From contig CAMCXK010000012.1 in assembly GCA_945883435.1 (NCBI GenBank), forward strand, positions 1 to 52,664: a stretch of DNA of 52,664 bases, in the 5' to 3' direction. The translations under genes and the position numbers were made by a program. The notes under the pieces were generated by a model that was not told where the DNA came from, made no database searches, and saw only the letters and a program-made list of their open reading frames with translations. The DNA is from Chthoniobacter flavus (GTDB taxonomy: Bacteria; Verrucomicrobiota; Verrucomicrobiia; Chthoniobacterales; Terrimicrobiaceae). Below, piece after piece: positions 1-52,664 of this stretch; within the stretch, counting starts at the first letter, position 1; each line of letters opens with the position of its first letter.

Positions 1-2
1 AT

Positions 3-572
3 CCCCAGCAGGAATACATCCAGGTGAACACCGAGAAAATCCTCTTCATCTGCGGCGGGGCATTCGTGGGTCTAGAAAAAATCATCCAACGCCGCCTGGG
101 AGGCCGCACTTTAGGATTTCATGCGCCGGTCATCGACACCACGGGGCACACCGCGCGCGGCGATCTGTTCCGCAGCGTGGAACCCGAGGATCTCATTTCC
201 TTCGGCCTCATTCCCGAGTTCATCGGCCGCCTTCCGGTTGTGGCCACGCTGGAGGAACTCAACGAAGACCAACTTGTCTCAGTCCTCACCGAACCGCGGA
301 ATGCCATGACCAAGCAGTATGCAAAACTGCTCGGGATGGATGGCATCAATCTCAACATCACAAAGGACGGGCTTCGCGCACTGGCCGAGGAGGCGATTCG
401 CAAAGGGACCGGGGCCCGCGCCCTTCGCTCGATGCTCGAACGCATCATGCTCGATGTCATGTTCGAGGGACCGAGCCGCGAGGATGTCGCCGAGGTCACG
501 ATCAACCGTGCCGTCGTCGAGGGCAAAAAGTCCCCCACCCTCCGCCGCAAGCAGGAAAAGGACGCCGCCTGA
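3..572 (+). CDS. clpX: ClpX, ATP-binding subunit of Clp protease (C-terminal part)
   Basis: This is the C-terminal part of the AAA+ unfoldase ClpX, which recognises and unfolds substrates and feeds them to ClpP in the cytoplasm. The window begins inside the gene: the first visible codons read PQQEYIQVNTEKILFICGG, the segment just before sensor 1 in ClpX. The arginine-finger region (LIPEFIGRLP) and the sensor-2 motif (GTGARALRSMLE) follow, and the protein ends in a charged tail. The GTG at 24 is an internal valine codon, not a start. About 190 residues are visible, so more than half of the usual roughly 420 residues lies to the left of the window. The family assignment is secure. Confidence 0.95.
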   Translation, partial: PQQEYIQVNTEKILFICGGAFVGLEKIIQRRLGGRTLGFHAPVIDTTGHTARGDLFRSVEPEDLISFGLIPEFIGRLPVVATLEELNEDQLVSVLTEPRNAMTKQYAKLLGMDGINLNITKDGLRALAEEAIRKGTGARALRSMLERIMLDVMFEGPSREDVAEVTINRAVVEGKKSPTLRRKQEKDAA

Positions 573-631
573 CCGCCATTCCATTTTTTCCGACTGGCGC
601 AGAACGCTGACCCGGGTAGGTTGGGCCCGTC

Positions 632-1228
632 ATGAAAACCGCCATCGCACTCCTTCTCGCCGCCGCGTTTCAACTCCAGGCCGGAGTCACAGTGGGATCC
701 CCCGCTCCCGACTTCACGCTCACAGATTGCTCGGGCAAGAGCGTTTCCCTGTCGGAATTTCGCGGACGCACGGTGGTTTTGGAATGGATCAACCACGGAT
801 GCCCGTTTGTCGTGAAGCACTATGGGGCCGGTCATATGCAAAAGCTTCAGGCCGATGCCACCGCAAAAGGCATTGTCTGGCTCTCGATTTGCTCGTCGGC
901 ACCGGGCAAGCAAGGCCACATGGACCCGGCAACCGCCGCCAGGAACTGCAAGGACAAACAATCCTCTGCAACAGCCTACCTCTTGGATGAAAACGGGTCT
1001 GTGGGCCGGCTTTACGGTGCCAAGCGCACCCCCGAGATGTATCTTGTCGGAGCCGATGGCACCCTACTCTACCACGGCGCGATCGATGACAAAAAGTCAA
1101 CCGATCCCGCCGATATCCCGAATGCGAAGAACCACATCGCCACCGCAATCGAAGAGGTTTTATCGGGCAAGCCGGTCTCGACTCCGTTGACCGAGGCTTA
1201 CGGTTGCTCGATCAAATACGCCCCCTGA
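632..1228 (+). CDS. Secreted thioredoxin-fold (AhpC/TSA-like) protein
   Basis: A 198-residue thioredoxin-fold protein with a Sec signal peptide (about residues 1-17), so it should act outside the cytoplasm. The AhpC/TSA/redoxin start is clear (GSPAPDFTLTDCSGKSVSLSEF). The active-site region is NHGCPFVVKHY with Cys57. The second cysteine of a CxxC is replaced by Val, so it resembles a peroxiredoxin-type or single-cysteine site, not a disulfide oxidoreductase. A further cysteine near the C-terminus (YGCSIKY) could act as resolving residue. Substrate and partner are unknown. The gene follows clpX by 59 bp and converges with the next gene. Confidence 0.8.
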   Translation: MKTAIALLLAAAFQLQAGVTVGSPAPDFTLTDCSGKSVSLSEFRGRTVVLEWINHGCPFVVKHYGAGHMQKLQADATAKGIVWLSICSSAPGKQGHMDPATAARNCKDKQSSATAYLLDENGSVGRLYGAKRTPEMYLVGADGTLLYHGAIDDKKSTDPADIPNAKNHIATAIEEVLSGKPVSTPLTEAYGCSIKYAP

Positions 1229-1237
1229 GCGGGGGGG
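1221..1237. terminator. Possible bidirectional terminator hairpin
   Basis: A run of five C (1221-1225) is followed by a five-base loop and a run of seven G, giving a short, very GC-rich hairpin between the convergent genes ending at 1228 and 1246. There is no clear T tract on either side, and the hairpin overlaps the stop codon of the upstream gene, so the call rests on location and self-complementarity only. Confidence 0.3.
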
Positions 1238-1245
1238 TCGCTGTT

Positions 1246-2394
1246 TCAGGGCGGGATGATCCAGTAGTTGCCGTGCCGTGCCTTCTCGTGCCGGAGGAGC
1301 TGTCTCTGGCAGGCGGGCAAATCGTTGCGCAATAAATTTTGCAGGTCGGCCAAAGCCGCGCGGTTCTGGTAAAAATAGCCATGGGAGGTCCAGGCGGTGT
1401 TCACAAACGTGGCATCGATGATTTCCACGCGTGAGGCGTCTCCGCCCCGGTCGTTGAACAACGTTTCGACATGGGTGGAAGGCGAGATACCCGCCCCGGC
1501 CCTCGGCGAACCATTCAACAACGCGGAGAGCACGAGCGCATTGTCGTTGCGGGCCACATAAACCGTGGTGTGGCGCGAAGCCGCCACCCCGGGGCTGAGG
1601 ACCACAGACTTGAAGTCGTCCTTGTCCACATCTGGCGCCACAAGGATCACATTGGCGAGCGAATCGCCGGTTTTTGCGGAGGAATCCCCCGCTTCAGCCT
1701 CCGCGAGGGCCTGGCACACCACCTTGCAACCAAGGCTGTGGGCCAGAATATCGAAATCGCCAGGGCCTTCGAAACGCAGAAAATCCGTCAAAGCCTGCGC
1801 CGCGGCAGGCACCTGCATGCGGCACCGGGCATAGGCCGCCGGGGACAACCCCGGATCGGTGGCCCAAGAAAATAGAACCATCGGTTGCCTGAGATTCAGG
1901 CCGAACGCGAGGGCTCCGGCCTGGCGCAAAGCCGAGTCGAACGAGTTCTGAATCCCATGGACAAACAATGTCGCCTGCGCGCTTCCCGTGCGGGACATGC
2001 TGTCGTGAAGCAATCGATGAAACTCCGCCTCCGCCAAGGGGCGCACGGAAAGGATGCTTGCCGAGAAGGGATCGGATTCGCCTCGCGGGATTTCGGGTCC
2101 CTGCACATCCGTTAGACGAAACCGCTCGGGAATGCGCACTTCCGCGACTCCGTAGGAAAGCGTCACGGCCGGCTCCTTTGTGAATTCGCGGCCACTGGAA
2201 TCCGCCTGCCGGTTTGTGGCGAAAAAAATCTCCACCACGGGCATCTCCTCCACCTCCCGCACCGCGCGCGCGAATTCGATCTGCCGCAAATCAAAACGCG
2301 GTGCCGAGCCGAACCATTCCGCCACTCCATACCCCAAGGCCAGCAGCAAAACCGCCAATGCCCCCTGCCGCAACCGCCCGGCGTGTTTCGCCAC
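1246..2394 (-). CDS. Membrane-anchored alpha/beta hydrolase, DUF900-like
   Basis: A 382-residue alpha/beta hydrolase of the DUF900/COG4782 type. One hydrophobic segment near the N-terminus (about residues 10-28) suggests a signal anchor or signal peptide. The family start FFATNRQ is present around residue 56, followed by VTLSYGVAEVRIP. A lipase-like FVHGIQNSF and the nucleophile elbow AHSLG (Ser220) come later. Substrates of this family are not established; esterase or lipase activity is the usual inference. The start is GTG at 2394; no longer in-frame start is evident. It is divergent from the polyketide operon, with 168 bp between the chosen starts. Confidence 0.75.
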   Translation of the reverse strand: MAKHAGRLRQGALAVLLLALGYGVAEWFGSAPRFDLRQIEFARAVREVEEMPVVEIFFATNRQADSSGREFTKEPAVTLSYGVAEVRIPERFRLTDVQGPEIPRGESDPFSASILSVRPLAEAEFHRLLHDSMSRTGSAQATLFVHGIQNSFDSALRQAGALAFGLNLRQPMVLFSWATDPGLSPAAYARCRMQVPAAAQALTDFLRFEGPGDFDILAHSLGCKVVCQALAEAEAGDSSAKTGDSLANVILVAPDVDKDDFKSVVLSPGVAASRHTTVYVARNDNALVLSALLNGSPRAGAGISPSTHVETLFNDRGGDASRVEIIDATFVNTAWTSHGYFYQNRAALADLQNLLRNDLPACQRQLLRHEKARHGNYWIIPP

Positions 2395-2562
2395 GGCAGA
2401 CGCGCCTCGGCGTAAAATTGGAAAAGGGGATTAAGCCACGGGTGAAAATACAAACCAAATGCCGCGCCTGCCTCCAATCCCTCATTTTCGGGACGACTCG
2501 CATTCTTGAACAACGGGTGCATAGTCACTGGATGCCACCCGCTACGGCTTTCGAGTTCTTTC

Positions 2563-3216
2563 ATGCCTGCCCTCTCCCGCACTCTCTCGCCTGAGATTCT
2601 CGACTCGCTCGATCCTGCGGATTCCCGCGCCATCCGAAGCCGCCGCGACCTGGTGTGGATCGATCGCTTGATGGGAAATTCCCGTTGGATCGCCTCGACG
2701 GTTTCCCGCAGCCCGGGCGCGGCTCGCCGGATCGTGGAACTCGGAGCTGGAACAGGAGCACTTTGTCGAAAACTCCACTCGATGCTTCCCCGGAGCCAAG
2801 TTGCCGGCATGGATCTGGCCCCCCGCCCCCCATCGCTTCCCGATGGTGTCCAGTGGATCAGCGGGGACTTTTTTCAAACACTCGCCCCGCACTCCGGCGG
2901 TTGTTGCGTGGGCAGCCTCGTTCTTCACCATTTTTCCGACACGGCCTTGCGAGTGCTGGGCGCACGGTTGGCGGATTTTTCCGAACTCCTCTTTGTCGAG
3001 CCCTTGCGCTCCCGCGCCACGCTCGCCGCCTCGTGGCTTGTCTCGCCGCTGGCAGGCGAGGTCACCCGTCATGACATGCCTGCCAGCATCCGTGCCGGAT
3101 TTGTTCCCGGTGAACTCATGCGCACACTCGGCCTCAATCCTGAAAAGTGGGAATCCTTGGAGGACCTCGCCTGCCGGTGGCGCGGGTGGGTGCGATTTCA
3201 CGCCGTTCAACGGTGA
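2563..3216 (+). CDS. Class I SAM-dependent methyltransferase of polyketide operon
   Basis: A 217-residue class I methyltransferase. Motif I is VELGAGTGALCRKL and the acidic end of strand beta2 is GMDLA. It is the first gene of a three-gene operon and lies only 3 nt before the FAD oxidoreductase. In bacterial type III polyketide clusters such a methyltransferase typically methylates a phenolic hydroxyl or carboxyl of the resorcinol or pyrone product; that role is inferred here from context. The start chosen is the ATG opening MPALSRTLSPEI. An upstream in-frame ATG at 2506 would add 19 residues that look non-coding. Confidence 0.8.
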   Translation: MPALSRTLSPEILDSLDPADSRAIRSRRDLVWIDRLMGNSRWIASTVSRSPGAARRIVELGAGTGALCRKLHSMLPRSQVAGMDLAPRPPSLPDGVQWISGDFFQTLAPHSGGCCVGSLVLHHFSDTALRVLGARLADFSELLFVEPLRSRATLAASWLVSPLAGEVTRHDMPASIRAGFVPGELMRTLGLNPEKWESLEDLACRWRGWVRFHAVQR

Positions 3217-3219
3217 CCC

Positions 3220-4218
3220 ATGCTCCGTCCCTTGACCATCGCAGGCGGCGGCCTTGCCGGACTCTCGCTCGCCATCGCCTTGCGGGAGCGGGACGTGCCA
3301 GTGACACTTCACGAAGCCGGCGCCTACCCGCGCCACCGGGTCTGTGGTGAATTCCTCAGCGGCGTCCAAACCTCCACCTTGCAAACCCTCGGCATCGACA
3401 TGACCCTCACCGGCGCCGTGCCACTCGCCTCCGCACGCTGGCACGATCCACGGGGCATGGTGTGTGACATGAAGGTGGGCGGCCTCGGCCTCTCGCGCCA
3501 CCTTCTCGATGACCGTCTCCGCCAACGATTGGTTTCACTGGGAGGCCGCCTGGTCACAAACTCCCGGATCGTCCCCGGCGAAGGAACGATTTGGGCGGCT
3601 GGCCGTCCCCGCCGCCCCAGTCCTTGGATCGGGTTGAAATGCCATGCGACCGACCTTCCCCTCACCCATGACCTGGAAATGTTTTGGGGGACCAATGGCT
3701 ATCTCGGCCTTGCTCGAATCGAGGGTGACAAGGTCAACGTGTGCGGGTTGTTCAAAAACACGCCTCTCCCGGGTATCAAAGGCCCCCGCCTGCTGGTCGA
3801 AATGACCCGTCTCGGGGGACTGCACCGTCTCGCCGAACGCCTGGAATCCGCTTCCCTGGTTGAAGATTCGTTCTGTGGCGTTGCCGGATTTGAAACGGGA
3901 CGCCAACCCTCCGGAGGATTCTCGATCGGCGATGCCACGCATCTCATTCCTCCTCTCACGGGCAACGGCATGTCGATGGCCTTCGAATCGGCTGAGTGCG
4001 CCCTGCCCCGCGCCCTTGACTATGCGCGTGGACTTTCCACATGGAGCGCGGCGGCCTCCGCCTGCGCAAACGACCTTGAGCGCCGCTTCGCCGTCCGCAT
4101 GACCGCCGCCGGGGTCATTCAACGCATTCTCACCTCGCCACGATTGTCCCGGCTGGTGGCATCCCTCGCCAGATCAGGCCTTCTTCCGATTCCCGCCCTT
4201 CTCCCGCTTCTACGCTAA
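3220..4218 (+). CDS. FAD-dependent oxidoreductase of polyketide operon
   Basis: A 332-residue flavoprotein of the group that includes geranylgeranyl reductases and aromatic hydroxylases. The N-terminal Rossmann motif is IAGGGLAGLSLAIAL, followed by an acidic residue that should bind the FAD ribose (LHEAGAYPRHRVCGEF). The second FAD motif, GDATHLIPPLTGNGMSMA, is near residues 237-254. It sits 3 nt from each neighbour in the methyltransferase-oxidoreductase-polyketide synthase operon. By analogy with the SrsC flavoprotein of the Streptomyces phenolic lipid cluster, it may hydroxylate or oxidise the type III polyketide product. The substrate itself cannot be read from the sequence. Confidence 0.82.
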   Translation: MLRPLTIAGGGLAGLSLAIALRERDVPVTLHEAGAYPRHRVCGEFLSGVQTSTLQTLGIDMTLTGAVPLASARWHDPRGMVCDMKVGGLGLSRHLLDDRLRQRLVSLGGRLVTNSRIVPGEGTIWAAGRPRRPSPWIGLKCHATDLPLTHDLEMFWGTNGYLGLARIEGDKVNVCGLFKNTPLPGIKGPRLLVEMTRLGGLHRLAERLESASLVEDSFCGVAGFETGRQPSGGFSIGDATHLIPPLTGNGMSMAFESAECALPRALDYARGLSTWSAAASACANDLERRFAVRMTAAGVIQRILTSPRLSRLVASLARSGLLPIPALLPLLR

Positions 4219-4221
4219 ACC

Positions 4222-5262
4222 ATGATCCTGCACTCGCTCGCCACCGCCTTTCCTCCCCACGAAGTCAGCCAACCGGAGTGTCTCGGCATCCTTCAGGAAT
4301 CGGGAGCACTCGCCCCCTTGCGCGGACGCTCCCGCGAACTGCTGCACAAAATCCTCTCGGGCGACTCGGGCATTTTCACCCGCCAGTTCTGCGAATCCGA
4401 CCTCGGACGCCTTTTCAGGTGTGGAGCCGGGGAGTTGCACTCCCATTTTGAGGAACATGCTCCCAAACTAGCTTCCGAGGCACTGCAAGAGGCCTGCCGG
4501 CGCGCGGGGGTGTCTCCCACCACCATCGATGCCCTCTTTGTGTGCACGTGCACCGGTTACCTTTGTCCCGGCCTGAGCAGCCATGTCTCCGAACGCCTGG
4601 GTCTTGCCTCCGGCGCGTTTTTGCAGGACCTCCTCGGCCTCGGCTGCGGTGCGGCCCTGCCCCTTCTGGAATGCGCCCGCGGCCACCTCGCAACCCACCC
4701 CGGGGCCACCATCGCCACTGTCGCCGTGGAAATTTCCTCCGCCGCGTTTTTTTTGAATGACGACCCCGGCGTGCTCATCAGCCTTTGCCTCTTCGGAGAT
4801 GGCGCCGCCGCCGCCCTCTGGAGGGACTCTCCCGGCAGCGGTGGATTCCAGTTCGGAAATTTCCGGACCTTGCACCAGCCTGCGCATCGCGAAAAAATCC
4901 GCTTCGTCAACTCCGATGGACGCCTGAAAAACCAGCTTCACCGCGATGTTCCCGCCCTCGCCGCCGAGGCCGTGCAGCATTTGTTCCGGCAATCATCCCA
5001 TCCCCCTGACCGTATTGTCACACACACCGGCGGACGCGATGTCATCCGGGCCATCGAGGAACGTCTCGCCGCCGGCCCCTTGGAAGAGACGCGGGAGACC
5101 CTGCGCAGGCATGGAAACATAAGCAGCCCGAGCGTTCTGGCGGCTGTCGAGCACTGTCTGGCCATCCGTCCCGAGACCAACCGAATCTGGCTGAGCGCCT
5201 TCGGAGCGGGATTCTCCGCCCACTCCGCCGAACTGATCCGCACCCCCAACCGGGCTGCCTGA
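4222..5262 (+). CDS. Type III polyketide synthase (chalcone/stilbene synthase family)
   Basis: A 346-residue homodimeric condensing enzyme that extends an acyl-CoA starter with malonyl-CoA and cyclises the product. The full triad is visible: Cys142 in LLGLGCGAAL, His268 in IVTHTGG and Asn299 in RRHGNISSPSV. The thiolase-fold segment VCTCTGYLCPGLSSHVSERL precedes the catalytic cysteine. It is the last gene of a three-gene operon with a methyltransferase and an FAD oxidoreductase, separated from the latter by 3 nt. The product is probably an alkylresorcinol, alkylpyrone or related phenolic lipid, but starter length cannot be judged by eye. Confidence 0.93.
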   Translation: MILHSLATAFPPHEVSQPECLGILQESGALAPLRGRSRELLHKILSGDSGIFTRQFCESDLGRLFRCGAGELHSHFEEHAPKLASEALQEACRRAGVSPTTIDALFVCTCTGYLCPGLSSHVSERLGLASGAFLQDLLGLGCGAALPLLECARGHLATHPGATIATVAVEISSAAFFLNDDPGVLISLCLFGDGAAAALWRDSPGSGGFQFGNFRTLHQPAHREKIRFVNSDGRLKNQLHRDVPALAAEAVQHLFRQSSHPPDRIVTHTGGRDVIRAIEERLAAGPLEETRETLRRHGNISSPSVLAAVEHCLAIRPETNRIWLSAFGAGFSAHSAELIRTPNRAA

Positions 5263-5347
5263 GCACAAACGCGCCATCTCTGCATGGAAAAGGCCGGGAG
5301 TGCCCCAAGCTCAAGCGCCGGCGGGGGCGAGTGAAACCTCGAGGGAT

Positions 5348-6217
5348 TCAGTTTTTGCCGCCGCTGGTGGCGATACCTTCGATGAAAGATTTTTGAGTGA
5401 GGAAAAAGAGCGCCAGCACTGGAATCAGGACCAGTGTGGATGCGGCCATAAGGTGGTGCCAAGAGGTGCCGCCTTGCTGGCTTTGGAAACTCTGCAATGC
5501 CAGCGCAAGCGTGAAATCCTTTTGCTCGGTGAGGAAGATGAGCGGACCGAGAAAATCGTTCCACGAGGCGAGAAACTGGAAAAGCGCCACGACGAGCAGG
5601 GCCGGCTTGCAGAGGGGCAGGATGATGCGGAAGAAAATCCCGAATTCCGAGCAGCCATCGATCCGTGCGGCCTCCGAAATATCCTTGGGAAGGGCGAGGA
5701 AAAATTGGCGAAGAAGAAAAATGTTGAAGGCCGAGGCGAAGAAGGCCGGCACCCAAAGCGGCTTGAAGGAACCGATCCACCCGAGATCCTTGAACAGCCC
5801 GTAAATCGGCACCATGACGACGGGAAAGGGAACCATCATGGTGGCCAAGAGGATCCAAAAGACCTTTTCACGGCCCTTCCACTCGATGCGGGCGAATCCG
5901 TAGGCCGCCAGGGCGCTGCTGGCGACGGTGCCGGTGACACTGAGCACGCAGACGAGCAGGGTGTTCCCCGCGTAGAGCCAGAAGTTCCCCATCTCGCGGA
6001 TGGCGTCGGGGTAGTTCCGCCACTGGATTTCGGAGGGGATCCAGCGGGGTGGCAGCGACATGGTTTCGTTCAACGGCTTGAGCGAGGTGGATACCATCCA
6101 CGCGAGCGGTGCGACAAAAGCCACTCCGGCGACGATGAGAATGGCGAACACCAGAAGTCGGCCGGCGTTTTGTTTGGTCGGAGAGGTCATGGGATCATTT
6201 GCCGGCGTAGTGGACAT
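5348..6217 (-). CDS. Carbohydrate ABC transporter permease, MalG-like
   Basis: A 289-residue inner-membrane permease of the CUT1 sugar ABC family. It has the MalG-type opening (FVAPLAWMVSTSLKP) and several hydrophobic segments. The EAA loop that contacts the ATPase is EAARIDGCSEFGIFFRIILP. It is the last gene of the solute-binding protein, permease, permease cluster. The ATG at 6217 overlaps the upstream permease by 23 nt. An alternative ATG at 6190 (MTSPTKQ) would start 4 nt after that gene's stop and may be the real start. No ATPase gene lies nearby. Confidence 0.93.
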   Translation of the reverse strand: MSTTPANDPMTSPTKQNAGRLLVFAILIVAGVAFVAPLAWMVSTSLKPLNETMSLPPRWIPSEIQWRNYPDAIREMGNFWLYAGNTLLVCVLSVTGTVASSALAAYGFARIEWKGREKVFWILLATMMVPFPVVMVPIYGLFKDLGWIGSFKPLWVPAFFASAFNIFLLRQFFLALPKDISEAARIDGCSEFGIFFRIILPLCKPALLVVALFQFLASWNDFLGPLIFLTEQKDFTLALALQSFQSQQGGTSWHHLMAASTLVLIPVLALFFLTQKSFIEGIATSGGKN

Positions 6218-7112
6218 GGCGTTCGGACAGGCTGCGGAGGACCAGCGTGCAGGCGAGAATGAGCAGAAAGAGAATCACACCGATCGCACAGGCGTAGCCC
6301 ATGTTCCAAAAGTCAAAGGCATTTTGGTAAAGGTATGTCGCAAGGAACAAAAGCGAGCGCTCCGGGCCGTCGCCCCCTCCGGTCATCACGTAGGGCACGG
6401 CAAAAACCTGGAACGAGCCGATAAGGCCCATCACCAGATTGAAGTAAATGACCGGTGAAAGGACGGGCAACGTGATGTGAAGGGTCTTTTGCCAGAATCC
6501 GGCGCCGTCGATCTCCGCGCTTTCATAAAGGTGGCGCGGCACATCCTGCAATCCCGCGAGAAAGATCACCACGGCATTCCCCACGCCCCAGACCACGGTG
6601 AAGACGAGTCCCCACTTGGCATAGCGGGCGTCGGCCAACCAGTTCGGCGCGGCAAGCGACGTCCCCAGCAGCGCATTCAGCGCCTCCAGGGGCACGTTGA
6701 GGACGTTGTTCAAGAGTCCGACTTCGCCATTGAGCAACCATTGCCAGAGCACGGCCAGGCACACCATCGGCACCAGCGAGGGCAGGAAAAAAATGGTGCG
6801 GAAAACGCCCCGGCCCGGAATGTCGAAGTTCAACAAGATCGCCAGCGCGAGCGCCACCAGGATGCCCAGGGGAATCGCCACGGCCGAGAAAAACAAGGTG
6901 TTCCACAGCGCCGTCCAAAACACCTCGTCGTTGGCAAGATCGATGTAGTTTTGCGCTCCGATGGGAACCGCCGGGGAGAGCACCGAGTAGTCGCAGAATG
7001 AAAACCACACGGAACTCGCCACGGGATAGGCGCAAAACGCCAGAAATCCGATGATCCAAGGCGAAATGAACGCCAGGCCAGTGGCGAGATCGCGGCGTTC
7101 CCCTCCGGTCAT
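6195..7112 (-). CDS. Carbohydrate ABC transporter permease, MalF/UgpA-like
   Basis: A 305-residue CUT1 permease. The N-terminus (ATGLAFISPWIIGFLAF) is typical of MalF/UgpA-type proteins, and the EAA loop is ESAEIDGAGFWQKTLHITLP. The start is the ATG at 7112, whose last two bases form part of the stop codon of the upstream solute-binding protein gene (ATGA overlap), so the two are probably translationally coupled. The reading frame stays open to 7331, but that extension lies inside the upstream gene and looks non-coding. It forms the heterodimeric membrane channel with the downstream permease. Confidence 0.93.
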   Translation of the reverse strand: MTGGERRDLATGLAFISPWIIGFLAFCAYPVASSVWFSFCDYSVLSPAVPIGAQNYIDLANDEVFWTALWNTLFFSAVAIPLGILVALALAILLNFDIPGRGVFRTIFFLPSLVPMVCLAVLWQWLLNGEVGLLNNVLNVPLEALNALLGTSLAAPNWLADARYAKWGLVFTVVWGVGNAVVIFLAGLQDVPRHLYESAEIDGAGFWQKTLHITLPVLSPVIYFNLVMGLIGSFQVFAVPYVMTGGGDGPERSLLFLATYLYQNAFDFWNMGYACAIGVILFLLILACTLVLRSLSERHVHYAGK

Positions 7113-8470
7113 GGGGACGTGTCCTTCCAAAGTTTTTTCAGCACCGGGGCCATGCGCGTCCACCGCGCGGCCGCGCGGTCGAGGTTCTTCTGCTGGCGTT
7201 GCTCCACGGTGGCGAGCGCGGTGCCGGCGTCTGCGTTGCCGCTCCAGATGCGGCTGACCGCATTCCGCATTTCCGATTGATAGGCGGTCCAGGTCGAGGT
7301 CACGGGATACCGGCGGGCATTGGGACTCCATGCGAGATCCGAGAACGCGCGCAGGTGGGGGTGCGGGTGCCGGGCCAGGAATTCCGGACTGCTGGTTGCC
7401 AGAGGGCTGAACTTCAGCTGCCCGAGGCAGAGCTTTTCCATTGGCCCCGGACTGTTCACGTAAGCGATAAATTCAAACGCTTCTCGGGGGTGCTTCGCCC
7501 CGGCGGGAATCACGAGCATGTCGCAATCGGCCAAGGTGACATCGGGATGCCTGGCGGGGTCGAACGAGGGGAACGGAGCCACACCCCATTCAAAGTCGGG
7601 CGGGGCGTAGTTTTGGATAAAATTGTGAATCCACACGCCTTGAAGAACCATAGCCACGCGTCCGTTGAAAAACGGGTTTTGCGGCGACGCGTAGTTGCCG
7701 AAACCGTCGCGAAAAGCCAGCAACTCGCGCACCCCGAAGCGCTCGGGGTAGGACTGGACCCACTCGTAAGCGGATCGGATCTCAGGCGAACCAACATTCA
7801 CCTTGCCGTCGCGGAGCATCTCCCCGCCCCACCAGTAACCCCAAAGTCCGTTCCACCAACCCGGTTCCTCCGGAAGGAAGCCGATCGCTTCGATTCCCCC
7901 GTCGGGCGAACGGCGCAACAACTTTTCATTGAATGCCTCAAGCTCCGCAATCGAGCGCGGAGGGCGCTCGGGATCGAGTCCCGCCTCGCGGAACATCTTT
8001 TTGTTGTAGACGAGCGCCAGCGTGGTCGGCGTGGACGGCAGGCCCCAGAGGTGCCCCTCATGCCGACAGGTGTCCCAGAACACGGGAATGTATCGATCGG
8101 GCCCGATTCCTTTCTCGGCCGCCAACTTGTCCAGTGGCGTAAGGGCATTGTTTTCGGAATACACCGGGATCGAGAGCCCCCACACACCGGCAATGTCGGG
8201 CGGCACTCCACCAGCGATGGCCAGCATGAGGCGGCGATCGATTTGGCTCACCGAACTGTAATCCACCCAGATGCGGTTTTGACTTTGGTTGAAATCATCC
8301 ACCACGGCGCGCATGGCATCCGCCTCGAACCCGTTCCATTTTTCCCAATATTTCACCACCACCCGGCCCGCACGGGGATCCGGCGCGGCTTGAACGCCGG
8401 CGACCAAGGCGCAGAGCGTTGCCAGCGCAAGTCCCCTCACCCAAAGAGAGACAAAAGGTTTGCGGCTCAC
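7109..8470 (-). CDS. Extracellular sugar-binding protein of ABC transporter
   Basis: A 453-residue family 1 solute-binding protein. A signal peptide (roughly residues 1-29, ending VAGVQAA) has no lipobox cysteine at its end. The mature part begins with VVVKYWEKWNGFE and contains GGVPPDIAGVW, typical of MalE/UgpB-type proteins. The start is GTG at 8470: it overlaps the stop of the upstream hydrolase gene as GTGA, and the signal peptide follows directly. The frame is open further upstream, but that stretch lies inside the upstream gene. Its place after a secreted glycoside hydrolase suggests it binds the oligosaccharides that enzyme releases. Confidence 0.92.
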   Translation of the reverse strand: MSRKPFVSLWVRGLALATLCALVAGVQAAPDPRAGRVVVKYWEKWNGFEADAMRAVVDDFNQSQNRIWVDYSSVSQIDRRLMLAIAGGVPPDIAGVWGLSIPVYSENNALTPLDKLAAEKGIGPDRYIPVFWDTCRHEGHLWGLPSTPTTLALVYNKKMFREAGLDPERPPRSIAELEAFNEKLLRRSPDGGIEAIGFLPEEPGWWNGLWGYWWGGEMLRDGKVNVGSPEIRSAYEWVQSYPERFGVRELLAFRDGFGNYASPQNPFFNGRVAMVLQGVWIHNFIQNYAPPDFEWGVAPFPSFDPARHPDVTLADCDMLVIPAGAKHPREAFEFIAYVNSPGPMEKLCLGQLKFSPLATSSPEFLARHPHPHLRAFSDLAWSPNARRYPVTSTWTAYQSEMRNAVSRIWSGNADAGTALATVEQRQQKNLDRAAARWTRMAPVLKKLWKDTSP

Positions 8471-9762
8471 TGGACTTGGAAAGCAAGGTTGTCGGCGCTG
8501 GCGCCCCCTTTGCCATCGCGAACGGTTACAAAAAGCCGATACGCACCGGGCTTCGAGGGCGTGCGAACCACAACAGCATCCCCGCTTCCGGATGCGAGAC
8601 ATCCAGGCACGGCAGGGGGCTCCGACTCGGCATCGCCTCCCACACTCTGCTCAGTTGTTTCCGCACGCACCTCCCAATCAAAGCGCAAGTTGTCTCCCTC
8701 GCGGTCCTCAACGGTCGCCTGAACCGGATACTCCTGGCTTCGCGAAACCACCGCATTGGCCAGAGGCGATTCGATCTTCAAGATCTTCGGGCTGCGATTG
8801 GCGGGCCATTTTCCTGTCCACGCCATCGTCATAGCATCCACCGTGGGCAACTTTTCGCCGGTTTTGAGAAACATGCCATACCACGTCGAGGTGACTTCCT
8901 GCTTCTGGCCCCAGAGAAAGACGTAGGTTCCGACACACTTGCCGCGCCCATCCTCGACCACTTTTGTTTTGGTGACGTAATAAGACGCCGCTTTGTCACG
9001 GCTGGTGGGTTCGATGGGAGCGCCCCAAGAGGTTTTGGGAACCTCCCAATGCCCCAGGGGGCCGAATTCGGTCAGGGCAAACGGCTTGTCCCAGCCGAGC
9101 GATTGCAGGGTCGACCCCACACCCATGGCCCCGCCGTAGGAATTCACTCCGAGGATGTCAATCGAAGGGTAGTATTGCTGGATGCCACGCACCTTGGTGG
9201 CGGCGGCCGAGGCGATCACGGTCATGACCGGATGGTTCGGATCCTCCGCTTTGATGATGCGCGCGAGTTGCTCGAGTTCCTTCCAGATTCGCGGATCGGA
9301 ACCATCCGAGGTCGGTCCCTCCATTTCGTTTCCCAGTCCCCAAACAAGAACGGCGGGGTGGTTTTTGTATTTGCGCACGGCCGCCCGGATTTCATCCCGC
9401 TGCTTTTGGACGGCTGCCGGGTCGTTGTAGCTGAAGCCATGACGTTCGTGCTGCACCCATAAGCCGACGGAAACAGCCAACCCCAACTCGTGGGCCCGGT
9501 CGAGGAGGTTCTTTTCCCCGCCCGCCGACTCGAGTTGCTCGATTCCCCAAGTGCGGATGGAATTGCCGCCCGCCTGAACGAGGTTTTCCAGAAATCCGGT
9601 GCCGCCCGCCCCGTTGATGAAAAATGGCGCGCCATTCCGGACAAGCTCGAATCCTCCATCGGTGGTTTTGCGAATTTCGACTTTTGAGGAAGCCCCTGCG
9701 GCGTGGACAGACGTCAAGAAGGTCGTGGCGGCCAAGCTTGCCATAAGGAAAAAGACTCGCAT
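8467..9762 (-). CDS. Secreted glycoside hydrolase, clan GH-A TIM barrel with C-terminal beta domain
   Basis: A 431-residue secreted enzyme (signal peptide to about residue 22) that resembles the TIM-barrel part of GH2/GH5-like proteins. The likely acid/base is Glu146 in VWGLGNEMEG and the likely nucleophile is Glu232 in FALTEFGPLG, as in clan GH-A retaining enzymes. A substrate-loop motif NSIRTWG is near residue 70. The last 100 residues form an Ig/PKD-like beta domain that ends the protein. The stop overlaps the GTG start of the sugar-binding protein gene, so hydrolysis and uptake are coupled. A beta-glucan or related substrate is a guess; the exact family needs a profile search. Confidence 0.78.
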   Translation of the reverse strand: MRVFFLMASLAATTFLTSVHAAGASSKVEIRKTTDGGFELVRNGAPFFINGAGGTGFLENLVQAGGNSIRTWGIEQLESAGGEKNLLDRAHELGLAVSVGLWVQHERHGFSYNDPAAVQKQRDEIRAAVRKYKNHPAVLVWGLGNEMEGPTSDGSDPRIWKELEQLARIIKAEDPNHPVMTVIASAAATKVRGIQQYYPSIDILGVNSYGGAMGVGSTLQSLGWDKPFALTEFGPLGHWEVPKTSWGAPIEPTSRDKAASYYVTKTKVVEDGRGKCVGTYVFLWGQKQEVTSTWYGMFLKTGEKLPTVDAMTMAWTGKWPANRSPKILKIESPLANAVVSRSQEYPVQATVEDREGDNLRFDWEVRAETTEQSVGGDAESEPPAVPGCLASGSGDAVVVRTPSKPGAYRLFVTVRDGKGGASADNLAFQVQ

Positions 9763-9792
9763 GAAAGAAGGATGGAGTGCCGGAAAGAGGCC

Positions 9793-10254
9793 TTACATCG
9801 CGTCAAATTGAAGGGCTTTCATGCGGCCCGAGGCGGCGTCGGCCGGTTTCCAAAACCAGCCCTGCACATCCCAGCACTGGGCATAGGGCAGTTGCTCGGA
9901 CAGCATTTTGTAATCGGCAATCGCCTCGGCAGTGCGGCCTTGGCGCTCGAGAGCCTGGCCACGAATAAACAGGGCCGTGCCCACGTCGTTCAAAGCCCAT
10001 TGTTTGAAAATCTCCTCCTTGACCGTCAGCGGAGCGGAAAGGGCTTTTTGCTGCTCCAGAGCTTGAGGCTGGAACATCTCGATGCACTTTCCCGTGTAGG
10101 CCAGCACGGCTGCGTCATTCTTGGCGTCCTGCGCCGCCCAAGCCTTGGAAACAAGAGTTTGAGAAGAGTGGTCCCCAAAATCGTAGGATTGTGCTTGAAG
10201 GGCCGCAGTCGAAAGAATTCCGGCTGACACGACAATAGTGAGGATTTTTTTCAT
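9793..10254 (-). CDS. Small secreted TPR-like protein of unknown function
   Basis: A 153-residue protein with a clear signal peptide (MKKILTIVVSAGILSTAALQA). The mature part is helical and Trp/Phe-rich. One recognisable TPR-like helix pair is seen (ALNDVGTALFIRGQALERQGRTAEAIADYKML), and the C-terminal part is YAQCWDVQGWFWKPADAA. I do not recognise a defined function. It leads the operon containing the secreted hydrolase and sugar transporter, with a 30 bp gap, which suggests a periplasmic helper. The start at 10254 is chosen because the signal peptide begins there; the frame is open 8 codons further. Confidence 0.65.
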   Translation of the reverse strand: MKKILTIVVSAGILSTAALQAQSYDFGDHSSQTLVSKAWAAQDAKNDAAVLAYTGKCIEMFQPQALEQQKALSAPLTVKEEIFKQWALNDVGTALFIRGQALERQGRTAEAIADYKMLSEQLPYAQCWDVQGWFWKPADAASGRMKALQFDAM

Positions 10255-10313
10255 CGGGGCGAGAGGATTGCCTTCCAAAACTCACACCGATGCCACCGGC
10301 TGTCAAAATCAAA

Positions 10314-10329
10314 ATGCAAATTCATGCAA
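10314..10329. promoter_or_regulatory. Candidate LacI-family operator: 10-bp-spaced direct repeat
   Basis: ATGCAA occurs twice (10314-10319 and 10324-10329), exactly one helical turn apart. The repeat lies in the 114-bp gap between the end of the LacI regulator gene and the start of the hydrolase/ABC transporter operon. The position fits an operator or promoter element for that operon. Symmetry is weak, so the assignment is tentative. Confidence 0.25.
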
Positions 10330-10368
10330 TGTTTTTGGCCGCGGAATGAGACCCCGACTGAAAAACGA

Positions 10369-11421
10369 TTACAAACGGGGCGACGCGGTTGTGGCGGCTT
10401 CGCGGATCTTGCTGCCGACCAGAATATGCTGCGGGGAGACGAATCGGCGGCGCATGAGGTCATGGAGGCGCTTGGCACCGGTGTAGCCGATCTCACGGTA
10501 GGGAATCACAGCTGTTGTGAGGGTGCGTGATTCGCCAAGCGGCTGCACGCCATCGAATCCGGTGACCGAGACATCCTGCGGAACGCGGATTCCGCGGGAT
10601 TCGAGTGCGGTGATGAGTTCGTAGGCTTGGTGGTCCGCGGCACACACCCAGGCGGTCACACCATCGGCGATGCGGCGGGCGACGTGGTCAAAGTCATTTC
10701 CGCTGGAAAAAAGATTGGGGAAAACATTCACGACATCGGCTTCGGGCACTTGGCGGCGCAAGCGCACCATTTTTTCCACGAAAGCGCTGTGGCGGCGCAG
10801 CGACCAGCCGGCCTCCACCTCGTATTCCTGGGTGTAGAAGCCGATGCGTTGGTGCCCGAGCGCAAGAAGATGGTCGACGATGCTCGAGATGCCGTTGAAG
10901 TGATCGACATCGACGCAATCCACCGGATCGAGGGCGTAATGCTCGACGAGAGAGACCACCGGAAACGCCTTGCGAAGTTCCTCAATGACCTTGGCTGGAA
11001 ACGGGTAGATCAAGAGACATCCTCCCCACTCGCGGCGGCGGATGGCTTGAATGGCTTGATACGAGGCGCCTTCGATCGACTTGTCCGCGGGATTCGCGTA
11101 GCGCAGGTCGATGTGCAGCTTGTGAACCTGGGCATATTCGCTGATGCCATTGTGGATCTCGATCCCGGGGCTTTGGAAGTCGCTGCGCAGATAGTGGACG
11201 AGGTGGGTGCAAACAATCACACCGATGGTCGATTTGGTGGCTGTGCGGCTGCGCCCTCCCGATCGCGACTCCAAGTGGCGGTAGCCGAGTTCGGCAGCCA
11301 CCCGGAAGACGGCGGCACGGGTTTCAGGGTTGATGCCGGGATGGTTTGTAAAGCAGCGGGAGACGGTGGCGCGCGAGATATTTGCGATTTCCGCGATGGT
11401 TTGTTGATTGACTTTTGGCAT
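10369..11421 (-). CDS. LacI-family transcriptional regulator
   Basis: A 350-residue LacI/GalR-type regulator. The N-terminal helix-turn-helix is intact (QQTIAEIANISRATVSRCF), followed by the hinge region and a periplasmic-binding-protein-like effector domain. A conserved block near the C-terminus reads DVSVTGFDG. The gene lies directly upstream of, and on the same strand as, the TPR-like/hydrolase/ABC transporter operon and most likely controls it in response to a sugar. The start is the ATG that opens MPKVNQQ; an upstream ATG at 11460 would add 13 unlikely residues. Confidence 0.93.
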   Translation of the reverse strand: MPKVNQQTIAEIANISRATVSRCFTNHPGINPETRAAVFRVAAELGYRHLESRSGGRSRTATKSTIGVIVCTHLVHYLRSDFQSPGIEIHNGISEYAQVHKLHIDLRYANPADKSIEGASYQAIQAIRRREWGGCLLIYPFPAKVIEELRKAFPVVSLVEHYALDPVDCVDVDHFNGISSIVDHLLALGHQRIGFYTQEYEVEAGWSLRRHSAFVEKMVRLRRQVPEADVVNVFPNLFSSGNDFDHVARRIADGVTAWVCAADHQAYELITALESRGIRVPQDVSVTGFDGVQPLGESRTLTTAVIPYREIGYTGAKRLHDLMRRRFVSPQHILVGSKIREAATTASPRL

Positions 11422-11488
11422 CCGTGGATTCCCGATGAAGTAAAAGAATTTGTTTATCACCGATCAAGCAGAGGCTGCAAGGGCGGAC

Positions 11489-13420
11489 CTAAGGATTGTC
11501 CGGGCAGAGAAGAAGGCTGAAATTGCACAAGGTAGGTCCATTTTCGATCCGGACGAGAATCTTGTTGAAGCCTTGGTTGAAGTGAACCTTGCGAAAGCCC
11601 TCGTCGAGTGACCAGGCTCCCAGGCCACGGTCTTCCCAGACCAGAAGCCCGTTGATCCAAACCTTCGCGGCGTCGTCGCTGGCGATGGCCAGAAGCATGT
11701 CTTGCGCCTCCTCGAAATGGACTTCGGTGAACCCGTAATATGTGGAGTCCCCGGATTCGTCCGGGGGAATGACCTTCATCGAGGATGCCTGGGTGAATTG
11801 CCAGCGGAGTTCGCGCGGAATGCCATCCTTGGGTTTGCCATCGGTGTAGGACTTGGAAAAATCGATTTCGAATTCCGGCGGATGGACATTCGCATAGTCG
11901 ATGCGGCCCTTGTTTTCCCAAGGACCAATGACATACCAGGTGTCGAGATAAAGCCATCCCGAGCGGCGGCTGGAGCGGCGGAATTTGCGTCCCGGCAGGG
12001 CCTCGGCTTGGATTTGACGGGTATTCAGAGTGTTGGGTTGGGTGCGCACGCTTGCCTCGGTGGATCCCCCGCCCTGCCCTTTGTTGCGCGCGCGGTCGCC
12101 ACCGATCTGACCTGCCCCTCCGCCTTTTTGCGCATTGCGGATTTCACCCATGGCCACCCCGCCGGAGCCTTGGGAGGCATTGTGGGATGGGCTTTGAGGT
12201 TGAGCGGAACCGGACGATCCGGAAGATGCTCCGCGCATGAGCACGCTCAAATCCACGATCTGCCCGCTCCGGCGCTCCATCGTGGCGGCAAGTTGAACGG
12301 CTTGACGGGAGGCCAGTGGACTTTGATTCGGATTTCCCGGGCGACCGGCGACCGCGTTCTCCGCATGCCGGGCCATGGCGGACGTTTGAGCCGAGGCTCC
12401 CGCGAGGCCATTGCGCAGACGGTCAAGATCACCCAGCGTCGACGGAGGAGGTGCGGTGGCCGAACTGGAATCCCAAGCCGGAGGAGGAGGTGGAGGCGCA
12501 TTGAGATTCCGGACAGCTTGCTCCACGGGTATCCCCTCCAAAAGCGCCAACTCCATGGCCCCGATCGCCTGCACCTGGGTGTCAACCGCCTTGGAGAGGG
12601 CTTCGGCACTGGCAAAGGCAGCCGGCAAATCAAGGGGATCTGTGGTGGACGGAAGATCGGCGGGAGCCAAGCCAGCCAGGGAATCAAGACCCTCGGCGTT
12701 GGCCCCCAGGATCAATCCCAGGGTTTTTTGAATTTCGAACAGCTTGCGAACCACAAGGTGGAATGCCAGGCCGTCTCCGAAAACCTTGTCGCGGGACTCG
12801 CCTTCAGGAAGAGCATCATATTCACGGATCAAGGCGAAAACCTCGTCCACGGTTTGGTCGGTTGTCGCTTTGATGCGACCTGCAGTGTCCTTGGGATTTT
12901 CCAGCAATCGTTCATTTTCAGCAGTCATGCCCTGTGCCACCGGCGGAAACACGGCGACCCGTCGGTCGGGGCAGGAAGTGTCAAGTGACTCAGCCCGGGC
13001 TTGGAATTCCAGAATCTGCCGACGCAGAATTGCTTGGAGCCTGGCAAACATGTCTTCCGGCGCGCGGGACTGGATTTGTTTTTCCAAGTTCTCGCGTTCC
13101 TGTGCGAGCGATTCCAGCGCAGTGCGAAGCTTGCGGACATCGCGCTGGACCGCTTTTTTCTGCTGATCGACGAGAGTGCGCTTGAGTTCACGGGCCTCCA
13201 TTTCGGGGATGCGGCGCGACTCGCGTTTCGCTTGCCGGTTTTGTTCACGGTCCTTGGCGCGCTGTTGGACTTCAGCAGCCTGCCTCTCCTGATCCCCGCG
13301 ATTCAGCTCCATACGGCTCACGGCAAGCGGAGCGAGCAATACTGCCGCGCCAAGCACAAGGATTTCCGCCGCGCAAATGGCCATCCACACAGGAATACGG
13401 TTTTTTCCAGGCGCCTTCAT
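11489..13420 (-). CDS. Membrane-anchored coiled-coil protein with C-terminal beta-sandwich domain, partner of ExbBD
   Basis: A 643-residue protein not matched to a named family. It has one N-terminal membrane segment (about 11-34) and a charged coiled coil (about 40-130). A long low-complexity region rich in Pro, Ser, Gly and Gln follows (about 320-480). A folded C-terminal domain (about 487-643) carries WYVIGPWENKG, FTEVHFEEAQDMLLAIASDD, KVWINGLLVW and GFNKILVRIEN. That C-terminal pattern resembles beta-sandwich sugar-binding-like domains found on PVC-group glycosidases. Its start overlaps the stop of the second ExbD gene as ATGA. The topology (anchor, long rod, folded tip) is like TolA or TonB, so it may be the force-transmitting partner of the channel. 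Confidence 0.7.
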   Translation of the reverse strand: MKAPGKNRIPVWMAICAAEILVLGAAVLLAPLAVSRMELNRGDQERQAAEVQQRAKDREQNRQAKRESRRIPEMEARELKRTLVDQQKKAVQRDVRKLRTALESLAQERENLEKQIQSRAPEDMFARLQAILRRQILEFQARAESLDTSCPDRRVAVFPPVAQGMTAENERLLENPKDTAGRIKATTDQTVDEVFALIREYDALPEGESRDKVFGDGLAFHLVVRKLFEIQKTLGLILGANAEGLDSLAGLAPADLPSTTDPLDLPAAFASAEALSKAVDTQVQAIGAMELALLEGIPVEQAVRNLNAPPPPPPAWDSSSATAPPPSTLGDLDRLRNGLAGASAQTSAMARHAENAVAGRPGNPNQSPLASRQAVQLAATMERRSGQIVDLSVLMRGASSGSSGSAQPQSPSHNASQGSGGVAMGEIRNAQKGGGAGQIGGDRARNKGQGGGSTEASVRTQPNTLNTRQIQAEALPGRKFRRSSRRSGWLYLDTWYVIGPWENKGRIDYANVHPPEFEIDFSKSYTDGKPKDGIPRELRWQFTQASSMKVIPPDESGDSTYYGFTEVHFEEAQDMLLAIASDDAAKVWINGLLVWEDRGLGAWSLDEGFRKVHFNQGFNKILVRIENGPTLCNFSLLLCPDNP

Positions 13421-13842
13421 CGCTTGTTGTAGTGCTCGTCGTAGGTTCGGATCACCACATCGGCGAGATCATTGAACTGACACAAATCCACGATCTCCAC
13501 CACACTCCGCAGCGGGGCCTTCGCATCCGTGTCGATGCGGATTTGCCAATTCGGGTTTTCAAGCCCCAGCGCCCGCAACTCGCGGTGCAGAGCCATGATG
13601 TTGGTCTCCTCGCCATTCAGAAAAAAACGGCCGTCCGGGGAGATTCCGATCACCGACTGGTCGTTCGAGGGAACACGCTTCTCCGCCGATTCCGATACCG
13701 GCAGGTTGATATCGATGTCGCGGTTCAACTTCTTCAGCATCGTTGAGACCAAAAAGAAGATGAGCAGCAAAAAGACACAATCGATCAGCGGAGCCATCGA
13801 CATCTCGGTTTCGTCCTCGGGATCTCTGGATCTCCGGCTCAC
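13417..13842 (-). CDS. ExbD/TolR-family protein (second copy)
   Basis: A 141-residue ExbD/TolR protein. Its single membrane helix carries the conserved aspartate (APLIDCVFLLLIFFLVSTM), followed by a periplasmic domain (about 60-141). It is thought to form, with ExbB/TolQ, a proton channel that drives work across the envelope. The start is a GTG at 13842 that overlaps the stop of the first ExbD gene (GTGA); the frame extends upstream to 13896 but only within that gene. The aspartate and surrounding helix are nearly identical to the first copy, while the periplasmic parts differ, suggesting an old duplication with split roles. Confidence 0.9.
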   Translation of the reverse strand: MSRRSRDPEDETEMSMAPLIDCVFLLLIFFLVSTMLKKLNRDIDINLPVSESAEKRVPSNDQSVIGISPDGRFFLNGEETNIMALHRELRALGLENPNWQIRIDTDAKAPLRSVVEIVDLCQFNDLADVVIRTYDEHYNKR

Positions 13843-14300
13843 AAGGCTCGCTGGCGTGTGCGCACACCCACATTCTCGAATCCCTGGATGCGGCACACGT
13901 CCACCAGGTCGATCGCCTTCTGAAATTCCAAGTCCCGGTCGGCATCCAACCGCAGCGGGCGTTTCCGGACTTCCGTCCCGCCCGCATCCACAAGGGATTT
14001 GAGGTGGACTGAAAGACTCTCCACCGGCTCGTAAAAAAGCTCCCCGTCCGCATCCCGCCGCCCTTCAACCGCACGAAAAACTCCCCCGTTGCGATCCACC
14101 CCGATCACAATCGTGTCATCGCGAACCTGCCCTGAAATCTGGGAGGTCATGTCCGGCAACCGGACGGGGATCAACTTTTCCTTCCGCTTGATCATGGTGG
14201 TCACAAGAAAAAAGATCAGGAGCAGAAAGACGCAATCGATCAGGGGGGAGAGATCGACCCCGGACTCCTCGCGCCATCCATGCCTGTTGCGGCGGGCCAT
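13839..14300 (-). CDS. ExbD/TolR-family protein (first copy)
   Basis: A 153-residue ExbD/TolR protein with an N-terminal basic segment, one membrane helix with the essential aspartate (SPLIDCVFLLLIFFLVTTM) and a periplasmic domain. The start is ATG at 14300, 5 nt after the stop of the proton-channel gene; an upstream ATG at 14405 would lie inside that gene. Compared with the second copy, its periplasmic domain has an extra acidic loop (VEGRRDADGELFYE). Two ExbD genes with one ExbB are known in several bacterial groups, but the fourth gene of this operon is unusual. Confidence 0.9.
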   Translation of the reverse strand: MARRNRHGWREESGVDLSPLIDCVFLLLIFFLVTTMIKRKEKLIPVRLPDMTSQISGQVRDDTIVIGVDRNGGVFRAVEGRRDADGELFYEPVESLSVHLKSLVDAGGTEVRKRPLRLDADRDLEFQKAIDLVDVCRIQGFENVGVRTRQRAL

Positions 14301-14305
14301 GTTGC

Positions 14306-14977
14306 TCAGGAGGGAATGAACCAGCGGTTGACCAGTTTCTCGACCTCCTCCTCGACCCGCTCGGATATCCGCGTCGTCTGGAAGCGGTTCCAGTGGTAAA
14401 CGCACAAGGCAAAGATCGCAATGATCAGCCCCAGCGCGGTGGTGATGAGCGCCTTCGAAATCGATCCAGCCAGCATCGAGGCCCCGCCTTCGTCGCCGTA
14501 GACCTCCACGAGTTTGAACGACTCGATCATTCCGATCATGGTTCCCAGAAGGCCCAGCAAGGGCGCCAAGGCGGCGATCACAGCCAGAAAGTTGTTGATT
14601 TGGTTTTCCATTCTCATCCGTCTTGAAACCATTTCAAACGCTCCTTCAACGATCAGATCCGCCGAACCGCCAAAGTGCGCGACCATGTGCCGGACCACAT
14701 CCGCCAGAAGACAATTCCCCGACGCCTCCGAACGCAGGACATCCCAATCTCCGGATTGCCCGGCCTTCCGCAGGGCCTCAAGAATTTGAGGGGAGACAAA
14801 CCGGGATGGACGCAAGTGAATCCACCGCTCCACGATCAGCGCAATCGCCGCCATGAATAGAGCCATCAGCGCAACAGACGTCAGTCCTCCGTTCACCACC
14901 TCTTGCAACCAATCCACTTGGGCTGTGACCACGTTACCACCGGCCGCTTGCGCCACTATTGGTAAAAAATCGCTCAT
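14306..14977 (-). CDS. MotA/TolQ/ExbB proton channel protein
   Basis: A 223-residue inner-membrane protein of the TolQ/ExbB family. A hydrophobic helix lies near residues 30-50, and the conserved family block is LAPLLGLLGTMIGMIESF. A third helix (SKALITTALGLIIAIFALCVY) follows, with a short charged cytoplasmic tail. It should form the pentameric stator around the ExbD helices and use the proton gradient. It is the first gene of the four-gene envelope operon. Its start is divergent from the LacI regulator at 15088, with 110 bp between them. Confidence 0.93.
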   Translation of the reverse strand: MSDFLPIVAQAAGGNVVTAQVDWLQEVVNGGLTSVALMALFMAAIALIVERWIHLRPSRFVSPQILEALRKAGQSGDWDVLRSEASGNCLLADVVRHMVAHFGGSADLIVEGAFEMVSRRMRMENQINNFLAVIAALAPLLGLLGTMIGMIESFKLVEVYGDEGGASMLAGSISKALITTALGLIIAIFALCVYHWNRFQTTRISERVEEEVEKLVNRWFIPS

Positions 14978-14997
14978 CCCGCGAACATTTCATGATT

Positions 14998-15013
14998 TTG
15001 CATTCCATGGCAA
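14998..15013. promoter_or_regulatory. Candidate operator with TTGC/GCAA dyad
   Basis: A 16-bp site with the outer inverted repeat TTGC/GCAA lies in the divergent region between the proton-channel gene and the LacI-type regulator gene. The position suits autoregulation by the LacI protein or control of both directions. Inner positions are only partly symmetric, so this is a weak call. Confidence 0.22.
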
Positions 15014-15087
15014 ACGGGAACTCCTCGGGAGGCGGGGTTGTGAAATTGCGGATTGCAAAGCGGATGGAATGAAGGCAACTCGACCAT

Positions 15088-16104
15088 GTGAAGCCTTCCA
15101 TCCGATCCCTGGCCCGACTTGCCGGCGTTTCGACGGCAACGGTCTCCCTGGCCCTGCGCAACGTGCCACGGATCAGTGCGTCAATGCGGGAAAAAATCCA
15201 ACGTCTCGCTCGTGAGCAGGGCTACACGTCGAATCCCGTTGTTTCACGTGTTCTGTCCAGATACCGGAGCGGCTCACCCCACTTGGGGACCTTGGCATTC
15301 GTGCACACCTCGGCAAACCCCGGGGACCATGAACTGGAGTCGGTTCGAACCTGGCTCCAGTCTGCCACCAACCGGGCCATGGAACTGGGTTACCAAGTGG
15401 ATACCTTCGCGCTTGGAAAAAACGACATCACGCCCGGGAGGTTGGCTGGAATTCTGGAGGCGCGAGGGATTCAAGGTTTGTTGCTCGCCGGTCCCTTTCG
15501 CCACAACACCATTCCACGGGAGTTCGCCGCGCTGTGGAAAAACGCGGCCTGTGTGGTTCTCGGGGAGCGCACCCTATCACCCGCCCTGTCTTGCGTCCTG
15601 AACGACCAATTTGCCACCGCGCGCCAGGCCATGGAGGAAATCCTCGCCCGCGGGTATGCGCGTCCGGGACTGTGCCTTCACCCGGATCTCGACGGCGTTC
15701 TCGAAGGACGCTTCCGCGCCGGCTACCTGCTGGGTCGCGAACCGCTGCCCGCACGAATTCCGGTTTTCGATTTCACGCCTGCCGCAGAGCGTTCCTTCGT
15801 CGAGTGGGTGCGCCAATGGAATCCCGATGCCATTTTAACCCTTCATCCGGAAATCCTCTCCTGGTGTCGCTCAGCGGGGTTTTCCTCCATCGGGCTTGCC
15901 CATTTGGACATAAGCTCCCCACACGGGCGGTGGGCCGGGATGCAGCAGGACAACGAGCATGTCGGCAGTGCGGCGGTGGAACTTCTCATCGGCCAACTCC
16001 ACTTCCACACACAAGGTGTCCCCGCTTTTCAACAATGTCTGCAGCTTGGCAGCCACTGGAGAAACGGCCCCAGCCTCCCACGAAAGCGGTCGGCCCGAGG
16101 TTAA
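15088..16104 (+). CDS. LacI-family transcriptional regulator
   Basis: A 338-residue LacI/GalR-type regulator starting at a GTG. The helix-turn-helix reads SIRSLARLAGVSTATVSLAL and the hinge helix segment reads NPVVSRVLSRY. The effector domain follows, with DQFATARQAMEEILARGY and the C-terminal block DNEHVGSAAVELLIGQL. It heads a run of plus-strand genes (secreted protein, pseudopilin, GH66 enzyme) and probably represses them until an alpha-glucan-derived sugar is present. An ATG two bases upstream of the GTG is out of frame and was not used. Confidence 0.9.
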   Translation: MKPSIRSLARLAGVSTATVSLALRNVPRISASMREKIQRLAREQGYTSNPVVSRVLSRYRSGSPHLGTLAFVHTSANPGDHELESVRTWLQSATNRAMELGYQVDTFALGKNDITPGRLAGILEARGIQGLLLAGPFRHNTIPREFAALWKNAACVVLGERTLSPALSCVLNDQFATARQAMEEILARGYARPGLCLHPDLDGVLEGRFRAGYLLGREPLPARIPVFDFTPAAERSFVEWVRQWNPDAILTLHPEILSWCRSAGFSSIGLAHLDISSPHGRWAGMQQDNEHVGSAAVELLIGQLHFHTQGVPAFQQCLQLGSHWRNGPSLPRKRSARG

Positions 16105-16109
16105 CTGAT

Positions 16110-16153
16110 AACCATCCGCATCCTGTCATTTGCCCGAGATCCGGCGGATGGTT
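16110..16153. repeat. 10-bp perfect inverted repeat between regulator and secreted-protein gene
   Basis: AACCATCCGC (16110-16119) is followed, after 24 nt, by its exact complement GCGGATGGTT (16144-16153). The left arm starts 6 nt after the LacI stop codon; the right arm ends 7 nt before the ATG at 16161, where the ribosome would bind. It could act as an attenuator, a translational switch or an operator. No T tract follows the stem, so it is not a classic terminator. Confidence 0.55.
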
Positions 16154-16160
16154 GTGGCGT

Positions 16161-16886
16161 ATGAAAAAGACCCTCCTCCCCGCTGCATTGGCACTCGCCT
16201 TGTCGTTTTCAACCACTCCTCTTTTTTCGGCATCGCCGGGCGTCGACAATGCCGACAGTCCCGCCTACCAGAAAAGCCCGGCTTGGTCGGGCGGCGAAAA
16301 TGGAGGCTCGGGCTTTGTCGGATGGAATCTCGTGGGCAAAGGCGAACCCCTGAACGACCGGGGATTTTTTTTAGGCGACTCCCGCCCCATCAACTCCGAC
16401 ATCAACTCGCCCTCCGGACAGGCATTCGGAATGTTCGCCAAGGGCAAGGGCAATTCGGTGGAAGCCTACCGCACGTTCGAAGAACCCCTGGAGGTCGGAC
16501 AAACATTCAGCGTGGACATGGCAGTCAACTTTCGCAGCGGCCTGAAGGGAATCGATCTGCGCACCCCGTCCAGCGACGGTGAGCGCGTGGTCTTCAATCT
16601 CAATATCGGCGGGGATGACTATGTTGTGAACAAGGCCGCGACGGGCAACGGGTCATTGGGGGCCACCTACGACCAGAAAACCGCGTTTAAAGTCTCGTTC
16701 AAACAAACCTCCCCCTCGGGCGGCGAGTGGACGGTGGTGCGCACCGGGGGAATTTCGAGCACGGCGACCGGCACCTACGAAGGTGTGGCAGCGGGTGTGA
16801 AGTTTTACGTGCGCGACACCGACGGCGGGAAGGAAAACGATCTTTGGATCAACAATCTCGCCATCAGCGGACCGACGGCTCCCTGA
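16161..16886 (+). CDS. Secreted beta-rich protein of unknown function
   Basis: A 241-residue protein with a signal peptide (about residues 1-23, ending TTPLFSA). The mature protein looks all-beta with repeated Gly/Asp/Asn turns and motifs GFVGWNLVGKGEP and GKENDLWINNLAIS at its ends. This is the look of a jelly-roll or carbohydrate-binding-like fold, but no family is recognised. It has no C-terminal PEP or other sorting signal. It lies 20 bp upstream of the pseudopilin gene and in the same run as the GH66 enzyme, so it may help bind the polymer at the cell surface. The start is the ATG at 16161, where the signal peptide begins. Confidence 0.65.
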   Translation: MKKTLLPAALALALSFSTTPLFSASPGVDNADSPAYQKSPAWSGGENGGSGFVGWNLVGKGEPLNDRGFFLGDSRPINSDINSPSGQAFGMFAKGKGNSVEAYRTFEEPLEVGQTFSVDMAVNFRSGLKGIDLRTPSSDGERVVFNLNIGGDDYVVNKAATGNGSLGATYDQKTAFKVSFKQTSPSGGEWTVVRTGGISSTATGTYEGVAAGVKFYVRDTDGGKENDLWINNLAISGPTAP

Positions 16887-16906
16887 GCGCCTCCGCAACT
16901 CCTCCC

Positions 16907-17611
16907 ATGAACCTCCGCCCGCGTTTGCGCCGTTGCCAAGTGCGGAGTCCGGACCATCGCGCATTCACACTGGTGGAACTGCTCGTCACCATCGCCATCA
17001 TTGGAATTCTGGCCGCATTGGCGCTTGGAACCGCGAGCACATTCATCCGGCGGGGAGACTCCTCCAAATGCCTTTCCCAGTTGAGAAATCTGGCAACGGC
17101 CGCGCTGGCGGCAAAAACCGATCACAATGGAAAATTCCCGGCTTTCCGGGTGCATCACTGGGATGCCAACGGATTTCTCTCGTCCAATGCCACCATTGAA
17201 TGGAGCAGCCTGCCGGTGCCTCCGAGTATCGGCGAGGTTCTCGGAACCAACCTTGGGTTCGAGCCCATGAACACGCTCTGGATCAACCCCTCGCTCATGC
17301 CACCGCCGTTGCGGTGTCCGGCGGCCCGCAAGAATTCCCGACAAGCGTGGATCAACCAATGCGCCGCCTACCGCTACAATGCCTACGCCATCGGGCGGAC
17401 CAGCGCCTCGCCGCGGGCCATGCTTTTTCAAGACACCTGCTGGCCCGACTGGAATGCGAAGGATTTTTCCCACCAAGGCCCGCCCGGCTTGAACATCGCG
17501 TATGCGGACGGACACGTCGCATTCATGGATTTGGCGGCCTATCTCCAGGTCAACCCCGATCCGAACAAAGAATACCAAAACCAGTTCTTCATGCAGGGCT
17601 GGCTTGAATGA
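16907..17611 (+). CDS. Prepilin-type pseudopilin, H-X9-DG-like family
   Basis: A 234-residue protein with a type III (prepilin) signal: the basic leader ends in RAFTLVELLVTIAIIGILAAL, with Glu5 of the mature helix present. The C-terminal region carries HQGPPGLNIAYADGHVAF, the signature that gives the H-X9-DG pseudopilin group its name, though the spacing here is 11. Such proteins are numerous in Planctomycetes and Verrucomicrobia, and may assemble through a type II secretion or type IV pilus-like apparatus. It lies 13 bp before the GH66 gene and may help export or display that enzyme. The start is ATG at 16907. Confidence 0.85.
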   Translation: MNLRPRLRRCQVRSPDHRAFTLVELLVTIAIIGILAALALGTASTFIRRGDSSKCLSQLRNLATAALAAKTDHNGKFPAFRVHHWDANGFLSSNATIEWSSLPVPPSIGEVLGTNLGFEPMNTLWINPSLMPPPLRCPAARKNSRQAWINQCAAYRYNAYAIGRTSASPRAMLFQDTCWPDWNAKDFSHQGPPGLNIAYADGHVAFMDLAAYLQVNPDPNKEYQNQFFMQGWLE

Positions 17612-17624
17612 TCCATCCACTCCT

Positions 17625-19832
17625 ATGAAAACCACACTCCTGCGCGCGGCGCTTTGCCTCGGATTCTTCCAAATCTCCTGCTCTGCCGAGCGCAAAAGCC
17701 CTTCGGGAAATTGGGACACCGTGTGGGAAGGCGTTCAAAATGCCGCCCCCGCACCGATCCCTCCGGAGGCGCTTGAAGACGGGCCTCCCGTGGTCGATGG
17801 ACGCGAGGTTCTCTTCCGCTACCGGTCCGCACCCGATGTCGCAACCGTGTATCTGGCGGGGGACTTCAATGCATGGGCGCTGAACAACAATGGAAAATTT
17901 CCGGCCGCCTGGTTTGCCATGACACGGACCGGCGACGGACAATGGCATCGCGCCGAGGAGTTGCATCCGGGCGTTCACAAATACGCCTTTGTTCTTGAAA
18001 AGCAGGACGGGAGCTTCGACTGGATTTCCGACCCGCATGTCGCCGAGAAGGACAGCGAGAATCACAGCGTCTTGCGCTTGGACACCGCCTCGGCGCCCCC
18101 CGCGCAGCCCGCTCCGGCGTTCGACAGTTTCCTCTCCGGCCTTCCGGCCACCGCTGCGGACCTCAGACTCGGCGTCGGGAAGGTGTGGGCACGCCCTGCG
18201 GAGTCAAACTCCATCCGGCTTGAAAATGCGCCCGCCAACGCAACAGCGGAACTCACGATTCGCTCTCCTTTGGGAAAAATGGTTCATCAATCCACCCACC
18301 CCCTGACTGAAGGGGCAAACATCCTTCCGGTGCCGCCTCTCGGGAGCGAAGGCGGATTCGTCGCCGACGTGGATTTAAAATCGCCGGATGGCCCCGCGCG
18401 AAAGGGGTCGGTGGTGCTGACTTCGGTTGAAAATGTCGCCGACGACCTGCGCTATGGATTTTACGCCAGTTACCGGGCCACCGATGGCGACTATGCCGCC
18501 AAGGCCGCCCGACTGGCAGACCTGCATGTCAACGCCGTTGAATTCTACGATTACTTCCCGGCACACGGCATTTATGCGCCCACCGAGGAATCCTACACCT
18601 TCGAGCCATTTGGAATCCCCATCGATGGTCTCGATATCCAGCGCAAGATCGAAGCGGGACATGAGCGAAACATCCTTGCGATCGCCTATGTCGCGGCCTA
18701 CGCGGCCTCCGAGAGCGTTTACCGGCGGCATCCCCATCCGATGACCGATGCGTCCGGCGTGCCCAAGATTTTCAGCCAGGGCGAGGTCCTGAGCGAGACC
18801 GAAGCCGACCGGCGGGGAAAACCAAAGTGGTTTTGGCTCATGAACGTGGCCGACGACTCGCCTTGGCACACCTATATTCTCGGCGAATTCGTCCGCGCCT
18901 TGGATGACGCCCCCGGCGATATCGTGTCGTTTGACGGGTTTGAAATCGACACTTATGGAGACAATCCCGATGCCCGGTTTTACGCATCCGGCAGCCGCCG
19001 CAACGGGGAGCGGCTTTCCGACGTGCTGCGGGACTTCGTGGGGGATGTTCAGCAGGCCACCCGCAAAACCAAGCCCCACGGCCTGGTGTCCTTCAACAGC
19101 ATTAACGAGTTTGGCGCGGCCGCCATGGTCGATGTCACCGATTTCCTCTTCATGGAAATCTGGCGCTTCTACACCACCCAGCTTTCCGAGTTGGTGGACA
19201 TCTGCCATCGCAACCGCGCCGCCCGCAACCAGCGTGTGGTGCTGAAACTCTATCCCGCCGACATGGAACCCAAGCACGGCGCCTGGCCGCCCGGAACGCT
19301 CGCCAAAATCCTGGGTGCGACAATGACCGGTGGAGGTTCCCTCATGGTCGTTGGCGAGCCGGATGAAAAAAACGGCGTGCTCCATGGTCTGAACAGCATG
19401 TTTTACCCCGACCACCAGCCACTCGTTTCAGGCAACGAGGAACTCCTCCGCGCCTACTACCGCCACGATGCCATGTGGCTGGGATTCACCCATGGAAAAA
19501 ATGTGCACAATACGCGGCTCGAGGCCAAGGCGCCCGGCTGCATCACCCGCACTTACGCGGCTCCGGAGCATCGCGCCCTCGTCGTGCAGCTCTTTCACGC
19601 GGGTCCCGACGGGCGCTGGACCGTGCCCTCCCCGATGCCAGAGATGCTTCAGGACTTGAAAGTGGCGTTGCCTGTTCCCGGCGGAGTCACACCCGCCAAC
19701 GTCTATTACTCGAGTCCCGACCATCCGCAGTTCGCCATGGCGGCACCTGTGCCTTTTGAAATGCAAGGCGGCACATGCATCATCACCGTCCCGGGACTGC
19801 GCGTGCATGGAACTCTGGTGCTCGCGTATTGA
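17625..19832 (+). CDS. GH66 dextranase-like enzyme with N-terminal E-set domain
   Basis: A 735-residue secreted enzyme. A signal peptide ends near FQISCSAER; the cysteine there is only a partial lipobox. A glycogen-binding/E-set-like module follows (about 60-150, VATVYLAGDFNAWALNNN). The catalytic part (about 280-640) looks like GH66, which covers dextranases and cycloisomaltooligosaccharide glucanotransferases. It contains FYDYFPAHG, SFDGFEIDTYGD (Asp442 likely nucleophile) and FLFMEIW (Glu511 likely acid/base); the 69-residue spacing fits the family. A C-terminal beta domain ends the protein. It should cut an alpha-1,6-linked glucan and is the last gene of the LacI-headed run. Confidence 0.82.
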   Translation: MKTTLLRAALCLGFFQISCSAERKSPSGNWDTVWEGVQNAAPAPIPPEALEDGPPVVDGREVLFRYRSAPDVATVYLAGDFNAWALNNNGKFPAAWFAMTRTGDGQWHRAEELHPGVHKYAFVLEKQDGSFDWISDPHVAEKDSENHSVLRLDTASAPPAQPAPAFDSFLSGLPATAADLRLGVGKVWARPAESNSIRLENAPANATAELTIRSPLGKMVHQSTHPLTEGANILPVPPLGSEGGFVADVDLKSPDGPARKGSVVLTSVENVADDLRYGFYASYRATDGDYAAKAARLADLHVNAVEFYDYFPAHGIYAPTEESYTFEPFGIPIDGLDIQRKIEAGHERNILAIAYVAAYAASESVYRRHPHPMTDASGVPKIFSQGEVLSETEADRRGKPKWFWLMNVADDSPWHTYILGEFVRALDDAPGDIVSFDGFEIDTYGDNPDARFYASGSRRNGERLSDVLRDFVGDVQQATRKTKPHGLVSFNSINEFGAAAMVDVTDFLFMEIWRFYTTQLSELVDICHRNRAARNQRVVLKLYPADMEPKHGAWPPGTLAKILGATMTGGGSLMVVGEPDEKNGVLHGLNSMFYPDHQPLVSGNEELLRAYYRHDAMWLGFTHGKNVHNTRLEAKAPGCITRTYAAPEHRALVVQLFHAGPDGRWTVPSPMPEMLQDLKVALPVPGGVTPANVYYSSPDHPQFAMAAPVPFEMQGGTCIITVPGLRVHGTLVLAY

Positions 19833-19868
19833 ACAATCGAGGCCGAGAGGATCCGTTTTCCACGGCAT

Positions 19869-22289
19869 TCAACCGTGGATGGCATGCACCGAGAACGGCT
19901 GGCCCGAGTTCGTCAGTTCCAAAGTGTGTCCGTGGATTTTTTGTCCATTGACTTCGATGGCGGCTCCCTCGAAGCCGTGGAAAGTGAGCAGGAATTTCTT
20001 TCGCGCAAAACATTCATAGCCCGAGCCGGAAACATCCGCTGCGAGGCGGGTGGAGTCCCCGGTTCGACGCATCGTGAAGGTAGTGCGCACGAAGGCACCC
20101 GATTGGAAGGCGAATGTCGAGCCATCGTCCTCTTGCAGGAAGGACACTGTCTGACCGTCCTCGCGGGGACAGAAAATGTGGAGTTCGATCGCCTCCGGGT
20201 GGTGGTCCATCGTGGAGTCGGGCGGGTTCGACCAGCAGGACACCACGGCGCCACCTTTTGCATACAGCGGAATACGGTCGATCGGGGCCTCCGCCCGGAT
20301 GTGGCGCCTCCCGTCAAAAACCAGTCCCGTGTGCCAGCAGTGCCAGGTTCCCGCCGGCAGGTAAACATCCCGGGAGGTCTGCCCTGGCGAATAAACCGGG
20401 GCGACAAGCAAGTGGGGGCCGAGGAGATATTGGTCGTCCACCGAACGAACAGCAGGGTCGTTTTGAAAATCATAAACCAGCGGGCGCTGGATGGGCTCCC
20501 CGGTTTCCATCGATCGCAGGAAGGCGCCGTAGATTTCAGGCATCAGGCGGTAGCGCAAGCGCAGGGCGGCCCGGCAGAGATCGAGCGTCTCCGGGCCGTG
20601 GGTCCAAGGATACTGGTCGGCCGCACCTTTGGTGTTGTGGTTGCGGCAAAATGGGGAAAGGGCCCCGCACTGATACCAACGCACGAGGAGCTCCGCATGG
20701 CTGTCGCCCATGAAGCCTCCGATGTCGGCACCGACAAACGGCTGTCCCGAGATGCCAAGCCCCAAGGCCATCGGCATCGACATCCAGAGGTGCTCCCACC
20801 GCGAGCAATTGTCTCCCATCCAATTCGCCGCATACCGCTGGATTCCGGCCGACCCCGCCCGCGAGAGAACAAACGTGCGCCGGTCGGGCATGGCGTCAAG
20901 AAGCCCGGCCACCGTGCCCATGGCCATGAGAAGGGCATATTCATTATGTCGGCGGGCGTGAGGTTCCCTGCCGTCGTCGAACAGCATTCCCGACTCCGGC
21001 ACATCCCCCGTGGCCGGCTCGTTCATGTCATTCCAGATTCCCGCGATGCCTGAACGGACATGATCGGCATTCAGGCGGCCCCACCAGGCGCGCGTCTCCT
21101 CTTTGGAGAAATCGGGGAAGGCGGTGTCGCCGGGCCAGACCTGACCGATGTAGGGCGTGCCATCCTCTTTCAGGCACAGAAGATTTTGCCGCAGCGCCTC
21201 GTCGTAAATCGCATAGCCGGGCTCATGCTTCACCCCCGGATCGATGATCGTGATGGCCCGAAGCTTGTGTTCCTTGAGACCGCGAAGCAAGCCGGCGGGG
21301 TCGGGATACCGAGCGTCGTCCCAGGTGAACACGCGATAGCCCCGCATGTATTCGATGTCCAACCACACCACGTCGCAGGGAACCGCGTGGATGCGGATTT
21401 TTTCCGCGAGCGCCGCAATGTCGTCCTGAGTGTAATCATGCCAACGGCACTGATGGTGGCCCAGAGCCCACATCGGCGGAGCCGAAATACGGCCGGTGAT
21501 CCAAGTGTAGGCCTCGAGAATGTCGGCCATGCGAGGTCCTCCGAAAAGATACTCGGTGTGGAAGCCCCCCTCGAATGCGATCGCCAGACGCCCGGAATCG
21601 ACAAAGTCGAATTCCGAACGAAACGCATTGTCGAAAAAGAATCCCGCCATCGCATCGCTGCCTTGGGGAAGGTGGTAAAAAAACGGAATTGAAATGTAAT
21701 ATGGATCGAAGGCGGTGCTTGCGGGATCCCGAAGCGGATCCTCGTGCGGTTCTTCGCGGTAGCCCCCGCTCACGGCGGGCGCGAGCACATCGGAATTCCA
21801 CAAAGCCAGGCGCCGGCCATTGCGGTCGAAGCGTCCCGTTTTTTCGCCCAGCCCGTAGATGAAATCCGCAGCCTCGCGCAAACGCACCGTTTCGAAACCA
21901 CCGCCCGGTCTGGATCGCGTGGTCAACTGACGCACGACGCTCGACCCATCGGACCGCCAAGCGTCGATGGCAAAAGTGGACTTGTCGATGTCCACACGCA
22001 GCGCACTCGAATGAAGGCTGATTTTTTCATCCGTTTCGCACAGTTCAAAATCCGTCTCAAGCGGGGCGAAGTCGGGCGAGAGGGCGTGGGACCGTGTTTC
22101 GTCGAAACAGCCATTTTGCGAAAAAGACAACCGGGCCACATCCGAACGCACGAACTCGATTCGCAGCGATTCCCCGGAGGAATCCGGCCACTTCAACTCC
22201 ACGCCCAGCGCCCTGCGGTGGATTGGAAAAATGGGGTTCCGCGGTCCGAAGACCGGCTGCTGGGTGGATAAATCGACGGCCGTTGGCAT
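19869..22289 (-). CDS. GH31 alpha-glucosidase family enzyme
   Basis: An 806-residue glycoside hydrolase family 31 enzyme. Visible features are an N-terminal beta domain, the barrel strand DVVWLDIEYMRGYRVFTWD, the nucleophile Asp421 in GIWNDMNEP and the acid/base Asp493 in WMGDNCSRWEHL, followed by C-terminal beta domains. No signal peptide is apparent, so it probably acts in the cytoplasm on imported oligosaccharides. It converges on the GH66 gene, 36 bp away, and the pair suggests outside cleavage of an alpha-glucan followed by inside release of glucose. Alpha-xylosidase or a GH31 transferase cannot be excluded by eye. Confidence 0.92.
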   Translation of the reverse strand: MPTAVDLSTQQPVFGPRNPIFPIHRRALGVELKWPDSSGESLRIEFVRSDVARLSFSQNGCFDETRSHALSPDFAPLETDFELCETDEKISLHSSALRVDIDKSTFAIDAWRSDGSSVVRQLTTRSRPGGGFETVRLREAADFIYGLGEKTGRFDRNGRRLALWNSDVLAPAVSGGYREEPHEDPLRDPASTAFDPYYISIPFFYHLPQGSDAMAGFFFDNAFRSEFDFVDSGRLAIAFEGGFHTEYLFGGPRMADILEAYTWITGRISAPPMWALGHHQCRWHDYTQDDIAALAEKIRIHAVPCDVVWLDIEYMRGYRVFTWDDARYPDPAGLLRGLKEHKLRAITIIDPGVKHEPGYAIYDEALRQNLLCLKEDGTPYIGQVWPGDTAFPDFSKEETRAWWGRLNADHVRSGIAGIWNDMNEPATGDVPESGMLFDDGREPHARRHNEYALLMAMGTVAGLLDAMPDRRTFVLSRAGSAGIQRYAANWMGDNCSRWEHLWMSMPMALGLGISGQPFVGADIGGFMGDSHAELLVRWYQCGALSPFCRNHNTKGAADQYPWTHGPETLDLCRAALRLRYRLMPEIYGAFLRSMETGEPIQRPLVYDFQNDPAVRSVDDQYLLGPHLLVAPVYSPGQTSRDVYLPAGTWHCWHTGLVFDGRRHIRAEAPIDRIPLYAKGGAVVSCWSNPPDSTMDHHPEAIELHIFCPREDGQTVSFLQEDDGSTFAFQSGAFVRTTFTMRRTGDSTRLAADVSGSGYECFARKKFLLTFHGFEGAAIEVNGQKIHGHTLELTNSGQPFSVHAIHG

Positions 22290-22425
22290 GTGATGGGTAA
22301 AGGTGTTGATCGTCCCGATCCCGTTAGATCAGCGGCGTCCATGGCTTCGAGGCCCCGGGAACCACCGGCACGGAGGTCCGGAAAAAACGTGCTGAAGTAT
22401 GCACAAAGATGAACGCTTGAGAAGG

Positions 22426-25400
22426 CTATTCCGCCTCGATGCGGAAAAAGGCGGCGTTCTCTGGCGGGGTAAAATCAAACTCAATCTCGCCGGTGGCGGG
22501 ATTTACAAATGTGCCGTCCACCGTGAACGGCAGCAGCTCGAAAGATTGCAAATTTGTGGATTTTTTTAAGCGAAGCTTGAGCGTGAATCCACCTGTGGTG
22601 GAATTGCGCGAGAGAACCGGGAGTCCGACCGAGAGGGCTTGCATCTGCTCGGCGGAGTAAAGGCCGACGGTGTTCGCGTGGTTGCGGAGGGTTGCAGCGA
22701 GTGCGGTGCTGTCAGATTGCCAGTTGAACCCCAGAGTGGCGAGGCGGTATTCGGCCACATCATTCACACCGTCTCCATCGGTGTCCTGGGCCGCCGAGAG
22801 ACCGCGCGCGGAGAGATCGAGCACAAACGGGTTTTCATCCCGGTCATTCGAGGCCACGAGGATTTGGGCCGAGCGGTTGCCGGCCGCGGAGGGTGAGAAT
22901 TGCACAGTGAACGTGGCATTCGATCCCGCAGCCACGGAGTTCGAGGTCAAACCTGCCACAGTGAAGTCGGCGGCGGCGGATCCAACTTTCGAAAGACTGA
23001 TGCTTTGCAAAGTTCCAGGACCGGAATTGGAGATCACAAAGGTGCGCACATCCGCCGGGTCACCCAGCGGCAGCACTGCGAGCGACAATGAAGCCCCGCT
23101 CGACAGGGGGACTCCCTGGGGTTCCGCAAGATGGATTTCAGGCTCTTCGGAAAAAACCTCCATGGCATTGAAGTGCGCAAAATCCCCGGATGTGCGGGTG
23201 ACTCCAAGAATGATTCGGCCAGAGGCATCGGGCCGGACCCCGCTAAGAACGGCCATTTGAGCGGTGTTGGTATTGATGCCCGTTCCGCCGGAATTGACGC
23301 CGGAGGTGGTGACACTGGCCGTGACGGGCGCGTTCGCACCCGTGGCGGAAAATGTGGTGACCCGCGTCTGGGTCGAGTCCCGGCTTCCGAACAATCTCAG
23401 GGTGTAGGACATGACCGGGGACAGGCCGCTCACGGTGAAATTCGCTGTGGTCAAGCTGTGGTAATAAAAATCCTGAGTCGCCGTGGCAGCCGCGAGCTTG
23501 CCGAGATCGGATTCCAGGGGCGTGTTGAGCGCGGCAATCGTGGGTGGTCCGTTGACTTGAAAAGCCGGTCCCGAGGAATCGTAGGAAAGAACCGCATATG
23601 AGGCGGCGCCGTTGGCTTCGCGCAGCGCGACTGCGGTGCTATTGGACATGTTGTTCCACTGGTCAGCCCCGTTCGTGAGCGTCTGGTTGGAGGACGGGCC
23701 GAAATCCACGAGGAAGATGCCCCGCGCGCCGGGATTCACCACGACAGGCAGATCAAAAGTGGTGGACGTGTAGTTGCCGGAGTCCGTGGGGGTGAAGACC
23801 ACCGATTGCGTGGAGTTTCCACCGGGCGGCTGGGTTTGCGGATTGGCAAAGGAAAATGTGCCGGGAATGCTGGCGGTGCCATTCGACAAGGTGGCATTGC
23901 CCAGAGCCTGGCCAATGAGCAACACCGACGGGGCGGGCGGAGTGATCACGGTGGGCAGAGCTTTGGAGACGGTGACGGTGACGTTGGTCGTTGCGGTGGT
24001 GTAGTTGCCGACGTCGAGAGGAGTGAAGACCACAGCATGGCTGGAATGACCCGCCGCCGGCTGCGTTTGGGGGCTGGCAAACGCGAACGACCCATTCACA
24101 GAGGCACTGCCCGCGCTCAGGGCCGACGAAGCCAGCGTTTGCCCGAAGACAATCGGCGAGGCCACCGGGAGCGACACAATCGATGGAGTCTCCAGCGAGG
24201 CGGCTGCCAGCACATTCACCAGAACGGAGGTGGTCGTATAATTTCCGGAATCGCTGGGGGTGAAAACCACCACATGCTGGGATGATCCAAGAACCGGCAG
24301 GTCAGCCGGCGAGGCGAAAGTGAAACTACCCGGCACACTGGCGGTCCCGCCGCTGAGGATCGAACTTCCCACCGGCTCGCCATGAAGAATAACGGATGGC
24401 GTGGGCAAGGATTGAACAGTCGGCACCGCCTTGGCCACCGAGACCGGGATCCCCACGGTGGCGGTGGTGAAATTCCCCGAGTCCGCCGGGGTAAAGACCA
24501 CTTGTTGGGTCGAAGTTCCCACCGGAGGTGCAATGAAGGGCGAGGCGAAAGCAAATGCGCCAGGCCCGCTGGCATTTCCTCCGGTCAAGGTGGCGTTGGC
24601 CAGCACTTGGCCAAAGGTGATCGTCGAAGCCACCGGGGGGGTGAAAATTTGGGAGTTTCCAGACTCCACCGTCATCTGCAAGGCATTCAAGTAGGAGCCG
24701 GTGGTTTGTCCCGATTGCCCTTCAAACCGCAGCGTGATGCGGTTGGTGCCGTCGGGAACCTGGTTGCCGAAGACCACGGTGTTCGAGGTATTGTAGTTCC
24801 CGCCCGCGGCACCAAGGTTGTAACCGCTCGTCTGGAGCGTGCGGGTGGAAACACCGGAGGCGGAGGTCATGGTGTAGAGCGTGGTGCGATTGCCCGTCGC
24901 CGTGGCATTTCCGGCCGCCCGGGCGCCGAAAAGCTCGAACGAGTAGCGCTTCGAGGAATCCAACCCGCTGAAGGTGAGCGTGGCATTTCCACTAAAAACG
25001 TAGATGCCATCCGTATAGGCGTTGAAGACATTGAGTTTGGAATTCGTGAGATTGACAGTTCCATTTGAGATTCCCCACCCACCGGCGCCGGGGGCTCCGG
25101 CCACCGTGTTCACCCCGGCCAGAGCGATGCCCGAGGTCGAGTTGTCCGTGAAAAGCAGGTTCGAGAGCGTGCCGTTGTTGGTTTTGTAGTTATTCCAAAA
25201 ATTGCCATTCGAATCGGGACTGGCGGTCAGGTAGTTGGCATTCGCGGAGAGGTCGGAGCCGAAGTCGATGAGGATTTGAGTGGTAGCATTCGGATTCGGT
25301 GCCACGGATACGGGAATGTCAATGGTTGCCGTGGTGTAGTTGCCCGCATCGGTCGGCGTGAAGACCACAGAATGCGTCGAATTTCCCACCGGCGGGAAGT

Positions 25401-26946
25401 TTTGCGGCAACGCGAAGGCGAAGGTGCCGGGAATCGCCGTGCCGTTGAAGGAGGCTGTGCCGCCGGTGAGGGTGGAATTGGAAAGGCGCTCGCCAAAAAC
25501 CAATGCAGAGGCCGCGGGAGCCGCGGTGATCGTCGTCGGTTGCTTGGAGAGAACCACGAGTTGCATGGCGTTCAAGTGCGCCTCGCTGCCTTGCACGACC
25601 GCCAAGTCGACATGGATCTCGCCAAACGCATCGGGAACGACTTCAGTCAGGATCGCGGTATTGCGCGTGTTATAATTCACGCCCCCGTCGCCGATGCCGA
25701 CCCCGGATGCCATGATGTCGGCGCTGACCGTCTTGGCACCGGTCGCTGTGAATCGCGTGGTTTGTGTGGAGGTGCTGTTTTCGGAGCTGAAAAATCTCAA
25801 CTCGTAGGCGCGGGCCGGATTCAGGCCTGCAAGGTAGAATCCGGCCGGGTAGTTGCCCGCCCACTTGAATCCATCGCGGGTTGCGGTCGGGGCGGCCAGA
25901 TTGCCCAAAGCGGTGGCATTCGATGTAAGGGGAATTTCCGAGATGGCCCAACCGGTATTGAGCGGACCGGTTGTGATCAGGGAGATCCCCGTATTTGAGC
26001 CTGCCGTGTCAACGAGTCCGCCGACATGCTCTCCAGCTTGAATCTGGATATTGCCCGGAATCGATTGCCAATTGTTCCAGTGGCTGCCATTCGAATCCGG
26101 ATTGGAGGTGTGCGAACCGTTGGTGCCGTCGTTTGTGCCAAAATCGAAAAGAAGCTCGACTCCCGGCAACGGGGAATTGGGATTGGGCTGATAGACTTTG
26201 TCCGGGAGAATGCCCGCTGAGGCGAGGTCAGCCCGGATTTTCGAGGTCCAGAGGGCATAGCCGGCTTTGTTCGTGTGCAGGGAGTCGACGTAGTAATCCC
26301 ACATCGAAGGGCTGGAACTGAACGTGAGCGATTCAAAAAGCGATGGCAGGTCGATGTAGTGAAGCTTGGAATTTCCGGAGGAACTGATGAACGATTGGAT
26401 CAGAGCATTGGCATCGCGGCGGCGTTGGTCGGCATCGGCATAGTCGAGGTAGTGGGGATTTTTGGTGATACCCAGATAAAAAATGTGCGTGTCGGGGCGG
26501 TGGGCATGCACAAGAGAAACGAAATTTTGAAAGCCTGCGGCCACATAAGCGCCGGACTGCCCGGGCCGCACGTCATTCGTGCCGGACCACACGACAATGG
26601 CGCGAGGGTTGTAGAATTGAACCACATTTTTCGCCCAGGCATCCCCGGCGGCCGCATCGCTATTTGATCCCGCGAACTTTTGCAGATCGCCAATCGTCGA
26701 ACCTCCGAACCCCCGCTGGATGACCCGGTAGTCGGAAAAATCCTGCGAGAGTTCCTCCCAAAGCCGGATGCTGGAACTTCCAACAAAGAGAACCGCATCC
26801 TGCGACTGGGGACTCAAAGCATCCTGCGCGCGGTATCGAGTGCGCTCAGCGTCGTATTGGGCCCAGAGCGCTTGGGAAGCAATGAGAAACCATGTTGCAA
26901 CAAGCCAAGAACCGAAGACTCCCTTGCGAAGACGTTGGGTTTTCAT
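22426..26946 (-). CDS. Large secreted SGNH-hydrolase protein with Ig-like repeats
   Basis: A 1506-residue secreted protein (signal peptide to about residue 30). An SGNH/GDSL hydrolase domain covers about 45-250, with VGSSSIRLW (nucleophile about Ser58), GFGGST, WSGTND and DSLHTNKAGY (Asp221, His224). Then come three copies of a domain opening with DFG (about 266-468, 560-763 and 1080-1268). Five Ig-like repeats marked by VVFTPxDxGNYT fall between them (one after copy 1, four after copy 2). A HYDIN/choice-of-anchor-D-like domain and a terminus ending FFRIEAE finish the protein. It may deacylate a glycan at the cell surface. The start at 26946 is chosen by the signal peptide. Confidence 0.8.
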   Translation of the reverse strand: MKTQRLRKGVFGSWLVATWFLIASQALWAQYDAERTRYRAQDALSPQSQDAVLFVGSSSIRLWEELSQDFSDYRVIQRGFGGSTIGDLQKFAGSNSDAAAGDAWAKNVVQFYNPRAIVVWSGTNDVRPGQSGAYVAAGFQNFVSLVHAHRPDTHIFYLGITKNPHYLDYADADQRRRDANALIQSFISSSGNSKLHYIDLPSLFESLTFSSSPSMWDYYVDSLHTNKAGYALWTSKIRADLASAGILPDKVYQPNPNSPLPGVELLFDFGTNDGTNGSHTSNPDSNGSHWNNWQSIPGNIQIQAGEHVGGLVDTAGSNTGISLITTGPLNTGWAISEIPLTSNATALGNLAAPTATRDGFKWAGNYPAGFYLAGLNPARAYELRFFSSENSTSTQTTRFTATGAKTVSADIMASGVGIGDGGVNYNTRNTAILTEVVPDAFGEIHVDLAVVQGSEAHLNAMQLVVLSKQPTTITAAPAASALVFGERLSNSTLTGGTASFNGTAIPGTFAFALPQNFPPVGNSTHSVVFTPTDAGNYTTATIDIPVSVAPNPNATTQILIDFGSDLSANANYLTASPDSNGNFWNNYKTNNGTLSNLLFTDNSTSGIALAGVNTVAGAPGAGGWGISNGTVNLTNSKLNVFNAYTDGIYVFSGNATLTFSGLDSSKRYSFELFGARAAGNATATGNRTTLYTMTSASGVSTRTLQTSGYNLGAAGGNYNTSNTVVFGNQVPDGTNRITLRFEGQSGQTTGSYLNALQMTVESGNSQIFTPPVASTITFGQVLANATLTGGNASGPGAFAFASPFIAPPVGTSTQQVVFTPADSGNFTTATVGIPVSVAKAVPTVQSLPTPSVILHGEPVGSSILSGGTASVPGSFTFASPADLPVLGSSQHVVVFTPSDSGNYTTTSVLVNVLAAASLETPSIVSLPVASPIVFGQTLASSALSAGSASVNGSFAFASPQTQPAAGHSSHAVVFTPLDVGNYTTATTNVTVTVSKALPTVITPPAPSVLLIGQALGNATLSNGTASIPGTFSFANPQTQPPGGNSTQSVVFTPTDSGNYTSTTFDLPVVVNPGARGIFLVDFGPSSNQTLTNGADQWNNMSNSTAVALREANGAASYAVLSYDSSGPAFQVNGPPTIAALNTPLESDLGKLAAATATQDFYYHSLTTANFTVSGLSPVMSYTLRLFGSRDSTQTRVTTFSATGANAPVTASVTTSGVNSGGTGINTNTAQMAVLSGVRPDASGRIILGVTRTSGDFAHFNAMEVFSEEPEIHLAEPQGVPLSSGASLSLAVLPLGDPADVRTFVISNSGPGTLQSISLSKVGSAAADFTVAGLTSNSVAAGSNATFTVQFSPSAAGNRSAQILVASNDRDENPFVLDLSARGLSAAQDTDGDGVNDVAEYRLATLGFNWQSDSTALAATLRNHANTVGLYSAEQMQALSVGLPVLSRNSTTGGFTLKLRLKKSTNLQSFELLPFTVDGTFVNPATGEIEFDFTPPENAAFFRIEAE

Positions 26947-26998
26947 AAGATGGACCACAGACGCCCGGCACTACCCGTCGCCGGGGAGGGATAAAACG

Positions 26999-27835
26999 TC
27001 AGATCGCAGCTTCAGTCTTGCGGCGGAGGAACAACCAGCTGCCGGCAAGCGCCGCAAGGATCAGAAGCGCGTTTGTTGTTGGCTCGGGGACAACATCAAC
27101 TTGCATCAAGTTCAGGTATCCGAACTGCCCAGTTGAGTTGGAGAACTCAATCGTGATGGCACCCGAAACGGGCTGAACGCCATTTAGGGAAACTGTTGTG
27201 TTGTTGTTTCCATCATAGCCACCAACTCCCACGTCCACACCACTCGTCACGAGTGGTGCGGAGGAAAGTGTGCCACCGGCACCGATCGCGCGGTAGGTGG
27301 TGGCGCGCGTTCCAGTGTTTATCCAACGTGAACCGAAAAAGGTGAAGTTGTAAGTTTTCGCATTATCAAGCCCTGAGAGTGAAAAGGAGGCTGTAGCTGG
27401 AGATCCACCACCATCTAGGAACCAATAATCTCCAGTTGCGGCGGAAACAGCGAAAATACCTAAATTGGAAAAAGAGGGATTCTCTCCAACCGGGACACCC
27501 GATGATGTTGCACCTGCAGCAAGCCCTCCATTCAGCAAACCATTGGCTTGCATGTTAGCAGAGAGATTTGAAATAGACCAACCGACCAAAGGGGAATTTA
27601 GAACATCCACGAAATTGGAAAACGACCCCGACTGCACTTGGGTCGAGTTACCAAATGAGTTCCAATAGAAAGTTCCACTGCCAGCAATTGGGGTTGCTGG
27701 GTTGGAAACCAAAGTTCCGTTAGTCCCACCGTCTTTTCGTCCCATGTCAAAAAGAACCGTTTGGGCACCAGATGTTGCCGTCATAGCAATAGCCACGGCT
27801 GCCAAAAGAAGAAGCTTGGGTGAGTTGGTTTTCAT
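26999..27835 (-). CDS. PEP-CTERM sorted surface protein
   Basis: A 278-residue exported protein. It has an N-terminal signal peptide (MKTNSPKLLLLAAVAIAMTATSG, 22 residues shown in part) and a C-terminal PEP-CTERM tripartite signal: VPEPTTN, a hydrophobic helix, then RRK. Exosortase would cleave it during export. The whole mature part matches the repeated DFG domain of the neighbouring 1506-residue protein, sharing FFGSR, TSGVDVGVGGYDGNN and a final LNLMQV. The gap to that gene is 52 bp on the same strand, so the two are probably co-transcribed. Function is unknown; a sugar-binding-like beta-sandwich is the likely fold. Confidence 0.85.
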   Translation of the reverse strand: MKTNSPKLLLLAAVAIAMTATSGAQTVLFDMGRKDGGTNGTLVSNPATPIAGSGTFYWNSFGNSTQVQSGSFSNFVDVLNSPLVGWSISNLSANMQANGLLNGGLAAGATSSGVPVGENPSFSNLGIFAVSAATGDYWFLDGGGSPATASFSLSGLDNAKTYNFTFFGSRWINTGTRATTYRAIGAGGTLSSAPLVTSGVDVGVGGYDGNNNTTVSLNGVQPVSGAITIEFSNSTGQFGYLNLMQVDVVPEPTTNALLILAALAGSWLFLRRKTEAAI

Positions 27836-27883
27836 AGGGGATGGAGGATTGAGTGGAGGTTTTGGGGTGATCCGATTTGTGAA

Positions 27884-27910
27884 ATATTATGCAATTGCTT
27901 CCATGGTCAA
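27884..27910 (-). promoter_or_regulatory. Candidate sigma-70-type promoter of the PEP-CTERM gene
   Basis: On the minus strand TTGACC (27910-27905) is followed after 15 nt by TAATAT (27889-27884), 49 nt upstream of the ATG at 27835. The spacer is 2 nt short of ideal, but this is the most AT-rich stretch in the gap. The rest of the 27836-28066 region holds a GTTGTT/AACAAC hairpin (27984-27998) and nothing coding. Confidence 0.35.
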
Positions 27911-28066
27911 GGGGATTTTTCGGAATTTTTTTTGACCAGGGCGTGGCATCCCGAAGATTTGAAGTATTGTCTTGAGGAGAGGGGTTGTTGGGAACAACGG
28001 ACTACCGCCTGCGCCGATTTTCACCGAGGCGCGCGCAGGTTGGGGCGGTGAAGTTGGTATTCGCCG

Positions 28067-28480
28067 TTACTCGCCGGAATTCTTCGACAAAAGCTTGAAT
28101 GCTTTGCGGACGTCGCTCAGGCGCAGGATCAGCAGACCCTTTTTGGCGCTCGGCATCGAGGCGAGGTAGGCATATTCGATATTGATCCGCGCGGCGGCGA
28201 GTTCGCGGGCGATTTTCGAGAGGCTGCCCGGACGGTTGTCATTTTCAATCATCAGGACCTCGCTTTCCAAAACAAGGGTGCCCCGGGATTCGAGAAGGGC
28301 GATGGCCTTGCGCGTGTCGCTCACCACCATGCGCACCGCCGCGTGGTCGACGGTGTCCGAAACGGTCAATCCATAGATGTTCACACGTTCCTCGGCGAGT
28401 GCATCGCACAACTCCGCCAGAGTGCCCGGACGGTTGGCGATGAAAATGGCGAGTTGTTCAACAATGCGGGCGTTCCTCAT
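28067..28480 (-). CDS. Tandem ACT-domain protein
   Basis: A 137-residue protein made of two ACT domains (about 5-70 and 73-137). Each opens with the ACT pattern, NRPGTLAELCDALAEERVNI in the first and NRPGSLSKIARELAAARINI in the second. ACT pairs bind amino acids and regulate enzymes or transcription; stand-alone tandem ACT proteins of this type (COG4747-like) have no settled role. It is divergent from the RNase R gene, 86 bp away. The start is the ATG opening MRNARIV; other in-frame starts upstream overlap the divergent gene and give no domain sequence. Confidence 0.85.
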   Translation of the reverse strand: MRNARIVEQLAIFIANRPGTLAELCDALAEERVNIYGLTVSDTVDHAAVRMVVSDTRKAIALLESRGTLVLESEVLMIENDNRPGSLSKIARELAAARINIEYAYLASMPSAKKGLLILRLSDVRKAFKLLSKNSGE

Positions 28481-28566
28481 ACACCCCACCATTTCCCTGA
28501 CACCGGACGGCATCAATCCCAAATCCATGTCTTGCCACTGGCCGTAAGCGGCCCGATGGGTGTGAA

Positions 28567-30795
28567 ATGACGAAATCCCGCCGCCAGTCCGACTCCCGTT
28601 CAAAAACCGGACGCACGCATCCAAAGCCGCAGGAAAGTTCGCGGCGCGCACACTCCTCGCAGGCGCGCAAACCAAAAACATCCGATAAGCAGCCGAATCG
28701 GTTGGAGTCCTCGATTTTGAACCTCGTCAAGAAACGTCCCTTGGACGCCGCGGGGATCGAAGCCGCCTTGGATTTGCCGCCAAACTGGAAGCCCCGGCTC
28801 GCCCGCATCCTTCAAGACATGGAAACGCGCGGGCAAATCGTTCGCATCCGCAAGGACCGGTTCATCCTGCCCAAGGAGGCCGATCTGATCACTGGCAAAA
28901 TCCAGTTTCACATGAACGGCTCGGCCCATCTTCTGGCCGGGCAACCCGGCGCGCCCGATGTCCTTGTGCGCCCGGAAAACACATCCACCGCCATGCACGG
29001 CGATACCGTTGTGGTCCGCCGCGTCGGATCGGGCGGGGTCTCGCACGCCGGCGGCGAGCGTCTCGAAGGCGAAGTCATCCGCATCGTTTCCAGAGCCACG
29101 GACACGATCGTGGGCACCTTGCAACGGTCTCCGAAGTTTTTCTATGTCATCCCCGACGATCCCCGCTTTCCACACAACCTCTACGTCATTCCTCCGGCCC
29201 CCCCGCTGGCGGCCCGGGCGGGGGACAAGGTGGTGGCGCGTCTCGAATCATGGCCCTCGCGCCACGTCAATCCCGAGGGGCGGATTGTCGAAATTTTGGG
29301 CCGCTCGGGCGCTCCGGGGGTGGATATGCTGTCGATCATCCACCGCCACCGCCTGCCCATGGAGTTTCCTCCGGAGGTGTTGGCGGAGGCGTCCCGAACG
29401 CCGTTTGACATTCCACCCGCCGAATTGTCGCGCCGCCGGGATCTCCGGAACGCGCTGATTTTCACGATCGATCCCGACGATGCCAAAGACTTCGACGATG
29501 CGATCCAGGTCGAGCGCACCCAAAGCGGATGGATGGTGGGCATCCATATCGCGGATGTCTCCCACTACGTCCACCCCGGCACCGCGATGGAACGCGAGGC
29601 CGCCGTGCGGGGAAACAGTGTTTATCTGGCCGACCGGGTGATCCCGATGCTCCCCGAAGCGCTCAGCAACGGAATTTGCAGCCTCAAGCCGGATGTCGAG
29701 CGACTGGCGTTTTCGGTGTTCGCGCAGATCGATAAGTCGGGATCAGTCACGCAGGTATCCTTTGCGAAATCCGTGATCCGCAGCCGCAAGCGCCTGACCT
29801 ATCGCGAGGCCCTGGCGATCCTGGAGAAATCCGGCCCTACAGGCGATGCGGTGGCCGAGCACGTGCGCATGGCCTGGGAGGTTTCCTCGCTGCTGCGAAA
29901 AAAGCGGTTTGCAGCGGGTTCGCTGGATTTGGATTTTCCGGAAATCAAGGTCCGCCTCGACGAACAAGGCCGCCCCGTGCGACTCGAGCGCATCGAGAAC
30001 GACATTTCGCACCAACTCATCGAGGAGCTCATGCTTCTGGCCAATGAACTGGTGGCCCGCGAACTCAAGCTCCGCAAGCAACCCGCGCTTTACCGGATTC
30101 ACGAAAATCCCGAACCGGACCGTCTGGAGGAGTTCCGCGAATTCGCCGCCTCGCAGGGCATCTCCGCCGGAGACCTGACCCAGCGGCGGGAAATCCAAAA
30201 AATCCTGCGTGCGATCCTCGGCAAGCCGTTTGCGGGAGCCGTGAAAATCGCCCTGCTCAAAAGCCTCAAGCGGGCGCGCTACCACCACGAACCCTTGGGC
30301 CACTACGGGCTTTCGAAGTCCGACTACACCCACTTCACCAGCCCGATCCGCCGCTACAGCGATCTGATCGTCCACCGCGCACTGGAACGCCAACTGGGTC
30401 TGACGAAAAAAGGTCCCGACCCGGCGTCCCTGGCCCGCACCGCCGAACACATTTCGAACACCGAGCGCACCGCCGCCGAAGCCGAGAAGGAATCGGTGAA
30501 ACTCAAAAAGCTCGAATACTTCCAAGCCCAGGCGGGGGCCTCAAAGCGCCAGTCTTTCCGCGCCGTGGTCATCGAGGTGCGGAATTTCGGCTTTTTTGTG
30601 GAACTTCCCGACTTTCTTCTCACCGGCCTGGTTCACGTCTCCTCGTTGGGCTCCGACTTTTTTGTGCACGACCCCGCCCGTGCGCGCTTGACCGGACGCC
30701 AAACGAAAAAATCCTACGCGGTGGGCGACGAACTCAAGGTGGCCGTGGAGCGGGTGGACACCGTGAAACAACAAGTCGACTTCCGACCGGCCTGA
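28567..30795 (+). CDS. rnr: Ribonuclease R
   Basis: A 742-residue 3'-5' exoribonuclease of the RNB family that degrades structured RNA. It has a basic N-terminal tail, a winged-helix segment (about 45-95), cold-shock OB folds and the RNB catalytic domain, whose magnesium-binding aspartates are in IDPDDAKDFDDAI. The family block HYGLSKSDYTHFTSPIRRYSDLIVHRAL follows in two parts. A C-terminal S1 domain (about 660-740) ends the protein. The length fits RNase R, though the long lysine-rich tail of the E. coli enzyme is absent; the basic residues sit at the N-terminus instead. Confidence 0.95.
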   Translation: MTKSRRQSDSRSKTGRTHPKPQESSRRAHSSQARKPKTSDKQPNRLESSILNLVKKRPLDAAGIEAALDLPPNWKPRLARILQDMETRGQIVRIRKDRFILPKEADLITGKIQFHMNGSAHLLAGQPGAPDVLVRPENTSTAMHGDTVVVRRVGSGGVSHAGGERLEGEVIRIVSRATDTIVGTLQRSPKFFYVIPDDPRFPHNLYVIPPAPPLAARAGDKVVARLESWPSRHVNPEGRIVEILGRSGAPGVDMLSIIHRHRLPMEFPPEVLAEASRTPFDIPPAELSRRRDLRNALIFTIDPDDAKDFDDAIQVERTQSGWMVGIHIADVSHYVHPGTAMEREAAVRGNSVYLADRVIPMLPEALSNGICSLKPDVERLAFSVFAQIDKSGSVTQVSFAKSVIRSRKRLTYREALAILEKSGPTGDAVAEHVRMAWEVSSLLRKKRFAAGSLDLDFPEIKVRLDEQGRPVRLERIENDISHQLIEELMLLANELVARELKLRKQPALYRIHENPEPDRLEEFREFAASQGISAGDLTQRREIQKILRAILGKPFAGAVKIALLKSLKRARYHHEPLGHYGLSKSDYTHFTSPIRRYSDLIVHRALERQLGLTKKGPDPASLARTAEHISNTERTAAEAEKESVKLKKLEYFQAQAGASKRQSFRAVVIEVRNFGFFVELPDFLLTGLVHVSSLGSDFFVHDPARARLTGRQTKKSYAVGDELKVAVERVDTVKQQVDFRPA

Positions 30796-30822
30796 CACAC
30801 CCTGGATTCCCCTGCCGGAGCG

Positions 30823-32046
30823 TCAGAGTTTGTGGCCCATTTTTGTTTTTTTGGTCTCCAGATATCGCGCATTGTCCGGATTCGCCGGCGAGCGGATTGG
30901 GATCTGCTCGACGATTTGGATGTCATAAGCCTCCAGTCCGACCACCTTGCGCGGGTTGTTGGTGAGAAGCCGGATTTGATGGATGCCGAGATCGGCCAGG
31001 ATTTGGGCACCCAGTCCGTAGTCGCGCAAATCCATGGGGTAGCCGAGGCGCTCGTTCGCCTCCACGGTGTCGAGGCCTTGCTCCTGCAGCTTGTAAGCGC
31101 GGATTTTCGCCGCCAAACCGATGCCGCGTCCCTCCTGCCTCATGTAAAGAAGGACCCCGCAACCCTCGCGTTGGATGCGTTCCATGGCTTGATGCAACTG
31201 CGAGCCGCAATCGCAGCGGCGCGATGCAAAAACATCTCCGGTCAGGCATTCGCTGTGCACCCTGACCAGAGTCGGCTGGGCGGAACGAATGGTTCCCTTC
31301 ACCAGCGCCATGTGGTGGAGTCCGTCCACCAGGGACCGGTAGAGATGAAGGTTGAACTCACCGAAATCCGTGGGCAGCAGGATCGTTTCCTCCCGCTCCA
31401 CCAACCGCTCGCTCCGGCGGCGGTGGGCGATCAAATCCTGAATCGAACACAACTTCAGTCCGTGCTTTTTTTTGAACTTCACCAGGTCGGGCAACCGCGC
31501 CATCGAACCGTCCTCGCGCATGATTTCGCAGATGACCCCCGAGGGATCCAGACCCGCCAGACGCGCCAAATCGACAGCGGCTTCGGTGTGTCCCGCCCGC
31601 CGGAGCACACCGCCGCATTTCGCCTGCAAAGGGAAAACGTGTCCGGGTTGGACAAAATCGCCGGACCCCGCGCCGGAGCGCGCCAGCAGGCGAATCGTTT
31701 CGGCCCGGTCCTTCGCGCTGATGCCGGTGGTAATGCCGGAGCGGGCGTCCACTGAGACGGTGAAGTCGGTTTTGAATCCCTCCCGGTTGCTTTCCACCAT
31801 GCTGCGCAAGCCGATTTGCAGCGCCCGCTCCTCGGTGATGGGGGCGCAAATCAGCCCCCGGCCGAATGTGGCCATGAAATTCACCGCTGCCGGAGTGACT
31901 TTGGAAGCCGCCATGACGAGATCCCCCTCGTTTTCGCGATCGGCATCGTCGGTCACGATCACCATGCGCCCGCGGCGGATATCGGCGAGGGCTTCGGAGA
32001 TGGAATCAAACGGGGATTTGGCAGGCATCAGGCGACCTAACACCAT
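30823..32046 (-). CDS. ribBA: RibBA, DHBP synthase / GTP cyclohydrolase II
   Basis: A 407-residue bifunctional enzyme for the first steps of riboflavin synthesis. The N-terminal half makes 3,4-dihydroxy-2-butanone 4-phosphate from ribulose 5-phosphate (DDADRENEGDLVMAA, HTEAAVDLARL). The C-terminal half is GTP cyclohydrolase II, with zinc-binding cysteines in SECLTGDVFASRRCDCGSQ and the active-site block YMRQEGRGIGL. The ATG at 32046 is chosen because AGGA lies 5 nt upstream on the coding strand; ATG 32028 is an alternative. It converges on rnr (27 bp apart) and is divergent from the glycosyltransferase (73 bp). No FMN riboswitch fits in that gap. Confidence 0.94.
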   Translation of the reverse strand: MVLGRLMPAKSPFDSISEALADIRRGRMVIVTDDADRENEGDLVMAASKVTPAAVNFMATFGRGLICAPITEERALQIGLRSMVESNREGFKTDFTVSVDARSGITTGISAKDRAETIRLLARSGAGSGDFVQPGHVFPLQAKCGGVLRRAGHTEAAVDLARLAGLDPSGVICEIMREDGSMARLPDLVKFKKKHGLKLCSIQDLIAHRRRSERLVEREETILLPTDFGEFNLHLYRSLVDGLHHMALVKGTIRSAQPTLVRVHSECLTGDVFASRRCDCGSQLHQAMERIQREGCGVLLYMRQEGRGIGLAAKIRAYKLQEQGLDTVEANERLGYPMDLRDYGLGAQILADLGIHQIRLLTNNPRKVVGLEAYDIQIVEQIPIRSPANPDNARYLETKKTKMGHKL

Positions 32047-32119
32047 TTTTTCCTGTTCGAAAAGAACTGGGGATGACACCCGATGCCCGGAGGCGCCGCC
32101 GGGGATTACCTTTTGCCCG

Positions 32120-34366
32120 ATGAGCACCCGTCCATTGAATACCGCACTGGTTGGCGACTATCCTCCCAGACGCTGCGGCATCGCGACCTTCACCCGCAGC
32201 CTCCGAAACGCTCTGGTCCAAGTGCGCCCCGATTGGAAAGGCGGTGTGGTGAGCGTGAGCGACTCCAGCACCGCTGAAGCCTACCCGCCGGAGGTGGCCT
32301 TTGAGATTCCCGAGGAGGATTCGAACGCCTACCTGCGCGCCGCGGATTTTTTGAATGTCGCGGACACCGACGTGGTCTCGCTCCAGCACGAGTTCGGCAT
32401 CTTCGGAGGCGAGGCGGGAGCGCATGTGGTGCCCCTGCTGCGCAAGCTGCGAATGCCCGTTGTCACGACCCTGCACACGGTGCTGCAGTCGCCCGGCGAG
32501 GCCCAGAGGCGTGTGCTCGGCGAGATCGCGGCCCTGTCCTCGCGGGTGGTGGTCATGACGCACACCGGGGCGCGCATTCTGAGCGATTCCCTGGGGGTGC
32601 CCGCTGGAAAAATCCATGTCATTCCGCACGGTATTCCCGATGGTCCCTTCGTCGAACCCGGAGTTTTCAAACGCCGCCTAGGATTCGAAGGCCGCTCGAT
32701 CATGCTGACCTTCGGATTGCTCTCGCCCGGGAAGGGCATCGAGTATGCAGTGCGCGCCTTGCCGGAGATCGTGCGCGACGTGCCGGATGTTTTGTATGTG
32801 GTCTTGGGAGCCACCCACCCCCGGTTGCTGCGCGAAAATGGCGACCAGTATCGGGACGGGTTGGTTGATTTGTCACGCCGGCTCGGTGTCGAAGAGCATG
32901 TGGCCTTTGTGAACCGCTATGTCGACGAGAACGAACTGATGGATTTCATCGGCGCGGCGGATGTCTATGTGACGCCCTACTTGAATGCCTGCCAGATCGT
33001 ATCGGGCACATTGGCCTACTGCTTCGGCGCGGGGAAAGCCATCGTCTCCACGCCCTACTGGCACGCCGAGGAATTGCTGTCGGATGGACGCGGTGAACTC
33101 GTCCCCTTCCGGGACGAGAACGGGCTTGCCCGGAAGATCGCCGACCTCTTTCAAAACCCCGACAAGCGCGAGGCCATGAGCCGGAGCGCCCATGCTCTCG
33201 GGCGGGAAATGACCTGGGAACGCGTGGCCGATGCTTATGCCGGGGTTTTCAGCGAGGTGGGACAACGGAGTCCCCCGGCGCGCTCACCTCGAGCCGAGAG
33301 GATCTCCTTGAAACCCCTGCCGCGGCCATGCTTCGCGCACTTGCACCGCATGAGCGACGGGTGCGGGGTTTTTCAGCATGCGAAATTCGGCATCCCGTGG
33401 TTCCAGCATGGCTACTGCACCGATGACAATGCGCGGGCGCTGTTGCTGTTCGCCCAGATGCCCGAGCGATTGGTGGAAGAGGAATCGCTGGATGGCATCC
33501 GTTCGGCGTGTGCGGCCTTTGTGCATCACGCTTTCCAAACTGAGATTCGCCGGTTCCGGAACTTCATGGGATTCGACAGGCGCTGGCAGGAGGCCCATGG
33601 ATCCGAGGACAGCCATGCCCGCGCCATCTGGGCCCTCGGGGCCTTGGTCGGCCGAAACCCCGCATCCCCGCTTCGACGCTGGGCGGCGGCTCTTTTTCAA
33701 ATCGCTCTTCCAGTCACGGAGACCTTCACGTCGCCCAGAGCCTGGGCGTTTTGCCTGATCGGGCTTCATGAATACTTCCGGACATTGCATGGAGATGTGG
33801 GAGCCGGGAGGATGCGTGTGCTTTTCCGGGACCGCCTGCGGGAGGCTTACCGGCAGAATGCGTCAGACGACTGGCCCTGGCCCGAGGATATCGTGGCCTA
33901 TGACAATGCCCGATTGCCTCAGGCACTGATTCTGGCCGGCCGGTTCAGCGATTGTCCCGAGGCTTTGCAAATGGGCCTCGGCAGCCTCCGCTGGCTGATG
34001 GACCACCAGACCGGATGCGGAGGGGAATTCCAGCCCGTCGGCTCGAACGGATTCTGGCGGCGCGGGGCAAGGCCCGCATTGAACGATCAACAACCGGTCG
34101 AGGCCGGCGCGGCGGTGAGCGCCTGCCTTGAGGCCTACCGCGCCACCGGAGACCGGAGCTGGGAGGCGGAGGCGGAGCGCGCCTTCGATTGGTTTCTCGG
34201 CCGCAACAGTGTGCGCCAGCCCCTTTACGACCCGTCCACCGGCGGCAGCTTCGACGGACTCCATGACAACCGGGTGAACAGAAATCAAGGGGCGGAATCG
34301 CTGCTGTCCTGGCTTTTGGCGTTGTTGGAAATGCGCGCCCATCGCGAAGCCTCGAGGGAATCATGA
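32120..34366 (+). CDS. GT4-type glycosyltransferase fused to C-terminal helical toroid-like domain
   Basis: A 748-residue protein. The first 385 residues are a GT4-like (GT-B fold) glycosyltransferase: GDYPPRRCGIATFTRSLRNAL at the start (21 residues, shown in two parts in the family), VSLQHEFGIFGGEAG, LLSPGKGIEYAVRAL and TLAYCFGAGKAIVSTPYWHAEELL. Residues about 390-748 form an all-helical region rich in Trp and Arg (HGYCTDDNARALLLF, SDDWPWPEDIVAYDNARLPQ, DGLHDNRVNRNQGAESLLSW), like an (alpha/alpha) toroid of a glycosidase or epimerase. No signal peptide is evident. The stop overlaps the GH130 start (ATGA), so the two act together. Confidence 0.85.
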   Translation: MSTRPLNTALVGDYPPRRCGIATFTRSLRNALVQVRPDWKGGVVSVSDSSTAEAYPPEVAFEIPEEDSNAYLRAADFLNVADTDVVSLQHEFGIFGGEAGAHVVPLLRKLRMPVVTTLHTVLQSPGEAQRRVLGEIAALSSRVVVMTHTGARILSDSLGVPAGKIHVIPHGIPDGPFVEPGVFKRRLGFEGRSIMLTFGLLSPGKGIEYAVRALPEIVRDVPDVLYVVLGATHPRLLRENGDQYRDGLVDLSRRLGVEEHVAFVNRYVDENELMDFIGAADVYVTPYLNACQIVSGTLAYCFGAGKAIVSTPYWHAEELLSDGRGELVPFRDENGLARKIADLFQNPDKREAMSRSAHALGREMTWERVADAYAGVFSEVGQRSPPARSPRAERISLKPLPRPCFAHLHRMSDGCGVFQHAKFGIPWFQHGYCTDDNARALLLFAQMPERLVEEESLDGIRSACAAFVHHAFQTEIRRFRNFMGFDRRWQEAHGSEDSHARAIWALGALVGRNPASPLRRWAAALFQIALPVTETFTSPRAWAFCLIGLHEYFRTLHGDVGAGRMRVLFRDRLREAYRQNASDDWPWPEDIVAYDNARLPQALILAGRFSDCPEALQMGLGSLRWLMDHQTGCGGEFQPVGSNGFWRRGARPALNDQQPVEAGAAVSACLEAYRATGDRSWEAEAERAFDWFLGRNSVRQPLYDPSTGGSFDGLHDNRVNRNQGAESLLSWLLALLEMRAHREASRES

Positions 34367-35859
34367 ACAAGCTGCGCCAAGCCATCCGGCATCTTGACCT
34401 TCGCATCCGCCCCGATCCGCGGCGTGTTCTTTTGAGACCGTTCCAGCCATCCGTGGTGGTGAAGCCCCTCCCCTCGCGGGAACCAAACCCGCGCATCGCC
34501 CATCTCTTTTCCAGAGTGATGCAACTGGACGAGGCCTCGGTCGCCCACAAACTGGAGGAGGTCTTTGAGGACTTCCGGGACCGTCACCAGAGGATTCACG
34601 ATTTGTTTGCGCAGAGATTTCAGCAAATCCGGAGTTTCCTGCCCACCGGACGCCCGCTGAACGAGCCACGAAGGCTTCTCTTGGGCTCGTTTTTCACCAG
34701 CGAATACTCCTTGGAGTCGGCCGCATTATTTAATCCCAGCATCGTTCCCGCACCGGATCAAGGAGGCGTTCCGGAGGGTGCCGTGCGCTTTGTTTTGAGC
34801 TTGAGGGCAACCGGCGAGGGACACGTCTCCTCGATCACTTTTCGAACCGGCACAGTGGACCGGCACGGTGACGTCACACTGGATCAACCCTCCCGGTTTG
34901 TTCAGGAGCCACGCCCGCAACCGGCGGCCCTGTATGAGTTGGAAACATTTCGCCGAAAGCTCGTGGAACTCGGTGTGGAATACGACTCCGCCTGCGAGGC
35001 CACAGCGGGCCTGCCCGCCGACTTTCTCATGAGCGAATTGGATGCCACTGTTCGAGCCTTGCGCTCACGGGGCGCCAAGCCGGGGATTCTGCGTGCCGGA
35101 GAGCGGGCCATTCTTCTAGCCCAGGCCAATTACACCGTCCGCTTCGGGGACACGGCGGAACTCTCCGAGAGGATTCTGTTTCCTTTCGCGCCCAGCGAGA
35201 GCAATGGCATCGAAGACGCGCGGTTTGTGCGACTGGACGATGCGGACGGCGGACCTCTCTATGTGGCCACCTACACGGCCTACGATGGCAATGTGGTGCT
35301 TCCGCAAATGGTTCACACACGGGATTTTCAACAATTCTCCATTTGCACGCTCAATGGCCCGGCGGTCCGCAACAAGGGCCTCGCGCTTTTCCCGCGGAAA
35401 ATACGGGGCCAATACGCGATGCTGGGACGACAGGACGGGGAAAACATCCATCTCATGTTCTCCGACCACCTGCACTTCTGGTATGAATCCAGCGTTCTTC
35501 TGCGCCCTTCGGAGCCTTGGGAATTTGTCCAAATCGGAAATTGCGGTTCACCGGTCGAACTCGATGACGGTTGGTTGGTGGTCACGCACGGGGTTGGACC
35601 CATGCGGAAATACTGCCTGGGAGCCGTTTTGTTGGACAAAAGCGATCCCGCCCGCGTGCTGGGGCGGCTCCGTCAGCCCTTGATCCACCCCGATCCTTCC
35701 GAGCGCGAGGGATACGTCCCGAACGTGGTCTATAGTTGCGGCTCCATAGCCCATCGGGGAAATCTGATTTTGCCCTACGCTGTTTCGGATTCGCTCAGCC
35801 GGTTCGCTGTCATCCCGCTGCGGGAACTGGTCGAGCAGCTCCACGCGGATGGCCCATGA
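34363..35859 (+). CDS. GH130-family glycoside phosphorylase/hydrolase
   Basis: A 498-residue protein with the five-bladed propeller signature of GH130, a family of beta-mannoside phosphorylases and some hydrolases. Visible blocks are SNGIEDARFVRLDD, TYTAYDGNVVLPQM, RNKGLALFPRK, YAMLGRQDGENIHLMFSDHL and the final ILPYAVSDSLSRFAVIPL. The N-terminal 120 residues precede the propeller and are helical. The ATG overlaps the glycosyltransferase stop, so translation is coupled. Together they probably build or turn over a mannose-containing glycan in the cytoplasm. Whether it is a phosphorylase or a hydrolase cannot be judged without structural comparison. Confidence 0.87.
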   Translation: MNKLRQAIRHLDLRIRPDPRRVLLRPFQPSVVVKPLPSREPNPRIAHLFSRVMQLDEASVAHKLEEVFEDFRDRHQRIHDLFAQRFQQIRSFLPTGRPLNEPRRLLLGSFFTSEYSLESAALFNPSIVPAPDQGGVPEGAVRFVLSLRATGEGHVSSITFRTGTVDRHGDVTLDQPSRFVQEPRPQPAALYELETFRRKLVELGVEYDSACEATAGLPADFLMSELDATVRALRSRGAKPGILRAGERAILLAQANYTVRFGDTAELSERILFPFAPSESNGIEDARFVRLDDADGGPLYVATYTAYDGNVVLPQMVHTRDFQQFSICTLNGPAVRNKGLALFPRKIRGQYAMLGRQDGENIHLMFSDHLHFWYESSVLLRPSEPWEFVQIGNCGSPVELDDGWLVVTHGVGPMRKYCLGAVLLDKSDPARVLGRLRQPLIHPDPSEREGYVPNVVYSCGSIAHRGNLILPYAVSDSLSRFAVIPLRELVEQLHADGP

Positions 35860-36011
35860 GCAAGTCCGAACTCGCTCTCGACCCCGGCGGCAGGCGGGTG
35901 AAGAGCTGGACGAATAAGCTCCTCGGGGCTCCTGCCGGTGACAGCGGGGTGATTTATTCGGACGTTAAAATTAATTACCAAGACTTAAACACAATGGCAT
36001 TCCTATCAGAG

Positions 36012-39000
36012 TCAATGCCAGAGCCAGTCTTCAGGAATCGGCTGTTTTGCAAGGCCGGGGCCGGAGAGGAGGAGTTCGGGTTTGTCGCCGCGCCAAACAG
36101 CTTGTCCACCACTGGAGACCCACATGTTACTGCCGCGTTGGTCGACGTAGAACATCCGGATCGGATACAGGCCTTTTTTGAGGGGCACCGACCAGCCGCC
36201 GAAATTGTGCCAGCGCGTGGCGGGATACCATTCCTCCCCGCCAAGCCAGAGGCGCAGGTCGAAGCCGGCGTCGCGCACGGGAGTGATCAGTTCCCATGGG
36301 GCATGGAAGGTGTAGACGCCGTCCTGAGGAATTTTAATAAAGCCGGTCTTATCATAGGCGAATGACTTATTGGATGATCTGTAAGGCAGCTCCAAGGGCG
36401 ATTTGACGACCCCAGATTGGCTTGCGGCAGGGAGGTGTGTCATCTGGCCGCCAAGGGAGGCGTCGCCTTCATGATAGGTAAATTGAAGCCCCGGCTGGAC
36501 GGTTTTTTCTGCCACGGGTTTGAGAGGCGTGGTTTTGACGTATTGAGCGCGGAGAGGGGCCGAGACCTCGGTGCCGCTGGAAGTGTGGGGCATTTTTTGC
36601 AGGCCTTTTCGGAAAGCGGCGGCTTTCACCGTGGTGCTGGCTTTGAGCACCACCGGCTTTTCATAGACGGATGAATCGAGGCTCGGTTGGCTGCCGTCGA
36701 GCGTGTAGCGGATTTCCGTATCCGGCTCGTTGTGGCGCATGGTGATTTCCAGCGAATCCACAAAGCGGTCGGCCTCGGGGAGGATTTCCACACGATCCAT
36801 CGGACGGTGGATGGGTTGCAAGGCGGTCAGCTTTTTTCCCTCCAGCGCAAATTCCACATCGGCAGACGGCAGCATTTGCGGGGCCCCGTCGAGGGTGAGA
36901 TTTTGACATCCCAACGCCACGCCGTAGAGGGTGCCATCGGGTCGTTTGACCAAGATCAAGGCCTCACCTACGGCTCTGAGGGAGCCTGCCGTCAAGGCAC
37001 CGCCCTTTGAGGGATCGGTGCTGGCTTGGCAGAGGATGGTGGTGCCATCGGGCGTCATGGCTTGAAATCCAGAGACCCCATTATTTCCAGGAAGGGTCTC
37101 GATGGATTTCAACTCGTCCTTGATGGTCTTTCTTGGAAAAAGAGCGCTGATGACCATCTGTGGCCCCTGGCCTTCGAACCCGGCCCCGAATTGGGACATC
37201 TTCAACTCCGCAGGGCTGTGCATGAAGATCGAGATGTTCGGGGTGTTGGGATTGGAGGTTTTGACCGATTTGTCGGCGTCATTGCCCGTGACTTGGTGTG
37301 AGCGGAAACCCTCCCATTTCACGCCCTCGCGTTCGAAGGGTTGGGCGGGCTTCCAATCGAGTTGGTAGGTGTGGGAGTTGGCGGAATGCACACGATCGAC
37401 AACGATCCAAAGCCCGACGCCGCGAAGGAAGACCAACTGACGGTCATGGGTGACGCCCTCCACGAGGCGTGAACCGTCCACGGCCGCGAAGGTGCCGTTG
37501 AAACGGCCCTCGGCGATATTGAACCGATCGGACTCGTGCCAGCGGCTTTTGATCGGCGTCTGGTAGGCCATGTTGCTGTTGTTTTTTCCAAAGACCCCGT
37601 TTTGGCGGGAGCGGTATTCCAGCGGTTGCTTCTCAAAGGCTTCGTGTCCCATTTGAGGGAGGCCATCGACGAACAGCGGCGTGAACTCCCATTGGAACAA
37701 ACCGCGCATGTCAGGGTTGTTGTATTTTGCCCGGGTCTTTTCCTGGAATTCCCGCACCCATGGCCACAAGTCGCCTGCGTGCCCAGAGCGGTCGTAGCCG
37801 TAGGTGTCAGAGTGGAGGGAGAGGAGGGCTTGCCCGAAGGCGAAAAGCTGGATGTCGTTCGTGTGCTTCCATCCGTGCGTGTTGTAGGGACGGCCCCCGT
37901 CCATGTGCAGATGCTGGTCATCTTTTCCCCAGCCCTCGCGAATGACCATACGGCCACTGTAGGGCCAATACTCGGAGGTAAAATCCGGCGCTCCGCAGGC
38001 ACCATCCTCCCACAGGGTAGTGCGGATTTTTTTCAACACCGGATCGTTGAGCGCCTCGGGCGAGTATTCCGCGAACTGCGGCGACGGGCCGGCGTAGTAG
38101 CCTGCCATGCGGGTGCGGTTCATGTGGTTGGGATACCACTCCATGCCGAGATTGCCTTTGCGACGGATGAGATAGCCGGTGCGCATGGCGAGGTTGTCTT
38201 TCAACTCCAAACGCCAATCGAGGCCCATCCACGGCTGGCTGCCGGGCTGCCGTTTGAAGACATCCAGCATGTGGTGAACGCTCCGGAGGTAGCAGTGGTT
38301 GTAGCCCTCCGCGTTCTCGATGTCGCTTCCATCGGGCATCATTGTCACCGTCGGATAGGCCTCGATCACGCGCCGCACCTCACGGAGATAGTAGGGTGAT
38401 CCTTTGAACTCCGGCAGGCTCACGGCGAAGGCTTGAAGAGGATTGAGGTATTGCTCGATCGAGCGGTTGTTGCTGGCGGAGCGGACTGTGCGAAGCATCG
38501 CCGGGAACACATCAAAGGTGTCCATGAGGATTCGCGCCAGCGTGGTCGAAGGAAAATCGCGCGCCATCGAGGGGTCTCGCTGCGCCATCCACATCAGGTT
38601 ATTCAAAACCCTAGCGCGTGGCTCCAGAGGATTGAGCTCGCCTGCGGAAAGCCCCGCCACTTCGAGGTCGCGAGAGAAATTCAGCGCGCGGTCGTCAAAA
38701 TACTCGCACCACTTGCGGGTCCACGCGGGATCACCTGTGCGGACGGCTTCGGCAAGGAGGGCCTTGTGGAAAACGACTCGCTTCGAGCTGTCGGCAACAA
38801 AGTTCTGTGCGTCGGGAAAAATCAGCGAGTCCTGGGGAACGAACCCCTTCGGCTGCCAGAGCCAGTTTACTCGCCCAGGCGGGCCCATATCGATACGGAC
38901 CACGGCATTTTTTCCTTTGTCATCCACCATCGGAAAGCGGGCCACACCGGAATTCTTCAATTCCTCCGCTTGATGAAGGAACTGGATGAAATAACTCTCT

Positions 39001-39449
39001 TCCGGTGAGACTGGGCGAAATTCAAATCCCGGGGGCGGGCTGATGAATCGTGTGAAGAAAAAGTCGCGGTAGGCATCGAGGGCCTCGGCCCATTTTTCCT
39101 GACGAACCAACTCGGCAATGGTTGGCCGGGGCGAAGATTTGCGACCTCGGAAATCCGGATGTTTTTCATCACGGCCCATGGAATCCAAAGCCGAATTTTT
39201 GGGCGGTGCGGGAATTTTCGAGAGATCGATCTGGGCGAAGAATTCTTTGGCGAGAGGAATGGTGTTTTCGGGCGAATTCCGCTCGGCAAAGGCTTTTTCA
39301 CGCGTCGCCACATCCGGAGGTGCTGGTGCCACAAAGACCTCGGTTTCGTAGTCGGGGTTCCAAAAACTGAGCCTGGCCGAGCCAGCGTGGAGATTTGGAA
39401 CCAAGGTGGCCAGAACGATGGCCAGGCAGGCGGGAAGTCGTTTCATCAT
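36012..39449 (-). CDS. Secreted heparinase II/III-like polysaccharide lyase (second of pair)
   Basis: A 1145-residue secreted protein with a signal peptide (about residues 1-22). The N-terminal part (about 95-450) is an alpha-toroid of the heparinase II/III or alginate lyase type, with SDIENAEGYNHCYLRSVHHM near residue 383. The lyase beta-domain opens at Met501 (MVIREGWGKDDQHLHMDGG). A chitobiase C-terminal-like module lies at about 885-945 (EIRYTLDGSQPSLDSSVY) and a PA14-like module at about 985-1145. It starts 1 nt after the stop of a longer paralogue (TGACATG). The substrate is probably an acidic or uronate-containing polysaccharide; this is inference. Confidence 0.8.
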   Translation of the reverse strand: MMKRLPACLAIVLATLVPNLHAGSARLSFWNPDYETEVFVAPAPPDVATREKAFAERNSPENTIPLAKEFFAQIDLSKIPAPPKNSALDSMGRDEKHPDFRGRKSSPRPTIAELVRQEKWAEALDAYRDFFFTRFISPPPGFEFRPVSPEESYFIQFLHQAEELKNSGVARFPMVDDKGKNAVVRIDMGPPGRVNWLWQPKGFVPQDSLIFPDAQNFVADSSKRVVFHKALLAEAVRTGDPAWTRKWCEYFDDRALNFSRDLEVAGLSAGELNPLEPRARVLNNLMWMAQRDPSMARDFPSTTLARILMDTFDVFPAMLRTVRSASNNRSIEQYLNPLQAFAVSLPEFKGSPYYLREVRRVIEAYPTVTMMPDGSDIENAEGYNHCYLRSVHHMLDVFKRQPGSQPWMGLDWRLELKDNLAMRTGYLIRRKGNLGMEWYPNHMNRTRMAGYYAGPSPQFAEYSPEALNDPVLKKIRTTLWEDGACGAPDFTSEYWPYSGRMVIREGWGKDDQHLHMDGGRPYNTHGWKHTNDIQLFAFGQALLSLHSDTYGYDRSGHAGDLWPWVREFQEKTRAKYNNPDMRGLFQWEFTPLFVDGLPQMGHEAFEKQPLEYRSRQNGVFGKNNSNMAYQTPIKSRWHESDRFNIAEGRFNGTFAAVDGSRLVEGVTHDRQLVFLRGVGLWIVVDRVHSANSHTYQLDWKPAQPFEREGVKWEGFRSHQVTGNDADKSVKTSNPNTPNISIFMHSPAELKMSQFGAGFEGQGPQMVISALFPRKTIKDELKSIETLPGNNGVSGFQAMTPDGTTILCQASTDPSKGGALTAGSLRAVGEALILVKRPDGTLYGVALGCQNLTLDGAPQMLPSADVEFALEGKKLTALQPIHRPMDRVEILPEADRFVDSLEITMRHNEPDTEIRYTLDGSQPSLDSSVYEKPVVLKASTTVKAAAFRKGLQKMPHTSSGTEVSAPLRAQYVKTTPLKPVAEKTVQPGLQFTYHEGDASLGGQMTHLPAASQSGVVKSPLELPYRSSNKSFAYDKTGFIKIPQDGVYTFHAPWELITPVRDAGFDLRLWLGGEEWYPATRWHNFGGWSVPLKKGLYPIRMFYVDQRGSNMWVSSGGQAVWRGDKPELLLSGPGLAKQPIPEDWLWH

Positions 39450-39450
39450 G

Positions 39451-42400
39451 TCAAGGAATGGAGGCTTCGGCTTTGTGGAAGAACCATTCCTTGGGAATGC
39501 GCTCCTCGCTCAAGCCGGGTCCAGAGACAAGGATCGGGCTGGGGTCGCCTTGATACACCACCCACGGGAGCGGATAGTTTCTCCAGAGATCGGATTTGCG
39601 CCACGGGGTCGTGCGGGCATCGGCGAAGTCCACTTGGAAGCGATGCAGCCCCTTGGCCAGAGGCACCGACCAAGTTCCACGCCCGTGCCACCATTCAGTG
39701 GGTTCCCATTCCTCGCCGTTGAGAAAAAGCCGCAGATCGTAGCTCGCCGCCGACTCGGGATAGACCACTTCTTTCGGAGCCCGGAAGGTGTAGACGCCAT
39801 CGGCGGGGATTTCGATGTAGCCCTTGAAGCGGGCCCCGTAGTAGGTGTCCTCGCGTTTCACTTGGGTCAAATCCATCTCCCGCTTGGCGGTTGAGGTTTT
39901 CACTGCTGGCAGCCAATGGGCGGCGCTGTAGAGTTCGCTCCAATGCCCCTCGAGATGCTCGCAGAGCAGGCCTGGAACGAGCGTCGCCTTGTCGAGATTG
40001 GCAGCAGGCTGCAGGGGTTTTTTATAAAACCAGCCGTAGCTTGTTTCAGTGAATTTCGTGCCATTGATCTCAAACGAATCCGCGGGCAGCGGCTTTCCAT
40101 CGCGTCCCAGACGGTAGGCGCGCGCGGCGAACTCTGTTGATTCGGTGATGGTGATTGGGTGCGTGTAGAGAGTCGAATCGGGCGTGGGCTGCGTTCCGTC
40201 GGTCGTGTAGCGGATTTCAACGCCCGGAGTGGCGCAGGTGAGCTCCACCTTCAACTCATCGATAAAAGTATTGAGATCGGGCTGGAATCGAACGGTGGAA
40301 ATCGGGCGATGGATTTCCTTCATGGCAACCTGCCCGTTCGCATTCACCACAAATTCAAAATCGACAATCCCCGGGCTCGCAGACCTCTCCTCGAGTTTCA
40401 GCAGCCGCCACATGGCACCGAGGAATCCGGCATTATCAGGTTTCTGCTTCAGCGGCTTCCCGCTGTATTCCATCGAGGAAACACCCAGAGCCAGGCCGGA
40501 GATCGCCCCATCGGCACGCTTTTCCACAAGCAGCGACTCGGCATTCGCCCGCACCGGGCCGCAAGCGAGGCTTGCTGTTGCGGCCGCACATTGAAACCAC
40601 ACGGTGCCGCCATTCTTCATCTGCGCCTCGAATCCCGCCACTGCAGGACCGGCATTCATCGGCGTCACACTCGCAACAGCCTCCTCGCCATGTGGTGGAC
40701 TGGAGGAAACAAGCGTCACCAGCGCGGTGTCGCCTGTCGTTTTCCAGCGGGAGGCGATCTCCTGCTTGGCGATTCCGAAGTTTGGCAATGCCCACAGGTG
40801 CGCGCGAACATCCGGCTCACTTGTCTTGGGCGCCGTGTATTCGACAGCGAAATCCCCGAACTGGCGGAGGATCACATTCGCCCCGTCGGGGTTTTTAGTG
40901 GCGACTGTTTTAGCCGGGGCATCGATGGTCGACTGCTCCTTGGAGAATGGAGCGGAGGCTCCCGTCTTCGCCGTCGAGAGCATGAGCGTGAGCGGCACCT
41001 CAAAGGCCGCTTCCTTCGGCACGGCATCCTTGAAGTGGATCGTGTCGGCGAACACGAACAGGCGGGCATCACGGATTTGAAACACCTGGCGATTGCTTCG
41101 GACATTATCGATCTTGGGACCGAAGACCGGTTCCCGGCCATACAGGAGCTTCCAGGAATTCAGGGAGACATTTTGATAAATGCCCTCAAAAACCGCCTCG
41201 CCGAAATCAAAGCGGTCGGAGGAGTGCCAGCGATTCGGAGCCGGTTCCCGCTCCGCGTAGCAAATGTTGCTGGTTTTTCCACCGGGCATGAACCCCGTGT
41301 AGTTATCGCCCATGACATTCTGGCGTGTGCCGTTGATCAGCGGCGTCTCGGCGCGGAACATAGGAAAATTGTAATCGAACCCATAGACGAGGCCGTGGGA
41401 CCACGAAGGCTGCTCAGCATGTCCCCCACCCTTTGACCGGCGAGCGAACATCGACAGGAATGCGTCGCCCTCCTTCCATCCGCTGCGGAAGAGGTAGGAG
41501 CCCGTGTAGGGCATCCAATCCGAATTAATCTTCGGAGCGCCGGATCGCTCGTTGCCCAGCAGCTTCATGGCTTCCTCGCGATTCTTGATTTTCTCGGCCA
41601 ATTGTTGCCGCTCGTGAACGGGCGCCTTCGGATCGACCTCTGGCAGTCCCTCGGAAACCGAAAAAACCGTGTCGATGATCCGTCGCACCTCGGGAATGGC
41701 GTGGGTGGTGGCGGAGCGGTCGAGGTGGAGCGAAGGGCTCATGCCATCGCGCGAAGATTCCTCTTGGGCGTTTCCGTAAAACCGCGAGGGCCGCAGGCGG
41801 TATTCGAAGCGGTGGTCGTAACCGCCCGGCATCGGATGGCGGAACAAATATTGAATGGTGGTGTCGTAGGAATCCAGGAAGCGGTTACGCCAACCGGGCG
41901 TGAGCCACTCGGGATTCTGCTGCGACCAGAGGTTGACCACTCCACCGAGCACAAGCGGGATGTAGAAATGCCCCTCGTCTCCCATTTCCACCATGGATCC
42001 GTCGGCTTGCGTGCCCAGCGTCATCCAGCGCTCGAAATGCCGTCGGCATTCGCGGGCCAGTCGGGTCGCCGGGCGGAATTCGTCGATATAGGGCAGCGTG
42101 CACGCCCAGCGCTGGAGTCCACTGGTGTTGTGATTGAAGATCGTCTCCCGTGCCAGGCGCCAATAGGCCGGCGGGTATTCCTTGAGGCAGGCCAATTGCA
42201 TCCTCGCAAGTGTCGTGGCGGGGATTTGCTCGATCGCTTGAGGATATCGCACGGCGAGATCGGAGAGATCCTCCATGAGATCGGCCCAGCGGTCGCCGGG
42301 GTGCATCACAAAGAGATTTTTCACCGTGTATTCGGAGGCGTTGGCATCGCGGAAAAAATTCATCGACCAGTCGTCCATGATGTTCGACCAAGCCTGGAGA

Positions 42401-43497
42401 TACTTCGGATCTCCCGTCTCGTTGAACCGCGCCAGCAGTCCCTCTCCGAAGGTTCCAACAAAAGCCAGACTCTCCGTCTCCTCGACCAATTGCTTCTGCT
42501 TGGCATCATCCAGCCTCGCCCCCTCCGGGATATCCACCCATAGAATTTGACCCGGGGTGAACTTGCTGGCCCGCGAAGCGTCTTTCGAGAGCTTGAGGCC
42601 TTGGAGCAAATCATCCCCCTCTCCGCTGTAGCGACTGTTGATCCGGCCCGCAAAGGGCGTGAGATGGGTTTTCACCCGCGCCATTTTTTCAAAGAAGAAC
42701 TGCTTCCAAGCTTCGAGCGCTTCGCTATCGCGCCCCTCCGCGTGCAAGCGCCTCGCCTCGGCCAACCCCTCGACGCCGGGTTCCAGAAGATTGAAAAATT
42801 CTTTTGCCAACGCCTTGACCGCCTCGGGGGAATTTCGCTCCTCGAAGCGTTTCATCCGCTCGCTGGAATCCAACGGGCGTTTTTCCTCTGCGACCTCGAC
42901 CATCCAATCGATCGGGACGCGAATCGGGTGCTTAGCCTCGGCCACCTCGCCAACCATCGGGGCTGGCGGACTGTCCTTCGAGGGAAGAAACTCAAACAAA
43001 CCACCGGGAAATTTCTTTTCGTCGTAGTAATTCCACCGCGCGGCCCAGATCACGCGCCGCTTCGCATCCAAGAGTGAGACAACACGATGTCCAGTATCCT
43101 GATACTCCCGGTAAGGGTAGCGGGATCCGTAGAGAAGAATCTTCTCCACCGGAACATCCTGCCCGAAATTCAGTTCCATCCATGCTCCCGGCCCGTTGGA
43201 CTCGGTGACGCTGCCTCGCATTGTCGCATCTTTTCGGCCATCCGAGTAGTGCGACCCCACCGCGAAGGGAGTTTTTGCCTCTTTGGATGACCCCGAAAAG
43301 AACCCCGGACGCTTTAGCACAAGATTCTCGCCCTCACTCATCACCTCGATCTCTTGCCATCCCATGATTGGCGATGTGGGAGCATCCACCCTGAGGTAGT
43401 GCGCTGAGATGCCGGACGAATCACCGTCATCGGCAATGACCGGACAAATGAATGCAATACTCACTGCCAGTATTGTTTTTATGATTTTTGAACACAT
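39451..43497 (-). CDS. Secreted heparinase II/III-like polysaccharide lyase with N-terminal binding domain (first of pair)
   Basis: A 1348-residue secreted protein. After a signal peptide (about 1-22) a discoidin/F5-8C-like binding domain covers about 25-190 (MELNFGQDVPVEKILLYGSR). A helical toroid follows, then the lyase beta-domain near residue 667 (SYLFRSGWKEGDAFLSMFA), a chitobiase C-terminal-like module near 1096 (EIRYTTDGTQPTPDSTLY) and a PA14-like C-terminal module. The last 250 residues closely parallel those of the next gene, so the pair arose by duplication. The ATG at 43497 begins the signal peptide. An AraC regulator lies immediately upstream on the same strand. Confidence 0.78.
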   Translation of the reverse strand: MCSKIIKTILAVSIAFICPVIADDGDSSGISAHYLRVDAPTSPIMGWQEIEVMSEGENLVLKRPGFFSGSSKEAKTPFAVGSHYSDGRKDATMRGSVTESNGPGAWMELNFGQDVPVEKILLYGSRYPYREYQDTGHRVVSLLDAKRRVIWAARWNYYDEKKFPGGLFEFLPSKDSPPAPMVGEVAEAKHPIRVPIDWMVEVAEEKRPLDSSERMKRFEERNSPEAVKALAKEFFNLLEPGVEGLAEARRLHAEGRDSEALEAWKQFFFEKMARVKTHLTPFAGRINSRYSGEGDDLLQGLKLSKDASRASKFTPGQILWVDIPEGARLDDAKQKQLVEETESLAFVGTFGEGLLARFNETGDPKYLQAWSNIMDDWSMNFFRDANASEYTVKNLFVMHPGDRWADLMEDLSDLAVRYPQAIEQIPATTLARMQLACLKEYPPAYWRLARETIFNHNTSGLQRWACTLPYIDEFRPATRLARECRRHFERWMTLGTQADGSMVEMGDEGHFYIPLVLGGVVNLWSQQNPEWLTPGWRNRFLDSYDTTIQYLFRHPMPGGYDHRFEYRLRPSRFYGNAQEESSRDGMSPSLHLDRSATTHAIPEVRRIIDTVFSVSEGLPEVDPKAPVHERQQLAEKIKNREEAMKLLGNERSGAPKINSDWMPYTGSYLFRSGWKEGDAFLSMFARRSKGGGHAEQPSWSHGLVYGFDYNFPMFRAETPLINGTRQNVMGDNYTGFMPGGKTSNICYAEREPAPNRWHSSDRFDFGEAVFEGIYQNVSLNSWKLLYGREPVFGPKIDNVRSNRQVFQIRDARLFVFADTIHFKDAVPKEAAFEVPLTLMLSTAKTGASAPFSKEQSTIDAPAKTVATKNPDGANVILRQFGDFAVEYTAPKTSEPDVRAHLWALPNFGIAKQEIASRWKTTGDTALVTLVSSSPPHGEEAVASVTPMNAGPAVAGFEAQMKNGGTVWFQCAAATASLACGPVRANAESLLVEKRADGAISGLALGVSSMEYSGKPLKQKPDNAGFLGAMWRLLKLEERSASPGIVDFEFVVNANGQVAMKEIHRPISTVRFQPDLNTFIDELKVELTCATPGVEIRYTTDGTQPTPDSTLYTHPITITESTEFAARAYRLGRDGKPLPADSFEINGTKFTETSYGWFYKKPLQPAANLDKATLVPGLLCEHLEGHWSELYSAAHWLPAVKTSTAKREMDLTQVKREDTYYGARFKGYIEIPADGVYTFRAPKEVVYPESAASYDLRLFLNGEEWEPTEWWHGRGTWSVPLAKGLHRFQVDFADARTTPWRKSDLWRNYPLPWVVYQGDPSPILVSGPGLSEERIPKEWFFHKAEASIP

Positions 43498-43567
43498 GAG
43501 AAGTGAACCTTCAAATCGGGAGGTTGATGCCAAAAGGAGGCGGGAACATCAGGCAACTATGGCGACC

Positions 43568-43596
43568 CGTCAATAATTTTACATGGAATTTTCCAT
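43568..43596 (-). promoter_or_regulatory. Palindrome and -35-like box upstream of the lyase pair
   Basis: ATGGAA-TT-TTCCAT (43583-43596) is a 14-bp palindrome just after the AraC-type gene and about 86 bp before the lyase start. On the minus strand a TTGACG box (43573-43568) lies 10 bp downstream of it; the matching -10 box (GATGTT) is weak. A site just upstream of -35 is where an activator would bind. Confidence 0.35.
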
Positions 43597-43602
43597 TTCT
43601 AA

Positions 43603-44433
43603 TCAATGGAGCCCAGAGTTGCCTTGCCGGAATTCCGACGGCGAGATTCCGATGGAGTTTTTGAATGCCTCGTGGAAGCGACTGGCCGAGCCAAATCCAC
43701 TTTCCATGGCGACATCCAAGATTTTCAGGTCGGTGGTCAGGAGCAGGCGCTTGGCGTGAAACAACCGCTGCTGAAGAACAGATTCCATGATCGTGAGTCC
43801 ACAGGTTTTGCGGAAAAGATGCATGGCGTAGTTGGGATGCAGACCGCTTTGTGAGGCGACCGTCTCGACCTTGAGAGGTTGGGTGTAGTGGCTGGCTATG
43901 TAGGCCGCCATGCGCTCCACCGAATGGGAGATGCCGCCGGTGTTCACCCGGGTGGTTTTTCGGGATTTTGCCGGAAACGCCATTAAGCGGCGCACGAGCG
44001 CCTCCATCTCCAGAAGCGCGGCGGCGCGGTGTGACAGCGGCCCGTCGCCGAGATCCGCCAACCAGCGTTCGCAGGTCGCGCGGTCAGCCATCCCTCCCCC
44101 GGCATCCATAAAAAGGCCCCCCTCAAAGAGGCGACTCCACCCCTCGCCGGGCAATGCCCAGCGGCCCGCCCAGGCCATCGGCAGCGTGAACCAGAAAAAT
44201 CGGGGCTCGCCCTCGATGCGGAGGACTTGGTGCGGAGTGGCGGCCCAGAAGAGCACCATCCGGCGCGGCTCGAGAACCACCAAACGCCCGCCATGAAGCA
44301 GCGTCAGGCGTCCCTCGGTGAAATAATTGATTTCGAGATCATGGTGCTGGTGCGTGCGCTCCATGATTCTGGCGGTGCCGCCTTGACCGGCGAGGCCGAA
44401 TGCCGGAAGCGGGCAACTGGAGGGAGCGGACAT
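43603..44433 (-). CDS. AraC-family transcriptional regulator
   Basis: A 276-residue AraC/XylS regulator. The N-terminal part is a cupin-like sensor (HQHHDLEINYFTEGRLTLLHGG). Two C-terminal helix-turn-helix motifs follow (KVETVASQSGLHPNYAMHLF and LKILDVAMESGFGSASRFHE), ending in the family's FKNSIGISPSEFR. It lies between the lyase pair, which it precedes on the same strand, and a divergent Gfo/Idh/MocA gene 85 bp away, so it may control both. The start is ATG at 44433; GTG 44445 and ATG 44541 are also in frame, the latter running into the divergent gene. Confidence 0.92.
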   Translation of the reverse strand: MSAPSSCPLPAFGLAGQGGTARIMERTHQHHDLEINYFTEGRLTLLHGGRLVVLEPRRMVLFWAATPHQVLRIEGEPRFFWFTLPMAWAGRWALPGEGWSRLFEGGLFMDAGGGMADRATCERWLADLGDGPLSHRAAALLEMEALVRRLMAFPAKSRKTTRVNTGGISHSVERMAAYIASHYTQPLKVETVASQSGLHPNYAMHLFRKTCGLTIMESVLQQRLFHAKRLLLTTDLKILDVAMESGFGSASRFHEAFKNSIGISPSEFRQGNSGLH

Positions 44434-44518
44434 CGGGGAAGACACCTTAGGATTCCGGATAAAGCCAAAGCAATGCCGTAAGATTTCTGGGTGCAGTTTT
44501 GGCGAAGCTGCGCACTTC

Positions 44519-45730
44519 ATGAAGCCCTTCAAACTCTGCATCGTCGGCGCTGGTCAGTTCGGTGTCTTTTTTATCCCGCTCTTCCGCTCCCACCCCGGAA
44601 TATCCGAGGTGTCGCTCTGCGAGTCCGATCCCGAACGGCTCGCAAAAACGAGCCGCGATCACGGCGTGCGGCGGGTGTTCGCAAGCATGGGGGAGGTGCT
44701 CCGAAGCGATGTCGATGCCGTGGCGATCTTCACGCAACGCCACTCCCACGCGCCCCTCGCCTTGCAGGCGCTGCGATCCGGCAAACATGTGTATTGCGCC
44801 GTGCCCGCCGCAACGACCTTGGAGGAGTTGGAGGAATTGATCGAGGCCGTCAAATCCACCGGGCTGACCTACATGATGGGTGAAACGAGCCACTATTATG
44901 GCGCCACGATGTTTTGCCGTGAGAAATGGGAATCCGGGGCATTTGGTGATTTTGTGTATGGCGAAGGCGAGTATTGCCACGACATGGCGCATGGCTTTTA
45001 CAGCGCCTTCCGCTACTCCGGCGGGCCGGATTGGAAAAAAGTGGCAAGCTACCCGCCGATGCTCTACCCCACCCACTCCATTGCCATGGTGCTGTCCGTT
45101 ACGGGGGCACGAATGACCAGTGTGTCCTGTTTGGGATTCAAAGACCGGTCCGATGATGGCATTTTCCGCGAGGAGGTGAGCGAGTGGAACAACGCCTTCA
45201 GCAACCAAACCGCGCTCTTCCGCACCAGCGATGGCGGCATGGCCCGGATCAACGAATTCCGGCGTATCGGACTCTCATCGAAGGCCCGTTCCGTGCGTCT
45301 CAGCCTCTACGGGACCAAGGCGGGATTCGAGGAGCAAAGCGGCATGGCGGCGTGGGTCACGCATGAGGGAACCATTGAGGATGTGGAAGCCCGGATTCGC
45401 TGTGGCGCGGCGGAACCCACGCCGAGACACCAAGCCCTCATCGAAGCGAACCCTGCGCTCCAGCATGACTTCGTGACCGACTACGCCGAGGTGCATCAAA
45501 AAGCGCGCCTCCGCTTGCCAGCGGCTTTTTCCAAGTTGCACACGGGCCACGAGGGCTCCCACCATTTTCTTGTGGACGATTTTGTCATCGCCGTTCTGCA
45601 CGACACCCTGCCGCCGGTGCACATCTGGCAAGCGGCGCGCTACAACGCGCCAGGCATCGTCGCGCACCAATCGTCGCTCCGCGACGGAGAACACATGGCC
45701 ATCCCCGATCTCGGCTGGCCGGTGGAGTAG
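44519..45730 (+). CDS. Gfo/Idh/MocA-type oxidoreductase with altered EKP motif
   Basis: A 403-residue NAD(P)-dependent sugar oxidoreductase-like protein. The Rossmann motif is KLCIVGAGQFGVFFIPLF. The family's catalytic block GKHVxCEKP reads GKHVYCAVPAAT here, so the usual catalytic lysine is a valine. The second domain contains SHYYGATMFCREKWESGAFG and LYPTHSIAMVLSVTG, typical of PVC-group members. The change may mean a different mechanism, a binding-only role or a separate subclass. It is divergent from the AraC gene and near the lyase pair, so it may process sugar acids they release; that is inference. Confidence 0.87.
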   Translation: MKPFKLCIVGAGQFGVFFIPLFRSHPGISEVSLCESDPERLAKTSRDHGVRRVFASMGEVLRSDVDAVAIFTQRHSHAPLALQALRSGKHVYCAVPAATTLEELEELIEAVKSTGLTYMMGETSHYYGATMFCREKWESGAFGDFVYGEGEYCHDMAHGFYSAFRYSGGPDWKKVASYPPMLYPTHSIAMVLSVTGARMTSVSCLGFKDRSDDGIFREEVSEWNNAFSNQTALFRTSDGGMARINEFRRIGLSSKARSVRLSLYGTKAGFEEQSGMAAWVTHEGTIEDVEARIRCGAAEPTPRHQALIEANPALQHDFVTDYAEVHQKARLRLPAAFSKLHTGHEGSHHFLVDDFVIAVLHDTLPPVHIWQAARYNAPGIVAHQSSLRDGEHMAIPDLGWPVE

Positions 45731-45809
45731 AGCTGCACAGAACGGTATTGACCACAGAGAGCGCTGAGACGGGTTGTCGTTATTGCCCAGAAGCGGGCGG
45801 ACTTTCGAC

Positions 45810-47516
45810 TTACGGAACTGCGGGCGATCCACTGCCGGGGATGAATTTTTCCATTTGCACGACGAGACGGCGAGCGTAGGCGGCTTTGTCGGGAGGGTGG
45901 TTGTCGGTCTTCAATCCATCGTAGGGCACCATGGCGGTGTTCGGGAGGGCGGCCATGACCTCTTGGAGACCCGCAGGGAGCATTTTTTTGTCGATGTAGA
46001 TGAAGGGGAGCTCGCTGTCGTTCCAGGAGGCACGCCACTCTTGAACAAGTGCAGGCAGGAGCGCGGTTTGATCGACTCCGGCCATGCCGGTGCCTGCTTC
46101 GCCTTGATCCCAGACGATGCCTCGGATGGCGAAGGGCGGAACGGGTTGGATGCGGGCCGCGAAATTCGCTCCAAGGTATTCCCGCCGTTGCGTGGCGGGC
46201 TCGAACTCGCCGGGAAAGCATCCCGGAGGGGTGGGTGGCTGCGGAGCCTTGGGCGCACGGGTTCCCTCGGCCTTGGCTTTGGCGGAGGTCTCCTCCCACG
46301 CTTTCACGGCTGCGGAGTGCCCGGTCACGAGCTTCGGGTAGATGTTTTTGGAGTAATCCGCCAGTTGGGCTTGGATGGCGGGATCACTCTCGATGGCGTC
46401 GCGGCTGAGCCAGATACACGAGGGGGAGGAACTTTCGCAACGAATCACGATGCCGATGGGCACACCGAGTTTTTGGTGAAGAAGAACGGCGGCCGAGGAG
46501 AGGAGCGCGGGGGCGTCGAGGCAGTTTTCCTTGGTCAAAATCGTCCAGGCCGCATTTTGGGAGTGATCGCGCGTGAGGGCGGAGAAGCGAATGGCATGGT
46601 TCGCCCCGGCTTCCAAGAGCTGGCGGGTATCCTCGTCGCACTCGACTTTGAGTTCGTTGTTTTTGCGGAGGTTGTAGGAAACCTCCATGTTCGATTGGCC
46701 CGACCCGAACCACACCTCGCCGATGAGGATATCGTCGAAGGCAATGGTTTTTTTGTCGTCGGTGATTTCCAAGCGATGCGGCCCGCCCGCCTCCATGGGC
46801 TCGAGGTCAACGCGCCAGCGCCCGGCAGCATCGGCCTGAGCCTCACGCACCTGTCCATTGAATGACACTTTCACCGACGCCCCTGGAATGGCTCGGCCCC
46901 AGATGGGAACGCTCCGCTGGCGCTGGAGCACCATGTGGTTGCTGAAGACGATCGGCATAGCCAATTCCTTTGGCGGAATCCCGGGCTTTCGCTTGGCGAT
47001 CTCTGCGCGAACTGCAGGTAGCAACATTGAGGCACCCGACTCGGGACGCAGAAAAATTGAATGCGCGGAGAGATAGACATTTTCACCGGAAGGCAGATTG
47101 GAAAGGCGCAGGGTGTGCTTTCCGGCCTTCAGATCGAGGGAACCCGCTTCGATCAAGGCCACACTGTTCCTTGTGCCAGGCATGAAGCCCTTCAGCACTT
47201 GATCATCGACCCGGATCTCAAACGGATTTCCACTCCGACCGTGGGAGGCTTCGAGCGTAACGTGATAGCGTCCGGCCGCTGGCGCTGTGAACGTCCACTC
47301 CAATGCCCCGTCCGATGGCATAACCGGAGCCAATGCAGGAGCCACGGAGAAGCCGTCCCCATCTAGAAGCGCGAGCTGACGGGCGGGGAATTTTTTGTCT
47401 CCTTGAACAATCACCGCCGCACCGGGACCGAGAAGCTGGGCTTCGATCGATGCAAGGACGCGCGGGGTGTAAAAAGAACCTATCGCAAGGAGGAGCAGGG
47501 AAATTTTGAAAGGCAT
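45810..47516 (-). CDS. Secreted sialate O-acetylesterase-like SGNH hydrolase
   Basis: A 568-residue secreted carbohydrate esterase. A signal peptide (about 1-22) is followed by a beta-sandwich domain (about 24-155, with WTFTAPAAGRYHVTLEAS). The SGNH esterase part of the sialate 9-O-acetylesterase type starts near residue 185 (MVLQRQRSVPIWGRA). The nucleophile is Ser275 in GSGQSNMEVSY and the C-terminal catalytic pair lies in KTDNHPPDKAAYARRL. It probably removes acetyl groups from a glycan. The ATG at 47516 lies inside the end of the upstream giant gene, a 37-nt overlap in another frame. It converges on the oxidoreductase gene. Confidence 0.88.
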   Translation of the reverse strand: MPFKISLLLLAIGSFYTPRVLASIEAQLLGPGAAVIVQGDKKFPARQLALLDGDGFSVAPALAPVMPSDGALEWTFTAPAAGRYHVTLEASHGRSGNPFEIRVDDQVLKGFMPGTRNSVALIEAGSLDLKAGKHTLRLSNLPSGENVYLSAHSIFLRPESGASMLLPAVRAEIAKRKPGIPPKELAMPIVFSNHMVLQRQRSVPIWGRAIPGASVKVSFNGQVREAQADAAGRWRVDLEPMEAGGPHRLEITDDKKTIAFDDILIGEVWFGSGQSNMEVSYNLRKNNELKVECDEDTRQLLEAGANHAIRFSALTRDHSQNAAWTILTKENCLDAPALLSSAAVLLHQKLGVPIGIVIRCESSSPSCIWLSRDAIESDPAIQAQLADYSKNIYPKLVTGHSAAVKAWEETSAKAKAEGTRAPKAPQPPTPPGCFPGEFEPATQRREYLGANFAARIQPVPPFAIRGIVWDQGEAGTGMAGVDQTALLPALVQEWRASWNDSELPFIYIDKKMLPAGLQEVMAALPNTAMVPYDGLKTDNHPPDKAAYARRLVVQMEKFIPGSGSPAVP

Positions 47517-50500
47517 CGCTTGGCTGGACGGTTTTTAAGTAGCAAGGCGCCTCCCAAAAGCAGAAGACCGGTGCACCAAACACTGGGTTCGGGAACAGCA
47601 ATAATCTGGTTGGCATAAAGTCCCCCGTCGATTTGATGGGCCGTGGAGAGAAATCCAGAGCCAAATCCACTGTAGAAGCTGATGTTGGCCAAGGTTCCAC
47701 CGGAGATGGCTCCATTGACATAAATACGGTCGTTGCCAGCACCGGGATTGCCGGACCAAAGCGAGTTTCCGTCCCAGTTATAAAAGCGCAAATTGTATCC
47801 CGCGAGGTTCAGAGTCGCGATTTCGAGGAAGACGCTGTTATTGGTGCCAAGGTCGATAATCGAGTCCGCCGCGAGCGTGAGCGTCCCGATTGAGGAATTG
47901 TAGTTCCCGCTGAAGGAAAGTCCGGCGGCGCTTGTTCCCGTCGCCAGCGTCAGGTTGCCTGTCGAATTCAAAGAGGCGTTTGCGGATACCAAGAGCGACC
48001 CTCCACTGTTTATAAAGATATTCGGCGAGGAACCGAGGGCTCCTTGGGCCGCCAACGAGAGAGTTCCAGAATTGACGCTGGTATTCCCGGTGAACGAATT
48101 GCTGCCGGAGAGCGTCACGGTGCCTGAGGTCGATTTGGTGAGCGTGGCGTTGCCCCCCAGACGGGCTGAGACGGTGCCGTTTTGCAGGGCAAAGCCGTTG
48201 GGGGCGTTCACGCTCAGCAGACCGGTGGTTCCTGCGATAGTGCCGCTGGAGAGCGTAAGCCCGGAGGTGGTTTGGCTGTTCGACCCGATGCTCAGGGTTC
48301 CACCGCTTACGCTGATTGTGCCGTTGGCATTGAGCGAGTTGGTGGCTCCAGCCAAGACCAGCGTGCCGCTTTGAACAGTGGTTGTTCCCAAATAGAGGGA
48401 CGAATTGAGGGCTCCGAGAGTAACTGTGCCATTGCCGGCAACAACTACACCTCCAGTTCCGAGGTTCATATTACGCGGAATCACGATGTTCCCATTTCCT
48501 GTTAAGGTCACCGATGCATTAACAGCGCCGTCGCGCGTGATGGATGAGGATCCAGAGCCCTCTATCGTCAATGTGCCCGAGTCGCTTTGGATGGTTGTAG
48601 AACCCATCAGTGTGATGAACTGGGAGACGCTGTTATTTCCCGAGAGGTTGCGCAGGGCTCCGTTGCCTCCGATTCCAGTTCCATTCAGAGTTAAGGCTTC
48701 CGGTCCGATCGAGTTGTTTCCAGTAAACGCAAACTCCAAACTGGCACCGCTGGCAACCACGGTGCCGGCGGCGGTGCTGCCGAGTCCCGAAGCGTTGGAA
48801 ATGCGAAGGTTGCCCGCCGACACCGTCGTCAGGCCCGTGTAGGCATTGCTTCCCGAGAGCAGAAGTTGGCCGGAGCCTGTTTTGGTGAGGGTGGAGCCGG
48901 CTCCGCCGAACCCACTGGCAAACTCCACCGAGTTGGCCCCGGTGTTGATTTGAATGGTCTGGCTGGAGGCGCTTCCGAGCCGTGCGGATAGATCGGTCGA
49001 AATGCCGCTTCCATAAACCAGAGTTCCACCGGTGAAGGAAATCGTTCCTCCCGATCCAAGGGCGCTGGAGCTGTCCATCTGGACGGTTCCAGCGGAAAGT
49101 GTCACGATGCCGTTGAAAGAATTGTTACCCGAAAGAACGAGAGTGCCGCTGCCGGATTGAACAACCGCTCCGCTTCCACTGATCACGTTGGAGACAGAAA
49201 TCGAGTTCGAGCGATTGAAAACCAAGGTGCCATTGTTGGTGACGGAGGCCGAGCCGAGGTCTCCTGAGGTTCCAGCCGAGCCGACCCGCAGCGTTCCACT
49301 TTGAATCGAAACCGACCCTGAGAGGGTATTGTTGGAGGTGAGCAGCAAGGTCCCGGGGCCTGTCACCGCGAGGCCCCCGTTTCCAGACACAGCATTGGAA
49401 AGGGTGAGGTTGCCCGAGCCTCCCATAGCGAAGGTTCCTGCGGCGTCGATCGCCCCGGCGAAGGTCACGCTGCCCGACTCGGCGACTGTGAGCGTTTGCC
49501 CAGAAGCCACAGAGACTTGGCCGCCCGTCGATCCACCGCCTTGGAGCGAGCCAATGGTTTCCGAGCCGAGAACCGAGAACTCCACCCCAGCCGTGTTCGC
49601 CAAAGTCACGGTTCCTGTGGTTGAAAGCGCACTCCCGCCGCTCACAGCGAGGGTGCCGCTATTAACGAACAATCCGCCGGAGAAGGTGTTGGTTCCAGCA
49701 AGAGTTGCCGATCCCGAGCCGGACTTAGCCAGCGTGCCGGCGCCCGCGATATTTCCCGAAACCGTGATGGCGTGAGATCCCGAATCAAGAACCAGTGTGC
49801 CGGAGGAGAGGGTCAGCGAGCGGTTCGCATTGAGCGAAATGCCGTCTGTCCCCGCCAGAAGTGATGTGGAATTTCCAGCGCCTGCGCTGACGCTGATGGC
49901 CCCCGAAGTGGCCCCAAGCGCGGCATCGCTGTGGATGGTCAAGGTGCCGGCTGAAAGGGTGGTTCCCCCGCCGTAGGAGTTGGAGCCTCCCAGAACGAGC
50001 GTGCCGCCGCCGGCTTTGTTGAGGCCCGCATTGGCTCCGGCCAGCGTAGCGTTGATCGTGGTGGTGCCGGAGGCTGCGGAAATATTGAAAGCCGCGAAGC
50101 TACTCGAGTTGGCTGTGAGCGTGTTTCCAGCTTGGATCGTGACGCCGTTCGGATCCGAGATCGAAACGGTCTTCACCGTGAGATCACCTCCGAGTGTGGT
50201 GGTCAGGTTGGAGGATCCATTCGCCGAAAAGTAAACATCCGAGGAATCTCCCGGCGGGTTGGCCAACGGGGTCGTGCCTGCGGCATTGCTGGTCCAGTTG
50301 CTGACACCGCCGGAGGTTTCGCTCCAGTTCCCGCTGAGATTGCCCTTCCAGTAGGCATCGGTGGCGCTGGCGGCGGCTGTCAACGTGAGTGCCGTGGCAT
50401 TCGAGGAAAGAGAAAACGAAAAGCCGGATTGCACCACCCCGGTAAAGGAGTCGCTGAGATTCCACGTGCCGCCGAGTCCGCTGGCGGCGCTCAGGAGTGT

Positions 50501-52664
50501 CCACGAGCCAGGCGCGGAGATTTGGGACAGGAAATTGAGCTTCACAGTGTTCGTGCCCGACATCGTGGCCGATCCGCTGGAAAGCGTGAGGCGGTCGGAG
50601 GTGGCACCAATGTCGAAAACAAAGGTGCCGGTATCCAGCGAGAGGTCGCCTGTGGAAATCGTCGTTGTGCGCGCGGTGCCATCGGCGAGGCTCAATGTCG
50701 CGTTGTTGGCGGAAAGTTGGGAGATCGAACTGGAAAGAGCATCGGCCCCGGAAAAGAGGATCGTGCCCGAGGTAGCAGCCACTGCCCCGGTGTTGGTGCT
50801 TGATCCGCTGAGCTGAAGGGTTCCCGAGCCTGATTGGCGCAGGGTTCCATTTCCTGAAATGGCGTTTGCCACGTCAAGCGTGTCGCTCCGGTTGAAATCC
50901 AAAAGTCCAGGCCCGGTGATCGTCACATTGCCCGATCCGAGCGTGCCTGCGGTGCCACCGGCGCCGATGGAGAGCGTGCCAGCGGTGATTGTGGTAGAAC
51001 CGGAATAGGAATTTGCGCCTGTAAGTGCCACCGCTCCGCTTCCAGCTTGGAGCAGGGAACCCGAACCATTGATTGTGTTGGAAACGGTGATGGCATCCGA
51101 GCGGTTGAAGGCCAGCGTGCCGTTGACCGTGACAGCGGTGCTGGAACCAATTTCCCCGCTGGTTCCGCCGGCACCGATTTGGAGCGTGCCCGCATTGATC
51201 CGCGTGGTGCCGTTATAGGAATTCGAGCCCGTCAGAATCAGTGTGCCGGCTCCGTTCTGCACCAACCCGCCACCACCCGAAATCGCGCTGGAGATGGTTG
51301 TCGAGTTGCCAGCGCCCACGCCAAAGGTGGAATCCACCGCGAGACCGGTGATGGTCATTCCAGCGTCGATCTTGGCCAGATCGTAGGCGAAATAGGTCCC
51401 GCCGGAGGTCGAGGGCGTGAGCGACAGGGCCACATCGTAGTCGCCCGTGGCCGAGGACCAACTGACTCCCGCATTTGTGAGTGCGGAGGTAAAATTCGAC
51501 AAGGTGCCACCGTTGGTCTTCAGATAGACCGTCATCGGCTCGCTCATCGTCACATTGCCGAGATTTACATACCCGTAGACCGTGCCGTTTTGGGTGAGGG
51601 AATTCACGCCGGTGTAGTTGAGCGTTCCCGCTCCGCCGCCCGTGAGGGTAACCGTGATTTGATCCCTTGTGGAATCCACCAAACCTTGCGTCCAAAGTTT
51701 TGCTGTGCCTCCGGTATAGTCGGCAGAGTTGGCGTAATTAGAAAGAGTCGTAACGCTTGGCGCTTCCAAGAGCACGAAGGAGTTGGTTCCCGAGAGAAGC
51801 ACGCCGCCCTCCAACCGCACATCCAGCGTCCCAAGTCGGTAATATCCACCGGCGTTTCCGTTCGCAACAAAGTTCAACTTGGTGATGTGATTGGCACTAT
51901 TGTCCAAATTGAACCCCCATGTGGCCTTGCCGGAGTCAAGAGTATTGTTGCTATACCGAAGACCGCCAAAATTGATCGTCTGCGCTCCCGAGCCCACCAC
52001 ACGAAAGGTTCCTCCGAGACTTGTCGCATTTGCTCCCGCAAAAAACAGTGAATTTGTCGGGTTCCCAGTGATGCTCAAATTCCCTCCGCTGATCTGATAG
52101 GTTCCTCCGGGATAAAGATAAAGCCACCCCGTCGAAGTCGTGCTGACGTTGCCGCCCGTTTGAACAATAAGTCCTTCATCTGCCTTTGTTGAACCTGCCG
52201 ATCCGACGATAAACGAGCTGTCTCCAACTCGAGTGGAAGTAAAGTTCCCACCTGTGACATATAGCTGCGTCTGGGTTGCAATATTGATGAATCCACCAAT
52301 AGATGTCTCGCCAGCCGTAGTAAGGCGCCCGAAAGCCCCTGTGCCTCCGTTCATATAAATGTGGCTTCCAATGGTGAAGCTTCCCCCGGAAGCCACATCG
52401 ATGGTGGTGTTGCCGTTGGTATTGGTGAGCCGAACGGTGCCGGTCGTGGTGAGCGCTCCGCCATTGGCGATATAGAGTCCACGATTCACATTGGCGGTCC
52501 CAAGCACCCCGAAACCAGTCAAGGTGTTCACCGTGCTATTGATCAACGCATAGCCTTGGCCATTGATCGTTGGGGTGCTCGCCGTGGCCGGAGCCACCCC
52601 ACCAGCCCAGTTTGACCCTATCGTCCAATTCTGCGTGCCGCCCGGAGGGTAAGTGGTGTTGGTG
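47480..52664 (-). CDS. Giant PEP-CTERM protein with passenger-associated beta-strand repeats (5' end missing)
   Basis: At least 1727 residues, open at the right edge of the window, so the signal peptide lies outside. The protein is almost all beta-strand repeats of the autotransporter-associated (PATR) type, such as GAGTLILTGSNSYNG and GSGTLVLSGNNSFNG. The first visible residues (GGTQNWTIGSNWAGGVAP) and a later block (WKGNLSGNWSETSGGVSNW, near 50350) look like two starts of the same module, so the passenger may be doubled. It ends in VPEPSVW, a hydrophobic helix and a basic tail, a PEP-CTERM sorting signal in place of an autotransporter barrel. Surface adhesin or matrix role is inferred. Confidence 0.85.
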   Translation of the reverse strand, partial: TNTTYPPGGTQNWTIGSNWAGGVAPATASTPTINGQGYALINSTVNTLTGFGVLGTANVNRGLYIANGGALTTTGTVRLTNTNGNTTIDVASGGSFTIGSHIYMNGGTGAFGRLTTAGETSIGGFINIATQTQLYVTGGNFTSTRVGDSSFIVGSAGSTKADEGLIVQTGGNVSTTSTGWLYLYPGGTYQISGGNLSITGNPTNSLFFAGANATSLGGTFRVVGSGAQTINFGGLRYSNNTLDSGKATWGFNLDNSANHITKLNFVANGNAGGYYRLGTLDVRLEGGVLLSGTNSFVLLEAPSVTTLSNYANSADYTGGTAKLWTQGLVDSTRDQITVTLTGGGAGTLNYTGVNSLTQNGTVYGYVNLGNVTMSEPMTVYLKTNGGTLSNFTSALTNAGVSWSSATGDYDVALSLTPSTSGGTYFAYDLAKIDAGMTITGLAVDSTFGVGAGNSTTISSAISGGGGLVQNGAGTLILTGSNSYNGTTRINAGTLQIGAGGTSGEIGSSTAVTVNGTLAFNRSDAITVSNTINGSGSLLQAGSGAVALTGANSYSGSTTITAGTLSIGAGGTAGTLGSGNVTITGPGLLDFNRSDTLDVANAISGNGTLRQSGSGTLQLSGSSTNTGAVAATSGTILFSGADALSSSISQLSANNATLSLADGTARTTTISTGDLSLDTGTFVFDIGATSDRLTLSSGSATMSGTNTVKLNFLSQISAPGSWTLLSAASGLGGTWNLSDSFTGVVQSGFSFSLSSNATALTLTAAASATDAYWKGNLSGNWSETSGGVSNWTSNAAGTTPLANPPGDSSDVYFSANGSSNLTTTLGGDLTVKTVSISDPNGVTIQAGNTLTANSSSFAAFNISAASGTTTINATLAGANAGLNKAGGGTLVLGGSNSYGGGTTLSAGTLTIHSDAALGATSGAISVSAGAGNSTSLLAGTDGISLNANRSLTLSSGTLVLDSGSHAITVSGNIAGAGTLAKSGSGSATLAGTNTFSGGLFVNSGTLAVSGGSALSTTGTVTLANTAGVEFSVLGSETIGSLQGGGSTGGQVSVASGQTLTVAESGSVTFAGAIDAAGTFAMGGSGNLTLSNAVSGNGGLAVTGPGTLLLTSNNTLSGSVSIQSGTLRVGSAGTSGDLGSASVTNNGTLVFNRSNSISVSNVISGSGAVVQSGSGTLVLSGNNSFNGIVTLSAGTVQMDSSSALGSGGTISFTGGTLVYGSGISTDLSARLGSASSQTIQINTGANSVEFASGFGGAGSTLTKTGSGQLLLSGSNAYTGLTTVSAGNLRISNASGLGSTAAGTVVASGASLEFAFTGNNSIGPEALTLNGTGIGGNGALRNLSGNNSVSQFITLMGSTTIQSDSGTLTIEGSGSSSITRDGAVNASVTLTGNGNIVIPRNMNLGTGGVVVAGNGTVTLGALNSSLYLGTTTVQSGTLVLAGATNSLNANGTISVSGGTLSIGSNSQTTSGLTLSSGTIAGTTGLLSVNAPNGFALQNGTVSARLGGNATLTKSTSGTVTLSGSNSFTGNTSVNSGTLSLAAQGALGSSPNIFINSGGSLLVSANASLNSTGNLTLATGTSAAGLSFSGNYNSSIGTLTLAADSIIDLGTNNSVFLEIATLNLAGYNLRFYNWDGNSLWSGNPGAGNDRIYVNGAISGGTLANISFYSGFGSGFLSTAHQIDGGLYANQIIAVPEPSVWCTGLLLLGGALLLKNRPAKRCLSKFPCSSLR
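49088..51190 (-). repeat. Internal ~70-residue repeats in the giant PEP-CTERM gene
   Basis: Three units follow the pattern GTLxIGAGGT, then FNRS, then a GSG-TLxLSG turn. They start at about 51190, 50980 and 49297 and each spans about 190-210 nt. The first two are adjacent and the third is separated by other PATR-type repeats. They point to recent unit duplication inside the gene. Confidence 0.7.

Follow-up and report, generated by a model that had tools for sequence, protein, structure and literature searches.

A putative proton-driven force transducer with a jelly-roll tip, encoded beside ExbB and ExbD genes in several bacterial phyla

Four adjacent genes on the minus strand in Chthoniobacter flavus (GTDB lineage Verrucomicrobiota; Verrucomicrobiia; Chthoniobacterales; Terrimicrobiaceae) encode, in this order, an ExbB/TolQ-type proton channel subunit, two ExbD proteins, which we refer to as ExbD1 and ExbD2, and a protein of 643 amino acids, here called P643. 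The whole stretch of DNA analysed, hereafter the window, has a length of 52,664 nucleotides and corresponds to positions 1 to 52,664 of contig CAMCXK010000012.1 in assembly GCA_945883435.1. The genes for ExbB and ExbD1 are separated by a 5-nt gap, the gene for ExbD2 starts with a GTG codon at position 13842 in a GTGA overlap with the gene for ExbD1, and the genes for ExbD2 and P643 are joined by an ATGA overlap. The coordinates and junctions thus confirmed the original prediction that the four genes form a tight operon. A gene for a LacI-family regulator (10369..11460, minus strand; PF13377, 3.2e-24; PF00356, 6e-9) was located 28 nt downstream of the operon, and its product, which is not part of the machine itself, is possibly involved in co-regulation. 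Contamination of the contig was ruled out, since the RNase R encoded in the window was 65% to 70% identical to that of most congeners and the GC content of the operon (0.587) was close to that of the window (0.597).

The ExbB protein (14306..14977, minus strand; 223 amino acids) contained a MotA_ExbB domain (PF01618, E 1.8e-22) that scored 79.9 bits against the Pfam cut-off of 22.9, which placed it among the ExbB/TolQ proteins. ExbD1 (13839..14300, minus strand; 153 amino acids; E 1.4e-20) and ExbD2 (13417..13842, minus strand; 141 amino acids; E 1.8e-26), the first and second of the pair, both belonged to the ExbD/TolR family (PF02472), with scores of 74.1 and 93.2 bits against a cut-off of 25.4. 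In E. coli numbering, the channel threonines T148 and T181 of ExbB and the pore aspartate D25 of both ExbD proteins were retained in the window, and the proton-path residues were likewise retained across the family described below. The column corresponding to E. coli Ser34 in ExbB was occupied by Phe. ExbD1 was orthologous to ExbD1 of other systems with two ExbD genes, and ExbD2 showed 67% identity to ExbD2 of a planctomycete locus (L162).

P643 (11489..13420, minus strand) is encoded by an intact open reading frame, and its family context and full-length model (ma3cea014e796, pLDDT 80.9) suggest that it is a force transducer. The features that follow all lie on the minus strand. The protein begins with a membrane anchor helix at residues 11 to 33 (13322..13390; hydropathy 2.39; helical in the model), followed by a helical, coiled-coil-like rod at residues 41 to 249 (12674..13300; mostly pLDDT 80 to 96) and a conserved helical hairpin at residues 264 to 305 (12506..12631). 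The hairpin was detected with a purpose-built HMM, both in the window (E 2.5e-8) and in 95 of 100 family proteins. A disordered Gly/Ser-rich linker at residues 402 to 461 (12038..12217; pLDDT under 50) leads to a C-terminal jelly-roll tip at residues 481 to 643 (11492..11980). The model of the tip (me7d98704e9a2, pLDDT 94.7) contained 11 beta strands and no helices, with the all-beta part at about residues 490 to 640. The predicted structure therefore matches the layout first read from the sequence, namely an anchor, a coiled coil, a low-complexity stretch and a C-terminal beta domain.

Among the structural matches listed for the tip, the nearest fold was the N-terminal sugar-binding domain of GH2 enzymes (VIA Z 11 to 12, rmsd 2.6 to 3.6, 124 to 137 residues), in agreement with the proposed resemblance to a glycosidase beta-sandwich. 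The jelly-roll fold is shared with this domain and with PA14, but the identity was only 10% to 17%, there was no Pfam sequence match to the GH2 domain, and the P643-type tip always ends an anchored or secreted rod protein and is not linked to a catalytic domain. No catalytic TIM barrel was found in P643 with Pfam, so that it does not qualify as a GH2 glycosidase. Nor is it a vWA protein, the vWA fold being alpha/beta. P643 gave no Pfam or NCBIfam match above cut-off, such that P643-type proteins are covered by no family in either collection, and the tip sequence had no significant match in the PDB.

A match of the C-terminal part to TonB or TolA would have spoken against the original prediction. 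No TonB_C or TonB_2 domain was found in P643 at E values up to 1, or in 7 relatives at 0.01, although the same profile approach does detect the TonB proteins of the window genome, and the TolA family model did not match P643. A tolA_full match in one relative (L124) was rejected, with 21.6 bits against a cut-off of 59.45 and a location in helical sequence. TonB and TolA folds were also absent among the structural matches listed for the tip, an absence that is no proof.

P643-type tips were identified in Verrucomicrobiota, Planctomycetota, Lentisphaerota, Kiritimatiellota, and Bacteroidota, including the gut species Bacteroides finegoldii, B. faecis, and B. acidifaciens, as well as in single records of KSB1 and Armatimonadota, a wider span than first proposed. 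The family has about 90 distinct members that adjoin ExbB/ExbD genes, and the arrangement recurs in too many loci to be due to chance. The gene for the tip shared its strand with the ExbB/ExbD genes and was at most a few genes away from them at 44 of 50 loci in the class and phylum searches and at 70 of 80 loci in a search of genome contigs; four of the exceptions run into the contig start (L117, L136/L168, L206, and L228). A break-up of the gene set in related genomes had been named beforehand as evidence against the prediction; instead, the linkage holds across phyla, though the systems contain either one or two ExbD genes and the transducer is sometimes split into 2 genes. The tip ended no more than about 14 residues from the C-terminus in 50 of 52 proteins measured. 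In one group, the anchor-rod and the tip are encoded by separate genes and the tip protein has a signal-like N-terminus, which indicates a site of action for the tip in the periplasm or further out. ExbB and the tip evolve together (Mantel r 0.80; 0 of 2000 permutations), in a test that leaves host relatedness in. The matches of a further group (f6), proteins of about 370 amino acids with HEAT-like sequence beside a PQQ propeller, represent a different use of the domain and were set aside.

An S-x3-H motif was present in the membrane helix of the transducer in all 36 systems with one ExbD gene and in none of 175 ExbD helices. The E. coli counterparts are SVCIH in TonB and SAVLH in TolA, and cryo-EM has shown that the Ser and His of the motif touch a conserved Ser on TM1 of ExbB/TolQ (PMC12905483). 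Correspondingly, Ser34 was present in ExbB in 42 of 43 systems with the motif, as compared to 5 of 42 systems without it. Three copies without an adjoining motor gene (L146, L149, and L161) are nested among motif-bearing relatives and have lost the motif.

Taken together, the gene linkage, the motif and Ser34 argue, with a probability of roughly 75%, that the four proteins constitute a proton-driven force transducer that spans the periplasm, an analogue of TonB-ExbBD and TolA-TolQR with a tip of its own. This supports the earlier idea of a separate energised envelope machine of anchor-rod-tip layout. By homology, ExbB and the two ExbD proteins would form a 5:2-type motor, in which one ExbD1 and one ExbD2 probably make up a mixed axle in the class to which the window belongs. 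P643 would be anchored beside ExbB through its N-terminal helix, its rod and flexible linker would cross the periplasm, and the jelly-roll tip would be offered to a cell-wall or outer-membrane partner, which proton flow may pull on or release. The partner is not encoded within the operon; as a first guess, on which the main claim does not depend, it could be a polysaccharide or a protein that takes part in the uptake or processing of polysaccharides.

A more specific reading, possible but somewhat doubtful, is a machine for polysaccharide uptake or processing, in which the tip would bind either a glycan or an outer-membrane component loaded with one, and the motor would power its entry or its release. 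The glycosidase-like fold of the tip is consistent with such a role, as are the neighbours in the window, which include GH2-like, GH31-type, and GH66-like enzymes, a sugar ABC transporter, and two LacI regulators. A GH3-type gene was located 12 nt after the operon in another genome of the order (G025), and GH43 genes were found in 7 of 84 neighbours in the contig-search set. However, carbohydrate genes were not clearly more frequent near the operons than among genes drawn at random from the same verrucomicrobial genomes, which also yielded sulfatases, CBM96, and GH127. The comparison, made with this verrucomicrobial control, is weak in covering only the 25 commonest Pfam families. We therefore do not claim an enrichment of sugar genes. 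No outer-membrane channel was conserved next to the operon. The largest neighbour cluster, of 12 loci, consisted of antisense frames of the motor genes and was discarded as an ORF-picking artefact. The original prediction that TonB, TolA, TolB, and Pal are missing here holds for the operon, which has LacI regulator genes and sugar genes as its neighbours, but the window genome, as judged from the family searches on which all statements about it are based, encodes 3 TonB_C proteins outside this locus. It contains only a single TonB-dependent receptor plug domain, located elsewhere, which is in line with the polysaccharide reading.

Rather unlikely, in our judgement, is a Tol-like role in envelope maintenance, in which the tip would take hold of peptidoglycan or of a protein of the cell wall or outer membrane, and its sugar-enzyme fold would serve only as scaffold. 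The sugar-binding domain is often structural in GH2 enzymes, the copies, of which a genome can contain up to four, need not each be specific for a substrate, and no enzyme or transporter gene is a fixed neighbour of the operon: apart from the split rod gene, only LacI-type, sulfatase, and hybrid-sensor genes recurred, at 4 to 8 loci. Against this role, LacI-type, two-component-hybrid, and glycosidase genes do lie beside several copies, and the distribution within the order is patchy, unlike that of a housekeeping system. Among 213 genomes searched, the operon was found only in the window genome and G025, with a broken copy in G019, and none of 15 congeners contained it.

The motif was missing in 41 of the 48 systems with two ExbD genes, most of which also lacked Ser34 in ExbB. 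Within this class, Ser34 was present in all 7 systems with the motif and in 4 of 41 without it. The window operon is a member of the class that lost both: its anchor, which reads ICAAE where relatives carry S-x3-H, lacks this TonB feature. Docking at the TonB/TolA site is therefore least certain in the window, where P643 has no S-x3-H and ExbB carries Phe at Ser34. These losses might mean that P643 in the window's class is not a side-docked transducer and relates to the motor otherwise, for example as an assembly or regulatory partner. We consider this improbable, given that this class shares its operon, anchor, hairpin, and tip with the class that carries the motif and that deep branches with two ExbD genes retain both motif and Ser34. 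The motif and the number of ExbD genes changed only 2 to 5 times on the tree and the sign test had no power, so their association was rejected as statistically independent evidence of co-evolution. It is very improbable that the operon encodes a motor for secretion or gliding of the GldLM kind. GldLM is likewise a 5:2 motor family and has a component that spans the periplasm (PMC12905483), but GldM acts as the axle and carries periplasmic domains of its own, whereas ExbD and the transducer are separate here, and no secretion genes were conserved near the operon copies.

Inner-membrane energy reaches the outer membrane by two well-studied routes, TonB and TolA. Like TonB-ExbB-ExbD, the P643 systems combine a motor with an N-terminal anchor, which carries S-x3-H in the class with one ExbD gene, an extended middle, and a C-terminal tip, but they have a helical rod, one or two ExbD proteins, no TonB_C domain, and no conserved TonB-dependent receptor nearby. 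The anchor and helical rod, and the S-x3-H motif, are shared with TolA-TolQR, from which the operon differs in its patchy occurrence and in the absence of TolA domain III, TolB, and Pal. Only TonB-, TolA-, and vWA-tipped transducers were found described in the literature, and the P643 machine is thus apparently undescribed.

If confirmed, the P643 machine would add another route, in several phyla, to the vWA-tipped third route proposed in 2025. The uptake of large polysaccharides in Planctomycetes proceeds without the PUL/SusCD machinery of Bacteroidota (PMC12323593), and the P643 machine is a testable candidate for this uptake; the gut Bacteroides carriers are culturable. That the docking motif and the ExbB serine were lost in parallel provides a natural experiment on transducer coupling to 5:2 motors, as does the conserved ExbD1/ExbD2 pair on mixed axles. 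In its widest form, the proposal would be a widespread and undescribed trans-envelope machine that uses proton flow to pull, by means of a glycosidase-derived tip, on glycans or on partners that carry them. In Planctomycetota and Verrucomicrobiota it would take the place of SusCD/TonB-type systems in the uptake of large polysaccharides, and in the window's class ExbD1 and ExbD2 would form a mixed axle and the transducer interface would have been re-made; in this entirety the proposal is speculative and unlikely.

The vWA-tipped force transducers of PVC bacteria (Williams-Jones et al. 2025; PMC12204202) occur in Planctomycetes, Verrucomicrobia, and Bacteroidetes, and are encoded by a tolQ-like gene, often two tolR-like genes, and then the anchored transducer, many with an SHLS motif. 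The order of motor genes followed by an anchored transducer is the same as in the P643 operon, whereas the vWA tip and a TPR gene before the motor contrast with the all-beta jelly roll found here. It was also noted that the window genome contains a separate TPR-ExbB-ExbD-ExbD-anchor cluster with the layout of the vWA systems (L023).

The genes for ExbB (14977-14306), ExbD1 (14300-13839), ExbD2 (13842-13417) and a 643-residue protein, here called P643 (13420-11489), follow one another on the minus strand. The three motor genes had Pfam matches; P643, located beside them, matched no Pfam or NCBIfam family above its cut-off. The junctions consisted of a 5-nt gap, a GTGA overlap and an ATGA overlap, as in the original prediction. 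A LacI-type gene starts 28 nt after P643, and a second one, upstream of the operon, points away from it. The window also encoded a 1705-aa autotransporter-like surface protein with passenger-associated repeats (47480-52597; PATR, E 1.5e-41) and two large neighboring proteins (36012-43533), 1145 and 1360 aa long, in which Fn3_assoc and CHB_HEX_C_1 domains were recognized.

The full-length structure model of P643 (pLDDT 80.9) contained an anchor helix at residues 11-33, helices up to about residue 249, a hairpin near residues 265-295, a disordered linker at residues 402-461 and, at the extreme C-terminus, the all-β domain that we refer to as the tip. The hairpin motif was present in 95 of 100 family proteins (E 2.5e-8 in P643). 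In at least 7 loci (L118, L124, L126, L127, L131, L135, L141, L233) the transducer was split into 2 genes with 4-nt overlaps, the first encoding an anchored helical protein with the Ser-3x-His docking motif (S-x3-H), the second a protein with a signal-like N-terminus, the hairpin and the tip. Rod and tip are thus separable modules, and the signal-like N-terminus places the tip outside the cytoplasm. From comparison of the loci, the operon is predicted with good support to encode a motor-driven rod with its tip in the periplasm or beyond.

Tip-profile searches by class and phylum recovered strong hits, with E values from about 1e-20 to 1e-68, and a scan of 84,980 species genomes yielded 164 relatives, the best 80 of which were analyzed. 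Relatives were identified in Verrucomicrobiota, Lentisphaerota, Kiritimatiellota, Planctomycetota, Bacteroidota (Bacteroides finegoldii, B. faecis, B. acidifaciens, Paraprevotella, Sphingobacterium and Salegentibacter) and KSB1, and also in Capsulimonadaceae. Within the flanks examined, ExbB/ExbD genes adjoined the tip on the same strand in 44 of 50 loci in the class and phylum set (including the window and locus L032) and in 70 of the best 80 relatives, some genomes being present in both sets. With duplicates removed, the order was ExbB-ExbD-ExbD-tip in 45 loci and ExbB-ExbD-tip in 33. The proposed four-gene unit held for the linkage of tip and motor, but the number of ExbD genes varied between one and two. 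A few loci had tandem tips (after one ExbB-ExbD pair in L129, 4023-9695, and L158, 3884-9783), a tip between ExbB and ExbD (ExbD-tip-ExbB-ExbD in L155 and L157) or a tip ahead of the motor. Loci without an adjoining motor included truncated contigs, short fragments and 3 motor-less copies.

The motor residues T148/T181 of ExbB and D25 of ExbD (E. coli numbering) were conserved, D25 in both members of an ExbD pair. ExbD1 and ExbD2 of the window were closer to their counterparts in planctomycete and Bacteroides loci than to one another (58% and 65%, respectively, in L163 vs 34% to 37% crosswise), which indicates old, separate lineages; a mixed ExbD1-ExbD2 axle is the natural, though inferred, reading. 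ExbB and tip distances were correlated (r 0.80).

TonB and TolA anchors dock through Ser-3x-His-6x-Leu-3x-Ser, of which the Ser and His touch a conserved Ser in TM1 of ExbB/TolQ (PMC12905483; PMC12204202). Among systems with a clear anchor and ExbB, S-x3-H was present in 36/36 with one ExbD and 7/48 with two, and in 0/175 control ExbD helices. Leu was the most frequent residue at His+7 (27/45), and Ser at His+11 was rare. ExbB Ser34 was found in 42/43 systems with S-x3-H vs 5/42 without it, and in 7/7 vs 4/41 of the two-ExbD systems alone. The window has I-C-A-A-E in place of the motif and Phe at the Ser34 column. The motor-less copies (L146, L149 and L161, in genomes G512, G715 and G726), with no motor genes in the flanks examined, lack S-x3-H and are nested among motif-bearing relatives; apparently, they are uncoupled transducers that lost it. 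These patterns are strong but reflect few evolutionary events: the motif changed 4 to 5 times on the tree and the ExbD number 2 to 4 times, so few that no independent-contrast test has power.

The host genome, of which the window forms contig 12, totals 2.84 Mb and contains 12 ExbD matches. The RNase R encoded in the window is 65% to 70% identical to that of most congeners searched, which assigns the contig to this host. The tip was absent from all other genomes of the genus searched, and across the order (213 genomes) the only other strong matches were in G025, where ExbB, ExbD and the tip protein P472 lie in that order in a carbohydrate-gene cluster, and in G019. The G019 homolog (L031, 4359-6070), split over two frames without anchor or motor genes, is a relic or an assembly error. 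The closest tip, 67% identical over 162 columns, came from a Planctomycetota MAG, in which ExbB was 51%, ExbD1 47%, ExbD2 67% and the entire transducer 35% identical to those of the window. The operon was likely acquired horizontally; the tree branches bearing on the donor are unstarred.

The operon does not replace the Ton system. The host genome encodes 3 TonB_C proteins, a TonB-dependent receptor plug and a cluster (L023) of a TPR protein, ExbB, two ExbDs and an anchored protein interrupted by the contig end, and the operon is therefore an additional machine. The L023 cluster shares the published layout of the vWA transducers, the nearest family to the tip-bearing transducer in the open-access papers searched (PMC12204202). 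No description of the tip was found in those papers, and on this basis the transducer is provisionally considered undescribed.

The tip model (pLDDT 94.7, 11 strands) best matched GH2 N-terminal sugar-binding domains (Z 11-12, about 130 residues), confirming the glycosidase-type β-sandwich originally suggested, and PA14 carbohydrate-binding domains were also among the Foldseek matches. In GH2 enzymes, this N-terminal domain is frequently structural in role, and a common fold shows no function, so the modeled likeness does not establish sugar binding. Sugars are a tentative target, somewhat less probable than not: besides the fold, the GH2-like, GH31-type and GH66-like enzymes, sugar ABC transporter and LacI genes near the operon, the cluster in G025 and GH43 in 7 of 84 neighbors at other loci point to them. 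However, no partner gene was conserved beside the tip loci, and randomly drawn gene sets from the same genomes likewise contained many carbohydrate genes.

In five contigs of one MAG, Planctomycetota isolate GH22 (L207, L215, L220, L224, L230), short frames matched the latter half of the tip alone (66% to 71% identical over query residues 76-160); they could be remnants of decayed copies, fragments or sequences of another kind. HEAT-like secreted proteins of about 370 aa (L013-L015, L017, L019, L021) ended in a distantly related form of the tip domain and in several of these loci adjoined a PQQ-propeller protein, another unnamed pair.
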